64,000 bases of DNA from Gracilariopsis chorda. Its lineage: Eukaryota; Rhodophyta; Florideophyceae; Gracilariales; Gracilariaceae. The notes under the pieces were generated by a model, which had not been told where the DNA came from, did not search any database, and was given only the letters and a program-made list of their open reading frames with translations. Below, piece after piece: positions 1-64,000 of this stretch. Within the stretch, counting starts at the first letter, position 1; every line of letters starts with the position of its first letter. The stretch is taken from the NCBI GenBank assembly GCA_003194525.1, contig NBIV01000304.1:1-64000 (forward strand). Reading direction: 5' to 3'. The translations under genes and the position numbers were made by a program.

Positions 1-601
1 GCTTCTACCTATGGACCAAAGCTGTGAGTACAGGCTCTTTGTTCTGGTAAGGAATGGCTACTCTATCATACTTGTTCATGTGGCCAGTTGGGGTAGATAC
101 TTTTCTGATTAACTTGATACGTCCTTGTGCTGCTCTTTACAGGGAGTTACTCGCAGGGCTATATGTGGCGTATAACACTTTCTACGTGCTTGGAACGTTT
201 CTTTCCTGCAAATCCGATTTGTTGGATTCAACGCGGTTCAAACTTTTGAACATCTCGGGCTTTTGGAACGTTTGGTCTCATTAACCTGTATTGTGTTACG
301 AACTGGGTACGCAGTTTTACCGAACCGAGGGTGTTCAAATCGTTTGTACGCTGGCGTGCACTCTTCACGTTGTCCGTTCTTGTATCTCTGGTTCTTGTAT
401 CATTTGCGTTCGACAGCAGCGGGTCGTATGACTTGTAGGATTCGAACATTTCTTGATCCGACGTATGTATCTAGGAACATTCCGATTATTGGACCCGTGT
501 CAGAGCATGAGCACACAGCATGGGGATCGTACTTTTTCGACCTCCACTTGACTGTGTATTTGATGCCTATGGGACTGTACTTTTTTCAAGAAGCTGTCTG
601 A

Positions 602-1390
602 TGCGAATATGTTCTTGATTACGTATGGTGCATTCGCTGTGCTCTGTTAGTGTTTACAGCCGCAGAATATGTTGCTCACATGAAGAGCAACACGCTCGAT
701 CATTTCTGCCGTGATTTCAAGGCGTGTTCAACGGGTAACAAGATCGTGATAGCGATCAGCGATATGGATAGATATTGCAAACAGATAGCACGAGACGCTC
801 TTAAAAAGGGTGGACATTCGCTTACTATAATGAGCAAGGAAGCAGTTCAGGACAGCTATGCCTTTCTTTCATGGATTACGGAATTAGTACGCATGATATT
901 CGCAATCGAGAAGAGCTCTCTCACTATATCTGTGACATTTCTCGGGCTGTAGCGAAGCTCCCGCACTACCGAAACGAGGCCTTCTTGATTCCGTGTTGCC
1001 GTACAAGAGAAAGAAAGCTGCAAGAGCCGCAGCACCCGTTATTCTATCACGAGAGAACAGAAACGGGGCTACAACACCGAAGAAATGATAGCGAATCCGA
1101 GCACGAGGAAGGCAACATCACTTAAGCGTTCTACGAAGAATAGAAGTCATATGTACCTTATGATGCTCTCCCTAATACCTGGTGTGTCTAATGCGAAGGC
1201 CAAAGCCATATATGAGAAGTATCCCACGTATCAATGTCTACTAAACGCTCTCCAGAACAGTGCGAATCAAGATGACCTCCTTTGAGGCATAAAATTTGGT
1301 GGAACGAATAGGAGAATTGGACGTCATGTATCGCAGACGGTAGCCAAAGTATACACTTCCACTGATCCGACGACAGAAATTGTTCGATGA
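602..1390 (+). pseudogene. EME1/MUS81-family endonuclease subunit, degenerate copy
   Basis: EME1 is the non-catalytic partner of MUS81 in the nuclear structure-specific endonuclease that resolves branched recombination and replication intermediates. Three short open stretches on this strand together resemble its C-terminal half. The first (602-870) contains LVFTAAEYVAHMK and a segment like the inactive nuclease fold. The second (871-1000, another frame) contains ELSHYICDISRAVAKLP, matching the region before the tandem helix-hairpin-helix. The third (1085-1390, first frame again) contains LIPGVSNAKAKAIYEKYPT, a clear HhH2 signature, then an NRRIG motif typical of the family end. A TGA at 1283-1285 interrupts the last block, and two frame changes are needed. 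These could be short introns, but with the in-frame stop a pseudogene is more likely. The N-terminus is not recognisable. MUS81 itself is less likely because no ERKxxxD catalytic motif is seen. Confidence 0.6.
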
Positions 1391-2746
1391 ACTGTCCCGC
1401 ATATGAAGGGAATCCCAGAACCAGGTTTTCTTGAAGTCCTGCAAACCGGTTGTTATCTTCCACAGCGTTTTAAGGCTACTTGTGAAATCCACAGAAACAA
1501 AAACTCCAAGACAGTCTCATCTTCAGGGCTGACAGATCTGCGTTTATCAATTTGTCAGTGTACCATGAGGTTCCAGGATATTACAAGCTGCTTACAAGGA
1601 TGTTGTCTGATCATTTAGGCGTCATTGTTTTCCTCTCTACAAACCCATCGTAAAGCGTGAGAGAAGGCGTTTACTCCATGGAGAAAGACAACAGAGGATC
1701 ACATCACTTGGAGGATTCCGTAATCCCTGATATGGTAAACCATGATCATACGAGGGGAAGCTTTCGTTTCCCCGTCCTGTTTTGCAGGTGGGATGGCTCG
1801 TTTGTTCGTGTTTGCCGTCTTCGCTATATATGTACATGTGTACGTGTTTTCAAGACGACTGTTTGACTGCAGGTTTTTTACCTTTTCGAAACTTGTGGCT
1901 TTCGTTGAGTATTAATACGTGGCAGTGGTGATGTGGCACCGGACGCAGGGTTTGCGAAGACCAAATCAATCCCATTGGAAACCAGACGTGCGAGTTGTTG
2001 AGATGGATTTAGGAGTACTTGCGCTCGTTATGTCACTGTCATCTGCCAACCATATTTCCAGGGTTTTAGTACGTCTGTTGGGCCTACTACTTATGATATA
2101 TGAAAGGCCGATGCACAATCACAGTTACCCACCGTGAGTAAATCGCAGCAAGAGTACGACGGTTGGTAGAAAGTTCCACACCCGTCATGCAGCCCTAGTA
2201 TGAACTCAGTGCAGCATGAACCAGTACGAACAGGTTGAAAGACTAACAAACCAGACCATAACGTTAGTGGAACAACAGACTAGGTGGGAGCTATTGACGA
2301 CCTCAGTGAGGAAAGGGTTAGCCAGTGGAACGGTGTGCTTCAACTTATTCATAACCGCCTTTCATTTGTGAGATGCAGACTGTTTTTTTTTGGGCGTTAG
2401 CAGAGGAGTGATCACATGCCCGCATCTAGAGAACTAAGTTTGGAAGGTTGAAGAGCCAGATTCGGAGTCATGCATCGAATCCTGAAGATGTTTCCTATGT
2501 TCCAACTGGCTGGGATCGGCAAGTTAATATCAAAGTTGGCTGCACCTGACACGAGCCTTCGAATCTCGAGCTCGTCTAAGCAGTTCAGGGCATTTTTGCG
2601 ACTTGCCAAGTGGATACACGTTCAATCATTCTCACGTGTAGTTAGATGCGTCTTACCATATATGGTCTTCGTTCCCGAGTGTATCAAGCCTACCCTTTGA
2701 GGTAACTATCAAACTCTTGTGCATTTCGACGGTCATGCAATCGTCG
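1391..2746. other. Intergenic, no supported gene
   Basis: Only short open frames without recognisable domains occur here. No repeat, RNA gene or transposon terminus was recognised. Confidence 0.5.
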
Positions 2747-3782
2747 TCACGTGCATTTCAAGGTCCTTGCGGAAGTAGATGATATGTCTTCCACCATCTC
2801 TGGGCAAAAAGGCGTTTGTACATCATTGTTGCAAGCGCTAAGGGCAACGAACCGACCTGGAAAGTCTCGTTGGACAAGACCGATTTCAATATCCAGGGGA
2901 GCGCGGAATCTTGATACATGTTCATGCAGAAATATTGCACCATCAAGTGATAGAATGTAGGCACTGGCACCGCGCGATATGTTTGCCTGAACAACGGAGT
3001 GCTTATATCTCGGATTCATTGTCCAGATGCGTTCCTTTCGAGACGCTTGTAGCCGCAATTCGTGGTTGAGCATTTGCCGGCGAAGAAACATGAAGTGCCA
3101 TGGCTGTTGTCTTGCAACGAATTCTTGGTCAACGTTTGTCAGAACCATGGGCAGGCTTTTTAGCAAGCGCGTGGTGGGAAACAGTGTGTCGTCGATCACC
3201 AAGATCCGCTGCTTTCCCGTGGCGGCTACATGCGCCGAAAGCCTTTTATGAGCTTCAAGGTAAGCTACGTGCTTCTGCATCAGCGATACACTCGATTTCT
3301 TCATGACACGAAGCTTTTCCAGAACTGATTCTGATATTGGAAGTGGAGGGTTTTGAAAAAGACACATGACGGGGCTCGTCCTGGTTCCATCTTGTGACTG
3401 GGATATCAGCCTTTTGAGTAGCTAGAAGTTCGAACTCTCGAAACTGCTCATTGCATTTTTCGCTAGTGATAACAAATACTTCATCAAATGTCCCGGTGCC
3501 TTGGAGATTGACAGACGGGTATCTGTTGCGGAACGTGGCATTTCTGATGCTCGTGTATCCTGTTTTATAGAAGGAAGTACTTGTAGGAGCCACAACGTGA
3601 TGAGTTTGAACCTGGGCAACGATGTCCATCGGATGTGGTAGCTCACCCGAAGGCATTGTAGCAAACAGTGAATCAGGCAAATGGACATCGCCGCGAAATC
3701 GAAACAACCTAATCGTTTCCTCTATCAAGATGCAGACCAGAAACGCGTTCAGAGTACAGACAACGCGTTTTCTACGTAACAT
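2747..3782 (-). pseudogene. GT25-like type II membrane glycosyltransferase, frameshifted
   Basis: The chosen start is the first in-frame ATG (3782); it gives a basic N-terminus followed by a hydrophobic stretch (VVCTLNAFLVCILI), the arrangement of a Golgi type II signal anchor. The lumenal part has FDEVFVITSEKCNEQF and a following ADIPVTRW block, then in the other frame KQRILVIDDTLFP, which fits the VIN-x-R start and ExD/DDD-like loop of LPS/collagen-type GT25 glycosyltransferases. The reading frame changes near 3355-3370: sequence before it reads in one minus frame and sequence after it in another, with an overlap of about 110 bases. One indel would join them into about 345 residues, a normal size. 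It may be a recent pseudogene or a sequence error. The acceptor sugar cannot be inferred. GT25 membership rests on these motifs only. Confidence 0.5.
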
Positions 3783-3909
3783 AAGAACCCTTCTGTTCCA
3801 AGCATATGGCGGTTTCACTTCATCCACCCGTCACGGGTGGATGCGGTACTTTCAGAGAAGCAGCCGTTTTCCTCCACTGTGTGTAGGCTTCACGTGGCTC
3901 GAGGTATGA

Positions 3910-4509
3910 TTTCATTTGAAGCAGATCCTGGTTGCGCCTTCTGTTCATATCTGTTACCATTGTATTGCACCTTGCTGTTTTCGAATAACTTGATTCCTGT
4001 TGGTGAAGCCACTTGGGGTAAAGCTAATGAAGTGGCTAGTAGAAAGAGGTTTGCACTCCTATAATAAAATGAACATGGAATTCAATTGATATTGGGGTTG
4101 AGAGTCACCAGCAACCCTTTCACGATCTGGATTAAAACCTTTTAACGTCGCATGATGTAGGCTGTGGCTTTAATTTACTTTTCATTGTCAATCTACTCAA
4201 ACCACTCCTTTTGGATTTCAATTCACTCAACAGAGAACACAAAAGACGATGTGAAGGCCGTATCCTAAGCTCTAGCGGAGCACTTTCTTTCTGAGCTGCT
4301 GCAAGATCTTCGCTGAGAAGCAAGTGTCAACTGACTCCTTTTTCTCTCAGGCGAACTTGATTAAAAATCAATCTGGCGTGCTGAACCCGGATGGAATGCT
4401 TGCGTTCCTGGTTGGCGGCTGAGTTGAGTAGATTGTTGATCCTTTCAAGTAGTTTTAGAGCATTCTCGTTTTTCCTCACCAAGGTTTCTCCGTCGACATC
4501 CTGCGATAA
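3910..4509. other. Intergenic, no supported gene
   Basis: No domain-bearing reading frame or recognisable repeat. The stretch separates two minus-strand degenerate genes. Confidence 0.4.
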
Positions 4510-7410
4510 CTAGTACAAGACAGAAACCGCAGCGTCGAGGATGCCCTCGCGATCTCTATAGAACTGCGCACAGGTAAAGATCACATCGATGCATTCTTCC
4601 ACTGAAGTAACATCCGCCACACGGTCCTGTACTTCACAGAAGTCACGAATGATAGTTATCCCTCTATCAATAAAGCGAATATGCGTAGAAGTTCGGTGCA
4701 GGTGTCTCAACACCACTAGAATAGTTCTAATGATGTTCTGAGAAACCATGCTATGACGTTCGGATGTTCTGTGTTCTAAGGAATCGGACATACAACGAGA
4801 AGGTGATGCTGTTGCTGTCGACATTCTCCGGATGAGAGCATAAACTTTGCTTGCGTAACTGGGATTACTCATTACGTCGTCAACAGACTTCCTCGAGGAA
4901 GTAATATTGAAAAAACTCAGTTCAACTGAAAGATTTTCCAAGTTACTGGCACCTTCGGGGGGGACGTTAAGCCGCACTTTTTGATCGTTAATTCGTGGAC
5001 TGGATTTAGTCTGCTCAACATAATCCTTTCTTTGTAATGCCTGCAGGGATGTGAGTCCAGAATTGACGGATAATCCAGATTTCCCTGTAGTGTCTTTCAC
5101 AGGGGGCGGTGTATCAACATGCACATTGACGGATGCGAGAACGGGACTTGCAAACCTCTGCGGAGAAAAACGCCTTGCTTGATACTGCACGGACGAAGAC
5201 CCACAGTTAGACGGAAACTCAGAAGATTCTTGGTTTTCTTCCCGGACATTGTCCAGAGATCGCCTTGTTTGGACATTACCGGAAGCTGCATCTCCTTGCG
5301 CGGCATACCTTCTCTTACATGTTACGGTTACCTCCTGGGCGGACGTAGTTGACTTCGCAGCATACATATCTGAGCAGAACTCCACCTGCTCTTCATTGAT
5401 GACATACTCTTCCGGTAATCTTTCTTTCCAGGAATGCTTTGATATATTTCTTCTTCCGCCTGGTCTTCTTGATGATCCTCTTCGCCCTTCAGTTGCTGAT
5501 AAATATTGATTAAATCCTCTACATTGATTATTCTTTGTCCACACTCTTCGCGTGATTCACTACGCAACAACAGTTCCATGCGCTCTTTTTCCTCTGTATT
5601 TTGAAGCGTCAAGAGTCGGGTGTCGATTTCTGCCTCAAGTATTTCAAAGACCGTATTGCTTTCTTTCTGATAGGAAACCTCCAATGCCATGATTTCTGAA
5701 TCAAGCCTCCGCTCCTCTTCTCCAATTCGAGTTCGTTCAAGGTTTAAGGTCCACATTCGCTTCTTGAACTCTTGGTCTAGGTCACGCACTTCTTCATCTC
5801 TCTGGGCTTGCTCTTCCTGTCTACGTTTCAATCGCTCTTTCATATGACGCGCGAACTTCCATTCTGCTAAGAAACATACCGATGACAGTACGGTGCCCAT
5901 CAGCGCTTTCAGTTGTACTTCCGACTTCTGATGTTCATTCTGCAAAGTAGATTCGATATCCTATAGGTCACTCCGAAGTACTTCATCTTCCTCCTTCATG
6001 AGACATGATACATGTCCAAGTTTGGCGTATTATTGTTCGGCGTCACACACTGGGAAGGATATTTCACAGCAGATTAGGTTATCTTCGTCAACTAATACAC
6101 TAGTACGCCGGAATTCAACTGAGTTGGAATGTTGCATCTTCAGAGTTCTGTATCGTGTTTCTATTGCCCGATGAGACGTCTCTAGCTTGTCTGTTTCTAA
6201 CTCGAGCCGCTTTAGAGCAACCAGGTCAGCTTTCTCCAGCTAGCTGAAACGCAAGTCTAGTCCTCGACGTCCTTCCACGTCGTACTCGTGACTGGATTGC
6301 AATTCGTGCATCAAACTCATGTATGCGTTCTCAGCTGTTCTTAGAGCAGTTTCGGTGATCTGTGATTCTTCCGCATGATTCTTAGAACTGTCGAGGTCAA
6401 ACAAGTTTCCATATTTGTTTGGAGTTGTTTCACCATCGTCGTCCGTAGTACTCTTGTCAGGGAGTTTTGGAAAGAGCTCAGCTACCGCCGCTTGTTGATT
6501 CTGATGATCTGAGCCATGAATGGAGGGTTCTAAGCTATTACTGTCATCTTCAAGGCTAGATTGAGCTTTGAATTCGTCAGAAACACATGACACAAACGTT
6601 AATCCGGCTCTAGATCCTTCATTATCTCCTGTTACATCAACTTGTGAGTTTTCTACCTGGCTAATTCATGTCTGCTCCTCCGGTGCCACTTGTTCACGAT
6701 CTGCATTTGTGTTGGCGGATCTCAATACATCTTCACTATCAGTAATATTGGCAATGAGGTTTGGTGCGTCTCTAACACATGACTCACAGTCTGTGGCCGG
6801 CGAAAGTGTAATCTTCGTGTCCCACGGTACCTATGGTGTATTGTCGCTGTCGTGGCTATTCTCGCTACTTGTTGAAGAGGACAGCTCCTGTTCTACATCT
6901 TCGCAAACCTGTAGAGAATCGGAGGTTTCCAAACTGTCGTGAATAGCTTCCAAAGATCGGCCTTCTAAGAGGCTGGTTTCATCTCCAGATTCATCAGTAG
7001 ACTGAACTGTTCCCGCGGCATCATTCGACGGAGTGCTGCTCCTTGTACTGCTTGCAGACTGGCCGATACTTTGCGAAATTCGTGAGACTTGGGCATTATG
7101 CGGATGGGGAAGTGAAGGAGTCTTCGGTAATGCAGCCTCAGCACCATGAACAGATTGTGCTGCAACCTCCAACATATGCTCTGTAGCAATAGAAACAGCG
7201 GCACTGAAGGACAAGTTGGCTTTCTTGATGTGGTTGCCAAAGCGCAGTACCTCAGCGTTGAATGCGGTGCCCCTGTAAAAGCGCAGCACAGCTGCGTATT
7301 GTGCAATGAAGACATCTGATGAGGCGAAGTTTTGAGTTGGGAAATAGGATGCAGATGAAGAAAGATCACCAAGCTCGTGGTTTAGCCAAGCAGATAGGTC
7401 AATATATCGG
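4510..7410 (-). pseudogene. Long acidic coiled-coil protein, multiply interrupted
   Basis: Reading leftward from about 7410, one minus frame can be followed to about 5430 with only point stops: TAG at 6831, TGA near 6667, TAG at 6240, TAA near 6030 and TAG near 5962. A shift then moves into the frame that runs to the stop at 4510. The product would be Ser/Glu/Asp-rich in its first third. A strong heptad-like, Lys/Glu/Arg-rich segment lies at about 5500-6230 (for example MKERLKRRQEEQAQRDEEV). A serine- and basic-rich C-terminal part follows. No enzyme motif is visible. The low number of lesions over 2.9 kb suggests a young pseudogene. It begins directly behind the transposase at 7411-8564 in the same frame, so it could be a C-terminal extension or second product of that element, or a host gene the transposon landed beside. 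Confidence 0.45.
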
Positions 7411-8564
7411 TGTGTCCTTATATGGTCATATATTGCAGTACAACACTCTGGTGCCTCACAATCAAAATACTGGCTAACCTGCCCTCATTTTTCAATACAG
7501 GTCTTGAAGTTCAGCAGCAATGCGGATGCAATATACAAAAGAGTGACCGGAAATCGGCGAACGCAAAGCAGACGTGAGAAACCGTTTCGAACCCATATTT
7601 GTTTTAGATATTTGTAGTTCCATTCCACTGCAGTTCGAATTGCATTCATTGAACAGTTGTACTCAAGCTGTATGGCAGTAGCGCAACTTCTCTGAAAAGA
7701 AGTCTGTAACCATGGTCGCAGCACGTACGCATGATCCCCGTAAATATAGTACTGCAATCCATTCACAACCATACACCTTTCAATAACGGCTTCGATCCTG
7801 CCTCTTGTCAGGAGTGTAAGATCGTGTCGGCGTCCCACTTCAGGGCCAAACATATGAAAAATCAGGCCATCAGGGGTAGAAATGGTCTGATACTTTAAAC
7901 AATGCTGCCGCGTGTGCCCAGAAAAACAAGATCTTTGGTTGCTCCCCTCTCCTCCTGGACGATATATACTTACCTTTGTGCAGTCAATGAACCCTACACA
8001 TTTTTCTAGAGAGGCTCCGCGTCTTTGAATTGCGTCTGCGTAAATTGCCGCACGAGATGTCAGAAGCTGCTGCTGCAAAGTGGTTACCAGTCTACCTTTT
8101 AGGTTAAAAAATCGCTCAACTGCTTCCCAGAATACTTCACTGATGTGTGTGAATCTCATCCCAAATATTAACTCTATATCATACCATGTATGAGCAGAAG
8201 ACAATCGTTTCAAGACAATACAGCAGGCTGTAATTGAGTCAGAATAGTAGCCATTGCGAAGTGTATGACGCAGATCCCACCCGATAACCACAGACATTTT
8301 ACCAATATCGTTACGGCGAAATCTGTAGTCATGTAGACACTGTTCGTCAGAAAAAATGTTAAGGGTGAAATTGTGATTTCGAATGCTGTAGCGTTGAAGT
8401 TCAAGGTTTTGAAGATCATATTTTGCAACTTGCACTCGACGCCAAAGTGCTAGCATCAACAATGGTTTGGCTTCAGAATTAAGAGCTAGTTGAAACAGCG
8501 TTTTGCGCCGTAAAAAACGAGAACGGGCACGCCCAATTGAGAAGTCTTCTTGGCGGACCATCAT
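7411..8564 (-). CDS. DDE_Tnp_4 transposase (PIF/Harbinger-type), C-terminal stop
   Basis: The DDE endonuclease would cut and join the ends of a PIF/Harbinger (HARBI1-like) DNA transposon. Three acidic positions are visible in canonical context: D in GFIDCTK, D in YIYGDHAY and E in AVEWNYKYLKQIW. The Harbinger-type blocks QRSCFSGHTRQH and FGPEVGRRHDLTLL lie between them. The first in-frame ATG (8564) is taken as start; an upstream TTG is in frame. A TGA at 7485-7487 ends the frame inside the usual C-terminal motif: the next codons in the same frame read QVSQYF, as expected of the family tail, so this stop looks like a nonsense mutation that removes about 25 residues. Terminal inverted repeats and a TAA-type duplication were sought by eye and not found. 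No Myb-like partner gene was recognised. Confidence 0.8.
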
Positions 8565-8694
8565 GTAAAAGTGCAATGGAATCTTGGCTCATGTTCCCAA
8601 CTGGGTGGTCTGTGGACAACCACATGATGCGTATCCTACGAACTATACCATAAGTTATTTTGCGTAAGGTGCAAACACAATGTTTTGTTCCGCA

Positions 8695-8734
8695 AAATCT
8701 CGTAGCGTTCGTGTAAGTCGTGGCTACGAGATTT
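8695..8734. repeat. 12-bp perfect inverted repeat
   Basis: AAATCTCGTAGC at 8695-8706 is mirrored by GCTACGAGATTT at 8723-8734 across a 16-nt spacer. It lies just upstream of the transposase gene read on the minus strand. It could be a transcript hairpin or a degraded transposon end; neither can be decided from the sequence. Confidence 0.5.
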
Positions 8735-9174
8735 GATACGAGATTCTCTACGGCGTTAATCCTCTACTACGCGCAAATCACGCCCTCGCGGCTTCCGCGA
8801 TATTAGGGCTTGCATTATGGAAAGACTTCGGTATCATTATTCTCTTCTATGGTTTTTCAACTGATGTTAATGTCGGATAGTGTAGAAGAAGGGAACGGCA
8901 ACCTGTACAATAGTTAACCCTCTGAAAGCATACCGCATGAACGGCCCTTCTGAAATCTAATGCGAAACTCATGTTCCAGTTGGTGACATGATAAACCGGT
9001 CAAGGTTTGAACTATATAAATTTACATTTTCTATGCTTACTATACTCGCAGAAGTGGCACCTTTCCATACGTGCATGTACGATTTTCCCTTTTTCGCTAT
9101 GCAAACCCTAAAAAACGCAAAAAATATTGGAGAAACGGCAGAAGTGGATTTGTTTGGGCCAATACTTGAGGCGA

Positions 9175-9248
9175 TTTGGCGAAAGACGATCTTCGAAATC
9201 GACGCTGGCGCTTTGGCGAAAGACGATCTTCGAAATCGACGCTGGCGC
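9175..9248. repeat. 37-bp direct tandem duplication
   Basis: Two head-to-tail copies of a 37-bp unit that starts TTTGGCGAAAGACGATCTTC. The copies are identical or nearly so by eye, so the duplication is recent. Confidence 0.75.
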
Positions 9249-10139
9249 TTTACGCGTTCTTGGTTTCTGTCAAACAGCTTCTAGAACAAAGTACAAAAAT
9301 AAGTGATCGAGCATCCGTAAGTCTTTGCGATCTTGCTTCTCGATTGTAATCGCAAAAATACCACGCATGTTGAATTTAGACATGGCAATCTACACCACCC
9401 GGTTTTCCATACACTATAAAAGCGTCAAGCTTCCTAAAAGAATCTTGCACAACGAGAAGTGGAAACGACACGTTTAGAACCCAATAGTGTATTCGAATGG
9501 CAATGTATCAGGCCAACCCAATCACTTTTTTTTTCTTTCGTTCAGCGCATGCTCCCTTGGAGCCATACCCTTGTGTTTGCAGCGCAAAGGTTGCCTGTGC
9601 ACATGCTTGTACATGAAAAATTCCAGGCGACTGTTTGTTCGGTTTCAGTCGAAATTAGGGCGTGACCGCGCTAAGCAAGCAGACCTTTGTCAGAAAAAAA
9701 AGGCAGTATATCATTATCTGCAAAAATTGAAGCTGCCTGATTGGGCAAGAAGTCGGCCCTTAGTATCGAAATAATGCCGGATGCCCGGGCTAGTAGAATC
9801 TCGAAGGGTGCTCAAAGGAAGTCACAATAGACACAACCCAAATTCACGAGGTCTACAACTCTATCTGAATTTGTCTCACTAATAATAATTGTGGTGTAAG
9901 ATGACTTCAGCCAGTGAGGGGATTCTCCGTTACAGAAAACGGTCTGCATAATACAAAAGTTCATTCCATTCTTTTTTAGAACCATCACAAACAAGACCTA
10001 CGCTCATATAAGCACACAGAGGCCACCGTCATGAGACTTTCCGATAGTCGAGACATCATCTGCTTTAGCTGTGGAACGAGCTGACATTCTTACCGTGGAA
10101 GAAAGCCCAGGATGAAACAGCAAAATAGGTCTGGTATTC

Positions 10140-11924
10140 TTATGTGACATGCCCCAAGATTTCACGGTGCTCTATGTTCTCCAGGACATCTTTTCCTAGC
10201 GTATCAAATTCCTCCAGATCAAGATGGTACAGTTGAGATAGAGAAGAAATAAGATGATTCCTCGTTTCCAAAAGATTCATGAATAGCGACTTCTCCGCTT
10301 GGAAGCTGTCCTCAAAACTGTACTCATAAAGAGGGACACTAATTCTTAGGACCAGCTCTTCCATATTCTTCGTATGGACAGAGCATGTTCTCATCAAGCG
10401 ACACAATTCATGTACCAGCTCGCCCACCTCATAGATCTCGGCTGGCGTGTATAATCGAAATGATTTTGCCCGACTACCCATGTCCTGTAATATCTGCTGA
10501 ACTGCATTCAAGAAACCTTCCACATCACGCTCAGTTCGCCGATACCATGGGTCTCCTATTGTAAGTCTCTCAAGGCAGCTGAGATTCTTGCATCCATCGC
10601 ATAGTAGCCTCCAACCTTCGATACCAATTGTTTGCTCGCTTTGATCACAAATATGCAATGTCAACTGACGCAAGTTCTTAAAACTCCTGTAAAACATCTG
10701 TGAAAGGCTTGGTATACTCTCCGGTGCAATTCGAGTTTCCAGGAAACTCAGGTTCTGGTTTGATTCTCCAATCCTGTTAAGTTCAGTTGGCGAAAGCTCT
10801 TGCCGAACCCTAAAAGCTCGCAGTTTTCCATCGGCGAATTGAAGGGTCTCGCGAACCGTGCTTATGCCTTCCAGAAGTTCCATCGCCTTCAAGTGTATTT
10901 GATTGATGTTAGGACATGAACGAACAATGCTCTGCATCGCCTGAGGTGTGATATAGGCCAAATCCAGATACAAAGACTCCAAACCAGGGAACACAGCGAC
11001 AAATTCATCAATCCCTATGCAGGATGTGACCTTGAGTACCTTAATGGAGTCAAAGGTAGTTGATGAGCACAGTGTCCCTAGAGTACGACAAAAGCGAAAT
11101 GAAACGGTATTAGATGTATACCGTAAGGTGTGCACAGAACCGAAATTAGACCCATAGACCCTTCCATAACATGCAATCAAACCACGAAGGGCCCTCTCAT
11201 GGTACGAAGCAGAGTATTCCGAGTGACTTGGTTGAGGCCAGGAACTAAAGTCCGGACTTTCAACATCTAGGATCTGGAGCGCAGGCATAACTACCCGTTT
11301 CAAAGTATCAACACAAACTGGAGTCAAAGGTAAAGCCAGCTCTTTCAGAGTTAGTCTATTCTGCTGCAGAGCTCTAAGCAACCCATCCATCAAGCTTGCC
11401 TGTTTATCTTCAGAATGAAATGTTAAGCGAGCATCTCTGAGGTCCAGAACGGTTAAGGAAACGTTTCTCCAGGCCACAGCATTGAGAATCCTAAGCAAGC
11501 TGTTAAACCTTTCGGAGTTCATGGCCTGTGATGTGAAACCATTATTATGTGAGTTTGGTGCCCATAAGCTGACTGCTCGTACGAAAGGCCCGAGAGCGAT
11601 TATCCAGTTGGAGAGCTTTTCTTCAGCGGATTGAGCAGTGAGAAACTGTACGTACGGACCCAAAAACCCCACCGTTACCTCTGCAAGATCTTTCGAGCAT
11701 GTCGCGAGTGAGAGAAGGTCCTTTGGGAGGGGCGGTCGTTCGTAGCGGGCAGCCTCCAGGGAGATTTCGTGGGGTCGGTAGCGGTTCAACGAAAGCTCAT
11801 AGCGTACGTAGGATGGTTTCGAAACGAGATGGAGTAGAATCCTATGTTGAACAGAGATAGGTAGGTCAGAGATTGTTCGGGGCTCAGAGCGGCGGCCAGG
11901 GGCCCTAGGACTGGTGCATTCCAT
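10140..11924 (-). CDS. F-box/leucine-rich-repeat protein
   Basis: Probable substrate-recognition subunit of an SCF-type ubiquitin ligase. From the chosen ATG (11924) an F-box-like block follows at about residues 15-30 (ISDLPISVQHRILLHLV) and continues after an insert with LLSLATCSKDLAEVTVGFL. The rest is a chain of irregular leucine-rich repeats, for example SLTVLDLRDARLTFHS, LTLKELALPL and LESLYLDLAYITPQAM, to about residue 590. The frame is open for 594 codons without introns or lesions. It also stays open upstream to a start at 12059, which would add 45 residues with a hydrophobic patch. The ATG at 11924 is preferred because it lies just before the F-box and a membrane segment would be odd for this family. 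No neighbouring gene suggests a target. An intact long frame in a TE-rich window argues for a working host gene. Confidence 0.75.
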   Translation of the reverse strand: MECTSPRAPGRRSEPRTISDLPISVQHRILLHLVSKPSYVRYELSLNRYRPHEISLEAARYERPPLPKDLLSLATCSKDLAEVTVGFLGPYVQFLTAQSAEEKLSNWIIALGPFVRAVSLWAPNSHNNGFTSQAMNSERFNSLLRILNAVAWRNVSLTVLDLRDARLTFHSEDKQASLMDGLLRALQQNRLTLKELALPLTPVCVDTLKRVVMPALQILDVESPDFSSWPQPSHSEYSASYHERALRGLIACYGRVYGSNFGSVHTLRYTSNTVSFRFCRTLGTLCSSTTFDSIKVLKVTSCIGIDEFVAVFPGLESLYLDLAYITPQAMQSIVRSCPNINQIHLKAMELLEGISTVRETLQFADGKLRAFRVRQELSPTELNRIGESNQNLSFLETRIAPESIPSLSQMFYRSFKNLRQLTLHICDQSEQTIGIEGWRLLCDGCKNLSCLERLTIGDPWYRRTERDVEGFLNAVQQILQDMGSRAKSFRLYTPAEIYEVGELVHELCRLMRTCSVHTKNMEELVLRISVPLYEYSFEDSFQAEKSLFMNLLETRNHLISSLSQLYHLDLEEFDTLGKDVLENIEHREILGHVT

Positions 11925-12059
11925 TGCGGAGAATTTATACAATCTTTCGAAACCTCTAAACGATTCCTGCTCGCGAGGTTGTGAAGATGACAGTAGACGG
12001 CGGAGGCAAGAGAAAACGAGCATGGTGCATAAATACCAGTATTGAACGATGAAAGACAT

Positions 12060-14275
12060 ACAAAGATAGAACTCTAGAAATAGATCTTATCGCTTGTTGA
12101 GACATCTGCTGCGTGTAAATCGGCACGGGAGCATGTCCGTACCTCGAATCATGGCTTTCGCGGAAATGAAGAGTTGATCAAATGAGAAGGGGGAATAAAT
12201 ACGCAACCAGGATACGTTCTCCCGCATGCTGGCTAATTTGGGCCAGTTTAAAATAACTGCTGGTCAAGTTGTTGGCATGTTAAGCGAGTGGAAATTGGCT
12301 TTTCCTCATGCCGATATCCGGGTTAAAGTGCCAAAGTGATACCCTTTAACGTTCTGCAAGTAACCCTGGTTACTACCGAGGGTAGATGGGATTCCCTCTC
12401 CTTTTAAGTCCGTGAAAATATCTTTTTGTTCAAAACAATATTACAACGGGGTAAGGCCGATATTCAACAGTATTCCCATCCATCGTTGGACGTCTTCCCA
12501 ATTAATAAACGCAATCTTACTCTTGCGGTGCTATATATAACTTCATACAATGTTGTAGATAAGATATATTGCTCTCTAACTCACATTGCGACAGGCAAGA
12601 CGATTCGACGGTGTGACGTAGACAAGAATAGATTGTGATTGTTCCGGATATCAATGTAGTTGTTTCAAAGAGAAAATTGAGTCAGACATTCTGAGGCGGC
12701 AAATGGGTGCTATTCAATAAGGTTGGGGTTTGAAGTAAGGCTAGAAAACACGGGAGGCCAACGTTGGCCGGGTTGGGTAATAAACCCAAACGCGATTACA
12801 ATGTGGGTGTCTGCTTCTTGACGAAAACAAAGGGTTAGCAGTCACCCTTGTATCCGTAGTTGCCTTCGTACATCTCGAATCCTGCCTTAAGCCTCTTATT
12901 CCGAGCATCCTTTCGCTAGGATACCCTCACCTTTTCCAGAAACGCGTCTCTACGTGCATCAATAACCTGCTGGGGGTTCATTACAATGTATATGTCATAC
13001 CGTGTACCCATGCTCAAGCGAGTCTTCCTTTGAAAATGAAATACGTGTGTGGTTAGGGGCATGTGCCTCTAATTCCAAGGCAACGGTATTCGCTTTCTAC
13101 AAGCAGAATGCTAATTATCTATTCGACGGCTAAATTCCCCTAATAGACCCAATCGCATCTCCAGTTGGCCTCCTCGTCCGGCGTAGTGTTTTATAGCCTT
13201 TTCGGAAGGTCGGCACACCTTGACGGGCGGAACTGCATGTGGCATGTGCCCTGAGCGGGACTCGCTAGTACCTTGCAGTGGTCCCTCACCACAACGGTAT
13301 CCAGCGCAAAGCGATTTAGCATCGTGATCCCAGATGGGCTACGACAACTTGGACGCCCCGAAAATGAAATGATACCGACTCAGAATTCAGATATCTGGCG
13401 GACAATGTGCAGTGCAGCGGATCAGCTCACATTAATCTGCGTTCTTGTTTATTCTCCGGAAGGAAAGGAAGAAGAGATACGACTTGTTAGTAGTACATAA
13501 TATCTGGGCTTCGAGCGATAGAATCTGGATATCCACTTCCCTTGAGATCTATATACCGAATTGACGACGGTGTGGCACTACCGCCCTCAGAAAGGCGGCT
13601 TACGAGGGTCAGTTGAAGTCGTGGAAGTCCCTTGGTGACTGCTTGACAGCAAACAACTACTGCTGAGCAAATGTATATAATAGAACTAGGTTCAAGATCG
13701 GACCAAGGTGGACACAGACCCTATGATGACAAAATATCTACGATTCTAGGTCATTCGTTTCCTTGTCAATCTGTTGAGAAAACGACGATCCTTAACGAGA
13801 TGCATCTAGTAAGGCATTCGAATAACGATGTCGTTTTGTAATTGCTGCCTCCTGCATGTAATTCTTTTCGGGCTTTAGTATGTTCCATACCGCGAGGGGA
13901 TTTGTACGCGCGTGTAATCGAGTATCGTTTCCAGCGCGCGAGTGCTCGAAAAGGAAACCGGACTGCTGATTTCTCGTCAAAGCCTTGTCTGTTTTGATGA
14001 AAACAGTAGCAGGTATTGTACCTTCGGTACTTGAGAATGAACGAGCGTTCACCGAAGAGGAAACAGCTTCCTTTGAACTCTCCGCAGCGGGCGGCTGCTG
14101 GGGTGTCCAAGAGTGCGCGTTGCTCTCCGCCACACGAAAGGCCCAACAATCACCTTTGAAATCACGCTTCAACACGAAAATGTGGACACGTATCTACCGT
14201 GTTCATTTTGTTACCAACACTTTCGTCGATCCAAAGCATTTTATGTATATGATCGTAATTAAAAATTAGAAACTA
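12060..14275. other. Intergenic, only weak open frames
   Basis: About 2.2 kb without a recognisable domain. Two mutually overlapping minus-strand frames at 13766-14175 (127 codons each) use the same DNA in different registers and neither resembles a known family. No tRNA, rRNA or transposon end was recognised. Confidence 0.45.
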
Positions 14276-14722
14276 CTAGTTCTGTTGCGAATGAGGTTCA
14301 TGGGCGGCAAGACACGTATTTGTGTTGGGTTTGACGATGGGTCGCAATATGGGCTCACGTCCTATCGTTTCTTGTATTAGTTTCTCGGCAGCTATACTGT
14401 TATCAATTCTCGTGAACCAAATAGGGCCAATGTCAGATACGAAGGTACATGTAACCGCAGTTCGGAAACTGAGCAACATGCTATCATGGTCCTGGTTAAA
14501 AACAACACTCTGACTCAAAACAAAACATTTAATTGCGGATATACTGCTGCTGAGGTTACAATCATAGAAAGACGTTGCTAGCCAATTTGAGAAACGCCGT
14601 TTGTGAATGTCGAGTAGTATAGAAAGGGGAGTAGCTCTGGTGCAGGTCACTAAATAGCACATATCAACTACCAGTTTTCTAAAACAGTTTCCGGCAAAGC
14701 AACTTAACTTATTCGAAAGCAA
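14276..14722 (-). CDS. Hypothetical 148-codon ORF
   Basis: An open minus-strand frame divergent from the CK1-like kinase gene, with start codons about 40 bp apart. It is rich in Cys, Ser and hydrophobic residues, has no recognisable domain or clear transmembrane plan, and could be a chance frame in the kinase upstream region. It is listed only because of its length and position. Confidence 0.2.
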   Translation of the reverse strand: MLSNKLSCFAGNCFRKLVVDMCYLVTCTRATPLSILLDIHKRRFSNWLATSFYDCNLSSSISAIKCFVLSQSVVFNQDHDSMLLSFRTAVTCTFVSDIGPIWFTRIDNSIAAEKLIQETIGREPILRPIVKPNTNTCLAAHEPHSQQN

Positions 14723-14763
14723 TTTTTAACTGCACTGCTCTAAAAACGTGGGCAGATAACAAG

Positions 14764-15801
14764 ATGATACCAGATCTTGACGAATTCAGCGGCAAGCGTT
14801 TCAATCGCTACGTTCTTCAAGACAAACTAGGCGAAGGTTCGTTCGGAACCGTCTATTCAGCAAAAAACCTCGATAACGGTAAGCTTTTCGCTGCAAAGCT
14901 GGAGGAGAAAGAGGACCGCGTTCCATCTCTTATGAAGGAGCTTCAAATATACAGACGTCTGCACAAGCGGGGCAGAATACCTGGTATCCCTAGAATTTAT
15001 CACTACGAGGAACAGGACAACGTTTGCGTGATGATTATGGATAAGGCGGGCGATCATATTGACAGGGACGAGGCAGGGCGCCCGAGAACTCTTCCTATTG
15101 AGAGTGTACTTAAGATTGCATATCATGGTCTTACGACTCTTGAAAAAGTTCACGAGAAGGGGATTATACATACGGACTTGAAGCCAAATAATATTCTTCA
15201 GAACCCTTCCGGAAACTCGCCATGCATGTGCATCGTCGATTTCGGACTGGCGAAATCGTTCTACGAAGCCGGTACGAAGAAGCACATCGAAATGAAAACT
15301 AACCCGAAAATCGAAGGCCCGATCGTATATGCAACTGTGAATACACACGATTGCCTGACGCCGTCCAGACGGGACGACCTAGAGACGTTTGGATACGTGT
15401 TGGTGCAACTGTTCAAGGGGAAGCTTCCGTGGGAGAAGGTGGTAAATGAGGAGTTGCGAGAATGCATGCAAAAGTTCAAAACAACATCGTATAGTGAGTG
15501 GTACAATTCGTACTTGGGTGCTGTGTTAAGGGCATACCCCAAGGTCGGGGAACTGAAGAGGAATATTTCGGCCGAGGATTTGTGCGAAGGTATGCCTGAG
15601 ATTTTCACGAAGTACATGAAGTATGTAAGGAGTATGGTGTTCTCCGAAAAACCGTGCTACGATTACTTCTGCGACCAGTTTCTCGCCACTGCCGAGCACC
15701 TTGGCTGCAACATTCTCGCGGATAGGAGAGATGAAGAAGAGTACGATGACACCTTGCAAAAGGAGTTAGGGAAACTCGGTGTTTCGCGTTTGTCGGACTA
15801 G
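14764..15801 (+). CDS. Casein kinase 1-family protein kinase (divergent)
   Basis: A complete, intronless 345-residue kinase that would phosphorylate Ser/Thr. The glycine loop is at residues 23-30 (GEGSFGTV), the ATP-binding Lys at 45 (FAAKLE) and the alpha-C Glu at 59. The catalytic loop is HTDLKPNN (136-143, Asp138) and the Mg-binding DFG is at 159-161. CK1 membership follows from the segment after DFG: a VNTH motif where other kinases have APE, then SRRDDLETFGYVL and KGKLPWE, which are diagnostic of the family. Divergent points are HTD in place of the usual HxD residue, an unusual hinge (DKAGDHIDRDEAG) without the typical GPSLEDL, and a short tail of about 65 residues. All catalytic residues are kept, so activity is plausible. 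Substrates cannot be inferred. Confidence 0.9.
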   Translation: MIPDLDEFSGKRFNRYVLQDKLGEGSFGTVYSAKNLDNGKLFAAKLEEKEDRVPSLMKELQIYRRLHKRGRIPGIPRIYHYEEQDNVCVMIMDKAGDHIDRDEAGRPRTLPIESVLKIAYHGLTTLEKVHEKGIIHTDLKPNNILQNPSGNSPCMCIVDFGLAKSFYEAGTKKHIEMKTNPKIEGPIVYATVNTHDCLTPSRRDDLETFGYVLVQLFKGKLPWEKVVNEELRECMQKFKTTSYSEWYNSYLGAVLRAYPKVGELKRNISAEDLCEGMPEIFTKYMKYVRSMVFSEKPCYDYFCDQFLATAEHLGCNILADRRDEEEYDDTLQKELGKLGVSRLSD

Positions 15802-15980
15802 AACGGGATGGCCTTTTTAAGAGGGAAAGCCAAGTGTGTACAGTTTCCAGCTTTTCCTTCTGTCATTAACTTAAAACAGCTGTACATGCTTCTCTCAAGC
15901 GCGACACACTGTGCTGTTCGCTGATAGGTGTAACACAGAAGACAGCCTACAAGCCAAGTCACGCCTGAACACCGTGATCG

Positions 15981-16036
15981 GCTTGTAGCTGTCATGTTCA
16001 CAGACAGTACCTAGCTTGTAGCTGTCATGGTCACAG
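15981..16036. repeat. 33-bp tandem repeat beside pogo-like element
   Basis: GCTTGTAGCTGTCATG recurs at 15981 and 16014 (period 33 bp) with the following CACAGACA block. A related AGCTTGTAGC lies just right of the transposon at about 18095, so the transposon appears to have inserted within this small repeat, possibly inside an LTR. Confidence 0.6.
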
Positions 16037-18090
16037 ACACCCAGTGACTGCAAATGGCGTGGGTGAAGAAATAATGTGGTAACGTAAATGATGTGGGCCA
16101 CAACAAATACGGTACAAACGGGGTAGCTCACCGTTAGAATTAATGTGGGTACGCCGCCAACAATACATTTCGCGGGAATTATAGAGCCTTCGAACTCCAA
16201 ATTAGACCAGCTCAAAACAGCTTCTCGGCTACTCCTCGGTCCACTTTCCAACGCTAACAAACACGATGAGCGTTCCACTCTCAGCATCTCCCGTAATTGC
16301 AGCATTCGAACGAGCATCTTCGCGACAAAATCCAACGAAAGCAGCCAACACTACCGATTCCTCCTCAAAATCTGTGCCCCTCAATGGACACCATCTATCC
16401 CCTCTCACCCCACCACAGGCTGCATCAATAAAGCGATCAGTCCACAACGTTTTGGCTATTGCCGATGGCGCCAAAATTGTCACATTGATGAAAAATGAAG
16501 CCAACAAAGCAGGCCCAAGAAACATCATCTCAAAAGTCGTGCGTCAATTCCCATCTTTGTTTCGCAGCTCAGCCAAAGCTAAACTCCAAAAAGCGAGCCG
16601 CCTTTGGCACAATCGTTATGAATACATAAACCATGATGGAGTAAATGAGAGCAGAGGAGCATGTATTTCGATTACAGGGGGTACCCATATGGGCATGAAG
16701 CGCGTCAACCTGAAGGCTCGTACAGGCAGGGGAAGGAAACCACGGGCGTGGGTTACTGCTCTTCATATGGACATGCTGACTGAGTTTGACAGGCTTCGAA
16801 AACTTGGAGTAAAGTTCAACTGGCGTACTCTTCAGACTATGACTATAAACCTTATCCAGCAATCAAGTTCCATTTTGTACCATAAAAAAATGTTGGGTGA
16901 CCGTAGTAACAAACGAATTATCGAGTCCATAAACCGCAGATGGATCCAATCATTCATGGAGCCCTACAGAATTGTAAGCAGAGCGCACACTGGCAAGCGC
17001 ATGCTCTCCCCGCAAAAGACTGAGTTGATACATAAGAAAGTTGCGTACCACCTGGGAGAAGTGGCACGCGCATTCCGAAGCGGAGCCTGGAAGGAAGAGG
17101 ATGTTGAGAACGTGGACGAAACAAATTTTGTAATCAACATGGATAATGGAACAACGTTGGGATTTTGCCGCGAAAAAGAGGTGAAGTATACTGACGTGGT
17201 GTCTGGTGGGGAGGGTATGACAATGGTTGTTCGCATAAGTGGCGGCCCTAACGCAAGAATTGAACCTGTATTTATGGTCTTCCAGAATAAATCTCGATCG
17301 TATCCTATAAGAGGCGTACCCGACGACCAAAAAGGAATTTCGTATCGTAGTGGTCCAAAAGGTTGGATGGGTTCTGCGATAATGCCGCAATGGTTGGAAG
17401 AGAAGAAAGTCATAACCCGCCTTCCAAATGGCCGTAAGCGCATTCTTTTTGTGGACAACTGTAGCGGGCATATTCCGACGGCTGCTCTCAAAAATGCCTG
17501 TCGCAATATCAACACTGAACTGAAATACTTTCCTCCAAATGCAACGGATTTGGTGCAGCCAGCTGATTCTTTTATCATTCAAAAGATTAAATGTGCATGG
17601 AACGCTCGTTGGGAGAAGCATAAGATGGACATGATACAGAAGGGCTCATGGTCAAGTTCAGGAAGGATATGTAATCGAGGAAAGAAGTTTTTCCTAAATT
17701 TGGCGGTGCTCGCGGTGAGAGATGTTAATCGTCAGCGAGATGTTGATGGTCTGACGTACGCAAGGAAGGCAATGATACGTACCGGATTAGCCCTTAACAT
17801 GAATGGGCTTTGGGAAGAGCGACAGCTCTTTCCGAAGCTTCAAGAAATCGTTCGGAAGTACCGTAGTCATTTTGATGGGGCCGCTGTGGTAGCTTGATGT
17901 GGAGATCGGATTATGCTTGAGCACCCACGTTAATTACTTTCTTCAAAATTGGTGTGGGCCACGTTATTTTCGTTCGTACCACAATTAGCGTGGTACACAT
18001 GATAACGTGGCCCACATTATATCTTGTGCCCTGGCGCCATAAACGGCTTCAGTAAATAATGTGACCACGCTATTTGCAGTCACTGGGTGT
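16037..18090 (+). mobile_element. Pogo/Tigger-type DNA transposon with terminal inverted repeats
   Basis: Both ends carry a 26-bp terminal inverted repeat with one mismatch: ACACCCAGTGACTGCAAAT starts the element at 16037 and its reverse complement ends it at 18090. Inside the right end, GTGGGCCACGTTAT (17954-17967) faces its exact reverse complement at 18002-18015. The GTGGGCC core recurs at about 16093 near the left end, so these look like subterminal transposase-binding sites. One transposase gene occupies the middle. The flanking dinucleotide is AG on both sides rather than the TA expected for pogo, so the target duplication is uncertain. Confidence 0.85.
16266..17897 (+). CDS. Pogo/Tigger-like DDE_1 transposase
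   Basis: An open frame of 543 codons encoding the enzyme that would excise and integrate the surrounding element. The N-terminal 200 residues contain a basic region with a helix-turn-helix look (RGRKPRAWVTALHMDMLTEF), where a CENP-B/Tc5-type DNA-binding domain is expected. The catalytic core carries D in ENVDETNFV, D in ILFVDNCSGH and the third acidic residue in PNATDLVQPADSFI, which is the DDE_1 pattern of pogo-like elements. Length is typical. No stop or frameshift is seen, and the terminal repeats are 96% matched, so this is the best candidate in the window for a recently active DNA transposon. The ATG at 16266 is used; it lies about 230 bp inside the left terminus. Confidence 0.88.
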   Translation: MSVPLSASPVIAAFERASSRQNPTKAANTTDSSSKSVPLNGHHLSPLTPPQAASIKRSVHNVLAIADGAKIVTLMKNEANKAGPRNIISKVVRQFPSLFRSSAKAKLQKASRLWHNRYEYINHDGVNESRGACISITGGTHMGMKRVNLKARTGRGRKPRAWVTALHMDMLTEFDRLRKLGVKFNWRTLQTMTINLIQQSSSILYHKKMLGDRSNKRIIESINRRWIQSFMEPYRIVSRAHTGKRMLSPQKTELIHKKVAYHLGEVARAFRSGAWKEEDVENVDETNFVINMDNGTTLGFCREKEVKYTDVVSGGEGMTMVVRISGGPNARIEPVFMVFQNKSRSYPIRGVPDDQKGISYRSGPKGWMGSAIMPQWLEEKKVITRLPNGRKRILFVDNCSGHIPTAALKNACRNINTELKYFPPNATDLVQPADSFIIQKIKCAWNARWEKHKMDMIQKGSWSSSGRICNRGKKFFLNLAVLAVRDVNRQRDVDGLTYARKAMIRTGLALNMNGLWEERQLFPKLQEIVRKYRSHFDGAAVVA

Positions 18091-18234
18091 AGTTAGCTTG
18101 TAGCGTAGTCATAGAAGTCTCCAGACTGCTACAAGACCTGTATAAAATGAGCGTCAGCTGACCTTTCTCTTCATTTGGAGGAGGTCAGACCTTGTTCACC
18201 ATCACTTTATTACATTTGGTAGCATCTGCATTTC
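18091..18234 (+). promoter_or_regulatory. LTR 3' end with TATA box and tRNA primer-binding site
   Basis: Right of the pogo-like element the sequence contains TATAAAATGAGC (about 18141) and ends in TTACA at 18214. After two bases comes TGGTAGCATCTGC (from 18217), which has the TGG-start form of a tRNA 3'-end primer site. This is how a 5' LTR joins the leader of the Ty3/gypsy element that begins at 18430. The left part of the LTR would lie before 16037, split off by the transposon. No second LTR copy was found. Confidence 0.5.
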
Positions 18235-18429
18235 GATCCCCTCTCGTCTGCATTTTACAGTCCCGCTACGACCACGATGCCCCCCGCAAGCGAGACCCGC
18301 TCCAGAGCACGCCTCAGAGCACAGACAGCCAGCTCAACTTCCCGTACAGCAAATCCGTAGGCTCAAAACTGTGCAACCGGACATCAGCCACCTGCCGCTC
18401 TGTCCCCACTACACCAGCCGACCGCTGAA

Positions 18430-20571
18430 TTGCCGCATACGGATGACGCAGCTGCCTCCCATTCATCATCTCCGAGACCACAAGGAATACTTCCAACATC
18501 CCTTCTCGAAATGATCCAGCAGCAGCAAGCTTCATTGGATGCGTTAGCCGCCCAAGTGAGCTTCCTGACCGAGACTGTCGCAGCTGTTTCTCCCGCATCT
18601 GGGCCTACAGTTCTTGCCACAGCAACCCTCCCTTTGGACACTACTCCGGTGGACCCACCATCCCAGCACCAACCCGGAAGCCCACCCTTTCTTCTGAACG
18701 TGTTGAAATCGTCAAACTTTGCCACTTATCATGGGAAGGAATCTGAACGGACTTCCGTCAAAGTTCGTTCCTTTATGTCAGGTATCAGAAAAGTGACAAA
18801 CTTGTGCTCTAGCATTTCTGACGCTCAAGAAGTTGACATTGCCGTCTGTTTATTATGTGACCACGCAGATCTGTGGTACGCTCGCGCAACTCGCGATGGC
18901 ATTTCGTTCCCGAACCTCTCAGTTTTTCAAGAGGCTATGCTAGCCGAATTTGTGCCTGCAAACGAACGTGCAATGGCTCGTGTTGCTTTGATCCAACTGC
19001 AACTCAATGGTTCCATAGAGAGACATATCGCGAGCTTTAGAGAACTAGTCGACATCTGTCACACCCCTGTGTCTGAGGCTTTTACGTTTATGCAGCTCTC
19101 GCTACCTCTGCTTTTCCGTAAGAAGTTATCCGAACGCTTTCCGGACGGTAGTCCTATATCGATGTCTGAGGTTTACAACTATGTCTGGACGATCTATATC
19201 TCGGAGAAGTGGAACAATGCAAGCTCTTTCCAACCCATTCAATCCAAACGTTCTCACAAGAACAAGGAACCGTGGCAGAAAAACGCAAGTTCAAAGCATC
19301 CAGATCCGAGTCTGATCGGTAAGGATCCTGATGCTGTTTCTTAAGGACCCGCCGACGTACGAAACGCTGTCGAGAATGGTGTTTATCGCGCCAACGATCG
19401 CTGCATGAAGTGTGGCAAGAAGCCTTGGAGCGACCCTCGTCACCCTTGCCGCAACATTGCAGCTGATGCCGCAGCACAGCGCTCACCGAATCACCGGGCA
19501 AAAAAACTAGGAACTTCGCACACAAGTGCGAATCCAAGCAGTTCGACGGCTCCACCGAAGCTCTCAGCCATCGACACTGCTCCGAAGGGCGAAATGATCT
19601 ACGAAGGTGCCTTAAATGGCCATAAGGTTGCCTTCCACCTCGATCCTGGAGCCTCCCACGCTTTCACGTCACTGAACTTGGCTCGTCTCTGCCAGCTTTC
19701 TCTCAGCGCTTCTGCATTCCCCTTTACTGAACTTGGCAACAATTCAACAGTTCCTATCTTGTTCGAGACACAAACGCACATCTCCCTCGGCGACTTGTCT
19801 ATTCCGGTCTCGGTTTACGTTACCGAGATGAATGACGAGGATAACGGTCTACCATTGGTAACTGTAGGTCGAGAATGGCTTCGTTCTGCTCGCCCGCACG
19901 TCGACTGGAAGACCTACAACCTTACCGTACAGCGCGCAAACGGTTCAAGGTTCAATTTTATTCCTCTGCAGCTGACGCCCTCCCAGGCCCGCGTGAAGAA
20001 GCCCACTATCCCAACTGTGTCCTACAAACGCCTTCGTCGAATGGCAAAGAAGAAGGGATGCGGACTGTATGCCTTGCGCTTACGCCTCTCTTCTTCCGTC
20101 GACTACCACCCTGAATTGGCCTCCATAGTCGACGAGTTCCGAGACGTCTTTAAAGAGGAACTACCGTATGATCTCCCTCCTCAGGGGGAACAGGACTTCG
20201 AGATCAACCTGAAACACGACCAGCCACCTACCGTACGGCCGGTCATTCGGCTCTCAAACGAAGAGCTCAATCTTCTCCGCAACACATTAGAAGAGCTCCT
20301 CAGCAAAGGACTCATCCGCCCATCTTCTTCTCCATTTGGTGCACCAGTTTTTTTCGTGAAGAAGAAGTCGGGACAGCTACGCATGGTCTGTGACTATAGA
20401 GGTCTCAACCGAATCACCATTCCGGACGCCACGCCTCTCCCCCTCATTGACGAAGCACTAGACCAGGTTGCCGGAGCGAAGATATTTACCCAGATAGACC
20501 TCGTGGGGGCCTATCATCAGATGCGAATTAAGGAAGAGGACTGCCACAAAACTGCCATTCGCACTCGTTAG
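18430..20571 (+). pseudogene. Ty3/gypsy gag-pol, truncated in reverse transcriptase
   Basis: One frame carries gag and pol. Gag (18430-19344) has the Retrotrans_gag fold region around DHADLWYARATRDG and VALIQLQLNGSIERH. A TAA at 19342-19344 interrupts the frame, which then continues in the same register through a Cys-rich piece (CMKCGKKPWSDPRHPC), the protease (HLDPGASHAF, with Pro where Thr/Ser is usual after Asp) and reverse transcriptase (SPFGAPVFFVKKKSG, then the first catalytic Asp in FTQIDLVGAYHQM). The frame stops at 20571, before the YxDD motif, and nothing of RNase H or integrase follows. The element is therefore a 5' fragment. Whether the TAA was once a regulated gag/pol boundary or is a later nonsense change cannot be told; its place before the Cys-rich motif favours the latter. 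Confidence 0.85.
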
Positions 20572-21646
20572 GCCATGTGCATTATTCTGGACCCCACAGT
20601 ATTTGTCGCAAATAAAGGTACAAAGGTACATGCAGTGCTCTGACTACATTTCTCGTACCGATACTGTACCGTCGCCCTCGCTGGCTTCCTACCGAGCACG
20701 AGGACGGGGAGCTCCTGCTGAGCTTCAAAGACAGTTGCAAACCGCCTGATCCCGCCTCCACTTCTCGTTCCCAGCCCTAGCCCTTGGTCTGATCCTTTCA
20801 TCCCGCCACTTCTGTCAAGATTGTTCGAAATACCTCTCTTATCGGACGCCCTTCTCCTTGCGGAGCTGTTCGAAAAGCTAAACGCTACCAATTCCTTCCC
20901 CTTTCCACTGCCTGCCGAGCCGACACCTGTTGCGATAGGTGAGGAAGACTTAATGATAGAAAGTTCTAGTCTAGTGCCATCAGATTGTCCGTGTCAGTGT
21001 TTCGCCTCTTCCAGCCCTCGCGTGGCCATTGCCCACTATATGGCACTTCCGTTTTGCAGCATACAGATTTGTCGCATCAACGCAGGCCCGTATCTCTGAC
21101 TAACATCCTGTGGAATATAGTATGACTTGATGAACTGGGTTGTTCTTGAAAACATAGTTTGCGTTGTCACATTTTAGGTACAGACCACTCTTTTTGGTGC
21201 GATTATTTGCTTTTCGACAGGGAATGGCGGCTGTAGCAAAATGATAAAGTACAATCTGAGGTTAGTACCCTCTTTCCTCATTTGACTGGAAGACAAATAC
21301 ATTCTCTCCTTCTGACTGAACTTGACGGATCCGAGCAATATGAGACGGGTGAACCTGCTCCTTCTTCTCCTCACTCAACGTTACAAAGAACGCAAGCTAG
21401 CTTCCGTGCCATTCCCTTTCACGCTATCAAAACCCAAGCGTCAGAGACACGATTGACGCATAACAAGAAAAACACTCCAAAGCACGGCCGTGTCTGCATT
21501 CAAATATCTTTACGGATCTGAATGTGATCAGTGTCTTATAACTTTAACAGGTTTCGATCTTCGTGCATTTCGCTATATCAATACTCTGTTCTGTGAAATT
21601 TATGAAAAATGCTCTCTTTACTGCGCGGATACATTCGGATGATTTT
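20572..21646. other. Intergenic, Pro/Ser-rich open frame only
   Basis: A plus-strand frame around 20730-21099 encodes a Pro-, Leu- and Ser-rich peptide with no recognisable domain. It could be a relic of a coding region. Nothing else is supported. Confidence 0.35.
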
Positions 21647-23190
21647 TTACGTCCAAAAATACGTTGTAGACCACGCAGCATGACTCGATACAATGTTTGA
21701 GGCTAGTGCTGGCAGGAACATGATCCACGGGAAGGGAACCCGTATGCCAAGTTGCAATAGAACTGGTGGACCCCCCATCTTCCGGGGACCCTTCCACCAC
21801 CTTTGAGGAATCAGTATATCTGCTCCAACGCGAGAACTATAAACTATTTTTTTCCTTAGGATGCTCTCCTCTCGCATCAACCAATGCACAGGCCATCTTG
21901 GACACAGGCGCCTGTCCAAACCTGGTACATGTCGAAAATATCCCCAGGTCGGCCCTAAACTATTTAAAGAAGAACAAGTCACAAACGGTGCGCTATGTTC
22001 CGCAGAGAACGTTAGATATACTCGGGACTCTGCTTTTATATCTACGTGTCGGATATTTAAAGGTAGAGATTTGTTTCTTCTTTCCGACAAACTTGGGCGC
22101 ATGCTGCATACTGGGGACTTCTTTGGTTCACCGGTATGTGCGTGCCATCTACCCACGCCTGTAGAAGGTGACATTTTATAATACCGCCCCTATAGGTATT
22201 GTGTACGCATCCCCAGGACTCCATGCAAACGCGCGTCAAGTAGGTAGACTTCCAAAGGAGACGCAGTCGAACAGCCTTCGCGTGGTGAAATTCCTCAGAC
22301 ACTCGGAAGGAGCCAGGCCGAAATTACGGTGCAATCATCCACTTCAGTTTTGTGCTTCTTGCAGAAAAGCCCTCACCTTACTACTAGGCAACAATCCATG
22401 ATGGACAATGGGGTTATGGAAATAGTGCCAACCATCTTCTTCAGGGTTGTCGTTGCCTACCTTAAGGAGTATTCGTTAAAGCTACACAAGGGAGTCGTAG
22501 TGGGAATAGCTTTATCTGCTCCAACAGGACTGGCCCAAATCCCACCAACGGAATAACATGCCGTACAGAATACTGTGACCACAATGGAGGCTGAATCTAC
22601 ACCGTCGCCTCCAAAGAAGACACCCCCTGCCCCATGGCTCAAGAAGCTTCAAATGGGCGAAGAATTCGTGAAGTATGGCTAGGGATAATAGAAATGTTAT
22701 CTGCCTTTGAGGATATGTGGTCCATCCCTTTGGGCCAAGTGAACTTAACCAAGCACCACATCCAGTTAACCCCTGAGATGCAACTGGTACATCAAATCCC
22801 AAGGAGAACCTGACCCCATGCATGCGATTTCTAGCGTGAGGAGGTCCCACAAATGTTGGAAAAGAACGTGATTGAGCCATCCACCTCCGTATGGGCCTCT
22901 CCGGTGGTGTTCGCCGAGAAAAAAGATGGATCCTTGAGGTATTGTGTCGATAACAGGGGCATGAATGAGTTAACTGTGCACGATTTCTACCCGATACTTC
23001 GCATGGATGAATGTATCGAGTCCTTAGGCGATGCGTCGGTATTCTCTACTATGGACGTCAATAGTGGATACTCGAAAATCGAGATGGGCGAAGCCGATAA
23101 AGACAAGACAAATTTCACCACACATTGTGTCATATTAAGATGCCCAAGGATGCCTTTCGGAATGAAAACCGACCCCAAGTATTGAGACAT
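21647..23190 (+). pseudogene. Ty3/gypsy protease-RT relic related to element at 41200-52894
   Basis: Degenerate pol fragment. The protease block at about 21870-22165 contains AILDTGACPNLVHVE and ends VRAIYPRL, parallel to VLDTGAGPNFVVES and VDAIRPRL in the large gypsy element. A linker at about 22400-22520 (NGVMEIVPTIFFRVVVAYL) matches the same element's NGIVSISPDVPFRILVANL. RT at 22853-23190 has STSVWASPVVFAEKKDGS and PILRMDECIESLGDASVFS, then breaks off after MPFGMK, before YxDD. Several frameshifts and stops separate the blocks, and no LTRs were recognised. It is an old copy of the same lineage, and its DNA lacks the dense mini-palindromes of the large element. Confidence 0.75.
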
Positions 23191-24730
23191 TTCCTATATA
23201 TGGCGAATATAGAGAACCGGATTAGCTGGCGATATATGAGTAGCGACGCCGCTGTACACGTTGCAAAACTGGGGCTATTCTGGAGGTTGTTTTGCCACAG
23301 CCCTTGCACCGAGCTATTGGGATATTTATTTATTAATTAATATTTATTTATGATGCTATTCTAGAGACACCTGGCCGCCGGCTATACATATCCGACGCCA
23401 GCGGGTGAGTTCAAAGTAAAAAGAAGACAAGCTTCGACCACCACTCTAGTTCCTAGACTCGTGAGCCTTAACCAGACCTCCGGACTAGCTATAGGTCTCG
23501 TGGGTGTCAACCACCGTTGTTTTTGACCCGCCGTTAACAGCCGTACCTCTTCAAGGCTTCTTGATACTATGCCCGCAAGACAAGCACACTCTGTCCTCTT
23601 TGGGGTGTTCTCTGCAGATAACTGCACTGGTACCGAGTGGCCATTCGGCCGTAGTGGGTATACCACATATGTAGTACAGTAGGTACTATATACCCTCTTA
23701 AGGATGGGCTGTTCCAGAAGATGCCTAACGAAGTATCTGTATTTTCTAACTGGTGCTACGTAGCGCACCAATCCAGAGGAATTGTTCGAACGGACTGTAG
23801 TTCGATGAGGTAGGATAGCCTAACTTAAATTTTTATAGGGTACAGTAGAAAGCTTCCGTCGAGGTCAGCTTGCGGCACTGTATATAGTTTGCCGCTGAAG
23901 CTCCGCCTCCAGGTAAGTAAACCAAGCACGCTCGGGGCTTGTTCTTCTGGTTCAACCTCATGATAATCATCTTCAGGTACACTATTACGTTATTCTCTAG
24001 TTGTGGCTTCTAAGCCGCCGATACCCAGCGTGTCCCATAGCAGCGCCTGTACGATTATCCTCCACCCAGTGAACCCGCTCTGTGTTTGGTGCTTTCGGAT
24101 CTACCTTTCGGATTCCCCGAGGCGCTGCTCTTATATGAAGGAGACCACCCTCTATTGAAATTCATCTGTTAGGCCCAATCTAAAAGTCCTATCCTACGGA
24201 TTTTGTGCTTACCACTGGCTGTACCACAGTCACGTTTGACCCAAGTAACACCGTCTATTGTTTTAGGATTTAGTTTTTGTCCAACCGTTTGTCGGTGGAG
24301 ACAAAGACTTTAATTGAAACAGTCTCTCTGACTTTGTTTTTCGTATTTACCCAGATGAGACCGCTTGCACCGTATTTTTTTCCTCTACGGTCTCTTTATC
24401 CTTTTCTTCGTCTTCTCTTTCCCACCAATATATGTTCCCTTCTTCTTGGCCTCGTTCTTCCCTTTACGAACAATAACGACCGCTCCTTCCACTTGCAGGG
24501 TGTATGTCACCCTGCGGAACAGTGGTGCTTGTGACCACTCTCAAACGCGACGCACTCTCATCTCGCATTTGAAAGAAATGATCGCGGTAAGTTAGTCTAT
24601 AATCTTGTACCAGTATCTTGGACACATTTTCCTTTTTTAAAGTACTGAGCTGCAAGGAGAATATGTACTATGCGGCTTCTAATCGATATCCACTGTATCG
24701 CTCCGACAGTAGAATAGAATAATCATCTGT
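23191..24730. other. Intergenic, no supported gene
   Basis: An AT-rich tract (about 23325-23350, TTTATTTATTAATTAATATT) marks the end of the gypsy relic. Beyond it only short frames without domains are present. Confidence 0.45.
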
Positions 24731-25262
24731 CTAAGTACTTTTTGGTGCAAAACCACGATGAATGGCAAATTCTGAACACAACCATATGACGTAACATCCG
24801 CAGCTATATAGATCTTCCTGCCTCTTATATTTCCAGTCATTCAACATGTAGTTAGAGCTCGATACAACAGCAGAGCTGTCTCTCAGACAACTAAACTCAA
24901 AAGATTCTTTGAAGAGAGTTATGACATGCTCTGGGCACTTCCACCCTAAGCTATCCCCACGCTGCACCGTAGGACGAAGATCACGTACAAAACTCTTTCC
25001 CACCAAAGCACCTCAGTGTTCATTGGAAAGGTTAGAAGGTAACACAAAGGTATCAATTTCGGTATCTATTCCTGTGAAGTTGCGAATGAACCTTCTGCGT
25101 ACGGACCATGGCATGTTCATTCGATCGTCTTTCGAGACATCTACGGCTCGAAGCCGATGTGCATATCCTGTCAACACAGTTCCAGTGCCACAATAACAGA
25201 TGCAGACACCAGACTTAGGTTTCATAGAAAAAATCACCGATATCATGACATCAAGTATGCAC
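24731..25262 (-). pseudogene. Ulp1-like (C48) cysteine protease domain with nonsense codon
   Basis: C48 proteases remove SUMO-type modifiers in the nucleus and are also carried by some DNA transposons. In one minus frame the domain order is complete: TFVLPSNLSNEH with the catalytic His, then DSLGWKCPEH with the catalytic Asp, then KRQEDLYSCGCYVIW with the oxyanion Gln and catalytic Cys. The expected Trp after the His is replaced by TGA (about 25010-25012), the only lesion between the halves, while the frame continues with GALVGKSF. The upstream part changes frame near 25250. A single TGG-to-TGA change explains the break. No transposase lies beside it, so host or transposon origin is open. Confidence 0.65.
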
Positions 25263-25489
25263 CGTTTTCTGCGCTATGGACAACAGCAACTTGAGGTCGC
25301 TTATGATGTTCCGCTTTTTCTATTGCGTCGATGTGCAATTGTATTAAAAGAAATTTTTGAGCGAAAGCAAATAGATTTAAATTCGTGAACTTCGTGACAT
25401 CTTCGTAGAACGTCTTGCACATTGCCGAAGCTTTGCGATTGTCATCTTGCGACAAAGTAGCTTTCCAATCCTTTCCACTCAATTGCACA

Positions 25490-26587
25490 AGTGAGGAGTG
25501 TGTTGAGACACAGCCGGTTCTTTCTTTGCGGACAAGAAGTGAGCAAAGGCAACGGAATTAACCATCAAATGACGTGCAGGTCGATGAACGTCGCTCACAT
25601 GAGATGAAGCGTGACCAAGCGCTACGATCCGAGCTCAGGATTTCAAACCTGGCGCCAAATGTGCTTCGCATTGACTGCTTTCTGAGCACACTTGGCGAGC
25701 GCCGAAAAGGTTGCGGGCGTTACGAGATCTTTCTTGCAGCATTGATTGGAGGAGAGACAATATAGAGGGATGGTATTGATTGGCGCCGAGCCTGTCTAAA
25801 CGAGACAATTTAAGCTGGTACCGGAGTTTTGAGTGTGCTCTGTGACTTGCTGTTTCTGCTACCACATCTAAGTCGGGTAGATTCGCCTTTGGCCCAACCG
25901 TTAAGGATGCCCTTCAGGCGTTCCCAGCGATTGCGCAAGAACTAAAGCCTTACACAGTTGCTTGCGTTTCTTGGGTACGGAAGTCACACCACGCGAAGCC
26001 AAAACAGGGAGAATTCCGGGCAATCATCATCCTAAATCATAGTTTATGACTGATATTTCAGAGATTTGGAACTTCAACAACACAGTTATAGGTAAAATTT
26101 ACTGTTTTGAGCCATACTTGCCTAAACCCGTGGCCCTGTGCACTGTTGTAGGAACCTGATCAATGAAGAACCAATTTGAGCAAGGATAGACGAATTACAG
26201 ATGTACGGTTAAACGGTACTCGCGCCCAGATCAATTAGGACACTGCACACATGGCAAATGCTACTCTAAGCCTCACTAAACGCAAGGGCCGCGAAAGGTC
26301 AGACATTCAAAATGCAATGCAATTGATTCCACAGGAAATGGGCTTTAAAACATGACGAACAATGGGGGAAGCAACACCCCAGAGTAAACGATGGCAGAGA
26401 AGATAGCTTAAAGGCAAACAACAGCACATTGCCCCATACCTACATGAGTGACAGCCTTACTCATCTGGCAGTTATGGGCCCAGGGGTTGATGGCTCCTTA
26501 GGGCCCGGCGGAAGTTTGAACAACGCACATGTGTTCATTACAATCGTTAATTCGAAGGTGGAGTATCGGCAGTCTCTACAAACATAG
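25490..26587. other. Intergenic, no supported gene
   Basis: Short frames only, with no recognisable domain or repeat. Confidence 0.4.
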
Positions 26588-27004
26588 ATGGAAGTGACTG
26601 CATCTTTTGCAGAGGTTGAAACGTTTAAAACTATTATTGGTGGAGCGAGAAGGCGGATTTACTTGCGCTGTGATGCTACTGCCAACGAACTCCTAACGGA
26701 AGTACAGAACTCCGGACCACTCTCATTTGACTTTAATGAGAAGGATACGGATAATGAAACCATGATTGAGTGCATTATAAGCACAATTGCGACTGATTCC
26801 CCTACCGAGGTTGTCAAAGAGGGAATTAGACCTCCTCACGGCAGTTCAAAATTGCAAAAGAATGTCTGGGGAACAAGTATCTTTTTTTGCGGCGCATTTC
26901 AAGGGTGCCGTCGCGAAGTAAAAGAATCATACCTCGGGAATGACAGAATCATTTACGAGGCAATTTGCAATACTTATGCTTTGCAGTGCTCGATTGACCC
27001 CTGA
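26588..27004 (+). CDS. Hypothetical 138-codon ORF, possibly retroelement relic
   Basis: No family is recognised. The product is acidic in the middle, with a Cys-containing C-terminus. About 380 bp downstream, at 27375-27410 in other frames, a Cys/His cluster (CRRCDECGHWY, then a TGA, then DRKEC) resembles a decayed retroelement zinc-binding motif. The ORF may therefore be the front of a degenerate gag. This is a weak inference. Confidence 0.25.
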   Translation: MEVTASFAEVETFKTIIGGARRRIYLRCDATANELLTEVQNSGPLSFDFNEKDTDNETMIECIISTIATDSPTEVVKEGIRPPHGSSKLQKNVWGTSIFFCGAFQGCRREVKESYLGNDRIIYEAICNTYALQCSIDP

Positions 27005-29363
27005 TACCATCAATTTTATTATATTCCTACTCACCACCAATACCTCAGTTTCTAAGAAGGACCCGCAACTGTGCTTGATGGTATCAGATTCAGAATTTGA
27101 ACGAAATTAAGAAGGGCATCGAAGGATCTTCTACCGCAAGCGAACTCATTGGAAAGGCCAGGAAAGTACTTCAGCAGCATCAGTAAGGTAGGGACGACAA
27201 ATCGCCAATTTTTACATTCGAGGCTGCTGCAGCATCACTTTCTCACGTTCAAGACGAACAAGAAGTCCGGAATGGTACTTCGGAACAGCACGCAAACCGT
27301 TCACTCCTGGGAAAGCGTACATCGTTACAGCCGCCACATCGGGAAGGGTTTGAGAAGAAGCTCAAAAAAGAGAACCCTTGCCGTAGATGTGATGAATGCG
27401 GTCATTGGTACTGAGATCGAAAGGAATGTCTGAAGGAAGTATTACGCAGGCGAAGGCAGTGTAAGAATGAGGCCCCTTCGGTTTCGAAAATACCGGATGA
27501 ACCTCCTCCAGAAAAGAATTAAAGAGAAATAGAACAACCCAAAGATGTTAAGAAGTCGCTTTTTCTGCGCTGAGAGTCCAGTAAGCTTTCCATCAGGCTC
27601 TATTCCTAAATCTGTTTTTCATAGCTACATATCGGGTATTTACTTTTTTCTATCCAGCCAGGATATCCTGTACGTTTGTGGTTACATATATTTTCAAAGA
27701 ATCGTAAATCGTTTCTGCCTTTCCTCACCTTCATGGGTGCAGTAGGCTACCATCAATCAATCGCGCCCTTCCAACATCCGTCTGAGCAAACTAGCTCATG
27801 AAGTCTCCCCTCTTCATCACTTTGCTACATTCGCACTTTGTGAGCCTTGCTTTACAATCATTTTGAGCCAATATACGGCTGATTATTTGCCGGATTGATT
27901 ATTGACGAACTACGGGAATACGAAAACTGCTCAACACCTCCTCTCATTACTTTTTATCCATCATGGGTGCCAATATTTGGAAATTTAGTTTGCAAACCTC
28001 AAGTAATAAGGCATTACTACACTTTTATGATTGGCCATATTCACTATTGAATGTATTGCAAAACCCGGTAACGGGGATACACTATCCACAACAATAGGGA
28101 GGCACTGGCCTCAGGTTCGCCCTCATATAATATAAGGTACCTTGGTGGTGGGGCTGTCCGATAGAATCGGTACTGGCCAGGTGTCACTCCGGCCGATTCG
28201 TTCCTAACTTACAGACGAAGATGGTGCTTTTCGTGGCCCATGACATGTTGTGTATATCCATGCGAACGGTATACCGCCAGGGACAAACCATGGTCGAAAG
28301 AAACAAGATATAATACCAAGCATACGTTTCAAACCTCGTAATACAGGGCGTGTTAGAGCAAGTCTAGCAGAGAGCTATATCCCCAAAAAATCTTAAAATA
28401 TCGCGCCCTAGGTGGTTTTGGCATCCCTACCAGCGTTCTTATTGCCATTTCTCGTTGCCATATCCGCCTTGTGATTTCTTTTTTCATTTCAGTACAAGGA
28501 AAATATAGAAATGAGAGTAGACACCGTGATTTGAAATTTTAATGGATTTTGAGGACTTCATTGACCTACCAGAGCACTGGTTCTATATCAAACAGATTTC
28601 TGGCGGGTAAAAGGAGCGGGAAACAAATCTTCGCGCCAACGAAAAGCATTTTCTGCTACAACCTCTATCTGTCCACAACTTGAAATCTTGTAACTTCAGT
28701 GGCGGGGGCGATCAGACAGAGGCGGGGCCATCGAACGGCGTCGTTCAAACATGTTGGCTGTGATCCCTTCTACCTCATACAGGGCGCTTAGTGTAGTTCT
28801 GACCTCCCTGCTAGCGTTTCTTGTATTGCAGATGGCTCGTACTCGTAGTCAAGCATATCGCATTCGACTGGTAGACTTGCACATTATTTGGGATGCTAAA
28901 TTGAATGGTATTTTCAAAACAAGTGTCTATATCATACAGCAATGGTAGACTTGCTCTTAGTTGCCGGTACTCACGCTGGAAACGACTGAAACAAGTAACG
29001 AATGGACCAAATACGTAGCAGTACCATATTGAAAGGCGCCATGCTTTTCAAAAGTTTCCAATGAATGGTCGATAGAAGTTGATGAAATCTAGGAGTGAGA
29101 AAAGTTTCGTTTGATTGCGGGGTTCCTTCCCATGAAGAAGGAATTTGAATCCATTATTGTCGATCAACAGCCGCCTGGAGAGAAAATATGTCAAAGACAT
29201 TCATCTGTATCAGTAAATAACTGCGACCTACTCATATTGAGCATAGACCCTGCGCCATGCGCTACGGTCATTACGTCTTTGCCATGGGTAGGGGTTCATC
29301 CACTTTATTGGAGAAGCGGATAATATGTTGTGGGTAGATGATAAAACTCCGGCATTTAGGGTG
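27005..29363. other. Intergenic, no supported gene apart from Cys/His trace
   Basis: Apart from the Cys/His cluster near 27390, nothing recognisable was seen up to the insertion site of the LTR element at 29369. Confidence 0.4.
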
Positions 29364-29368
29364 GTTGA

Positions 29369-29677
29369 TGTTGATAGCATACCTACTTTGCGTAGGTGCT
29401 TGGACGTTGTGGTGCTGGAGCCTAGGTTGCAGAAACCCACCAGCACCGTTGTTTCGTAGTAGATATAGAATAGCTACAATTCATACTGTTACCCAAAAGA
29501 GAATTACACTCTTTTGGAAGCCTAAGACGGTACATAAAAACCTGACTTCTGCAGTACAGTGCAGAAGTCAGAGGCATTGAAGGAACGGACTCCTTCAGCT
29601 GTATGCCTGTTCTCTTTGCCCAGTACCCGAGCTCGCTAACCCGATCTGACGGACCGCGAACGCTGTTCTACCCAACA
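29369..29677 (+). repeat. 5' LTR (309 bp)
   Basis: Starts TGTTGATAGC and ends ACCCAACA. It shares nearly its whole length with the copy at 34392-34703. TACATAAAAACC at about 29531 is a likely TATA region, and the following ACTTCTGCAGTACAGTGCAG forms a short hairpin. Confidence 0.93.
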
Positions 29678-29728
29678 AAGCGCTTTGCGATTCAACGTTG
29701 AAGAGCATTACAACGATCGCGGATCGTC

Positions 29729-31036
29729 ATGTCGTCGTATGGCGTTGTGCCCACTATCCAAGTCCCGACCCTTGCAGGAGCATCTCAACCGGAGCTGATC
29801 AAACTTGAAGTAAACTACACCGCCTACACCGAGGGCGTCGAAGATGTTAACTCTGGAAAACCCCCCAGCCAACACATCAATCCAGCCTCCGTCCGCCAAT
29901 GCATGAAACCTCCACTCTTGCACAGCCTGTGCATCTTAGGACGTATCGAGGGATCTAGTTCTGCCGAGGATGCAACCGACGAGTCATTGAAAGCGTGGTT
30001 CGATTCTCGGCTAGCTTGGACCGTCTGTGATCTCAGTGACCGTGTCTAGGAAGTGCTGTCGACGGTTAGGTTCAAGCCAGTGCCTCGCGATTCTGCAGGT
30101 GCCGCAGAAAATCTTGTTCTGGAAACGATCGCCGCACTAGATGAATACAACGCATCAAGCATTATCACGGACAGTGATCAATGCAAAGAACGTATCGCAA
30201 AATTGTTCAGGAAACTGGAACCGCCAGAGCTCAAGCAAATTGTTGCAGATCAGATGCGCCTGTGGAAGAAGGAACAAAAGGGAGATTTGAAGTTTTTCAC
30301 CAATACTTTCTCTACCCCGGCAAGCCAGGTGCACCTCGTACAGTGTGCAAGCCAGAAGCTAAAGAGAAAGCATCCATCATCGCGCCATCAAGGCAACCTG
30401 TCAAAGAACACTGAAGGTTCTAGCACCAAGAAGCAGCCTAACAGCCTACACGACAGCCTGCGAAAGACCACCGAACGTCCGGGTGCAGTCGGCCACGCTG
30501 GAGAACAATTCAGGAACGGCACGTGGGACAAACCGTGCTTGAACAGTGAGAAATGCTCTGGTATACATCCGATCAGCAAATGTCCGGTCACGTCGAAGGA
30601 AAAGAGACGCGAACTATTGGACAAGCATCTCGGAAAGCGATACCGACCCTCAGCCAAGAAAAACGCGAAAGCGGCTGTGCTCAGGTCGACTCCGGGACCA
30701 ACCCCAAACGCGGATGATGGCAGGTACCGTATCAGACTACAACACATCGATACAGTGGCCCTTGGGGACTCAGGAGCCGATTATTCTACCATCTCGTCGG
30801 ACATGCTGGAAGCAATTCGGAGTGAATGCTCCCAGGTGCAAGCAGAACACCTAGACGTACCGTTGAAGCTCGACACAGCTCTGAAAGCAGATGAAAGCTT
30901 GCCACCTGTCACCGCCTCCAGGAATGTCAGCCTAGACCTGACTATCTTCCTCTCCAGAACTCGACTGCCGGTAAGAGTTCGTAGAGCCCAATTTCTTGTC
31001 GCCAACACGGAAATGCCAGAAACGCTTTTGGGATGA
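29729..31036 (+). pseudogene. gag and protease of chromodomain gypsy element
   Basis: Gag begins at the ATG at 29729, 52 bp after the LTR. A TAG at 30047-30049 interrupts the frame, which continues in the same register. The second part contains a helical, Lys/Gln-rich capsid-like segment, a basic stretch, and a Cys/His cluster CLNSEKCSGIHPISKCP that resembles a zinc knuckle. The aspartic protease site reads ALGDSGADYSTI. The frame closes at TGA 31034-31036, and pol continues in a different frame from about 31098, so at least one frameshift lies between. Confidence 0.8.
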
Positions 31037-31097
31037 CCGCTCTTGAAGGCAATGGGTTTTGACTTTAACGAGCATTTACATCGCGTAGCCTCTCTCA

Positions 31098-34000
31098 TTG
31101 ACTGCAAATCTGAGGAAGAACTGCAAGAAGGAAACTTGCAGGCTGTCGTCTACTGCGTTTCGCGGACTGACGTATACGGATGAAGATGAAGAGCCGATAG
31201 AGATACCTGAATGCCTACAAGCTGGATTTGGGGACGACCAACCAGCCGACATCAAGGAAGCCATAGACTCAGCAGTTGAAGAAGCCAAAAGGAACGGAAT
31301 TTCCTCTGACGGCTCTGGGAAGCTCCGCGAATTACTGGAGAAGAACCGAAGCTGTTTTGGGATCAAGCTGGGAACACAACCTCCTGCTAACGTTCGCCCG
31401 CTGTCAATCATGCTTGCCCCGAATGCTACACCTTTCAAGACACCGCAGCGTCGATACTCTCCGACACAGCGCGTGTTTATCAGGCACACCATCCAGCAGC
31501 TTGAGAAAATAGTAGCGGTATACAAGAACGATCAGTCCAGATGGGCCTGTCCAGCACTTCCCGTCCCCAAGACTGGTACAGACAAACTACGGTTTACTGT
31601 TGACCTCCGTGGAACGAATGCAAGAACAGTACCATTGCAGTCAGTAATGCCTCACCTCGAGTGTATGCTACAGGACTGTGGAGGAAGCCAATGTTTTGCA
31701 AACATAGACTTTACACACGGATACTGGCAGATCCCGCTGGACAAGGCATCACAGGAAATCATTTCCATCCAGATTCCACTGGGAATCTACTCCCCTACTC
31801 GGAATCTACAGAGCGGGACAGACTCTGGCAACCATTTTCAATCGGTAACGAGCGAAAAGTTCGCGGGCAGGGTAGAACGAATGCTACAGTGGCTGCATGA
31901 CTTTCTCTTGCACGCTAAGAACGAGGAAGAACTCCTCAGGAACATCACTGCCTTCGTACACGTCTGCAAGGAGGTGAGATTCAAAGTCAACCCGAGGAAG
32001 TCGTGCTTCTTCACAAAGGAAGTAAATTTCTGCGGAAGAATCATCTCCGCTTATGGGATCCGTTTTGAACCGAGGAACTTCGACGTTCTACTTGCTATGA
32101 AGGCGCCACAGACCGGGGACGAGCTACAGAAACTACTATGCGCGACGAACTGGATGATGACTGCCATAGCGGACAACGCGCTTTTGATTGAGCCATTACA
32201 CCAACTTCATGAGCACGCTTGCAGGACAGCAGGCAAGAGAACCAAGAAGGCCATGAGGAAAGTGAAGCTCGCTTGAAGTAGCGAGCACACCCGAACATTC
32301 GAAGCAGTGAAGATGCAGCTAGCAACCGCAACGAAGCTGGCACTCCCGAAGGATGGATATCGCATGTGCCTATTCACCGACGCTTCAGAGACCCACTGGG
32401 TCGGAGTACTGACCCAATAACCAGAATGAGAACAGAATAGGGACCTCGAGAAGCAATCACATGAGCCACTGTGCTTCCTATCAAGCGCGTTCAACGGATC
32501 ATCAGCCAGGTGGAGCGTTCCCGAGAAAGAAGGCTTCGCCATCTTCGAATCTATGTGCCGACTTCACTACCTGACTGTGGGCCGGACCGTCTTCCTATAC
32601 AAAGACCACTCGAATCTTGTCTACATATATGATCCGTACGGAAGTAACCCTGGAGTAGCGCGACATATTGCGAACAAGCTGACGCGCTGGGCCTTGAAGG
32701 TGAACGGTTTTCGCTTAGTTATTGAACATGTACCAGGAGAAAGAAACGCTTGGGCAGATATGCTAACAAGGTGGGCGGTCCAGACCAAGAACACAGTTGA
32801 CCCGTCCAAAATGGGGAGGAAAAAAGCACTGATGACAGCTCCAGCCAATCCAAGTGTATCGGATGAGTACAATTGGCCTCGAATGCAGCAAATACTCGAC
32901 TCTCAACACCGAACGAACCTCGACACGCCCGAGAGATGTACAAGCACAAGTAGAGTTATCCGAATGCCTACTGGACAAATCTGGATTCCGGACGACGATG
33001 AGAAGCTTCAGTTGAGAATCCTTATCGCCGCACACAGCGGGAAGGGAGGACATAGAGCAACCTATCCCACTTTTGACACCGTAGCAGCTCATTTGTGGTG
33101 GAAGGACCTTCGTTGCCGCACTGTCGAGTTCACTCGATCCTGTTTTCACTGCATTGCTATAGCACATGGCAAGGTTTTCCCACGACCACTTGGACACACA
33201 ATGCACGCCAGTCACCCGAACGAGTTACTGCATTTCACCTATTGCTACATGAACAAAGGGGAAAAGGGCAAACTCTACACTCTCATCGTGAAGGACGACT
33301 TATCTGGATATGTCTGGTTAAGGTGTGCGGAGGAACCCGATTCGGAGACCACCGCAGACGTTCTAGTAGAATTGTTCGCCGCATTTGGAGTTGCACGGTC
33401 ATGGATCTCGGACCAGGGTAGCCATTTTAAGAACAAGCTAGTCAAATCCCTTTCGAAGAAGCTCAAAGCAGAACATCACTTCACACTACCATATTGTCCA
33501 TGGAGCAACGGGTCGGTAGAGGTGGTATGTCGAGAACTGTTGAAAGTGTGCAGAGCACTACTGTCCGAATTCCAACTGCCACAGTCCGCTTGACCGACAG
33601 TACTGCCACTCATCCAGTCGGCGCTGAACAGCATGCCGTCGAGACTCCTGAATGGGAAATGCCCGCTCACAATCTTCACCGGACTACCCCAGGACTCACC
33701 TCTGAAGGTGATTTTGGGAGCACAGGAGGAAGTGGTAACAGTCCAGGATGTCACTCAGCATCAAAGAGAAGCCTCCCAGCGAATTGAAGCACTGCAAACA
33801 GCGCTTATGAAGCTTCACAGGGACTGCGCAAACCGCTCTCGCAAGCAATACTAGGCATCAGTTGATGCTCACCACCTCCGCACTGGAGTTAGAGCCGTCG
33901 ATTTCACTAAAAGAGACTACGTTTCGAAAGCTATGATGCAGAAGAACCTCAGAGCAAAGACGAGTCTCAGATGGCAGGGACCTTTCCGGGTCCTACAGTG

Positions 34001-34363
34001 CAAAGATCAGTACATATTCGAGGTTGAAAATCTTGTCGACGGCAAAAAAAGCTAGTACACGGACGAAGACTTAATTTTTTCTGGAACAAGGACTACGAGA
34101 TATCTGAAGACATTCGAGAACATCTCGCGTATCAGCAGAACGAGCTTTTAGTTGTCGAGGATTTCGAAGATATTCGTCGCAGTGAGAACAAAACGGAGCT
34201 GTTAGTGAAGTGGACCGGTTTCGCTAAGGACGAAGCAGACTGGATCAGTTTTGAATCTCTACGCCAGGACGTACCGGAGTTACTGGAAGAGTATCTCAAA
34301 GAAGTGCAGAAAACTGGAACACGTAGACATCGCAACATAGTATCTGATATCAAGAAGAAATAA
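31098..34363 (+). pseudogene. pol (RT-RNase H-integrase-chromodomain), degenerate
   Basis: RT carries the first Asp in FANIDFTHGYWQIPLD, but the YxDD-type site reads WLHDFLLHAKNEEEL, so one catalytic Asp has become His. RNase H begins with CLFTDASETHWVGVLTQ. Integrase has its zinc-binding HHCC region (HSGKGGHRA, CFHC). The first core Asp appears replaced (LHFTYCYM), while ISDQGSHFKN and SNGSVEVV supply the other two. A GPF-type motif (LRWQGPFRVLQ) follows near 33990. A chromodomain is readable in another frame at about 34100-34363 (TELLVKWTGFAKDEADW). In-frame stops lie at 32274, near 32417 and 32426, at 33591, 33852 and near 34052. The chromodomain would have guided integration into marked chromatin. 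No activity is expected now. Confidence 0.88.
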
Positions 34364-34391
34364 CAGCATTGGAGTTGCAGTTATGGGAGAT

Positions 34392-34703
34392 TGTTGATAG
34401 CATACCTACTTGGTGCGTAGGGTGCTTGGAAGTTGTGGTGCTCGTGCGTAGGTTGCAGAAACCCACCAGCACCATTGTTGCGTAGTAGATATAGAAGAGC
34501 TATAATTCATACTGTTACCAGAAAGAGAAGTACACTCTTTTGGAAGCCTAAAACGGTATATAAAAACCTGACTTCTGCAGTACAGAGCAGAAGTCAGAGG
34601 CGTTGAAGGAACGGACTCCTTCAGCTGTATGCCTGTTCTCTGTACCCAGTACCCGAGCTCGTTAACCCGATCTGACGTACCGCGAACGCTGTTCTACCCA
34701 ACA
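34392..34703 (+). repeat. 3' LTR (312 bp)
   Basis: Copy of the LTR at 29369-29677 with the same TGTTGATAGC start and ACCCAACA end, followed by the second GTTGA duplication. A short purine-rich tract (ATGGGAGA) just before it could be the polypurine tract. Confidence 0.93.
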
Positions 34704-35189
34704 GTTGAATAGTTTAGTCATTGTGCACTGATAACTAGAAGAATGTCTGGGTAGACTTAATGGCATGTGCGTGAATAGATAGAACCCGGAGGGTCGGACG
34801 AACAGTTTCTTTTGGATATCCTCCTTTGGAACAGAGAGTTAGTCATATCTATATTTCGCCTCCGAAGCCGTGAAAACGGTAAGAGTTCCGAAACAATCGA
34901 TGCATTTCTGCACAGGAGGGATTAGATATGTGTCTGCAACGAGTGGGATCTCTTTACTGATACTCTTCCTCTGATAAGTCGATGACCTTCCTTTTGTACT
35001 GCTTAGCGAGCATTAACTTCGCTTATGTACATTATTCTCGACGACCGTTCAGACCATCTACACCCCTTTCCTTCTGCACCACTTCAAATTAAGACTTCAA
35101 GACCGTTCAATTGCTACACTTACGATTCCAAGAAGGTGCCATTGCTACAGTGTCTGTAATAGCCAAGAATATCAGTCGTCCATCTCAAA

Positions 35190-35440
35190 ACAAACATCCT
35201 CAAGGACTCATCAAATTTCAAAAGCAGTACAGCTGGGGATGCCCAGCTGGTCTCAATCACGACTTTGCAGTTTGTTTTATCCGCTTGGAACTGCTTTTCT
35301 TGTGTGTTCGGTCCTGCCCTGTACCGGGGTTGTGAAAATGGATGCATTCTTGACAGTAAGTCCATCCGGTGTTTCTTGGCATTAATTCAGGCAGTAAAGC
35401 CCTCCCACGTTTTGGTATATTTCCGTACCATATTACAGAT
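35190..35440 (-). pseudogene. Fragment of Ty3/gypsy RT N-terminus
   Basis: The minus strand reads TSWASPAVLLLKFDESLR and, upstream, a PRYRAGPN segment. These line up with SPWASPVVLALKADGTWR and PPYRAGPK in the element at 41200-52894. At DNA level the plus strand here (TCCGGTGTTTCTTGGCATTA) matches about 48533-48552 of that element without gaps. It is a short decayed copy of the same lineage. Confidence 0.7.
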
Positions 35441-35760
35441 ACTTGCAAGGTGCGATTACTGCAAGTGATGGAGATCAGGCTTTTGGAGAGTCTCCAGAGG
35501 GCAGTGGCGTATTTGTGACAACGTTCTCGGAAGCCTTCTAAGTCAGTAGTCGCGCCTTTTTTGACGGTAGTCAGTCAGATGAAGTCACAATATAGTCATC
35601 TTTACTTGTTTCGAATCTCTCGTGCTACGGTACATACTAAACGTCTGAATCCATCCACAGCAGATGCAGAAGCCCGATTCGTGGCATTATACAGTATTGT
35701 CCTTGAGCTCGTTGGACACGTAAACAGGTATAAGCTAGGTCATTTTCAGAGTGCTCGACA

Positions 35761-35813
35761 GTGGGACTGGGACTGGGACTGCTTCCCTTCTTCTTCTTCT
35801 TTTTCTTCTTTAT
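35761..35813. repeat. Microsatellite: GGGACT repeats followed by TTC repeats
   Basis: Three GGGACT units are followed by a pyrimidine tract of repeated TTC with small interruptions. Confidence 0.8.
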
Positions 35814-36020
35814 GGGCGCACATTGTCTAATTGCGACGCTATGGTAGAGCTTATCATAATTCCTTCTCAATCTGTCAACAACTAAGGTTAACCGCTAGCT
35901 ACTCCTCGTGAATGACAAGTTCTCTCTACCCCGTTACACCAGTCTTTAACTCCCGACCCAAAATATTGTTGATGGCTGTTGCTTGCTCCCACCCTGCTGC
36001 AGCCGTGTTACGCTCACTAA

Positions 36021-37127
36021 CTAGTATTCCAAGACGTAGTAGAATGGTACAAAGCTTCTGCGGGGAGACCCAAATGTATAATCCATTTCGTTCTGGCGCG
36101 TTTCGCCTCTTCCAGACTTTGCTTGCTTCCCTTCCAAACGACCAATGTAACTGAAAAGACTCTCGGCTGGTGCTGATGACGCCTGGGCCGAAAGCGCGGC
36201 CCGTGCAACCGTGTTGAAAGGCATAGGGCTGATGAGGGGAGACCCTGTATCGGCTTGCTTCTGGAAAGAGAGTGCGGCAGATGGCTCCTTTCGGCCATTA
36301 GCTTCCAGATGGTCCCTCATTCCTCTGTGGAACAATCCAAACACAACTACCATTTCTTCCGAATTGATGGCAAACGTGCCATCCAGCTAGACTGCCTCAA
36401 GAACCACTGCATGATGCAGCACCTTAATGTATTCTTGCATCTGTGAATTGTCACCATCTAAGAAATCCAAGCAACACTCGTTAATATCGAGAACAGCTGC
36501 AATAAGGAAGAGCAGGAGAATATCACGGTATGGTTCATCTGCGTCTTCGTAAACTGGGGCCCATATTGCCACTTCAGTATCAACCGGCTTCCAGAGATGA
36601 CCTAGGCGATGTGCAATTCGATCTGCAATTATGATCGCCAATGCCTTCGTGTGCGCTTTTCGCAATCGAACTAGACGGGCGTCATCTCGCTCCTTGTCGG
36701 CCTCGGCAGAATGTGAAACCGTTGGGCTGGCATGGACGTCCAGGATTCCGTCTTCATCACTTAAAAACCCTCCGGTAGTCGCACTTCGATTACTATTGGA
36801 GCTTCCTTGCTGCGTCACATCACGATCGTCGACTGCGCTCACAAACAACCCACCTTCGCTTTGACATCCAACGCGAATCTGTACTAACCCAAACCATACT
36901 GACGCTGTTTGCTGCTGTGTGAGAGGCGCTTCTGTTCTTGGCAGGAGATCCCGTCGTCTTACTGCAGTAACACTTCGGCTGTTACTGCTCATGGTTTGGC
37001 CCGGTAATGGATCTGCAATGAACGCGCCGCCGACCATTAATTCCCAAAGTCCGCACAAGTAACTTCTTTTGCGCAGCTCGCCCCAGCTTTTCACCGCTAT
37101 TCCGACCGCTCCCTGATCAAAAACCAC
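36021..37127 (-). pseudogene. hAT-like transposase C-terminal fragment
   Basis: One minus frame runs from 37127 to 36021 with a single TAG at 36387-36389. The last part contains LSAQASSAPAESLFSYIGR, a good match to the hAT C-terminal dimerisation motif (ASSAPSERxFS type). The preceding part is Ser-rich and then helical, with DILLLFLIAAVLDI, where hAT transposases often carry a similar hydrophobic block. No BED zinc finger or complete catalytic domain is seen, so only the C-terminal third of a transposase is present. The beginning is uncertain: the frame opens at a GTG, and the first ATG is about 30 codons later. Terminal repeats and an 8-bp duplication were not found. The hAT call rests mainly on the one motif. 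Confidence 0.55.
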
Positions 37128-37161
37128 TTCTTCATTAGCATTAGTTTCACCTGTAAGAGCG

Positions 37162-38545
37162 CTCTACACGAAGCAAGAACTGTTCAAGCTACATCGTTCT
37201 TTCGGACATCCGAGAGTCAACGCCTTGAACAACCTTCTACGGAATGCTAGACCAGAACACTTTTTCACCGAGATTAACACGGCACTTGACGGCATTGTCA
37301 AGGAATGCAAGACGTGTGCAAAACGCGCCGGAAATCCAAGATGATTCAAGCTAACAATCGGACACGAGGGACTGATTTACAACCATACTATCGCTCTCGA
37401 TATCACGTATATTAGACGAAACCGGTACTGTACGTCGTGCATGAAGTTACGCCCTTTTCAAGCGCGACATTCCTCAACAAAGTGAGCTCCACTACGGTGC
37501 AGAAAGCTTTAATGCAATGTTGTAGCAATTTATACGCAGGACCACCAGATATCTTTCGCGTGGACAAGGGATTTATCCTTGTATCCAAGGAGTTTCGAAG
37601 GGCCGCTGCATTTTCTGCAATTGATATCGGCGACGCCCCCATCGAGAGCCCCTCCACAATGTCACATGAGGAAGTCTATTACGAACCTCTACGTACGGTA
37701 TTCGAAAAATTGACGGTCAATCTTCTTAGGGAGGATAACAAACATCTGTTGCACATGGCTGTCTTTTGTCTAAACGGCACAGTCGGCCCGCAGGGTCTCT
37801 GCCCAATGTTGTGCGTCTTCGGAAAGACGCCACGACCCGCTCGCGTGGTGCCATCTCTGAACACATAAGCCGGCGCAAAAGCAATCGAACACGCCATGAA
37901 GATAGTGGAGAAGCAACACGCGTGCCAGAGGTTAGCCTCCGCCAAGAAATACAGTGGAGCTTACGGGAATGAAGAACAGGAGATTGACAGCCTACCATTC
38001 CGATCAGCAGTCCTTGTCTAACGAGAGTCTAGAAAGACCTGGGAAGAGCCTCCCTTCGTCAGCAAAGAAGGGGAGACCGTAAGCGTGCAACTCCCGCACG
38101 GAAGAAAAATCTTTTGCGGTCACGTCGTGAAGCCCGTTACCCATGAGACGCGAAGAACCACTGCCTACAGACTTTTTTGAGTGAGATGCTACCACCGCTT
38201 ACGCAAACAACAATGAAGATGGATTCGTGCTCGCACTCGATGCCGATTTGGGCGGTTTCGTCTAAGCCAGAAGGAAGGAACTCAAAGAATTCAAGACCTC
38301 AATATTTTCAAGGTAATCCACCGATCAGATGTGCTAGATGGAGAACGAATCTATAGCACTCTGTTTCTAGACGTGCTGGACCCTACTGGTAGAGGCGTCA
38401 TTTACAAATCACGATTGATTGCACAGCACTATCAAGACGAGAACGCAAGGTATAACCCGACGAAGGTCCCAACCGTCTCACCGCGGCGCACAGCATCCCC
38501 CCGGTCGAAGTCCACTTCCTCTTGTCTCTCCACTCTGAAGCATTT
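37162..38545 (+). pseudogene. Ty1/copia integrase-RT relic
   Basis: Reading from 37162, KQELFKLHRSFGHPRVNAL and IVKECKTCAKRAG form the HHCC zinc-binding region of a copia integrase. ALDITYI supplies the first core Asp, FRVDKGFIL (other frame) the second, and the DAPIESPSTMSHEEV region the third acidic position. Around 38310-38500, GVIYKSRLIAQHYQDENARY corresponds to the N-terminal part of copia RT (RxVAxGFxQ region). Stops and frame changes break it in several places. It lies on the plus strand, opposite to the intact copia element that follows. Its sequence also differs from that element, so it is another copia lineage. Confidence 0.7.
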
Positions 38546-38808
38546 ATATGTGTATGAGGAGGTGTTGATAGCTAGAAGGCGCTGCGCAAGAAAAGAGCTT
38601 TGCACATCCCCCGTAGGCGCATGCAAAGCGGCCTTTGGCGAAATGCCTCCCTCCCATTAAAAAACTTCAGCAGCAGCAGCAATAGCAAAGCTTGCTGCTT
38701 GGGGTTTAGAAATCCCACAACAACTGTAGTGCCAATCAGTTACAGAAAGCAACGTGTCACTCCTCACCATCATTGGCTGGCGTTGCAGGAAATTAAGGCA
38801 CTTACTGT

Positions 38809-39048
38809 TGAGAGATGTGCTTCGGATATCTTACCGAAGTTCATGACTGCGCAGTGTAGGGAAGGGCCTATCACAAGCAAACAACAATGTGGCACAGCTG
38901 CTTTTTCCCCCCTTACGGTTATCTGGAGGAACTCGTGTGCCTTTATATAGGTTAACTACGCGACCTTTGGGTTACTATGACGTACAACTTGTACTAATGC
39001 AATGTACTATTATGTACGTTATGTCCTAAGTTGTACGTCAATGTCACA
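38809..39048 (-). repeat. Copia 3' LTR (240 bp)
   Basis: Plus strand begins TGAGAGATGTGCTTCGG and ends AATGTCACA; the copy at 55193-55432 matches throughout. Adjacent at 39049-39059 is a run of seven C, which on the sense strand is a G-rich polypurine tract directly before the LTR. Confidence 0.92.
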
Positions 39049-39129
39049 CACCCCCCCGTCGCGTTAGTGCCCTTTCAGAGGAAGCAACATTCACTGCCAA
39101 GATTCGTGATCGTGAGTGGTGCCCTTGGA

Positions 39130-41199
39130 CTAGTCTATGTTCCAATACCCGGTAGCCAACATTCGATTCATCTCTGCTGATTGAGTCGTGCTACGCTTTG
39201 TTAATGCGTCGGCAATATTGTTCCGTCCCGGAATCCAAGATATTTATCAAGCTCACCGGATTCGAAAGCGTTTTGCAGCATTGTCACTGTTTTGCGCAGC
39301 AGAAACTCTCGGCATTCGTGTAGGGTAGTCACTGTATCGAACAGAGACTTCGAGTCTACTAGCATTCGGTGCTTGATATCGCAGTCCTGGAAGATGTTAT
39401 TGAACGATTCCTTAATGTCGTATCCACGATCTTCTGCTTCCGTGCAAGCTAGGATCTCTGCTCCAAACGATTAGTACGTTACTCGGCGTTGTTTTGAGCT
39501 CGCCCAGTATAGCGGGTGGAACAAAGGCTTGTCGTGCATGTCAGTCGTAAGTCTCAGTTCACAGATGAGTCCCGTTTGTCCATATGGTTGTTGGTTAGTT
39601 CCGTGTGACGCGTCCGAAAGGCTAACAATATCCACTGCTGATATTCCCAATGGGCGCACGAACTTGATCACAGGGTGTAGATTTCGTATATCACTCAGCA
39701 TGGCGTTGGCTTCGACGATGTGTTTAACTCTCAAATCTCCTAGTTGTTGCTGCATTCTAGACGTGACGAAAGATGCTTGCGGTAACACTCCTGATCCAAG
39801 GTACATCATCGTCCCGGCCAATGATCTATACTCGTGCGTCTCATATTCGGTGGTTTTGTCCTCTCTTTGTCTTCTCCTGGCCCTAGAGAGATCTATGCTG
39901 TTCAGGCGCTGTAGATAGGGCTCCATGGATAGTTATACGTCTCCTTCGTCGTTGATATTGATATCACATCCTGCGAAGTTGAGTTTGCTGTCGAGTCTGA
40001 TCTTTCCTACCTCGAATTCTTCTTGTAACTTCTGCATGAAGTTTGATATATCCGACGTATGCCCCGCTACTAGAAGGTCGTCGACGAGTTTGATTACTGC
40101 AAGATATATACGACCTTCATCGCGTCGGAGGAACATTCGGTTCACTCCGTATACGCGTGTGAATGCCATGGTATCGAGCAGCCAAGTCTCTATACGTTTG
40201 GCCCATTGTCTGCCTGCTTCGACTATGCCGTATGGTAGCTTCGTGAGCTTCCACAGCACGTGTCTCTTGATTCTGAACTCAGGCGCCGGTCTGACGTATA
40301 TATCCCTGCAGATTGGTCCGCTCTGTAGGTAAGCGCCTTTAATGTCTGCCACGCCAAAGGAGAATCCTAGACGTAGAGCGATGCTGATAAGGAGTCTGAC
40401 GATTATCATGTCTGCATTTGCACAATCCTTCCTGATCTCGTCTTTGTGGTCATCCTTGTTTCCGTGTGTAACGAGTCTGGCTTTGAGTTTGCGCATTTCT
40501 TCCTCATCCTGTTTCACCTTGTACACTGTATGCGACGAAATGATGTTGGCCTCGTCTGGTAATTCTGATTCGTGGACTTCCTCGTATGCACCGATCCAGT
40601 TGTCTCTGTGTTCCTTTTCTGCGGCTTTTTGGAGCAACCATGATGGTGCGAACTGGACTTCGCGAGCGGTGACCTGTCTAGTGCCGATTACTTTTTGCAT
40701 GCTCTTGAGTACTTCTTTTTCCTGGCTATTCAGGGTATTGGGTCCCTCCATCTCCGAATTCTCTAGCAGTTCTTCGGTGTATGCTCCCATGTCCTTGCGT
40801 ACGCGTTCCTCCTTCTGCATGCTAGCCATGAGATATGCTGAAACCTGTGGCTCGTTCTCCTGACCGTCGCTCTGGTCGGGGCTTAACGTGAGGTCGATGT
40901 AGTCCTCCATGAGTCCTTCTGACAGCTCCCTAGTGAGTGTTGAGCTGGGTCGAAGTCGTATATCCTCGTAAGCGACTTTCGATATAGGTCCTTTCTCCTT
41001 TCGTCGCACTTCCACGTAATGAGGGTGTGCTCTCACTACGGTTGCCTCTCTCCACTCGTCGGGTACGTTGTGTGCAGATGTCTTGAAGTAGAACAGGATT
41101 TCATCTCCTGGGTTTATATGCAGTTGAGATAGAGTGGAAGGGTTGCGTGATCGCATGACCTTTTGTAACGCACGGGTCTCGCATTGTTCCATATATGCC
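39130..41199 (-). pseudogene. Copia pol 3' part: integrase tail, RT and RNase H
   Basis: The second half of the copia pol gene. RT contains the first Asp in GVADIKGAYLQSGP and the active-site pair in AVIKLVDDLLVAGHT. RNase H contains SLSDASHGTNQQPYGQTG and a typical end (NIADALTK, then LATGYW) closing at the TAG at 39130. Two lesions are seen: TAA at 39471-39473, where the family has Ser in VTYSSFGAE, and a frame change near 39245. The right edge is the insertion point of the nested gypsy element, where the frame runs artificially into gypsy LTR sequence. The first half of the gene resumes at 52895. Confidence 0.88.
41195..41199. repeat. Target-site duplication ATGCC (left copy)
   Basis: ATGCC precedes the TG start of the gypsy LTR at 41200 and recurs at 52895-52899 after its CA end. 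Joining the flanks through one copy keeps the copia codons in register. Confidence 0.92.
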
Positions 41200-42025
41200 T
41201 GTGGTGCAATGCCCCAAAGGGGAAAAACACCGAAAGACGTTCGGGATCTTCCTCTCACGAGGTGAACCCAGTTGGGTAGAGTCCTCCCAGAGGTGTCACG
41301 GCGAAGCCGGTTTGTAAGACCAGGGACACCTGTCGCGACTTGCGCAGGGAGGTGAAGGCGAAGAATCGGTATCCTCGTGAGCGGGGTGTGATCCTCAGTA
41401 GAGGTATGTTTCCACGTAAGTGGGGGTGTGTGAGCGGATGCGCACACGAGGGCTGCGGATAGCGGGAGGTGCTACCCTAAAAAGGGGAAAAAGGAAGGGC
41501 AAAGAGGAGGAAGAGAGGACGAAGTGAGTCGCGAGAGCGACGAGGACGAACGGCGATGCCGGTAACAATATCCCTATACAGGGCGAAACACCAATGCAAT
41601 TGGAACAATTGTACTCCCAGTGATGGGTCCCTTTAGATGTGCAAGGGGGTTAGATGTCCCGTGGTTCACGGCGTTTCCCTCCAAGGAGGGGTAGAGCAAG
41701 CGCGCGAGCGGTAACAACTAGAGCCAATTCCCCAGGTTGGGGTCCCTTTTTGGGGAAGGTTTACTGGTGCGACGGCAGTGCGCCGTCGCACTAAGTACTA
41801 GCTTCCCAGAAATGGGTGTGCAAATAATAAATAATATTAACTAAAATACTCCACATTTCGTGGCAACATCCACTACTGTAGCCAACCGCCAATTGACCCA
41901 GAACCGTGTCCCACGTGTCCATATCCACCATAGTGGGGCGTAGTTCATATACACACTACACAACCGATAATATCGGGAAAGCGTTCAAGTACCAAGAATC
42001 CCTCCCTGAGGGCGTTTGCACTTCA
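41200..42025 (-). repeat. Gypsy 3' LTR (826 bp)
   Basis: Plus strand TGTGGTGCAATG to GTTTGCACTTCA. It aligns end to end with 52068-52894, and with the solo LTR at 57094-57918 in reverse. It contains numerous hairpins, the longest having a 9-bp stem (TGCGACGGC facing GCCGTCGCA) near 41770-41793. Confidence 0.95.
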
Positions 42026-42038
42026 TATCCCCCCCTTA
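42026..42038 (-). promoter_or_regulatory. Polypurine tract
   Basis: On the sense strand AAGGGGGGGATA directly abuts the 3' LTR. This is the expected site and composition for priming plus-strand DNA synthesis. Confidence 0.75.
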
Positions 42039-42081
42039 AGACGGGAAAACGACCGCGGACGCGGAGGATTCCCAGACGAAA

Positions 42082-43869
42082 ATGGGTGATAAAAGCGCGT
42101 GCTCTGTCTCCGGTTCTCCGGTAAAGCCCTCTGCACCAGAGTCATCAAGCACACAAACGACAACAACAGCCACCCTCCAAAAGGGAAAAATGAACGACGA
42201 CAACAACATCAACAACCACAGCCAACCTCCGAGACTTCTCGGGCGATACACCACCGGTTTCCGGTCAGTTCCCCTGCCTCAGGGCGATCGAAATCCGGTA
42301 CAACCGGGGAATATGGCTGCTGCTGCCGACCATCCCTTCGCATTACCACCTTCGGTGGTGTCCTCCGGAACCACTCCGGTGTCCAACTGGCCAACCTACA
42401 ACACCCTGGTGGGGCTCAACCCGATGAATCGGAATCACGCGTCGCGCCTGCGCCTTGCCCCGTGGTTTCACCCGGTCGCTGTCCTCAATGAGGGATTGGT
42501 CACCGCTTATGCGGATGGCTCAGACACCCTTCCCGGGGATCTGCCCAGAGCAGTCACCACGTCGTGGGATTGGCGTCACCGGATTGCGATTCCGCGTCAC
42601 CACCTCCGAAGAATTTCGGGCGAGACCGTCGCTGCGGCGCAGACCGCGTTGACGCGGATGGCGTACCAACAGAAGAGCCGGGCTCCATTCGATGTACCGG
42701 TCCCACCGGAGTTTGGCTTTGACGTTAGCTACTTCCGCACTCGCGGGGAGATTGGGTACGGCGAGAACCTGTTCCGCCTCGAGACCCTCGCTTGGAGGAA
42801 TTTCCCCGCAGCGCGGCAAGAAGCCCTTTGCTAGGAGCGACCGATTATTCGGGCGGAGTTCAGGTACCTTCCCCAGCAATACCGGTCCAACTTTCTCCAA
42901 AACTTCATCCGCTACGAGCGGCGTTGGCGATCCCGATTCGGGTATTTTATCCCGTATCACAACGTGGAGATAGAGCGGATTGCGCCGCCTCACCGACTAG
43001 GTCGGTATGTAGCACTCCCCGAGTGGTGGCGCTTCCATGAAGCCTGCCGGGGGTGCTACATAGAACTCCCGCCGGTACTTACGTACCTCGGTTCGCTGCT
43101 CATGCAGGATCCCCGGTCGGGGTTGTGGTCCGTAGTGGTTACGGAGTGGGCGGCCCGCACTGCGGCTTATATCCTCAACGAGGGTTACGACCAGTATCGT
43201 CTCTGGTTCCTTCAACCGCGTGTGCGGGCAGCGATCCGAAACCTGGATCTTCGCATCCCCCTTGGGGGCCAGGCCAACAATGAAGAGGTCCTCCAATTAC
43301 TTGGGTACATCGACAGCGTTAGCTGGAGTGAGGTCCCGCTGGAGCAAAGCGGTCGTGTGGATGGCGGTAGCGGTAACACCGGTGGTCCAGGACTCAGTAG
43401 AAACATCGCCCTTGCGGGGGATTTTATCTACTTCGACCCCTGGGAGTTCCGGGAAATTTCCTCCGAGGAGGCGCGCGAGCTTCGCGATACGCCCCGGCAT
43501 GTTCCGGAAGACCACCCGGTGGGGTACGTCGATTCTGACGACTACTACCGCGCATACGGCGGGGATGACCCAATGGTCGATAACGAACCGGAAGAACCCG
43601 GGGAGATGGACGTAGAGGAAACCGGCGCTAGCGCGGAAGCTTTCCCAGAGGGGGTATCTCCGGCCGAGCCGGCTGCTGACCCTTCGGCGGCAAGTGCCGG
43701 ACCTTCTATCCCCAGCGGGGTGACGGCGAATGAAAACGAAATCATCGCACGTTTCCTCCGGGGTGCCGGTCTTAGCGCTGCCGAGGTATCGGGGGATGTC
43801 ACCACCATGGCGGACGCGTTGGCCTACCGCCTTGCTGGGGGTTACGCCCCGGACGATGGGGGTGAGTGA
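42082..43869 (+). CDS. Antisense ORF of the gypsy element, one internal TAG
   Basis: An open plus-strand frame of about 595 codons opposite to gag-pol, lying between the end of pol (44061) and the 3' LTR (42025) and convergent with pol. It starts at ATG 42082, 56 bp inside the LTR boundary, so transcription would have to begin in or near the LTR on the antisense strand. A TAG at 42832-42834 divides it, and the frame continues without loss on the other side. The N-terminus is Ser/Thr/Asn-rich, the middle is aromatic and Arg-rich (PQQYRSNFLQNFIRYERRW, then LPEWWRFHEACRGC), and the C-terminus is acidic (NEPEEPGEMDVEE). No known domain is recognised. Antisense ORFs at this position are known in plant Tat-lineage gypsy elements (Retand, Grande, Ogre). 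A role is not established. Confidence 0.6.
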
Positions 43870-44060
43870 ACCCTCTAGTCTATTTTCCTGGTTCTTCTTT
43901 CCCTGGCTATGCCAGTTAGTGTAGTGTAGTATTGTGGGGAGCTAGCTGCTCCCTTGAATAAACTTTCCCGTTTAGAACGGTGCTTCTCGGTTGAGTTCCC
44001 CGTCTTCGACGGACTTTGCCTTGTTATCCTTTCCTTTCGCTCTCCCCTCGCGCGGCAACG

Positions 44061-47000
44061 TTACCCAACTTGGGCATTAACCAGCGTGGCTGGGGCTGCA
44101 GTTCCCGTTTGACGGTGGTATCGCAGGACCTGCGACCGTGGGACGTGTTCAATTGGCTCCCACGTATCCCCACTGGGGTCATACCCGTACCAGCGGACGC
44201 AGTATTGTAGAATACCATCCTGGTCCCAGGTGTGTCCGACAAGTCGGTCTACTACGAACTCTCGTTCGTAGACCTGCCGGCCGTGCCAGGTGGTGGTTGT
44301 AATCCCTGGCGAGGGTTGCCCGCGGTGCGGTATAATGTCCCTTAGCAGGGTGTTCGGCGATAACTCCGACGTTGCCGTGCGCTGTCCTAGTGGCCGCTGC
44401 TCATGCGGGAAAATATCCCTCAAGAGGGTGTGTGGTGTCACGGTTTTCACCGGCAAGTCGTTCCCCAGAGGGGTGTCGTTTTTCCCGTCTTCACGGTAGG
44501 CCGGGCGAACCGCCAGTCGGCGGGGGACTTGGGTTCCGCCTTCGCGGTTGAGCTCACGAACCGCGAGTTTGCGGGAAGATGACCGCTCCTGCGGGATCGG
44601 CATTTCCACAATCCCCTGGGGGGGCCCGTGCGACACGGTGATTGGGTGGCAAACCGCCTCCCTGCCAGGCGCGCGAGCGCTCTGCACCATACGTTCCGGC
44701 GATGCCGTGGTGTCCCCGGCTACTGACGGGTTGCCTGGGGCTAACTCCGGTACACCGGTATTTTGGTCAAAATTCCCCTTTGGGGGGTGCCGGGCAGGTG
44801 CCGATGACACCCTTTTCAGGGGCTTGGCCGCTAAGTGCGCTGCACCGTCTCCACGCGGAGGAGCAGCGTCCGGTATGACCGGTTTCGAGCGTGTGATGGG
44901 GTGCGCTTTTTCCGAGTTCCTCGGTTCTTCCCCGCAGCGTTGCGGGAGGTGGCGCAAATTATTCCCCGTAGCGGGGGCTTTGATTCCGTCAACGACGGGA
45001 GGCGTTTCCGGTGCTTGCGAGCCAGGGCATAAAGCTTCGACTGCGGCTTGGCTGCCTTTTTCCCCAAGAGGGGTGTGGGTATTTCCCTGTGAGGCCGGCG
45101 TATCTGGGCGCCCCTTCTCCGCAAGGCGCGGGTCTGATCGACCTGATTGAACCGCTTCCGCGGGGACTTCCGCCAACGGCGGCTTCGAGGCATCGCCCTG
45201 CTCAGGGGATTGGGGGCAATCGTCACCATACTCCCTTGTCGGGCATCCTTCCCTGACAGGGGTGTGCGGTAGTTGCGCTTCAACTTCCTGTGTAGCACGG
45301 TATGTTTTCCGCGTTTGTGGCGATGCCTCCGGGGATGGATTGGGCGATTGCCTTTCCGCTGCTGCGGTATTGGAGTGAGACTTCTCGTTTTCCCGTGACA
45401 AACGGTGCATTTGCCGCTTTTGCGGGGCCTGCGCGTCTGGTTCCTGTTGCACAGCACTGCCCGGGAACGGGGGATTAGTGTCGCGTGACATAATCCGTGC
45501 TCTACGGTCAGTGTTCCGTATGTTACGGCGTGTTTCCCGTTGCGACGGCGATATCGTTCCTCGAAAACGAGTGTTCTCCTCCTCCTCCTTAGACGGAGCG
45601 GCGGGATAAGGGATAACATTCCCCGCCTGGCGGGTATTGATGCGCGCCAGTGGGGCGGACGTGGTAGGGGCGGGCGCTGAGGGGCCCGAATTACCCGGCT
45701 GAGCCGGTGAGTCCGACAGAGTCGGTAGGTCTGAGAATCCCCGGCTGGGGTTTGGTAGTACCGTAGGTCTAGTACTCCCGGATGGTTCCGGTGTTCCAGA
45801 GTCCGTAGAAACGGGTTTGCCTGGATCCAGGACTACCTCTGACGAGGGAGGAGGGGCAAGGACAACACGATCACGGGAAATCCGTTCGTGCGTGTCGCCC
45901 ATCTCTACCACGACAGTGTCGGTGTTAACAGAGATGACCTTGAATCGTCCATCGGCCACAGGCGAGAGTTTATGGCGCTTCTCCCGTTCCGGGTTGTAGT
46001 ACTCCTTCCTGATGAAGACGTAGTTATTCGCCCGAATCGGGGACGGTTTCCCTCGCAAGCGAGCATCAAAATCCCGCTTGTAAGCGGCTTGGGCCCGTGC
46101 CATAGACATCTGCGCAGCGGGGACCAGCTTGGAAAGCCATTGCTTCCATTGCTGCCGGTAGATACCCACAGATGGGAAATTGTCCAAGGTAGCTTGGGGT
46201 TCCAGCGCCACAGACGGGGGTGTTCTAGATAGAACCAACTCGAATGGCGAAACTCTGGTAGTCCGGTGTACCTGCGTATTGTACGCGTAGGTTACCGCAT
46301 CAGCGTAGAGATCCCAATTCGTTGGGTGGTCAGCGACGTAGGGACGTAACGCCGTGAGTAACGTCCGGTTAAACCGTTCAACTTGCCCATTACACTGGGG
46401 GTCGTAGGTAGTCGTGAACAAGTTCTTGACATCCAGGATGCGACAAACATCCTGGAAGAACTTGCTCACGAACTGCTTCCCGTTGTCGGAGAGCACCTCC
46501 ACAGGGGGACCGTAGACAAAAATCCAGTGCTTCACCAGAGCCTGGGCCACCGTGAGAGCGGTTATCCTCCGAAGAGGGACAGTCCGTACCAGCTTAGAAA
46601 AGCGGTCGGTGATGACAAGTAGAAACTTGTTTCCAGGTTTTGTGGTGAGTAGTGGTCCGAGAAGATCAATTGCGATAAACTCGAGTGGCGCCCTTGCGGG
46701 GAATAGTTTCATCTTCTTCGCATTTTTGCGGAGTTTGACGCGATTCTTCGCGCATTCGCTACAAAACCGCACGGTTGCGTAGCAATCCACCGCCATTGCG
46801 GGCCAATAGAAATCCCTTCGCAGGGTTAGGTAGAGTTTCCTCCCACCTTGGTGACCTCCAATGGGGGCGCAGTGTGATAGATGTAACACCCGCGATTGCA
46901 GGGAATGTGGTACCACAATCTGTGGGCGGGCTTCGACCTTTCTTACGAGGTAGCCTTTGTCGTTTACCCCGAAAGGGAGATCTTCACCACCGTTGATACG

Positions 47001-49769
47001 GGCACGAATCCTCGTACAGAACGGGTCGCCGAACTGTTCTCGGATCATTTCTTCCGGTGATACCGGTACAAAGTTTCCCGGTAACGGGTTCTCAGATTTA
47101 TCTCGCGATGCGAGTAGTTCGTCAAAATCAGCATCCTCGTTCCAGTTTTCTGGCCTAGCCTCGACGGCATATTCCGCATCATCCGGGTCTATAGCCATGA
47201 AACATGGGACTTCATCATCCTCCGTTGGGAGTGCTTCCCCACTTGTGGGTAACCGCGACAAAGCGTCGGCCTGGGTGTTCTGCGCACCCTTTTTATAAAT
47301 GACTTGAAAGTCATATTCCGCGAGGCGGAGTCTCCAGCGCATGAGGCGTCCCGACGGGTCGGAGATATTCATCAACCACCTCAATGAGGAATGATCCGTG
47401 TACACGGTGAAATGAATTCCCATAAGGTAGGAGCGCAGAGTGGTCATCGCCCATACGACGGCGAGGCACTCTTTCTCCGATACGGAGTAGTTCCGCTCAT
47501 GAAAATTGAGCGAGCGCGACCAATAACCAATTGGATGTCGTTCCCCCTCGGGGGTGGTTTGAAAAAGAGCACACCCGACTTGGTAGTCGCCCGAGTCCGT
47601 ATCTACGGAGTATGGCAACCCAAGTTTTGGGAGATGTAGGATTGGTGCTGATGTGACAGCTTCCTTTAAGGAGTTGAAGGCTTCCGATTGCTCAGGCGTA
47701 AACGTTCCCAGTTTTGGGGGGTTCCCCTTTCGCAACAACGCGTTTAGGGGCGCTGCAGTATCCGAAAAGTTCGGGATAAACCGTCGATAGACGTTGACCA
47801 GCCCCAAAAAGGAGCGCAGTTCCGTTTGAGTACGGGGTTCTTTCGCCTCAACGAGGGATTTGACTCGAGCTTTCTCGATCGCTAACCGTCCAGGACGGAT
47901 AATGTGACCCAGATACTTCACAGTATCTGTGAAAAACTCGCATTTCCTCAACTTGAGAGTAATTCCCGCATCGCGGAGTACGGTCAGCACGTCTCGGACG
48001 TGAGTGAGATGGTCGTCCAACGAGTTGGAGAAGATGATAATATCATCAAGGTAGACCAGACAACTCCGCCACTTGAAGCGGTTGAGTAGAATATCTACTG
48101 CACGCTGAAAGGTGGCAGGGGCGTTGGTTAACCCAAATGGCATCCGCTTGAAGCGGTACGTCCCTGCATGGCAGGTGAATGCGGTTTTGTCGCGATCCTC
48201 CTGTCTGACAGGTACTTGCCAATATCCCCAATTGGCATCAAGGGCCGTGAACACGGCGGCGTCTCCAAGGGAGTCAATGCACTCGTCCATACGAGGGATG
48301 GGGTACGTGTCCCTAACAGTCACGGCATTGAGCCGGCGTTAGTCGACACAGAACCTCCAGGTTCCGTCGGCCTTTAAAGCCAGTACAACTGGGGATGCCC
48401 AGGGTGATTGAGCGGGCTCAATCACACCTGCGCGGAGCATCTTGTCCACTTGGGACTGCTCCTCTTCCCGAGCTTTCGGACCTGCCCTGTAAGGGGGTTG
48501 TGCAACCGGTCACGCACCGGGGATTAAATCGATCCGGTGTTCCGTTGCATTAATCTCGCCAAGCGAGCCATCCCACATTGTGGTGAATTCCCGTAACATA
48601 GTACGGAGTTTGTCGCGGTGCGACTCTGGCACGTGGCTGAAGTCCAGCGCTTCAAGTGCTTTTTCCGGATCAATCCGGTCGTTGCTTGATGGAACATTGT
48701 CCTGTGGAACAGGTGTGGTTCGCAATTCCGAGTTACTCGGTATGTTCGACGCTGAAGTAGCGGTTTCCTCCCCCTCCTTAGACTTGACGTCTTCGGACGG
48801 CGGGGCGAACTCCTCAGAAGAGGTGGTAACTCCGAGTACATCGGCGGCTGTCATCGTTGTTGGCAGCATTCCCATAGGATGGGGGGTTACACTCCCAATT
48901 ACTTGGTGTTTTACCAGATACTGGGGGTGTTTGCCAAGGTTGGCAACCAATATCCGGAAAGGAACATCCGGGGAAATGGAGACAATTCCATTAGCCAGCG
49001 CCAGCTGGGATTTCTCGTACAACGAGGCAAGGGGTTGTATAACCCGAAGACCGTGTTGACGGGAATTTACCTGCACCCAGACTTGGGACTCAGCCGGTAT
49101 AGAAACCGAGGCAGCGACGCGGAGCTTGGTGGACTCGCGGGACGCGGGCGGTGGTTCCTGCGCAGCAGGGAGCGGAACGTGTTTCCGAGAGCACCGCTTT
49201 AGCGGGCGGCGAACAATCGGAACCGACGATCCGTCGTCAAGTTCTACACGCCTGAGGCGGGGCCTGATTGCGTCGACAAATCTGTCGCAGTAATCACATC
49301 CCAGTATCACTGGTGCTGCCAATGAACGGCAAACGATGAAGTCCAACTTCACCACAGAGGTACCAAGTCTCACGACGAGGTCCACTGTGCCCACCGTTTG
49401 TAACGGATTGTTGTTCGCATCCGAAATGTCGGGGACCGCGTCAGAGCGGATACGCCACCGCACAAGCTGGGGTAACAATGATTCCACAACAAAGTTGGGG
49501 CCTGCACCTGTATCCAGGACGGTGAGAAACCTCACCATAAACTGGGGGTCAAGGCCAAGGTCGGCATGGACCTTATAATTGCGCTTGGCCAAGACCAAGA
49601 CTCTACCGGGAATCCGGGGATTTTTACTCTGTATCCACGGGCGACACAACACACCGAGGTGCGCAGAGGCCGCGTCAGCGGTGTCTTTCCTCGAGAGGAC
49701 TTTCACCGGGGAGCGAGGCGAGGACGCCTCAGGCGCCAACAGCCTCGTTGTTGAGGACGCCTCTCCCAA
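44061..49769 (-). pseudogene. Gypsy pro-pol: protease, RT, RNase H, integrase, chromodomain
   Basis: The frame lies in -1 register to gag and overlaps its end. Protease has FLTVLDTGAGPNF. A TGA at 48510-48512 and a TAA at 48339-48341 (where VDYRRLN is expected) are the only stops. RT has VFTALDANWGYWQV and the active site CLVYLDDIIIF (near 48050). RNase H has PYSVDTDSGDYQVG. Integrase has a zinc-binding region with HLSHCAPIGGHQGG and CSEC, and the catalytic residues in FIAIDLLGPL, VLSDNGKQF and GQVERFNR (near 46675, 46490 and 46385). After integrase comes a Pro/Ser/Arg-rich spacer of about 550 residues. The C-terminal chromodomain at 44061-44270 contains QYCVRWYGYDPSGDTWEP. If the two stops are recent, the element could have been active shortly before. 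Confidence 0.93.
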
Positions 49770-49786
49770 AGGGGAGACTCCTTCAG

Positions 49787-51961
49787 TTAGTTTTCCGACT
49801 TCGGCGGTGGGTTGGTTTCCTCGACAACGAGTGCTTCATCCCGTTGACGGGGGTTTCTATCCGCATAAGCGGGGGTTGCAACGGATGGTTGCGTGATCTC
49901 CCGAATCGGGGTGTATGAAGCTTGCCGCGCACGCGGGGTCTGTGGTAGGGCGTGAGAAAAGTCCGTTTTAGCACGGAGGTAGGAAGCCGTCGGGACGGAT
50001 CGTTTCTCCTCTGGAGTGAGGGCCTCATAATTTGCCACCACCTTGGCCATATCCTTCAGTGAACAACTACACTGAGGAGAGGTATGGCCATGGGCATAGC
50101 ACAGGTGGCAAATGAGAGCCAGCACCGCGACACGCGGAGTATTATTCCGAGTATCGGAGAAGCGAACCCTAGGGCGGGTGTCAGTCCATCCAGGCCGTTG
50201 ATAACGGGATTGACCGTTTGAAAACGGGAGTCGTTGGGGTTGAACCCGACTGTTACCACCGTACAAAACGGGGTCTTCCGTTCCCGTATCACGGGTCATC
50301 TCCGTCGTTGACGGCAAATCACTGGTGGTTATCGACACACCATCCCCCTGCACTAAATGCACGGTATCAAATCCCTGTCCAGGGTTCCCATCCGCGGTGA
50401 GCGGGAGAGAGGAAGCTTCGCTTTCCAGCAACAACGCCTTGGCGGATTTAGACCGATTGTTCGGAGTTCTTGCACGAAGTGCATCCCCTTCCGCTCGGGC
50501 GTGTTGGACCAGCTCGAGGTAGGTGATCTTCCGCTTGTCCTCCCGATAACGGGTAACTAAACTCCGGATTGCCGGGTCAAGACCATCGATGAACATGGTA
50601 CTGCGCTCCCCAGCGGGGTATACGTTACCACATCTGTGGAAAGCCTTGTTGAGGCGCACCGAGTAATCGGTCTCGGTCTCTCCAGCACGCTGGCGTGTAT
50701 CTCGCAAAGCGAGGATAGCCTGCTGAATAGCGGTGTTGGTGGCGTAGGAGCGCAGAAGATACTGCACAGCCACCGGCCAGCAAGTAACTCCTCCCTCGGA
50801 GGCGCGAGAAGATCCTCTGACAGAGGTGTATTGGTCCTCCGCCACTCCCCGTAAGAAATACGGTAAAGCCAAATAGGCTTGTCCCTCATTCATACCGAGG
50901 ATATTGGCCTCCGCTACAAAGCAGGATAGGAAATCCAGTACTAAGACTGGGTCCTCTCCAGTACAATACTGGTTGCGGAGCGAGAGCTGCATTCGCTTAA
51001 TGCATTCTAGCACCTTTCCCGTACCACGGGGCGTACGTCCAGGTGACGAGTCTTCGAGCCGGTAGTACCGGTATGATAAAAGCTTCCGGTAATCCGGGTT
51101 TGTCGGTTTCAATTCCCGGAGACTGGGGTGTCTTCTCCCCTTCTGGCGGGTTCGGACCACACCTTCAGTGGCCGATGACCGCTTCGAGCGGGAGGAGTAG
51201 CCTCGCTTCTCGTCCTCCGAGTCGGAGTCCGAGGAGCTCGAGCTAACCGAATGGTTTCGGGATGATTCCGACGATCTCGAACAATCGGAGTCCGAATATT
51301 TTCGGTGGTGTTTCCGTCGATGACGGCGTTTCTTCTTCCCAGCAAGCTGGTCGTTGTGCGATGCCCCGTTTACCGGATCATCCGGGGATGGTTTGTCCAT
51401 GAGGACGAACTGCTCCAGCGTCTCCAGGCGGGCACCAATCCGATCAAGTCGGGCTTCAACTCCTTCGATGAAGGTGGCGGGTTGGCCCAAACTCTCCAAC
51501 ACGGAGTTGACGTCAGACCGTAAAATACGGAGTTCCTCGGCGACCTCCTTTACGGGGGTTGCCGAGACCACCTCTTGGAGGGATTTTAGTTCCCCTAAAA
51601 GGGTGTCATGGGCGGTCCACAGAGCGCGGACCTGGGATTCCAGGGAAGTCCCCTGGGGGATGTTATCGCCGGTTCCACGGGGACTTGAAGCCGCGACAGC
51701 CGGAGCAGGCCGGGGTGCCTGGGGCACTGCGGCAACAGCCGGAGTCGATGCTGCATTCCCCTGCGGGGGTGATAACGAGGGCAAAAGGAGGTTCCGGGGT
51801 TCACGGTCGGGGGTATCATTCCGCGATGAAGCGGCGCCAGCACGGCTGGAACTTGTCCGTATAGGGATACGGGGTACGAACCGAACTTCGGAAGTGTCCG
51901 CGTTGTCGCGGGAGCGACTATGCGTAACCACTGGCTCCGCGTCGGAGGGATTTCTCGACAT
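49787..51961 (-). CDS. Gypsy gag polyprotein
   Basis: An intact 724-codon frame from ATG 51961, 106 bp downstream of the 5' LTR, that encodes the structural protein of the retroelement particle. The N-terminal 200 residues are Pro/Ser/Ala-rich, with a coiled-coil-like stretch (EGVEARLDRIGARLETLEQF). A very basic tract (KKKRRHRRKHHRKY) and a Ser/Asp repeat region follow. The capsid-like part lies at about residues 290-500 (ILALRDTRQRAGETETDYSV is typical of Retrotrans_gag). A CCHC zinc knuckle, CHLCYAHGHTSPQC, is at about residue 625. The size is large for a gypsy gag. The stop at 49787 overlaps the -1 frame pro-pol, so frameshifting at or near GGAAAAC just before the stop would be needed. Confidence 0.9.
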   Translation of the reverse strand: MSRNPSDAEPVVTHSRSRDNADTSEVRFVPRIPIRTSSSRAGAASSRNDTPDREPRNLLLPSLSPPQGNAASTPAVAAVPQAPRPAPAVAASSPRGTGDNIPQGTSLESQVRALWTAHDTLLGELKSLQEVVSATPVKEVAEELRILRSDVNSVLESLGQPATFIEGVEARLDRIGARLETLEQFVLMDKPSPDDPVNGASHNDQLAGKKKRRHRRKHHRKYSDSDCSRSSESSRNHSVSSSSSDSDSEDEKRGYSSRSKRSSATEGVVRTRQKGRRHPSLRELKPTNPDYRKLLSYRYYRLEDSSPGRTPRGTGKVLECIKRMQLSLRNQYCTGEDPVLVLDFLSCFVAEANILGMNEGQAYLALPYFLRGVAEDQYTSVRGSSRASEGGVTCWPVAVQYLLRSYATNTAIQQAILALRDTRQRAGETETDYSVRLNKAFHRCGNVYPAGERSTMFIDGLDPAIRSLVTRYREDKRKITYLELVQHARAEGDALRARTPNNRSKSAKALLLESEASSLPLTADGNPGQGFDTVHLVQGDGVSITTSDLPSTTEMTRDTGTEDPVLYGGNSRVQPQRLPFSNGQSRYQRPGWTDTRPRVRFSDTRNNTPRVAVLALICHLCYAHGHTSPQCSCSLKDMAKVVANYEALTPEEKRSVPTASYLRAKTDFSHALPQTPRARQASYTPIREITQPSVATPAYADRNPRQRDEALVVEETNPPPKSEN

Positions 51962-52050
51962 GAGAAAATACCGTTACGACGGGAAACGATCACGGAACTT
52001 CCGGTGAATAAAAACAAACCTCGTAAGAGGGAAAACCAAAAACCGATTCT

Positions 52051-52067
52051 AGGTCGGGAGACCACTT
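52051..52067 (-). promoter_or_regulatory. tRNA primer-binding site
   Basis: Three bases after the 5' LTR on the sense strand comes TGGTCTCCCGACC, of the TGG-start form complementary to a tRNA 3' end. The primer tRNA was not identified. Confidence 0.65.
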
Positions 52068-52894
52068 TGTGGTGCAATGCCCCAAAGGGGAAAAACACCG
52101 AAAGACGTTCGGGATCTTCCTCTCACGAGGTGAACCCAGTTGGGTAGAGCCCTTCCAGAGGTGTCACGGCGAAGCCGGTTTGTAAGACCAGGGACACCTG
52201 TCGCGACTCGCGCAGGGAGGTGAAGGCGAAGAATCGGTATCCGCGTGAGCGGGGTGTGATCCTCAGTAGAGGTATGTTTCCACGTAAGTGGGGGTGTGTG
52301 AGCGGATGCGCACACGAGGGCCGCGGATAGCGGGAGGTGCTACCCTAAAAAGGGGGAAAAGGAAGGGCCAAGAGGAGGAAGAGAGGACGTTGTGAGTCGC
52401 GAGAGCGACGAACAGATACGGCGATGCCGGTAACAATATCCCTATACAGGGCGAAACACCAATATGATTGGAACAATTGTACTCCTAAGGATGGGCTTCT
52501 TTAGATGTGCAAGGGGGTTAGATGTCCCGTGGTTTACGGCGTTTCCCTCCAAGGAGGAGTAGAGTACGCGCGCAAGCGGCAACAACTAGAGCCAATTCCA
52601 CAGGTTGGGGTCCCTTTTTGGGGAAGGTTTACTGGTGCGACGGCAGTGCGCCGTCGCACTAAGTACTAGCTTCCAAGAAATGGGTGTGAAAATAATAAAT
52701 AATATTAACTAAAATACTCCACATTTCGTGGCAACATCCACTACTGTATCCAACCGCCAATTGACCCCAATACCATGTCCCACGTGTCCATATCCACCAT
52801 AGTGGGGCGTAGTTCATATACACACTACACAACCGATAATATCGGGAAAGCGTTCAAGTACCAAGAATCCCTCCCTGAGGGCGTTTGCACTTCA
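52068..52894 (-). repeat. Gypsy 5' LTR (827 bp)
   Basis: Partner of 41200-42025. It differs at about 35 positions, several of them inside hairpin loops, and is followed by the second ATGCC at 52895-52899. Short frames starting MCASAH in this LTR, and in its copies at 41190-41447 and 57671-58057, are LTR sequence rather than genes. Confidence 0.95.
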
Positions 52895-54070
52895 ATGCCT
52901 GCATGAGTTCTTCTGATACCATTCTCCGTGGTGCACCCAGTATTGAAGGGGCGTATCCTTTGGCTAGTTCGAACGAGCTAAGCACTTTAGAACCGGTAAA
53001 CAGGTTTGAAAGGAAAGCCGCGCGTGAAAATATGGTCTTGTCTGTGTCAGTAGAGTCTTCTTTCTGGATCTTTTCCATTATGCGTTTAACGACGCCGTTC
53101 TTACGCTCGATGATGCCTGTTTTGTTATGTCGTCTAACGGGTCGTACTTTCAGCTCAATGTTCCTCCCGTTCAAGAATCTTCGAATCTCTTTGGAAGTCA
53201 TTTCGTCGTCTGCTGACAATGCTTCTGGTGCCCCTTGTCGATTGATCCATTCGGTCTCTATCAATCTAACGGTCGTGTTGGATTTTCGGTCACTTACTAT
53301 TCCCGCTTCGGAGTACCCGGTGACGCAGTCAACCATATGTAAACAAGTATATTGCGTTCCTCGGATATCTACAAACGTGAAATCGATTTGTATTTCTACG
53401 TTGAATGCCTGGTTCACGTGGTTGATCGATATCTTTCGCATTGGCTTTGGGGGTCCTGATTTGGCGCAGATGAGGCAGTTGTCGGATATCGCTCTTATTT
53501 CCTCTTCGACTGATTTCGAGATGTGTCCGGACCTCCTACATAATTGTATCAGCTCTTCTGGTGTCGCGTGTGTCAGTCGATGCAACCTTTTCGCGAGTGT
53601 GGTCGGCCTTATGTGTTGGGAGTTTGCTGACAGGAGTGACTTCATCATATAGGTTATCCGCATGTGTGCCCTCGAGTTGTATCGAGAAGAGGTGAGGTAC
53701 ACTTCGACAGTTCTCGGCTTCGAGTCTTCTGGACGCCTTATCGTCATCGTGGCTGGTTTCGAAGTCATGTCCGTTACACTATACCTCCTGATATCCAGTC
53801 CAATCGTCAACGGGGTTTCGTCGTCAAATAAGTCGAATGTGAGTTCTATTGGTTGGTTATGAATGTCCTGGAACGAAACGGACCATGAGCACAGAACTGG
53901 TTTGGGCTTGATGCACTCGTTCCCCCATCCTCTATGGTAGCGGGACCTTGGTCTATCTGGTTGGAATTGTATGTCCATAGCGGTACACAGTCTCAAGGCG
54001 GCTCTTATGCTTCTCGAAGATATAGGGCTCCCTTCGTCGAGTATGGGATTCGGATCCTCTTCCGAATCCC
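52895..54070 (-). CDS. Copia pol 5' part: protease and integrase
   Basis: The first half of the copia pol gene, in -1 register to gag. The protease site reads PILDEGSPISS (about 54020), with Glu where Ser or Thr normally follows the catalytic Asp, then TPLTIGLDIRRYS as the family's second half. Integrase has a zinc-binding region (RLHRLTHATPEEL, then NCLICAKSG) and the core acids in EIQIDFTFVD, LSADDEMTSKE and GIIERKNGV. The frame is intact to the insertion point at 52895, where the nested gypsy element cuts it. The gene continues at 41199. Before the insertion this pol had no visible lesion in its first half. Confidence 0.9.
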
Positions 54071-55189
54071 TTATTGAAAAAAAGGTTTCGAGCTTTTCTG
54101 ACGATGCTTCTCGCTAGGCCGTGGTTTGTAGCCTTCGCGCTTGTCATCGCGTCCACGTTTGGTGATCTGATTCAATTCAGTACCATTTTCGACTGCTTTG
54201 GCCTCTACCATTTTCCGCTCAGCATCTTCGGTCGACGATTGCTTACCGTTTCCTGATTCGTCAGTATCCCGGTTGCGCTTCCTGTTCTTCTTGAACATGC
54301 GGTTGGTATTCATGAAAGACCTGGATTGACTGTCGTTCGGCTCATTAGGCTTGGACTCGTCTTCTAAATCCTTTCCTTCGAGTCCCGCTTCTTCTAGTGC
54401 CAGGATGGCTTCCTGCAGACCTATCCAGGATTTCGCATCCCCGGATTGGTGGGATTTGGTTTTCTGGTCTAGAGCTGCTCTGAGCGCAAGGATGGACGTC
54501 TTCGATTCTTCTTGAAGATCGGTAGACGAAGAATCCGATTCTAAGACTTTGAGTATCGTAGCGATTCTGTTCGTAGATATTGGGATTATGGAATCCGTCT
54601 CAGAAGTCCTATTCTTGGAACTTGCAACGAGATTGCTGATGATATTGCTGAAGGTCTGTGAGGTAAGCCGAGCATTTAGGAGCAGAACAATTGCGAAGTT
54701 CTGACTGTCCGCGGATTCCTGTTCTGCATTTGTCAGATTAAGGTATGACAATGCAGCGCCGGCAAAGCGATTAACGAAGTCGGAGATTGATTCTCCCTCT
54801 GATCGAACACAGGAATTGATTTCCTTATACAGACGCACGATGCGGCGTAAACGGTCAACAGTAGAATCTTTGGCGACAAGATCGACTATCTTTTTCACCA
54901 CTTCAATCTGCGTTAGGTGTTGATCTTCTGATTGTGGCGTCAATATGATTTCGCCGGTGCGGACGGCGTTTTTGACCATTTCTTTTCTTCCAAACTCTAG
55001 AGAGCGGTACAGAGTCATACCGAGGGTGGCTGCTCCACCTTTAGCTCTAGAATCACCACCTTTGGCTGCAGCGCATAGATTGTCGGCCCATTCGAAGACG
55101 ACTTCTCTCCAAAGGAGTTTATCTGTCTCAGGGCGGATTTTCGGGGGTAGTAATATGTTGCTTGGGGAGAGCTCCTCCCCTGGGCCCAT
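54071..55189 (-). CDS. Copia gag protein
   Basis: An intact frame of about 372 codons from an ATG at 55189, four bases after the 5' LTR. The frame stays open into the LTR, with another ATG at 55228 that a transcript starting in R might use. The product has a helical capsid-like first part (WREVVFEWADNLCAAAKGG; RFAGAALSYLNLTNAEQES), then a strongly basic, Asn/Lys/Arg-rich C-terminus (MFKKNRKRNRD) likely to bind RNA. No CCHC zinc knuckle is seen. The frame ends in seven T followed by CAA TAA. Confidence 0.82.
   Translation of the reverse strand: MGPGEELSPSNILLPPKIRPETDKLLWREVVFEWADNLCAAAKGGDSRAKGGAATLGMTLYRSLEFGRKEMVKNAVRTGEIILTPQSEDQHLTQIEVVKKIVDLVAKDSTVDRLRRIVRLYKEINSCVRSEGESISDFVNRFAGAALSYLNLTNAEQESADSQNFAIVLLLNARLTSQTFSNIISNLVASSKNRTSETDSIIPISTNRIATILKVLESDSSSTDLQEESKTSILALRAALDQKTKSHQSGDAKSWIGLQEAILALEEAGLEGKDLEDESKPNEPNDSQSRSFMNTNRMFKKNRKRNRDTDESGNGKQSSTEDAERKMVEAKAVENGTELNQITKRGRDDKREGYKPRPSEKHRQKSSKPFFQ
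54072..54084 (-). promoter_or_regulatory. Probable -1 ribosomal frameshift site (U7) at gag/pol boundary
   Basis: On the sense strand the gag frame reads CCT TTT TTT CAA and then a TAA stop. A -1 slip on the T-run leaves gag and enters the pol frame, which reaches the protease site about 15 codons later. The heptamer fits the X XXY YYZ rule. Confidence 0.6.
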
Positions 55190-55192
55190 AAC

Positions 55193-55432
55193 TGAGAGAT
55201 GTGCTTCGGATATCTTACCGAAGTTCATGACTGCGCAGTGTAGGGAAGGGTCTATCACAAGCAAACAACAATGTGGCACAGCTGCCTTGTCTCCCCTTAC
55301 GGTTATCTGGGGGAACTGGTGTGCCTTTATATAGGTTAACTACGCGACCTTTGGGTTACTATGACGTACAAATTATACTAATGCAATGTACTATTATGTA
55401 CGTTATGTCCTAAGTTGTACGTCAATGTCACA
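55193..55432 (-). repeat. Copia 5' LTR (240 bp)
   Basis: Matches 38809-39048 with about ten differences and is followed on its outer side by the ACTGT duplication. CTTTATATAGG at about 55324 could be a TATA region on the plus strand. Confidence 0.92.
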
Positions 55433-55532
55433 ACTGTATGTGTCTGTATGTGCAATGATACACAATCACAGACAATGGAGCTACACAAACTTCAACGGCT
55501 CTAGTCACTCTACGCGCCTCGGATCCCTACGA

Positions 55533-55564
55533 GCGCTATTGCGAGCTACAGCTCGCAGTAGCGC
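55533..55564. repeat. 15-bp inverted repeat, near-perfect hairpin
   Basis: GCGCTATTGCGAGCT (55533-55547) faces AGCTCGCAGTAGCGC (55550-55564) across two bases, with one mismatch that would be a G-U pair in RNA. Such a tight GC-rich stem could be a terminator or cruciform, or a microRNA-like fold that is probably too short. Confidence 0.65.
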
Positions 55565-56264
55565 AAGTTGAGCTCCATAAGCTACACAATAAGCAAAGCT
55601 ACTAAACTCACGCGGCGCCCAGCACCGCCTTCGGCCTAAAGCCGCACCCAGTTGTCTAAACTACCTAGGAATATCTTTGATAACGAGCTATTTGACACCT
55701 TATAATACATGAATAAACGCACATTTGTTTTCTTCCAAACGACTTGCTAATGGTAATAAGACGATTTGCCTTACTGCCGTGAATCGGTTGAGCACGTGTA
55801 AAATCCGTTATTCTGGTCATTTTCAGCTTCTATCAGCGCCGTCGAATCCGTCTCTAACGTGAACATCTTTAAGGACCAACTAAAAGGCCAAACTTTGATG
55901 CGTCCAATTACGCCATACTATTTCTATTCTGTGTACACGATTTCGCTCTTTGGGCCAACGGAGGAAAACATTTCTTCTAAACAACCAACTTAAAGTGCCA
56001 TGGTGCACAAAATGTGCTCCATTGCAGCATGTTTTGTGCACAATATTCTCAGTAAAAAGCCCAAGCGCAGTAGAATAGAATTCTTTGAGTCGTGGAAACG
56101 GCATAAGTAAAGGTAGCAAACGTCTGTTTGGGACATATCGGACATAGGGTTAGATAAGAGTTGAAAGGAAGAAGCATGTAGAGTGAAATAGGTTGTAGGT
56201 GGCTGCTTGGAGAAACGGTTTCTGCAACTTTAGAGCAGATATCAGCTTAAATATAGTATCTTTA

Positions 56265-56610
56265 GCACATTTGGCAATACGTAAAATATAAACGTATACT
56301 ATTCAGGCAACCAAAACAACTTACGTACAGTACCAACTACGTGTACCCTTCTAACAAAAATATTTGTAATCTATGTAGCGCATACGTCGGCTACGCAGTA
56401 CTGCAAATGTATACACTAATAAAAAATAGTTGCAATCTATGTAATGCCTACGAAGGCTGCACAGTACTGAAAACGTATACCTTTCTAAAACAATTGTTTC
56501 ACTTTATGTACTGCATTCGTAGGCCAAACAGTACTGAAATCATAGAACCCTCTAGCAAGAATAGGAAATAACTATACGCCGTATACGTAGGTGAGATCGT
56601 ACTATATATA
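56265..56610. repeat. ~66-bp imperfect tandem repeat, 4-5 copies
   Basis: CAGTAC(TG) recurs at about 56328, 56396, 56462 and 56529 (spacing 66-68 bp), with shared flanks of the type TATAC, AATCTATGTA and CTACG. Copies differ by many substitutions, so the array is old. Confidence 0.7.
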
Positions 56611-56853
56611 TGTTAACGTTGGAAACCTATACTGCATAAGATTGCAATGCATACGTATTTAGTGAAGTACTACTTATGTGCACTATCGAACTACTGTTGG
56701 TGTCAGAATCATCGTGAGAATATGAGAACAGAATGTAAACGTATATATCACGCATACAACTATTTTACAACACCAGCTCTCTACTTCAGCGGCAGAGACG
56801 ATACATTTTCCATGGAAAGGTGATCACCCAATCTCTTAATCTCTCTCCGGTTC

Positions 56854-57093
56854 TTGCAATCCGACAGGAGTTCTTCTTCTCATCAACCGCCATCACGACG
56901 TAGTGGGCCCCGGTTGGCAGCGGGCGTTCTTTCAAAAGAATATATACAGCCCGTGAATCATGGAAACATAACCAATGAACTTGCGCAGATGGACATAGTA
57001 ACTAGAATCCATCTTTCACAAAATTTTATGGAACCTCATAACCCTGAAAAGATGTACTTGAACGCGTCTTATTCTTCAAGCGCTCACCAGGAA
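56854..57093 (+). CDS. Hypothetical ORF interrupted by the solo LTR
   Basis: An 80-codon frame, Ser/Arg-rich at the start, ends inside the solo LTR. Removing the LTR and one AGGAA copy lets the frame run a further nine codons past the insertion point before a TGA. No domain is recognised. It may be a host exon or a piece of another transposon. Confidence 0.25.
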
Positions 57094-57918
57094 TGAAGTG
57101 CAACGCCCTCAGGGAGAGATTCCTGGTACTTGATCGTTTTCCCGATATTATCGGTTGTGTAGTGTGTATATGAAATACGCCCCACAATGGTGGGTATGGA
57201 CACGTGGGACACGGTTTTGGGTCAATTGGCGGTTAGACACAGTAGTGGATGTTGCCACGAAATGTGGAGTATTTTAGTTAATATTATTTATTATTTTCAC
57301 ACCCATTTCTGGGAAGCTAGTACTTAGTGCGACGGCGCACTGCCGTCGCACCAGTAAACCTTCCCCAACAAGGGACCCCAACCTGGGGAATTGGCTCTAG
57401 TTGTTACCGCTTGCGCGCGTGCTCTACTCCTCCTTGGAGGGAAACGCCGTGAACCACGGGACATCTAACCCCCTTGCACATCTAAAGAGACCCATCACTG
57501 GGAGTATAATTGTTCCAATTGCATTGGTGTTTCGCCCTGTATAGGGATATTGTTACCGGCATCGCCGTTCGTCCCCGTCGCTCTCGCGACTCACCTCGCC
57601 CTCTCTTCCTCCTCTTCGCCCTTCCTTTTTCCCCTTTTTAGGGTAGCACCTCCCGCTATCCGCGGCCCTCGTGTGCGCATCCGCTCACACACCCTCACTT
57701 ACGTGGAAACATACCTCTACTGAGGATCACACCCCGCTCACGAGGATACCGATTCTTCGCCTTCACCTCCCTGCGCAAGTCGCGACAGGTGTCCCTGGTC
57801 TTACAAACCGGCTTCGCCGTGACACCTCTGGGAGGGCTCTACCCAACTGGGTTCACCTCGTGAGAGGAAGATCCCGAACGTCTTTAGGTGTTTTTCCCCT
57901 TTGGGGCATTGCACCACA
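57094..57918 (+). repeat. Solo LTR of the hairpin gypsy family
   Basis: 825 bp that aligns in reverse orientation to the LTRs at 41200-42025 and 52068-52894, from TGAAGTGCAACGCC to TTGCACCACA. AGGAA flanks it on both sides (57089-57093 and 57919-57923). It therefore inserted as a full element and later lost its interior by recombination between LTRs. Confidence 0.93.
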
Positions 57919-58028
57919 AGGAACGAGAAGAAGGTTATGTGGCTCGCTGAGAGGCCTCTTTAAGGCATTCACTATGGCGCAAAATATGTCTGGAATGCAA
58001 TGGCAAAGAATGCTTTTCAAGCCTTCAT

Positions 58029-58256
58029 TGAAACAACGTATGCGAACCGCCTACTGAGAATGTAGAAGAGTTATTCTCTGACTGGTTGCTACTCTTCTTT
58101 TACAGTGGTTTCTTCTTCTCTTGGTTCTTTTATACTGCTCATCATGCTTAATCTATCTGATGCTCGAGACCAATTAGAACCCTCATCCGTCACGAACTCT
58201 CAATTGTTCGTTAACGCTTTTCCAAGTACGACCTTTCATAACGATACTCGTTGCAA
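58029..58256 (-). repeat. LTR of degenerate gypsy element (3' side)
   Basis: Shares TGCTTAATCTATCTGATGCT and its flanks with 62716-62942, at roughly 88-90% identity by eye. TTTTATACTGCTCATC at about 58129 recurs at 62815. Confidence 0.8.
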
Positions 58257-58496
58257 CATTGTCCATGCCGCGTATTAACAACCTCTTCAATGCAAATGTG
58301 TTAGGAGATTCTTGGTTACAATATAATCACGAAACGCCTTTGTGAGAGTCCCATCTGCATCGACAAAGTCTCGCGTTGGTTGCCACTGTGCGTCATGGGT
58401 ATTCGCATTTTCGATAAGCGTAAGCAACTGATATCCTCTTACTCTTCTGCGACTAGCCAAAATGCGTTCAAATTTGTAGTGATTGCCAGAACGTGA

Positions 58497-61400
58497 TTAA
58501 CTAACCGGTACAGGGGTGCTTCTCATAGTCTGTGCAATTTCACGCGGCTGCTCCCGATGTGGTTTTGTATGACAAACATGGACTTGGGCATAATTTTTGA
58601 TGTTTGGAGGAAAATCGAGTCGTACTGCATTCTTCCCTACCAGCTCCGTGATTCGAAAAGGATCAAACCTCCGCGCAGACAACTTTGTTGAATCTTGAGC
58701 CTTATAATACGACTCTTGACATAGTTGTCGTGAGACCCATACTTCCTCTCCAACCTGGTAGTTAGGCTTCTTAAAATGAACGCTTGTCTCCGCTGTTTGG
58801 CGAGCTTTCGCCAGTTGATTGGCATATATCGCATCTTCTTTCACTTCTCGTAGGGGATCCCGAAGATCAAAAAGATCCTCCAGCTTGGTTGTTGATTGAA
58901 AAGAAGTGTTCAACGGTGCTCTGTGTCTCCATACAAGATCGATCTCAAACGGGGAAAGGCCCAAGTCTTCAGATTTTGCGGAGTTGTATGCAAACTCTGC
59001 GCTTGGGAGAAGTAAGTCCGAGTCGGTCTGCTCAATTGAACAGAAACAGCGTATGTAATTTTGAATCATACTATTCATGACCTCCGATGTTTTGTTTGTC
59101 TGAGGGGGACGAGCCGAAGACATACGTGTCTTCACCCCACATAGCTCCATTGGCGATTGCCAAAATGAAGAGGCAAAACGAGGATCACGATCGGAAATGA
59201 TGGAATCAGGCAAACCATGGTGTGTAAATATATATCTGAAGAATTCTTTGGCAAAACCAGGCGCCGTATCCATTTCTTTGCAGGACACAATGCGAACCCT
59301 TCTTAACAAGCGATCAAGCCCAAGTGTGGATGGCATCAAATCCAGGGTTCATCCTGGGTAGTTTCACAATGAAATCAGTCGCAACCATACCCCAGTGACG
59401 AATTGGCACTGGGAGAGCCGTAGGGTCGTTCAAAGTTGGGCCGTGGAAGTTCTTCTGTTGCTGACAGACGCGGCAGCCTTCAGAATACCGCTTTACATCT
59501 TTGGCTTTGCGCTTGCAATGGAATTCACACACACGAGCAAGAGTATTTGAAAATGCAAAATGTCCTGTAATCTTAGAGTCATGGGCCAACTTCAATACTT
59601 GGCGACGACAATGTGACGGAATGGAGAGTTTTCCATTATAAAAAATACGCCAACGTTCTTTCTTAAAGGATGGCAACAGTAGCTCGAGCCATTTGTGATG
59701 CTTACGATCCTCTGGCCATTTACCATTAAGTGCTTCCACAACAGATCCGAAGAATTGGTCTTTCTCATAACTGGACAAACTTCTTTCCAGTTCAGAGAAT
59801 GATGGAGGCATACATTGAATTTGCTGGAGCGAGGGACAATCGGAAATACGAGACAAAGAATCCCCCAGAACATATAACTTGCCTTTCACCAAGCTGACCT
59901 TGCGGATGTTAAAACTAGCGAGAACATCCAGCCAGCGGGCTTCACGTCGGTTCAAAGACTTTTTTGTTGGAAATTTGTCCATGACCTGATTATCAATAAA
60001 AGCTTCAATGTTGATCCTTCGAGGTAGCACCAAAACTGCTGCATCGAAACCACTAGCGCTAGAAGCTCTCGTTCAATGGTGGTGTGGTTCTGTTTTGCCA
60101 AAGTAAGCTTCGTGACGTATACGCAATAACACGATCACACCCATTAGAGCCAAATAGCGTGAGGGTGGCCCCAAATGTCAGCTGCGAAGCATCAATTTGT
60201 AGACGGAACGACCTTGTGCAGTCCGGGGCAACGAGAATGGGGGCTAATATAAGTGCTTCTTTCAGCTCCAGGAATGTTCGTTCACACTCAGAGTTCCAAT
60301 CCTTGATACTGCAGCCTTTGCGTGTAAGACCGGTCAAAGGTACAGCTCGCAGAGAAAAAGGGAGAATAAAGCGTTTGAAGAACTGTACCAGTCCCAAAAA
60401 GCTTCTAAGCTTCCTGATGTTACGAGGTCGCGGCCAATTTTTAATAACCACGACTTTGCCGGGGTGAGCGGAGAGTCCATCTTGACTAACTCTCAACCGA
60501 AAATTCCGTTTCCGTGGCCATGAATGAACACTTCGTTGTCGAAACATATAGCTCATGTTGACACAATCGGTCGAGGACATATTTCATATGGTGCATGTGC
60601 TCTTCCCGTGTTTGGCTGTAAATGAGTGTATCATCAATATATACAACCAGTAATCTGTCAATATAGTCATGCAGAATGCCGTTCATCAATGATTGAACGG
60701 ACGCAGGACCGTTACAAAGCCCCAAAGGCATCAAAATGTATTCGAATTGCCCTATTTTGTGTTGAAGGCGGTTTCCTCTACATCAGATGGCCGGAGTAGG
60801 ATCTGATGGAAACCGATTTTCAGATCGAGTTTAGAAAAGAATAGCACTTGGCCGAGACGATCAAACATCTCATCTGCATGGGGCAAAGGAGCATTATTAC
60901 GCTTGGTAATACGAATAAGCGCTCGATAGTCGACTACACCACCTAGTTCGCGACCGGGTTCCTTAACGAAAAACAAAGGCGCTCCAAAAGGTGAACGACT
61001 TGGTCGAATTTTTCCCGACTTCAGGAGCTTGTCAACGTATTTCCGGGCAGCTACACGTTCTGCAGGATAGAGCTGATAAGGATCCTGATATGGAGGCTTG
61101 GAAGCAGAAACGAACTCGATGGTATGATCAACATCACGAGAGGGAGGTAGGCCATCCGGAAGTTCGACTTGAAATACATCTTCAATTTTGGAAAGTGTGT
61201 CTTGCAGCTCAGTGTTCGCTGTGGCTAGCAGCTCAGTCTTTGGGTCCTTTCTACCTGCTTTTTGTTGAACACACTCAGAGCTGAACACCTTTGCAACCCG
61301 AAAGAATTGCATTTTAGACCTAGGAGAGCGCAGAGCCCGGCGAAACTGCTTCACACCCATGTGTTACACACATGGGTCCTGTGCGCAGGCCACTGGCTGT

Positions 61401-61813
61401 GCTGATAGTTGCGTATCACCAATGATGACCAGAAGAGCATTGTAAGCGGTGCCGGGATTAACATCGATATGCCATGGCATACCAAGCAAGACATCGTAGC
61501 GATCATCAGCTATAATCCAGTTACTCGTGTACGAATGAGAGCCAATGCGCAGTGTGTCATTGAGAACCATCTCGGTCGCAATTTCTTGCCATCCAGCCTT
61601 TGAATGACATACGTCGACGAGAGGTGGGGGGAAATGGAACGCATGTCGATGAGCTGCCACAAAATTTCTAGACACTACATTTGAGGTACAACCATCATCG
61701 TTCAGGACGTTAACAGGAATGTTGTTCATAGCACCTGACAAAACGAGCAATGGCTTGCACCGCACACTTTCTGAGCTCTGCAATGCAGGAACAGACGACA
61801 CGTTTTTTCGCAC
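58497..61813 (-). pseudogene. pol of degenerate gypsy element (PR-RT-RH-IN)
   Basis: Protease (61813-61364) has VLNDDGCTSNVVS, an Asp-Asp-Gly form of the active site. RT (61360-60486) has RSPFGAPLFFVKEPG, FFSKLDLKIGFHQI and the intact active site LVVYIDDTLIYS, but the frame breaks at 60752 and again near 60490-60580. RNase H starts with FRLQIDASQLTFGATL. Integrase (60033-58497) has HDSKITGHFA and CRVCQQQK for zinc, then MVATDFIVKLPR, SIISDRDPRFAS and TNKTSEVMNSM for the three core acids, and a final RRFDPFRITELVG motif. A frame change sits near 59320. Catalytic residues are mostly kept although the gene is broken in at least four places. Confidence 0.85.
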
Positions 61814-61839
61814 AAGGCCTTTCTACGTGCTCTTCTCAC

Positions 61840-62643
61840 TTTCGAAAGGACGGATTAGTTTTCCGAACGATGCGAATCGAAATTTTCAGAGCTGCCATCC
61901 GCAGAAGGCAATGCAGTCTCCAAATTTGCCACATTCGCCGTGCGTGCGGGATCAATATGGTGCTTCCGCGGGCGACAAACTCAAACTCGTTTATGGCATT
62001 TAAAGCAAGCATTGTTGCGGATATCAAGCAAGCATTGCTTGTAACGCTCTGAGCGACAAAATTCCGTGTTGTCAAGTTCCATAGGCGTAGGCGCCATCTG
62101 TATGGAGTGTGCTTTACGAAGCACTTCTGAGATATTCTGATGCACAGAAGAAGAGCCTGAAAAGGCCGCTTCTACTCGCATTGCAACTTTTTTGGCTTCC
62201 TCAAATTCCAAAAAGCTGGAATTACGAACTTCAAATTGGATCTTCGGTTTCAAAGCACTGATGAACTTGTCCCATTTCTCGCTCTCGCTCATATCAGGAA
62301 TTGTGAGCAAAATGTTAAGAAAGGTAAAAAGATAATTAGCGACAGTTGTTGTTTGCATACAGGCTCAAAGAACATCGCGAGGGCGACGTTCGTGATCTTC
62401 TGGGACAAATTCTCTTTTGAAAGCTGCAACAAAAGTTTCCCAAGACTGTGGGACTTCGTTGGCTTGTAAGCTCGTATACCACCAAATTGTAGCAGTGCTT
62501 GTCATCATTTTGGTTGCAAATGCAATGCGGTTTGCATCAGATAAGGCAAAATTAGCGTTTGCGACCTGAACGAGTACAAAATACTGTTCAAATTTGTATA
62601 ACCACATGTTCACGACAAGAAAATCAGGATCTCCAATGAAGCA
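61840..62643 (-). pseudogene. gag of degenerate gypsy element
   Basis: The frame at 62613-62365 has WLYKFEQYFVLV and TATIWWYTSLQ, typical of Retrotrans_gag, followed after a frame change (near 62360) by WDKFISALKPKIQFEVR. The Cys-rich end CFKCHKRV meets a TGA at 61981, where a zinc knuckle would continue. It is broken but recognisable. Confidence 0.75.
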
Positions 62644-62715
62644 TTAGGGCTTATTGGGCTTGAGATTGACCGACACAGAGGATGCTGAAACTTCCATTGC
62701 AGCAATGCGTACCAG

Positions 62716-62942
62716 TGCAACAACGTATGCAAACTGCCTACTGAGGATGTAGAAGATTTCTTCTCTGACTAGTCGATAATCTTCTTTTACTGGGGTTTCT
62801 TCTTTTCTTGGTCCTTTTATACTGCTCATCATGCTTAATCTATCTGATGCTCGAGACCAATTAGAACCCTCTTCCCTTAGAAACTCTCAATTGTTCCTTA
62901 ACGCTTTTCCAATTACGACCTTTCCTAACGATACTCGTTGCA
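62716..62942 (-). repeat. LTR of degenerate gypsy element (5' side)
   Basis: Partner of 58029-58256. The gag relic begins about 70 bp to its left, as expected for a 5' LTR on the minus strand. Confidence 0.8.
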
Positions 62943-63241
62943 TTCGCACTTCTAATTCCTTACATCCGGAATACCAACCAATCACTGGCACACTTCCAGC
63001 GTTTTGTGGGACGTGTGGTGCCAACAGTCATCGAGTAACTGGATGTGCTCTCAAACATTCGGGGTGGGTACTTCGTATTACAACGTGCAAGTATTGGGGC
63101 GCAGTTTTGCCTGGTGCAAAGACGGAAGAAACATGCTGTAGATGTAAGAGATCAAGATCGATTAGTGTTTCTTTCAGACGAGTGCATAACAATTCGCAAC
63201 TTGAAGGCATATATCGCTTACGTTCTTTTCAAACGCTATAA
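62943..63241 (+). CDS. Partial ORF with CCHC zinc knuckle in the element's flank
   Basis: Just outside the LTR the plus strand encodes FCGTCGANSHRVTGC, an exact C-x2-C-x4-H-x4-C knuckle, in a frame that stays open to 63241. The matching left flank of the element (57930-58028) is also open in a frame that could join it. The gypsy element may therefore have inserted into an older gag gene or a zinc-knuckle host gene. Nothing more can be said of its function. Confidence 0.35.
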
Positions 63242-64000
63242 ACACAATTAAATTAATTATTTGCAACCGTTGTCACATTCATGGATACGTAGTTCGTTCC
63301 TTCATTTCTTTGAATGCAAGGCAATTTGCCTCTTTCTATTCCAGGCCAGGACGTGCAATACACATATTTGTGGGCGAAATAGCCTCCCAGTCTTAATGAA
63401 AAGAATGAGGTCCAACCCGAATATTGTATACTTGGTTCAAAAGTTATACGATCTCTCGCAACTAAGACAAGACATTGACCGACCGTTACCGACAGAGCTA
63501 AAGAAATTTTTTCAGACCAGACAAAATTGCTCGGAAGAGATCAAATGCAGATGACTCTATTCTGAAAATTTCTACAGACGCTGTTCAAGAAGGAAAAGCT
63601 GTCCGCCAATATCAATGAGCCCATGAAGCACGATTCAAGGTGAAGTCTGGTGCTGGACCATACCAGAAAACAGCCAAGCCAGATCTCTTGCAATGAGAGC
63701 TTTATTCGTAGAGCCAAGTGAAATGTTCAGGTCGGAAGCAGCTGTTGCCGACCTGGTAGGGGGAAGTGAATCCTATCATAAGGCAACCGGAAAACTTTGA
63801 CGTTGAGGTGTCAAGTACAAAAGTGTGAAGCCTGATTCAATGGACGCTGGGAAGGAGATTCTCTACTGCTCTACAATTACGGTGATTTTCATGATGCCCC
63901 GTATGATAGAACAAAAATATATTTCATCTGGAGATGCAAAAACGGAGAGGAAAGGAGCCAAGTATGGGTAGAACAATCAAAGCAAGGACTGTATACCAAT
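63242..64000. other. Window end, no supported gene
   Basis: Short frames only. A Lys/Leu-rich peptide is encoded at about 63395-63554 but resembles no family I recognise. Confidence 0.4.

Follow-up and report, generated by a model that had tools for sequence, protein, structure and literature searches.

Does the mosaic of short perfect hairpins that runs through a retrotransposon of the red alga Gracilariopsis chorda result from base composition, from the way the element is copied, or from selection for a structure that its nucleic acid adopts? The element lies in a 64,000 nucleotide stretch of contig NBIV01000304.1, here called the window, and its hairpins are present in both LTRs and in coding DNA of both strands.

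The element and its hairpins

The features to which the analysis refers are as follows.

41200..52894, minus strand as sense strand: LTR retrotransposon of the Ty3/gypsy type with an integrase chromodomain
41195..41199 (left) and 52895..52899 (right): TSD, ATGCC
52068..52894, minus: 5′ LTR, TG...CA, rich in hairpins
49787..51961, minus: gag-like ORF, 724 aa, with a basic/serine-rich stretch
48510..49769, minus: ORF between gag and RT
44061..48323, minus: pol ORF with RT, RNase H, H2C2, integrase core, a long tail and a C-terminal chromodomain
42964..43869, plus: one part of the antisense gene, 301 aa in the window copy
42082..42834, plus: the other part of the antisense gene, 250 aa in the window copy
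42026..42037, minus: polypurine tract AAGGGGGGGATA preceding the 3′ LTR, read in the sequence
41200..42025, minus: 3′ LTR
57094..57918, plus: solo LTR of the same family, equally rich in hairpins
57089-57093 and 57919-57923: TSD of the solo LTR, AGGAA
47238..47249: example hairpin CCCAC-TT-GTGGG (CCCACTTGTGGG)
45622..45634: example unit of 5 bp and 3 nt, CCCGC-cag-GCGGG in the sense strand

The TG..CA LTRs, the TSD, the polypurine tract and the order RT - RNase H - integrase are those of Ty3/gypsy elements, and the chromodomain at the integrase C-terminus (PF00385, pol residues 1355-1396 of 1419, E 2.9e-9) is that of a chromovirus. The two LTRs differ by 36 substitutions, clustered in part, over 829 aligned columns. 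Pfam searches gave no match for the gag-like ORF, which has a CX2CX4HX4C motif that we take to be a knuckle, nor for the ORF between gag and RT, in which a DTGA motif presumably resembles that of an aspartic protease. An Rfam scan of the window gave no match, a tRNA scan found none and a search of viral contigs also gave none.

The antisense gene is conserved, and by hand count a longer frame of about 609 codons is present in more than half of the copies listed. Comparison of the antisense protein with Pfam and PDB sequences revealed nothing convincing, and the antisense proteins of one family A and one family B copy had no match to TRP28 (PF04195) up to E 5.

Hairpins in excess of composition and codon use

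The element is richer in GC (0.565) than its surroundings, which might favour composition, codon use or chance as the maker of the hairpins, but there is next to no probability that this is so. The element has 195 hairpins with a stem of at least 5 and a loop of 2-5, versus 45.1 (sd 6.0) in 40 dinucleotide shuffles. The left LTR (13 hairpins vs 2.7 shuffled), the right LTR (10 vs 2.5) and the solo LTR near 57 kb (12 vs 2.8) all have the excess, whereas the flanking copia DNA is at chance (left 17 vs 18.6, right 20 vs 15.2), as the earlier note had stated. The elements at 29369-34703 (17 vs 19.1) and 58026-62942 (20 vs 19.4) are likewise at their shuffled values, and the rest of the window is at about 1x (79 vs 75.1 in 1-20000; 55 vs 58.8 in 20001-36000). 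Shuffling of synonymous codons, with the protein retained (300 shuffles per element ORF, 100 per control ORF), fails to reproduce the hairpins in all five ORFs of the element: there are 45 vs 5.2 in gag, 21 vs 3.5 in the ORF between gag and RT, 87 vs 12.9 in pol, and 14 vs 3.4 and 18 vs 2.6 in the antisense ORFs at 42964..43869 and 42082..42834, respectively. The coding hairpins occupy all three frames, on both coding strands. Five control ORFs of the window have 5, 3, 0, 0 and 2 hairpins versus 1.9, 0.9, 0.6, 0.8 and 1.0 in codon shuffles, with the two copia ORFs of this set extending 248 and 41 bases into the LTRs of the element. Composition and codon use were rejected on the basis of both types of shuffle, and the occurrence of the same pattern in the LTRs, on both coding strands and in three families also argues against them. 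Since shuffled sequences and copia DNA score far lower than the element, neither of the outcomes by which the earlier note would have reduced the pattern to composition is observed.

The four hairpins named in that note are present, CCGCATAAGCGG at 49861, CCCACTTGTGGG at 47238, CCGTGTACACGG at 47396 and CCGCGTTGACGCGG at 42644. In 45541-45850 there are five hairpins with stems of at least 5, as that note had counted, and 11 with stems of at least 4 and loops of 2-4, two overlapping pairs included, where the note had about nine to ten. The stems were also said to begin almost always with CC and end with GG. Such ends are greatly enriched, in 58 of 87 hairpins with stem 5 and loop 3 (1.8 expected) and 95 of 184 with stem 4 and loop 4 (6.0 expected), but 'almost always' is a little too strong.

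Geometry of the unit

The recurring unit has a C-G-based stem of 3-5 Watson-Crick pairs and a loop of 3-4 nt, about 12 nt in total, and there are 216 non-overlapping CC...GG hairpins in the 11.7 kb (about 18 per kb). The CC-GG base is the fixed part; the stem interior and loop are free in sequence, the linkers are A/T-rich, and in logos of the 4+4 and 5+3 units no base exceeds about 42% at any loop position. Pairing stops inward at 3-4 nt, inside which it is at chance level (24-26%), and true palindromes, which have loop 0, show no enrichment (7 vs 11.8); double-stranded dyad binding sites were rejected on these grounds. The preferred distance to the next unit is about 21 nt, with 62 next-neighbour centre distances of 17-26 nt, 15 of 27-35 nt and 37 of 36-46 nt. 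Relative to a hard-core null, a 21-nt period has z 3.1 in family A and 3.0 in family C, at a 5% threshold of 3.2, and there is none in B. A quarter of the start-to-start spacings are of at least 65 nt, so the CC..GG units cover the element incompletely. Hairpins are enriched 7-13x per family in every bin of predicted RNA energy at or below -2 kcal/mol, and mostly less in the bins above, which hold few cases. Because enrichment hardly varies with energy below -2 kcal/mol, selection for stability past a threshold was rejected.

Three families share the lattice

Three related families in the genome, A (that of the window element), B and C, carry the hairpin lattice, and the sister families have 70-76% nucleotide identity. 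Kinship of the RT, meaning here a tblastn relation to further loci in the genome that carry RT_RNaseH, was followed in the 30 best of 150 listed loci, as pieces of ~3.3 kb. Twenty-eight of these, from more distant gypsy elements, hold 0-2 hairpins per ~3.3 kb, but their equal scores and GC indicate many near-identical copies of few families; of the two others, L067 belongs to family B and L061 holds a family A LTR. The lattice is thus present in the three-family clade and absent from the 28 sampled loci of distant gypsy elements. Family A has over a hundred copies in the genome, with at least 150 antisense-gene matches, among the matches listed, at an identity of at least 92%.

Selection on the stems

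Between families, stems are identical 1.5-4 times as often as matched spans without a hairpin. Comparison of A with C gives 29 identical stems out of 57, where shifted windows are identical in 12% of cases and CC..GG spans without a hairpin in 18 of 60; from B to A there are 13 out of 26, versus 6% and 9 of 69. Tests on A and on C are not independent, because the two families share hairpins. Divergence at third codon positions is 0.19-0.47 in stems, 0.47-0.56 elsewhere and 0.52-0.62 in loops, and is lower in stems in six of six comparisons. Against composition-matched controls the conservation of stems is weaker: five of the six comparisons show less divergence at inner stem positions (p=0.01-0.64), and all six show less at the outer CC/GG positions (p=0.11-0.89). 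Compensatory changes, for which the earlier note had proposed a search, do occur, with 11 of the 18 pairs changed on both sides between A and C being Watson-Crick (1/3 expected, p=0.014).

Within family A, the best 30 of 96 listed matches, a set that includes the window copy and is not random, have variants shared by at least four copies in 2 of 686 stem columns versus 53 of 3,382 columns elsewhere (p=0.006). Variants in two or three copies hardly avoid stems (11/686 vs 66/3,382), and singletons are equally frequent in both (77/686 vs 394/3,382). Stem columns show no reduced variability in a set of nine LTR copies (5/156 vs 17/604 in other columns). The data as a whole indicate that stems are maintained from family to family as well as in the active lineage, and that constraint is lost after insertion. 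The hairpins thus appear to be kept by selection and probably have some function.

Strand and pairing rules

Folding of RNA in windows gave an MFE difference of 11.8% for the sense and 10.7% for the antisense strand, versus -1.4, 2.7 and -1.1% in three control regions, with z<-2 in 23 of 58 sense windows of the element and 2 of 106 windows of the controls. RNA folding in excess is thus supported. The earlier suggestion that the hairpins may fold the RNA genome finds no backing in a preference for the sense strand: predicted hairpin pairing is no better in sense than in antisense (113 of 216 units), and sense G-U pairs are hardly accepted. Linkers optimised for the sense RNA were rejected, with predicted hairpin pairing no better in real than in shuffled linkers (0.44 vs 0.47, sd 0.03).

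At dG <= -2, sense G-U pairs number 12 in A (11.7 expected), 7 in B (5.4) and 10 in C (5.2). They are tolerated roughly as little as other mismatches, which is unusual for an RNA signal. In total there are 29 G-U pairs (22.3 expected) and 73 A-C pairs (25.6 expected; p=0.0002 for the excess of A-C over G-U), an A-C pair in the sense strand being G-T on the minus strand. In family A most of the A-C excess consists of C-A at the pair that closes the loop, and a preference of the loop may account for it. A strong sense bias for A next to hairpins, first noticed in pol, was dropped, as over nine regions from the three families A exceeds T only slightly.

Possible functions and origins

Our main reading, with a probability of about 0.4, is that this clade has been selected for folding units that are putative sites for an element protein on the replicating strand, for its condensation or packaging. 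A gypsy clade of at least three families would have acquired, under selection, several hundred similar units of ~12 nt, which would fold as single strands, in genomic RNA or cDNA, during replication of the element; that a folded strand is the relevant form is suggested because pairing stops at 3-4-nt loops and loop-0 palindromes are not enriched. A protein encoded by the element would bind these dispersed units, with Gag/nucleocapsid as the first candidate and the product of the antisense gene as the second, and the binder would condense or package the nucleic acid, much as with the dispersed packaging signals of small RNA viruses. Against this reading stand the unwelcome sense G-U pairs, the equal folding of both strands, hairpin pairing no better than with shuffled linkers, the lack of a loop motif such as known coat-protein sites have, the weaker stem conservation under composition-matched controls, the variants in two or three copies, the LTR stems and a 21-nt period that falls short of 5% significance. 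A tentative possibility is a second structural code, strictly Watson-Crick and on both strands, that would serve as a scaffold of the element's nucleic acid or hide both of its RNAs from guide-RNA silencing, by a principle of which we know no description in mobile elements. Shielding of CC from a CC-targeting deaminase is a further conceivable role.

That the hairpins, in sense and antisense RNAs, evade dsRNA formation and Argonaute targeting is rather unlikely, as is the mechanism this would require, in which few guide-length stretches are left free and sense-antisense annealing is slowed. It would account for pairing that is strictly Watson-Crick and symmetrical between the strands, G-U on one strand being a broken A-C on the other, and it agrees with the conserved antisense gene, the equal excess folding, the spacing of units close to guide length and two strong Piwi-domain matches in the host genome; an RdRP search was silent, but so were its controls. 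The spacings of at least 65 nt argue against it, however, as do the sampled loci of other gypsy elements, which manage in the same genome without a lattice. Hairpins formed in single-stranded cDNA, with minus-strand units that help or protect the reverse-transcription intermediate, are unlikely. Pairing is DNA-like, with sense G-U no better than other mismatches and less in excess than A-C, and the LTRs carry hairpins too, but the A-C excess of family A may reflect its loops and the slight surplus of A over T points to RNA. Nor do we know of any requirement for hairpins of this type in cDNA, which also counts against the idea.

Functionless hairpins generated by template switching or quasi-palindrome correction in reverse transcription, as the earlier note had considered, are very unlikely. 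Stems in which one arm is a copy of the other would be strictly Watson-Crick and indifferent to sequence, but such copying would be expected to alter single arms and let stems drift in pairs, and the data disagree. Hairpins were gained mostly by point changes in both arms (13 of 19 hairpins that are specific to one family and have at least two lineage changes; one arm in 6 of 19), stems have drifted less than the DNA around them, and paired changes are rare (11 of 261 pairs between A and C). Template switching was rejected for these reasons; in addition, the other sampled gypsy loci are without the lattice, and copying would presumably leave stem ends, loop length and spacing free to vary rather than fixed at CC..GG, 3-4 nt and ~21 nt.

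Relation to known systems

A literature search, which covered few subscription papers, found no retroelement with a comparable hairpin lattice, in agreement with the earlier note. Dispersed RNA structure has been argued for in RNA viruses, with dispersed packaging signals described for MS2, picornaviruses and the hepatitis B pregenomic RNA (PMC6281560). These signals, like the element, comprise many short stem-loops genome-wide with largely free sequence, and their spacing matters in a model virus, but they share a motif that is read by the coat protein, in MS2 a loop plus a bulge (PMC6281560). The element has many dispersed stem-loops under selection but no shared loop motif, and it differs also in that the C-G base is fixed, pairing is strictly Watson-Crick and the units number ~18 per kb.

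Genome-scale ordered RNA structure is the folding of RNA-virus genomes below sequence-order controls by means of varied structures. Under this definition, as we understand it, the element qualifies, with a folding excess over its whole length (11.8% in sense, controls near 0), but in place of varied structures it has a single, uniform unit of 12 nt that is equal in the two strands.

Genomic RNA of yeast Ty3, of the same superfamily, has short palindromes at its 5′-end, one of which was examined, within a short hairpin, for its role as a dimer site, but these are six palindromes in the 5′ UTR and early GAG, and a lattice is unmentioned in the available text (PMC11381356). Plant Retand elements likewise have a long region between pol and the 3′ LTR with an antisense ORF conserved across families; they are, however, non-chromoviruses with a TRP28 domain, often with tandem repeats, and the word hairpin is absent from the main text of that report (PMC11963269). 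The element differs in that a chromodomain is present and TRP28 gave no match.

A second structural code of this kind would overlie the LTRs, gag, pol and the antisense gene with sequence-free 12-nt hairpins at a pitch of ~21 nt. One uniform unit, present 216 times in 11.7 kb, recurs in three reading frames, on two coding strands and in families that differ from one another at 24-29% of bases, and as it recurs across families, frames, strands and copies, the cost and rules of such a code are directly measurable. If the units function in packaging, they would provide a clean model of RNA selection and condensation by LTR elements; if they provide an escape from silencing, they would constitute a new counter-defence.

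Structure of the element

The hairpins lie in a gypsy retrotransposon with a chromodomain, in itself an element of a known kind, which belongs to a family designated A. The features of this family in the window are:

41200-52894, minus strand: LTR retrotransposon with LTRs, target-site duplication (TSD), polypurine tract and ORFs
42082-43869, plus strand: antisense gene of ~609 codons, found at the same place in other copies
41767-41791 and 52635-52659: long hairpin in each LTR, GTGCGACGGC-gcact-GCCGTCGCAC, with a 10-bp stem
57094-57918: solo LTR of family A, TSD AGGAA

The LTRs (827 and 826 bp) have TG..CA termini, the TSD ATGCC flanks both ends of the element and a polypurine tract precedes the 3′ LTR. 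There is a gag-like ORF, and the pol ORF, with a frame of 1425 aa in the window copy versus a recurring 1875 aa in other copies, encodes RT, RNase H, H2C2, an integrase core and the chromodomain. The 91.3 Mb host genome has at least 96 matches to the RT region, with 96-100% identity for all those listed. The element seems to be inserted within a copia-type element, with RT and integrase pieces of the latter present on both sides (39933-41199 and 52900-53996). The two LTRs (41200-42025 and 52068-52894) differ at 36 sites, several of them tightly clustered, with one 3-nt loop entirely swapped and its stem retained, which suggests recombination among LTR variants and not age alone. The 10-bp LTR hairpin is much longer than, and unlike, the ~12-nt units described below.

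The antisense gene is located downstream of pol, in a gypsy element that carries a chromodomain. Its frame is 264 codons in the window copy versus a recurring 609 elsewhere, with a frame of at least 600 codons in ~90 of the 150 matches listed (hand count). One A copy and one copy of a sister family, B, share 55% identity in the protein, and divergence at codon positions 1, 2 and 3 of its own frame (0.34, 0.29 and 0.64) is as expected of a real gene. Pfam and PDB searches with this protein identified no convincing relatives.

Excess and geometry of the hairpins

The earlier note, made from the sequence alone, reported perfect short hairpins along the element, and the four it named are all present where it placed them. 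With stems of at least 5 bp and loops of 2-5 nt, the element has 195 hairpins versus 45.1 (sd 6.0) in dinucleotide shuffles, and the excess is real. The flanking copia DNA, as that note also stated, lacks it; the ratio of observed to shuffled hairpins is 0.89-1.31 in the control regions of the window (1-20000, 20001-36000, both copia flanks and two other elements). Nor does codon use account for it. The observed hairpins outnumber those of shuffles that preserve protein and codon use in every ORF of the element examined, with 45 versus 5.2 in gag, 21 versus 3.5 in the ORF between gag and pol, 87 versus 12.9 in pol, and 14 versus 3.4 and 18 versus 2.6 in parts of the antisense gene. Five control ORFs have 5, 3, 0, 0 and 2 hairpins versus 1.9, 0.9, 0.6, 0.8 and 1.0; the first two are from copia and overlap the element by 248 and 41 bases.

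CC..GG spans with inner pairing are most commonly 11-13 nt long (length 12 with 4 pairs, 95 versus 6.0; length 13 with 5 pairs, 58 versus 1.8; length 11 with 4 pairs, 52 versus 5.8). Pairing continues inward until 3 or 4 nt remain, beyond which it is at chance level, and the fifth pair is also present in 58 of the 72 length-13 spans with 4 pairs. The outermost pair is mostly C-G and the second usually so, although any other Watson-Crick pair also occurs there; the inner pairs and loop admit all four bases, stem mismatches are rare and G-U pairs are not preferred. Flanking sequence is rich in A and T, A being slightly the commoner on the sense strand. Centres of neighbouring units in family A are preferentially spaced by 17-26 nt (n=62), are depleted at 27-35 nt (n=15) and are frequent again at 36-46 nt (n=37), similar to B (16, 2, 5) and a second sister family, C (23, 5, 14). 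A formal period of ~20.5-21 nt has z of 3.1 in A and ~3 in C, below the 5% bar of 3.2, and no ~21-nt period was found in B.

Relatives and selection on stems

Over ~3.9 kb, identity to A is 70.6% for family B (loci L067, L069 and L071) and 75.8% for family C (L070), and both carry the lattice, with 90 hairpins in 8.5 kb of L069 and 97 in 6.5 kb of L070. Of 30 loci cut out from an RT_RNaseH search (the best 30 of 150 listed), 28, including many near-identical copies and with 25-46% identity to the element pol over matched stretches, hold 0-2 hairpins each. The exceptions are L067 and L061, with most of the 21 hairpins of L061 located in its last 1.3 kb, where a family A LTR is inserted. Two gypsy families of the genome, one of them very AT-rich (35% GC), form head-to-tail arrays that repeat every ~6,349 bp (the AT-rich family) and ~5,680 bp (the other):

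L039-L053 and L055 (several contigs); C573, C819, C883 and others: head-to-tail gypsy arrays

Conservation of stems between families (for double changes, the fraction that restores a Watson-Crick pair is given; expectation, 1/3)
Comparison: wholly identical stems; double changes
A to B: 13/57; 11/20 (p=0.038)
A to C: 29/57; 11/18 (p=0.014)
B to A: 13/26; 5/8 (B rows pooled, p=0.075)
B to C: 13/26; 4/9
C to A: 29/50; 7/13
C to B: 13/50; 7/16

The corresponding identities are 6-12% in shifted windows and 11-30% in hairpin-free CC..GG spans. At third codon positions, each of the six comparisons shows less divergence in stems than in the remainder (p from 0.04 to 4e-11), and about equal or greater divergence in loops. 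Comparison with unpaired CC..GG spans gives weaker evidence for selection: inner stem positions are less divergent in five of six comparisons, one with p=0.01, and the outer CC/GG in all six, but with p=0.11-0.89.

A 4.3-kb piece was compared among 30 copies. Variants shared by at least four copies occur in 2/686 stem, 4/252 loop and 53/3382 other columns (p=0.006), and those in two or three copies in 11, 7 and 66, respectively. Variants in at least two copies avoid stems (13/686 versus 130/3634 non-stem columns; p=0.026) and singletons are equally frequent (77/686 versus 419/3634; p=0.85), so that stems appear, from these patterns, to be maintained while the element is active and to decay freely after insertion. 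In nine LTR copies, no lower variability of stems was seen (5/156 versus 17/604).

The 45 hairpins confined to a single family (A, 22; C, 15; B, 8) each have 0-4 changes in their own lineage. In 16 there is no such change, so the other families lost the hairpin, or have always lacked it, through changes in their own lineages. Among hairpins with at least two, the changes affect both arms 13 times and a single arm 6 times. Template switching that perfects palindromes, a source raised in the earlier note, would rewrite one arm and is not supported by these counts, which point to an origin by point mutation and selection.

Which molecule folds

In 200-nt windows, RNA of either strand is predicted to fold more stably than its shuffles, with a mean z of -1.65 for the sense strand (11.8%) and -1.51 for the antisense strand (10.7%); three control regions have 0.19, -0.31 and 0.12. 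When units of the same predicted RNA stability (<= -2 kcal/mol) are compared, those with Watson-Crick pairs only show 7-13-fold enrichment. A single sense G-U pair leaves little or no enrichment (A, 12 versus 11.7; B, 7 versus 5.4; C, 10 versus 5.2), and units with one G-U pair as read on the antisense strand are enriched 2-4-fold (37 versus 13.6, 12 versus 6.0 and 24 versus 6.0), in family A chiefly as C-A at the loop-closing pair. The predicted local pair probability of units is 0.44 in sense and 0.42 in antisense RNA, and 0.47 with shuffled linkers. The folded molecule may thus be the cDNA, both RNAs, or the sense RNA with strict pairing rules.

Possible function

The units are, we infer, putative dispersed sites of binding or assembly. 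This reading is placed first because the unit is uniform, regularly spaced and sequence-free over the entire element genome, as a lattice-forming nucleic-acid-binding protein would call for, and because the element's Gag has a zinc knuckle as well as a basic stretch. Placed second is the shielding of both RNAs from silencing, which would account better for the strict pairing, and the host does have Piwi-domain matches; hairpins of the cDNA come third. The Piwi-domain matches are two long ones and 44 short fragments (contigs C483, C648, C777, C944 and others), the latter often on both strands close by, recurring at ~8,000-bp steps and perhaps constituting a repeat family with inverted Argonaute-like fragments.

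Dispersed stem-loops have been described for RNA viruses (PMC6281560), as have 5′-end palindromes for Ty3 RNA (PMC11381356). A literature search found no uniform, selected hairpin lattice spanning a whole retroelement, and there is a fair chance that the principle behind such an element-wide lattice is new.
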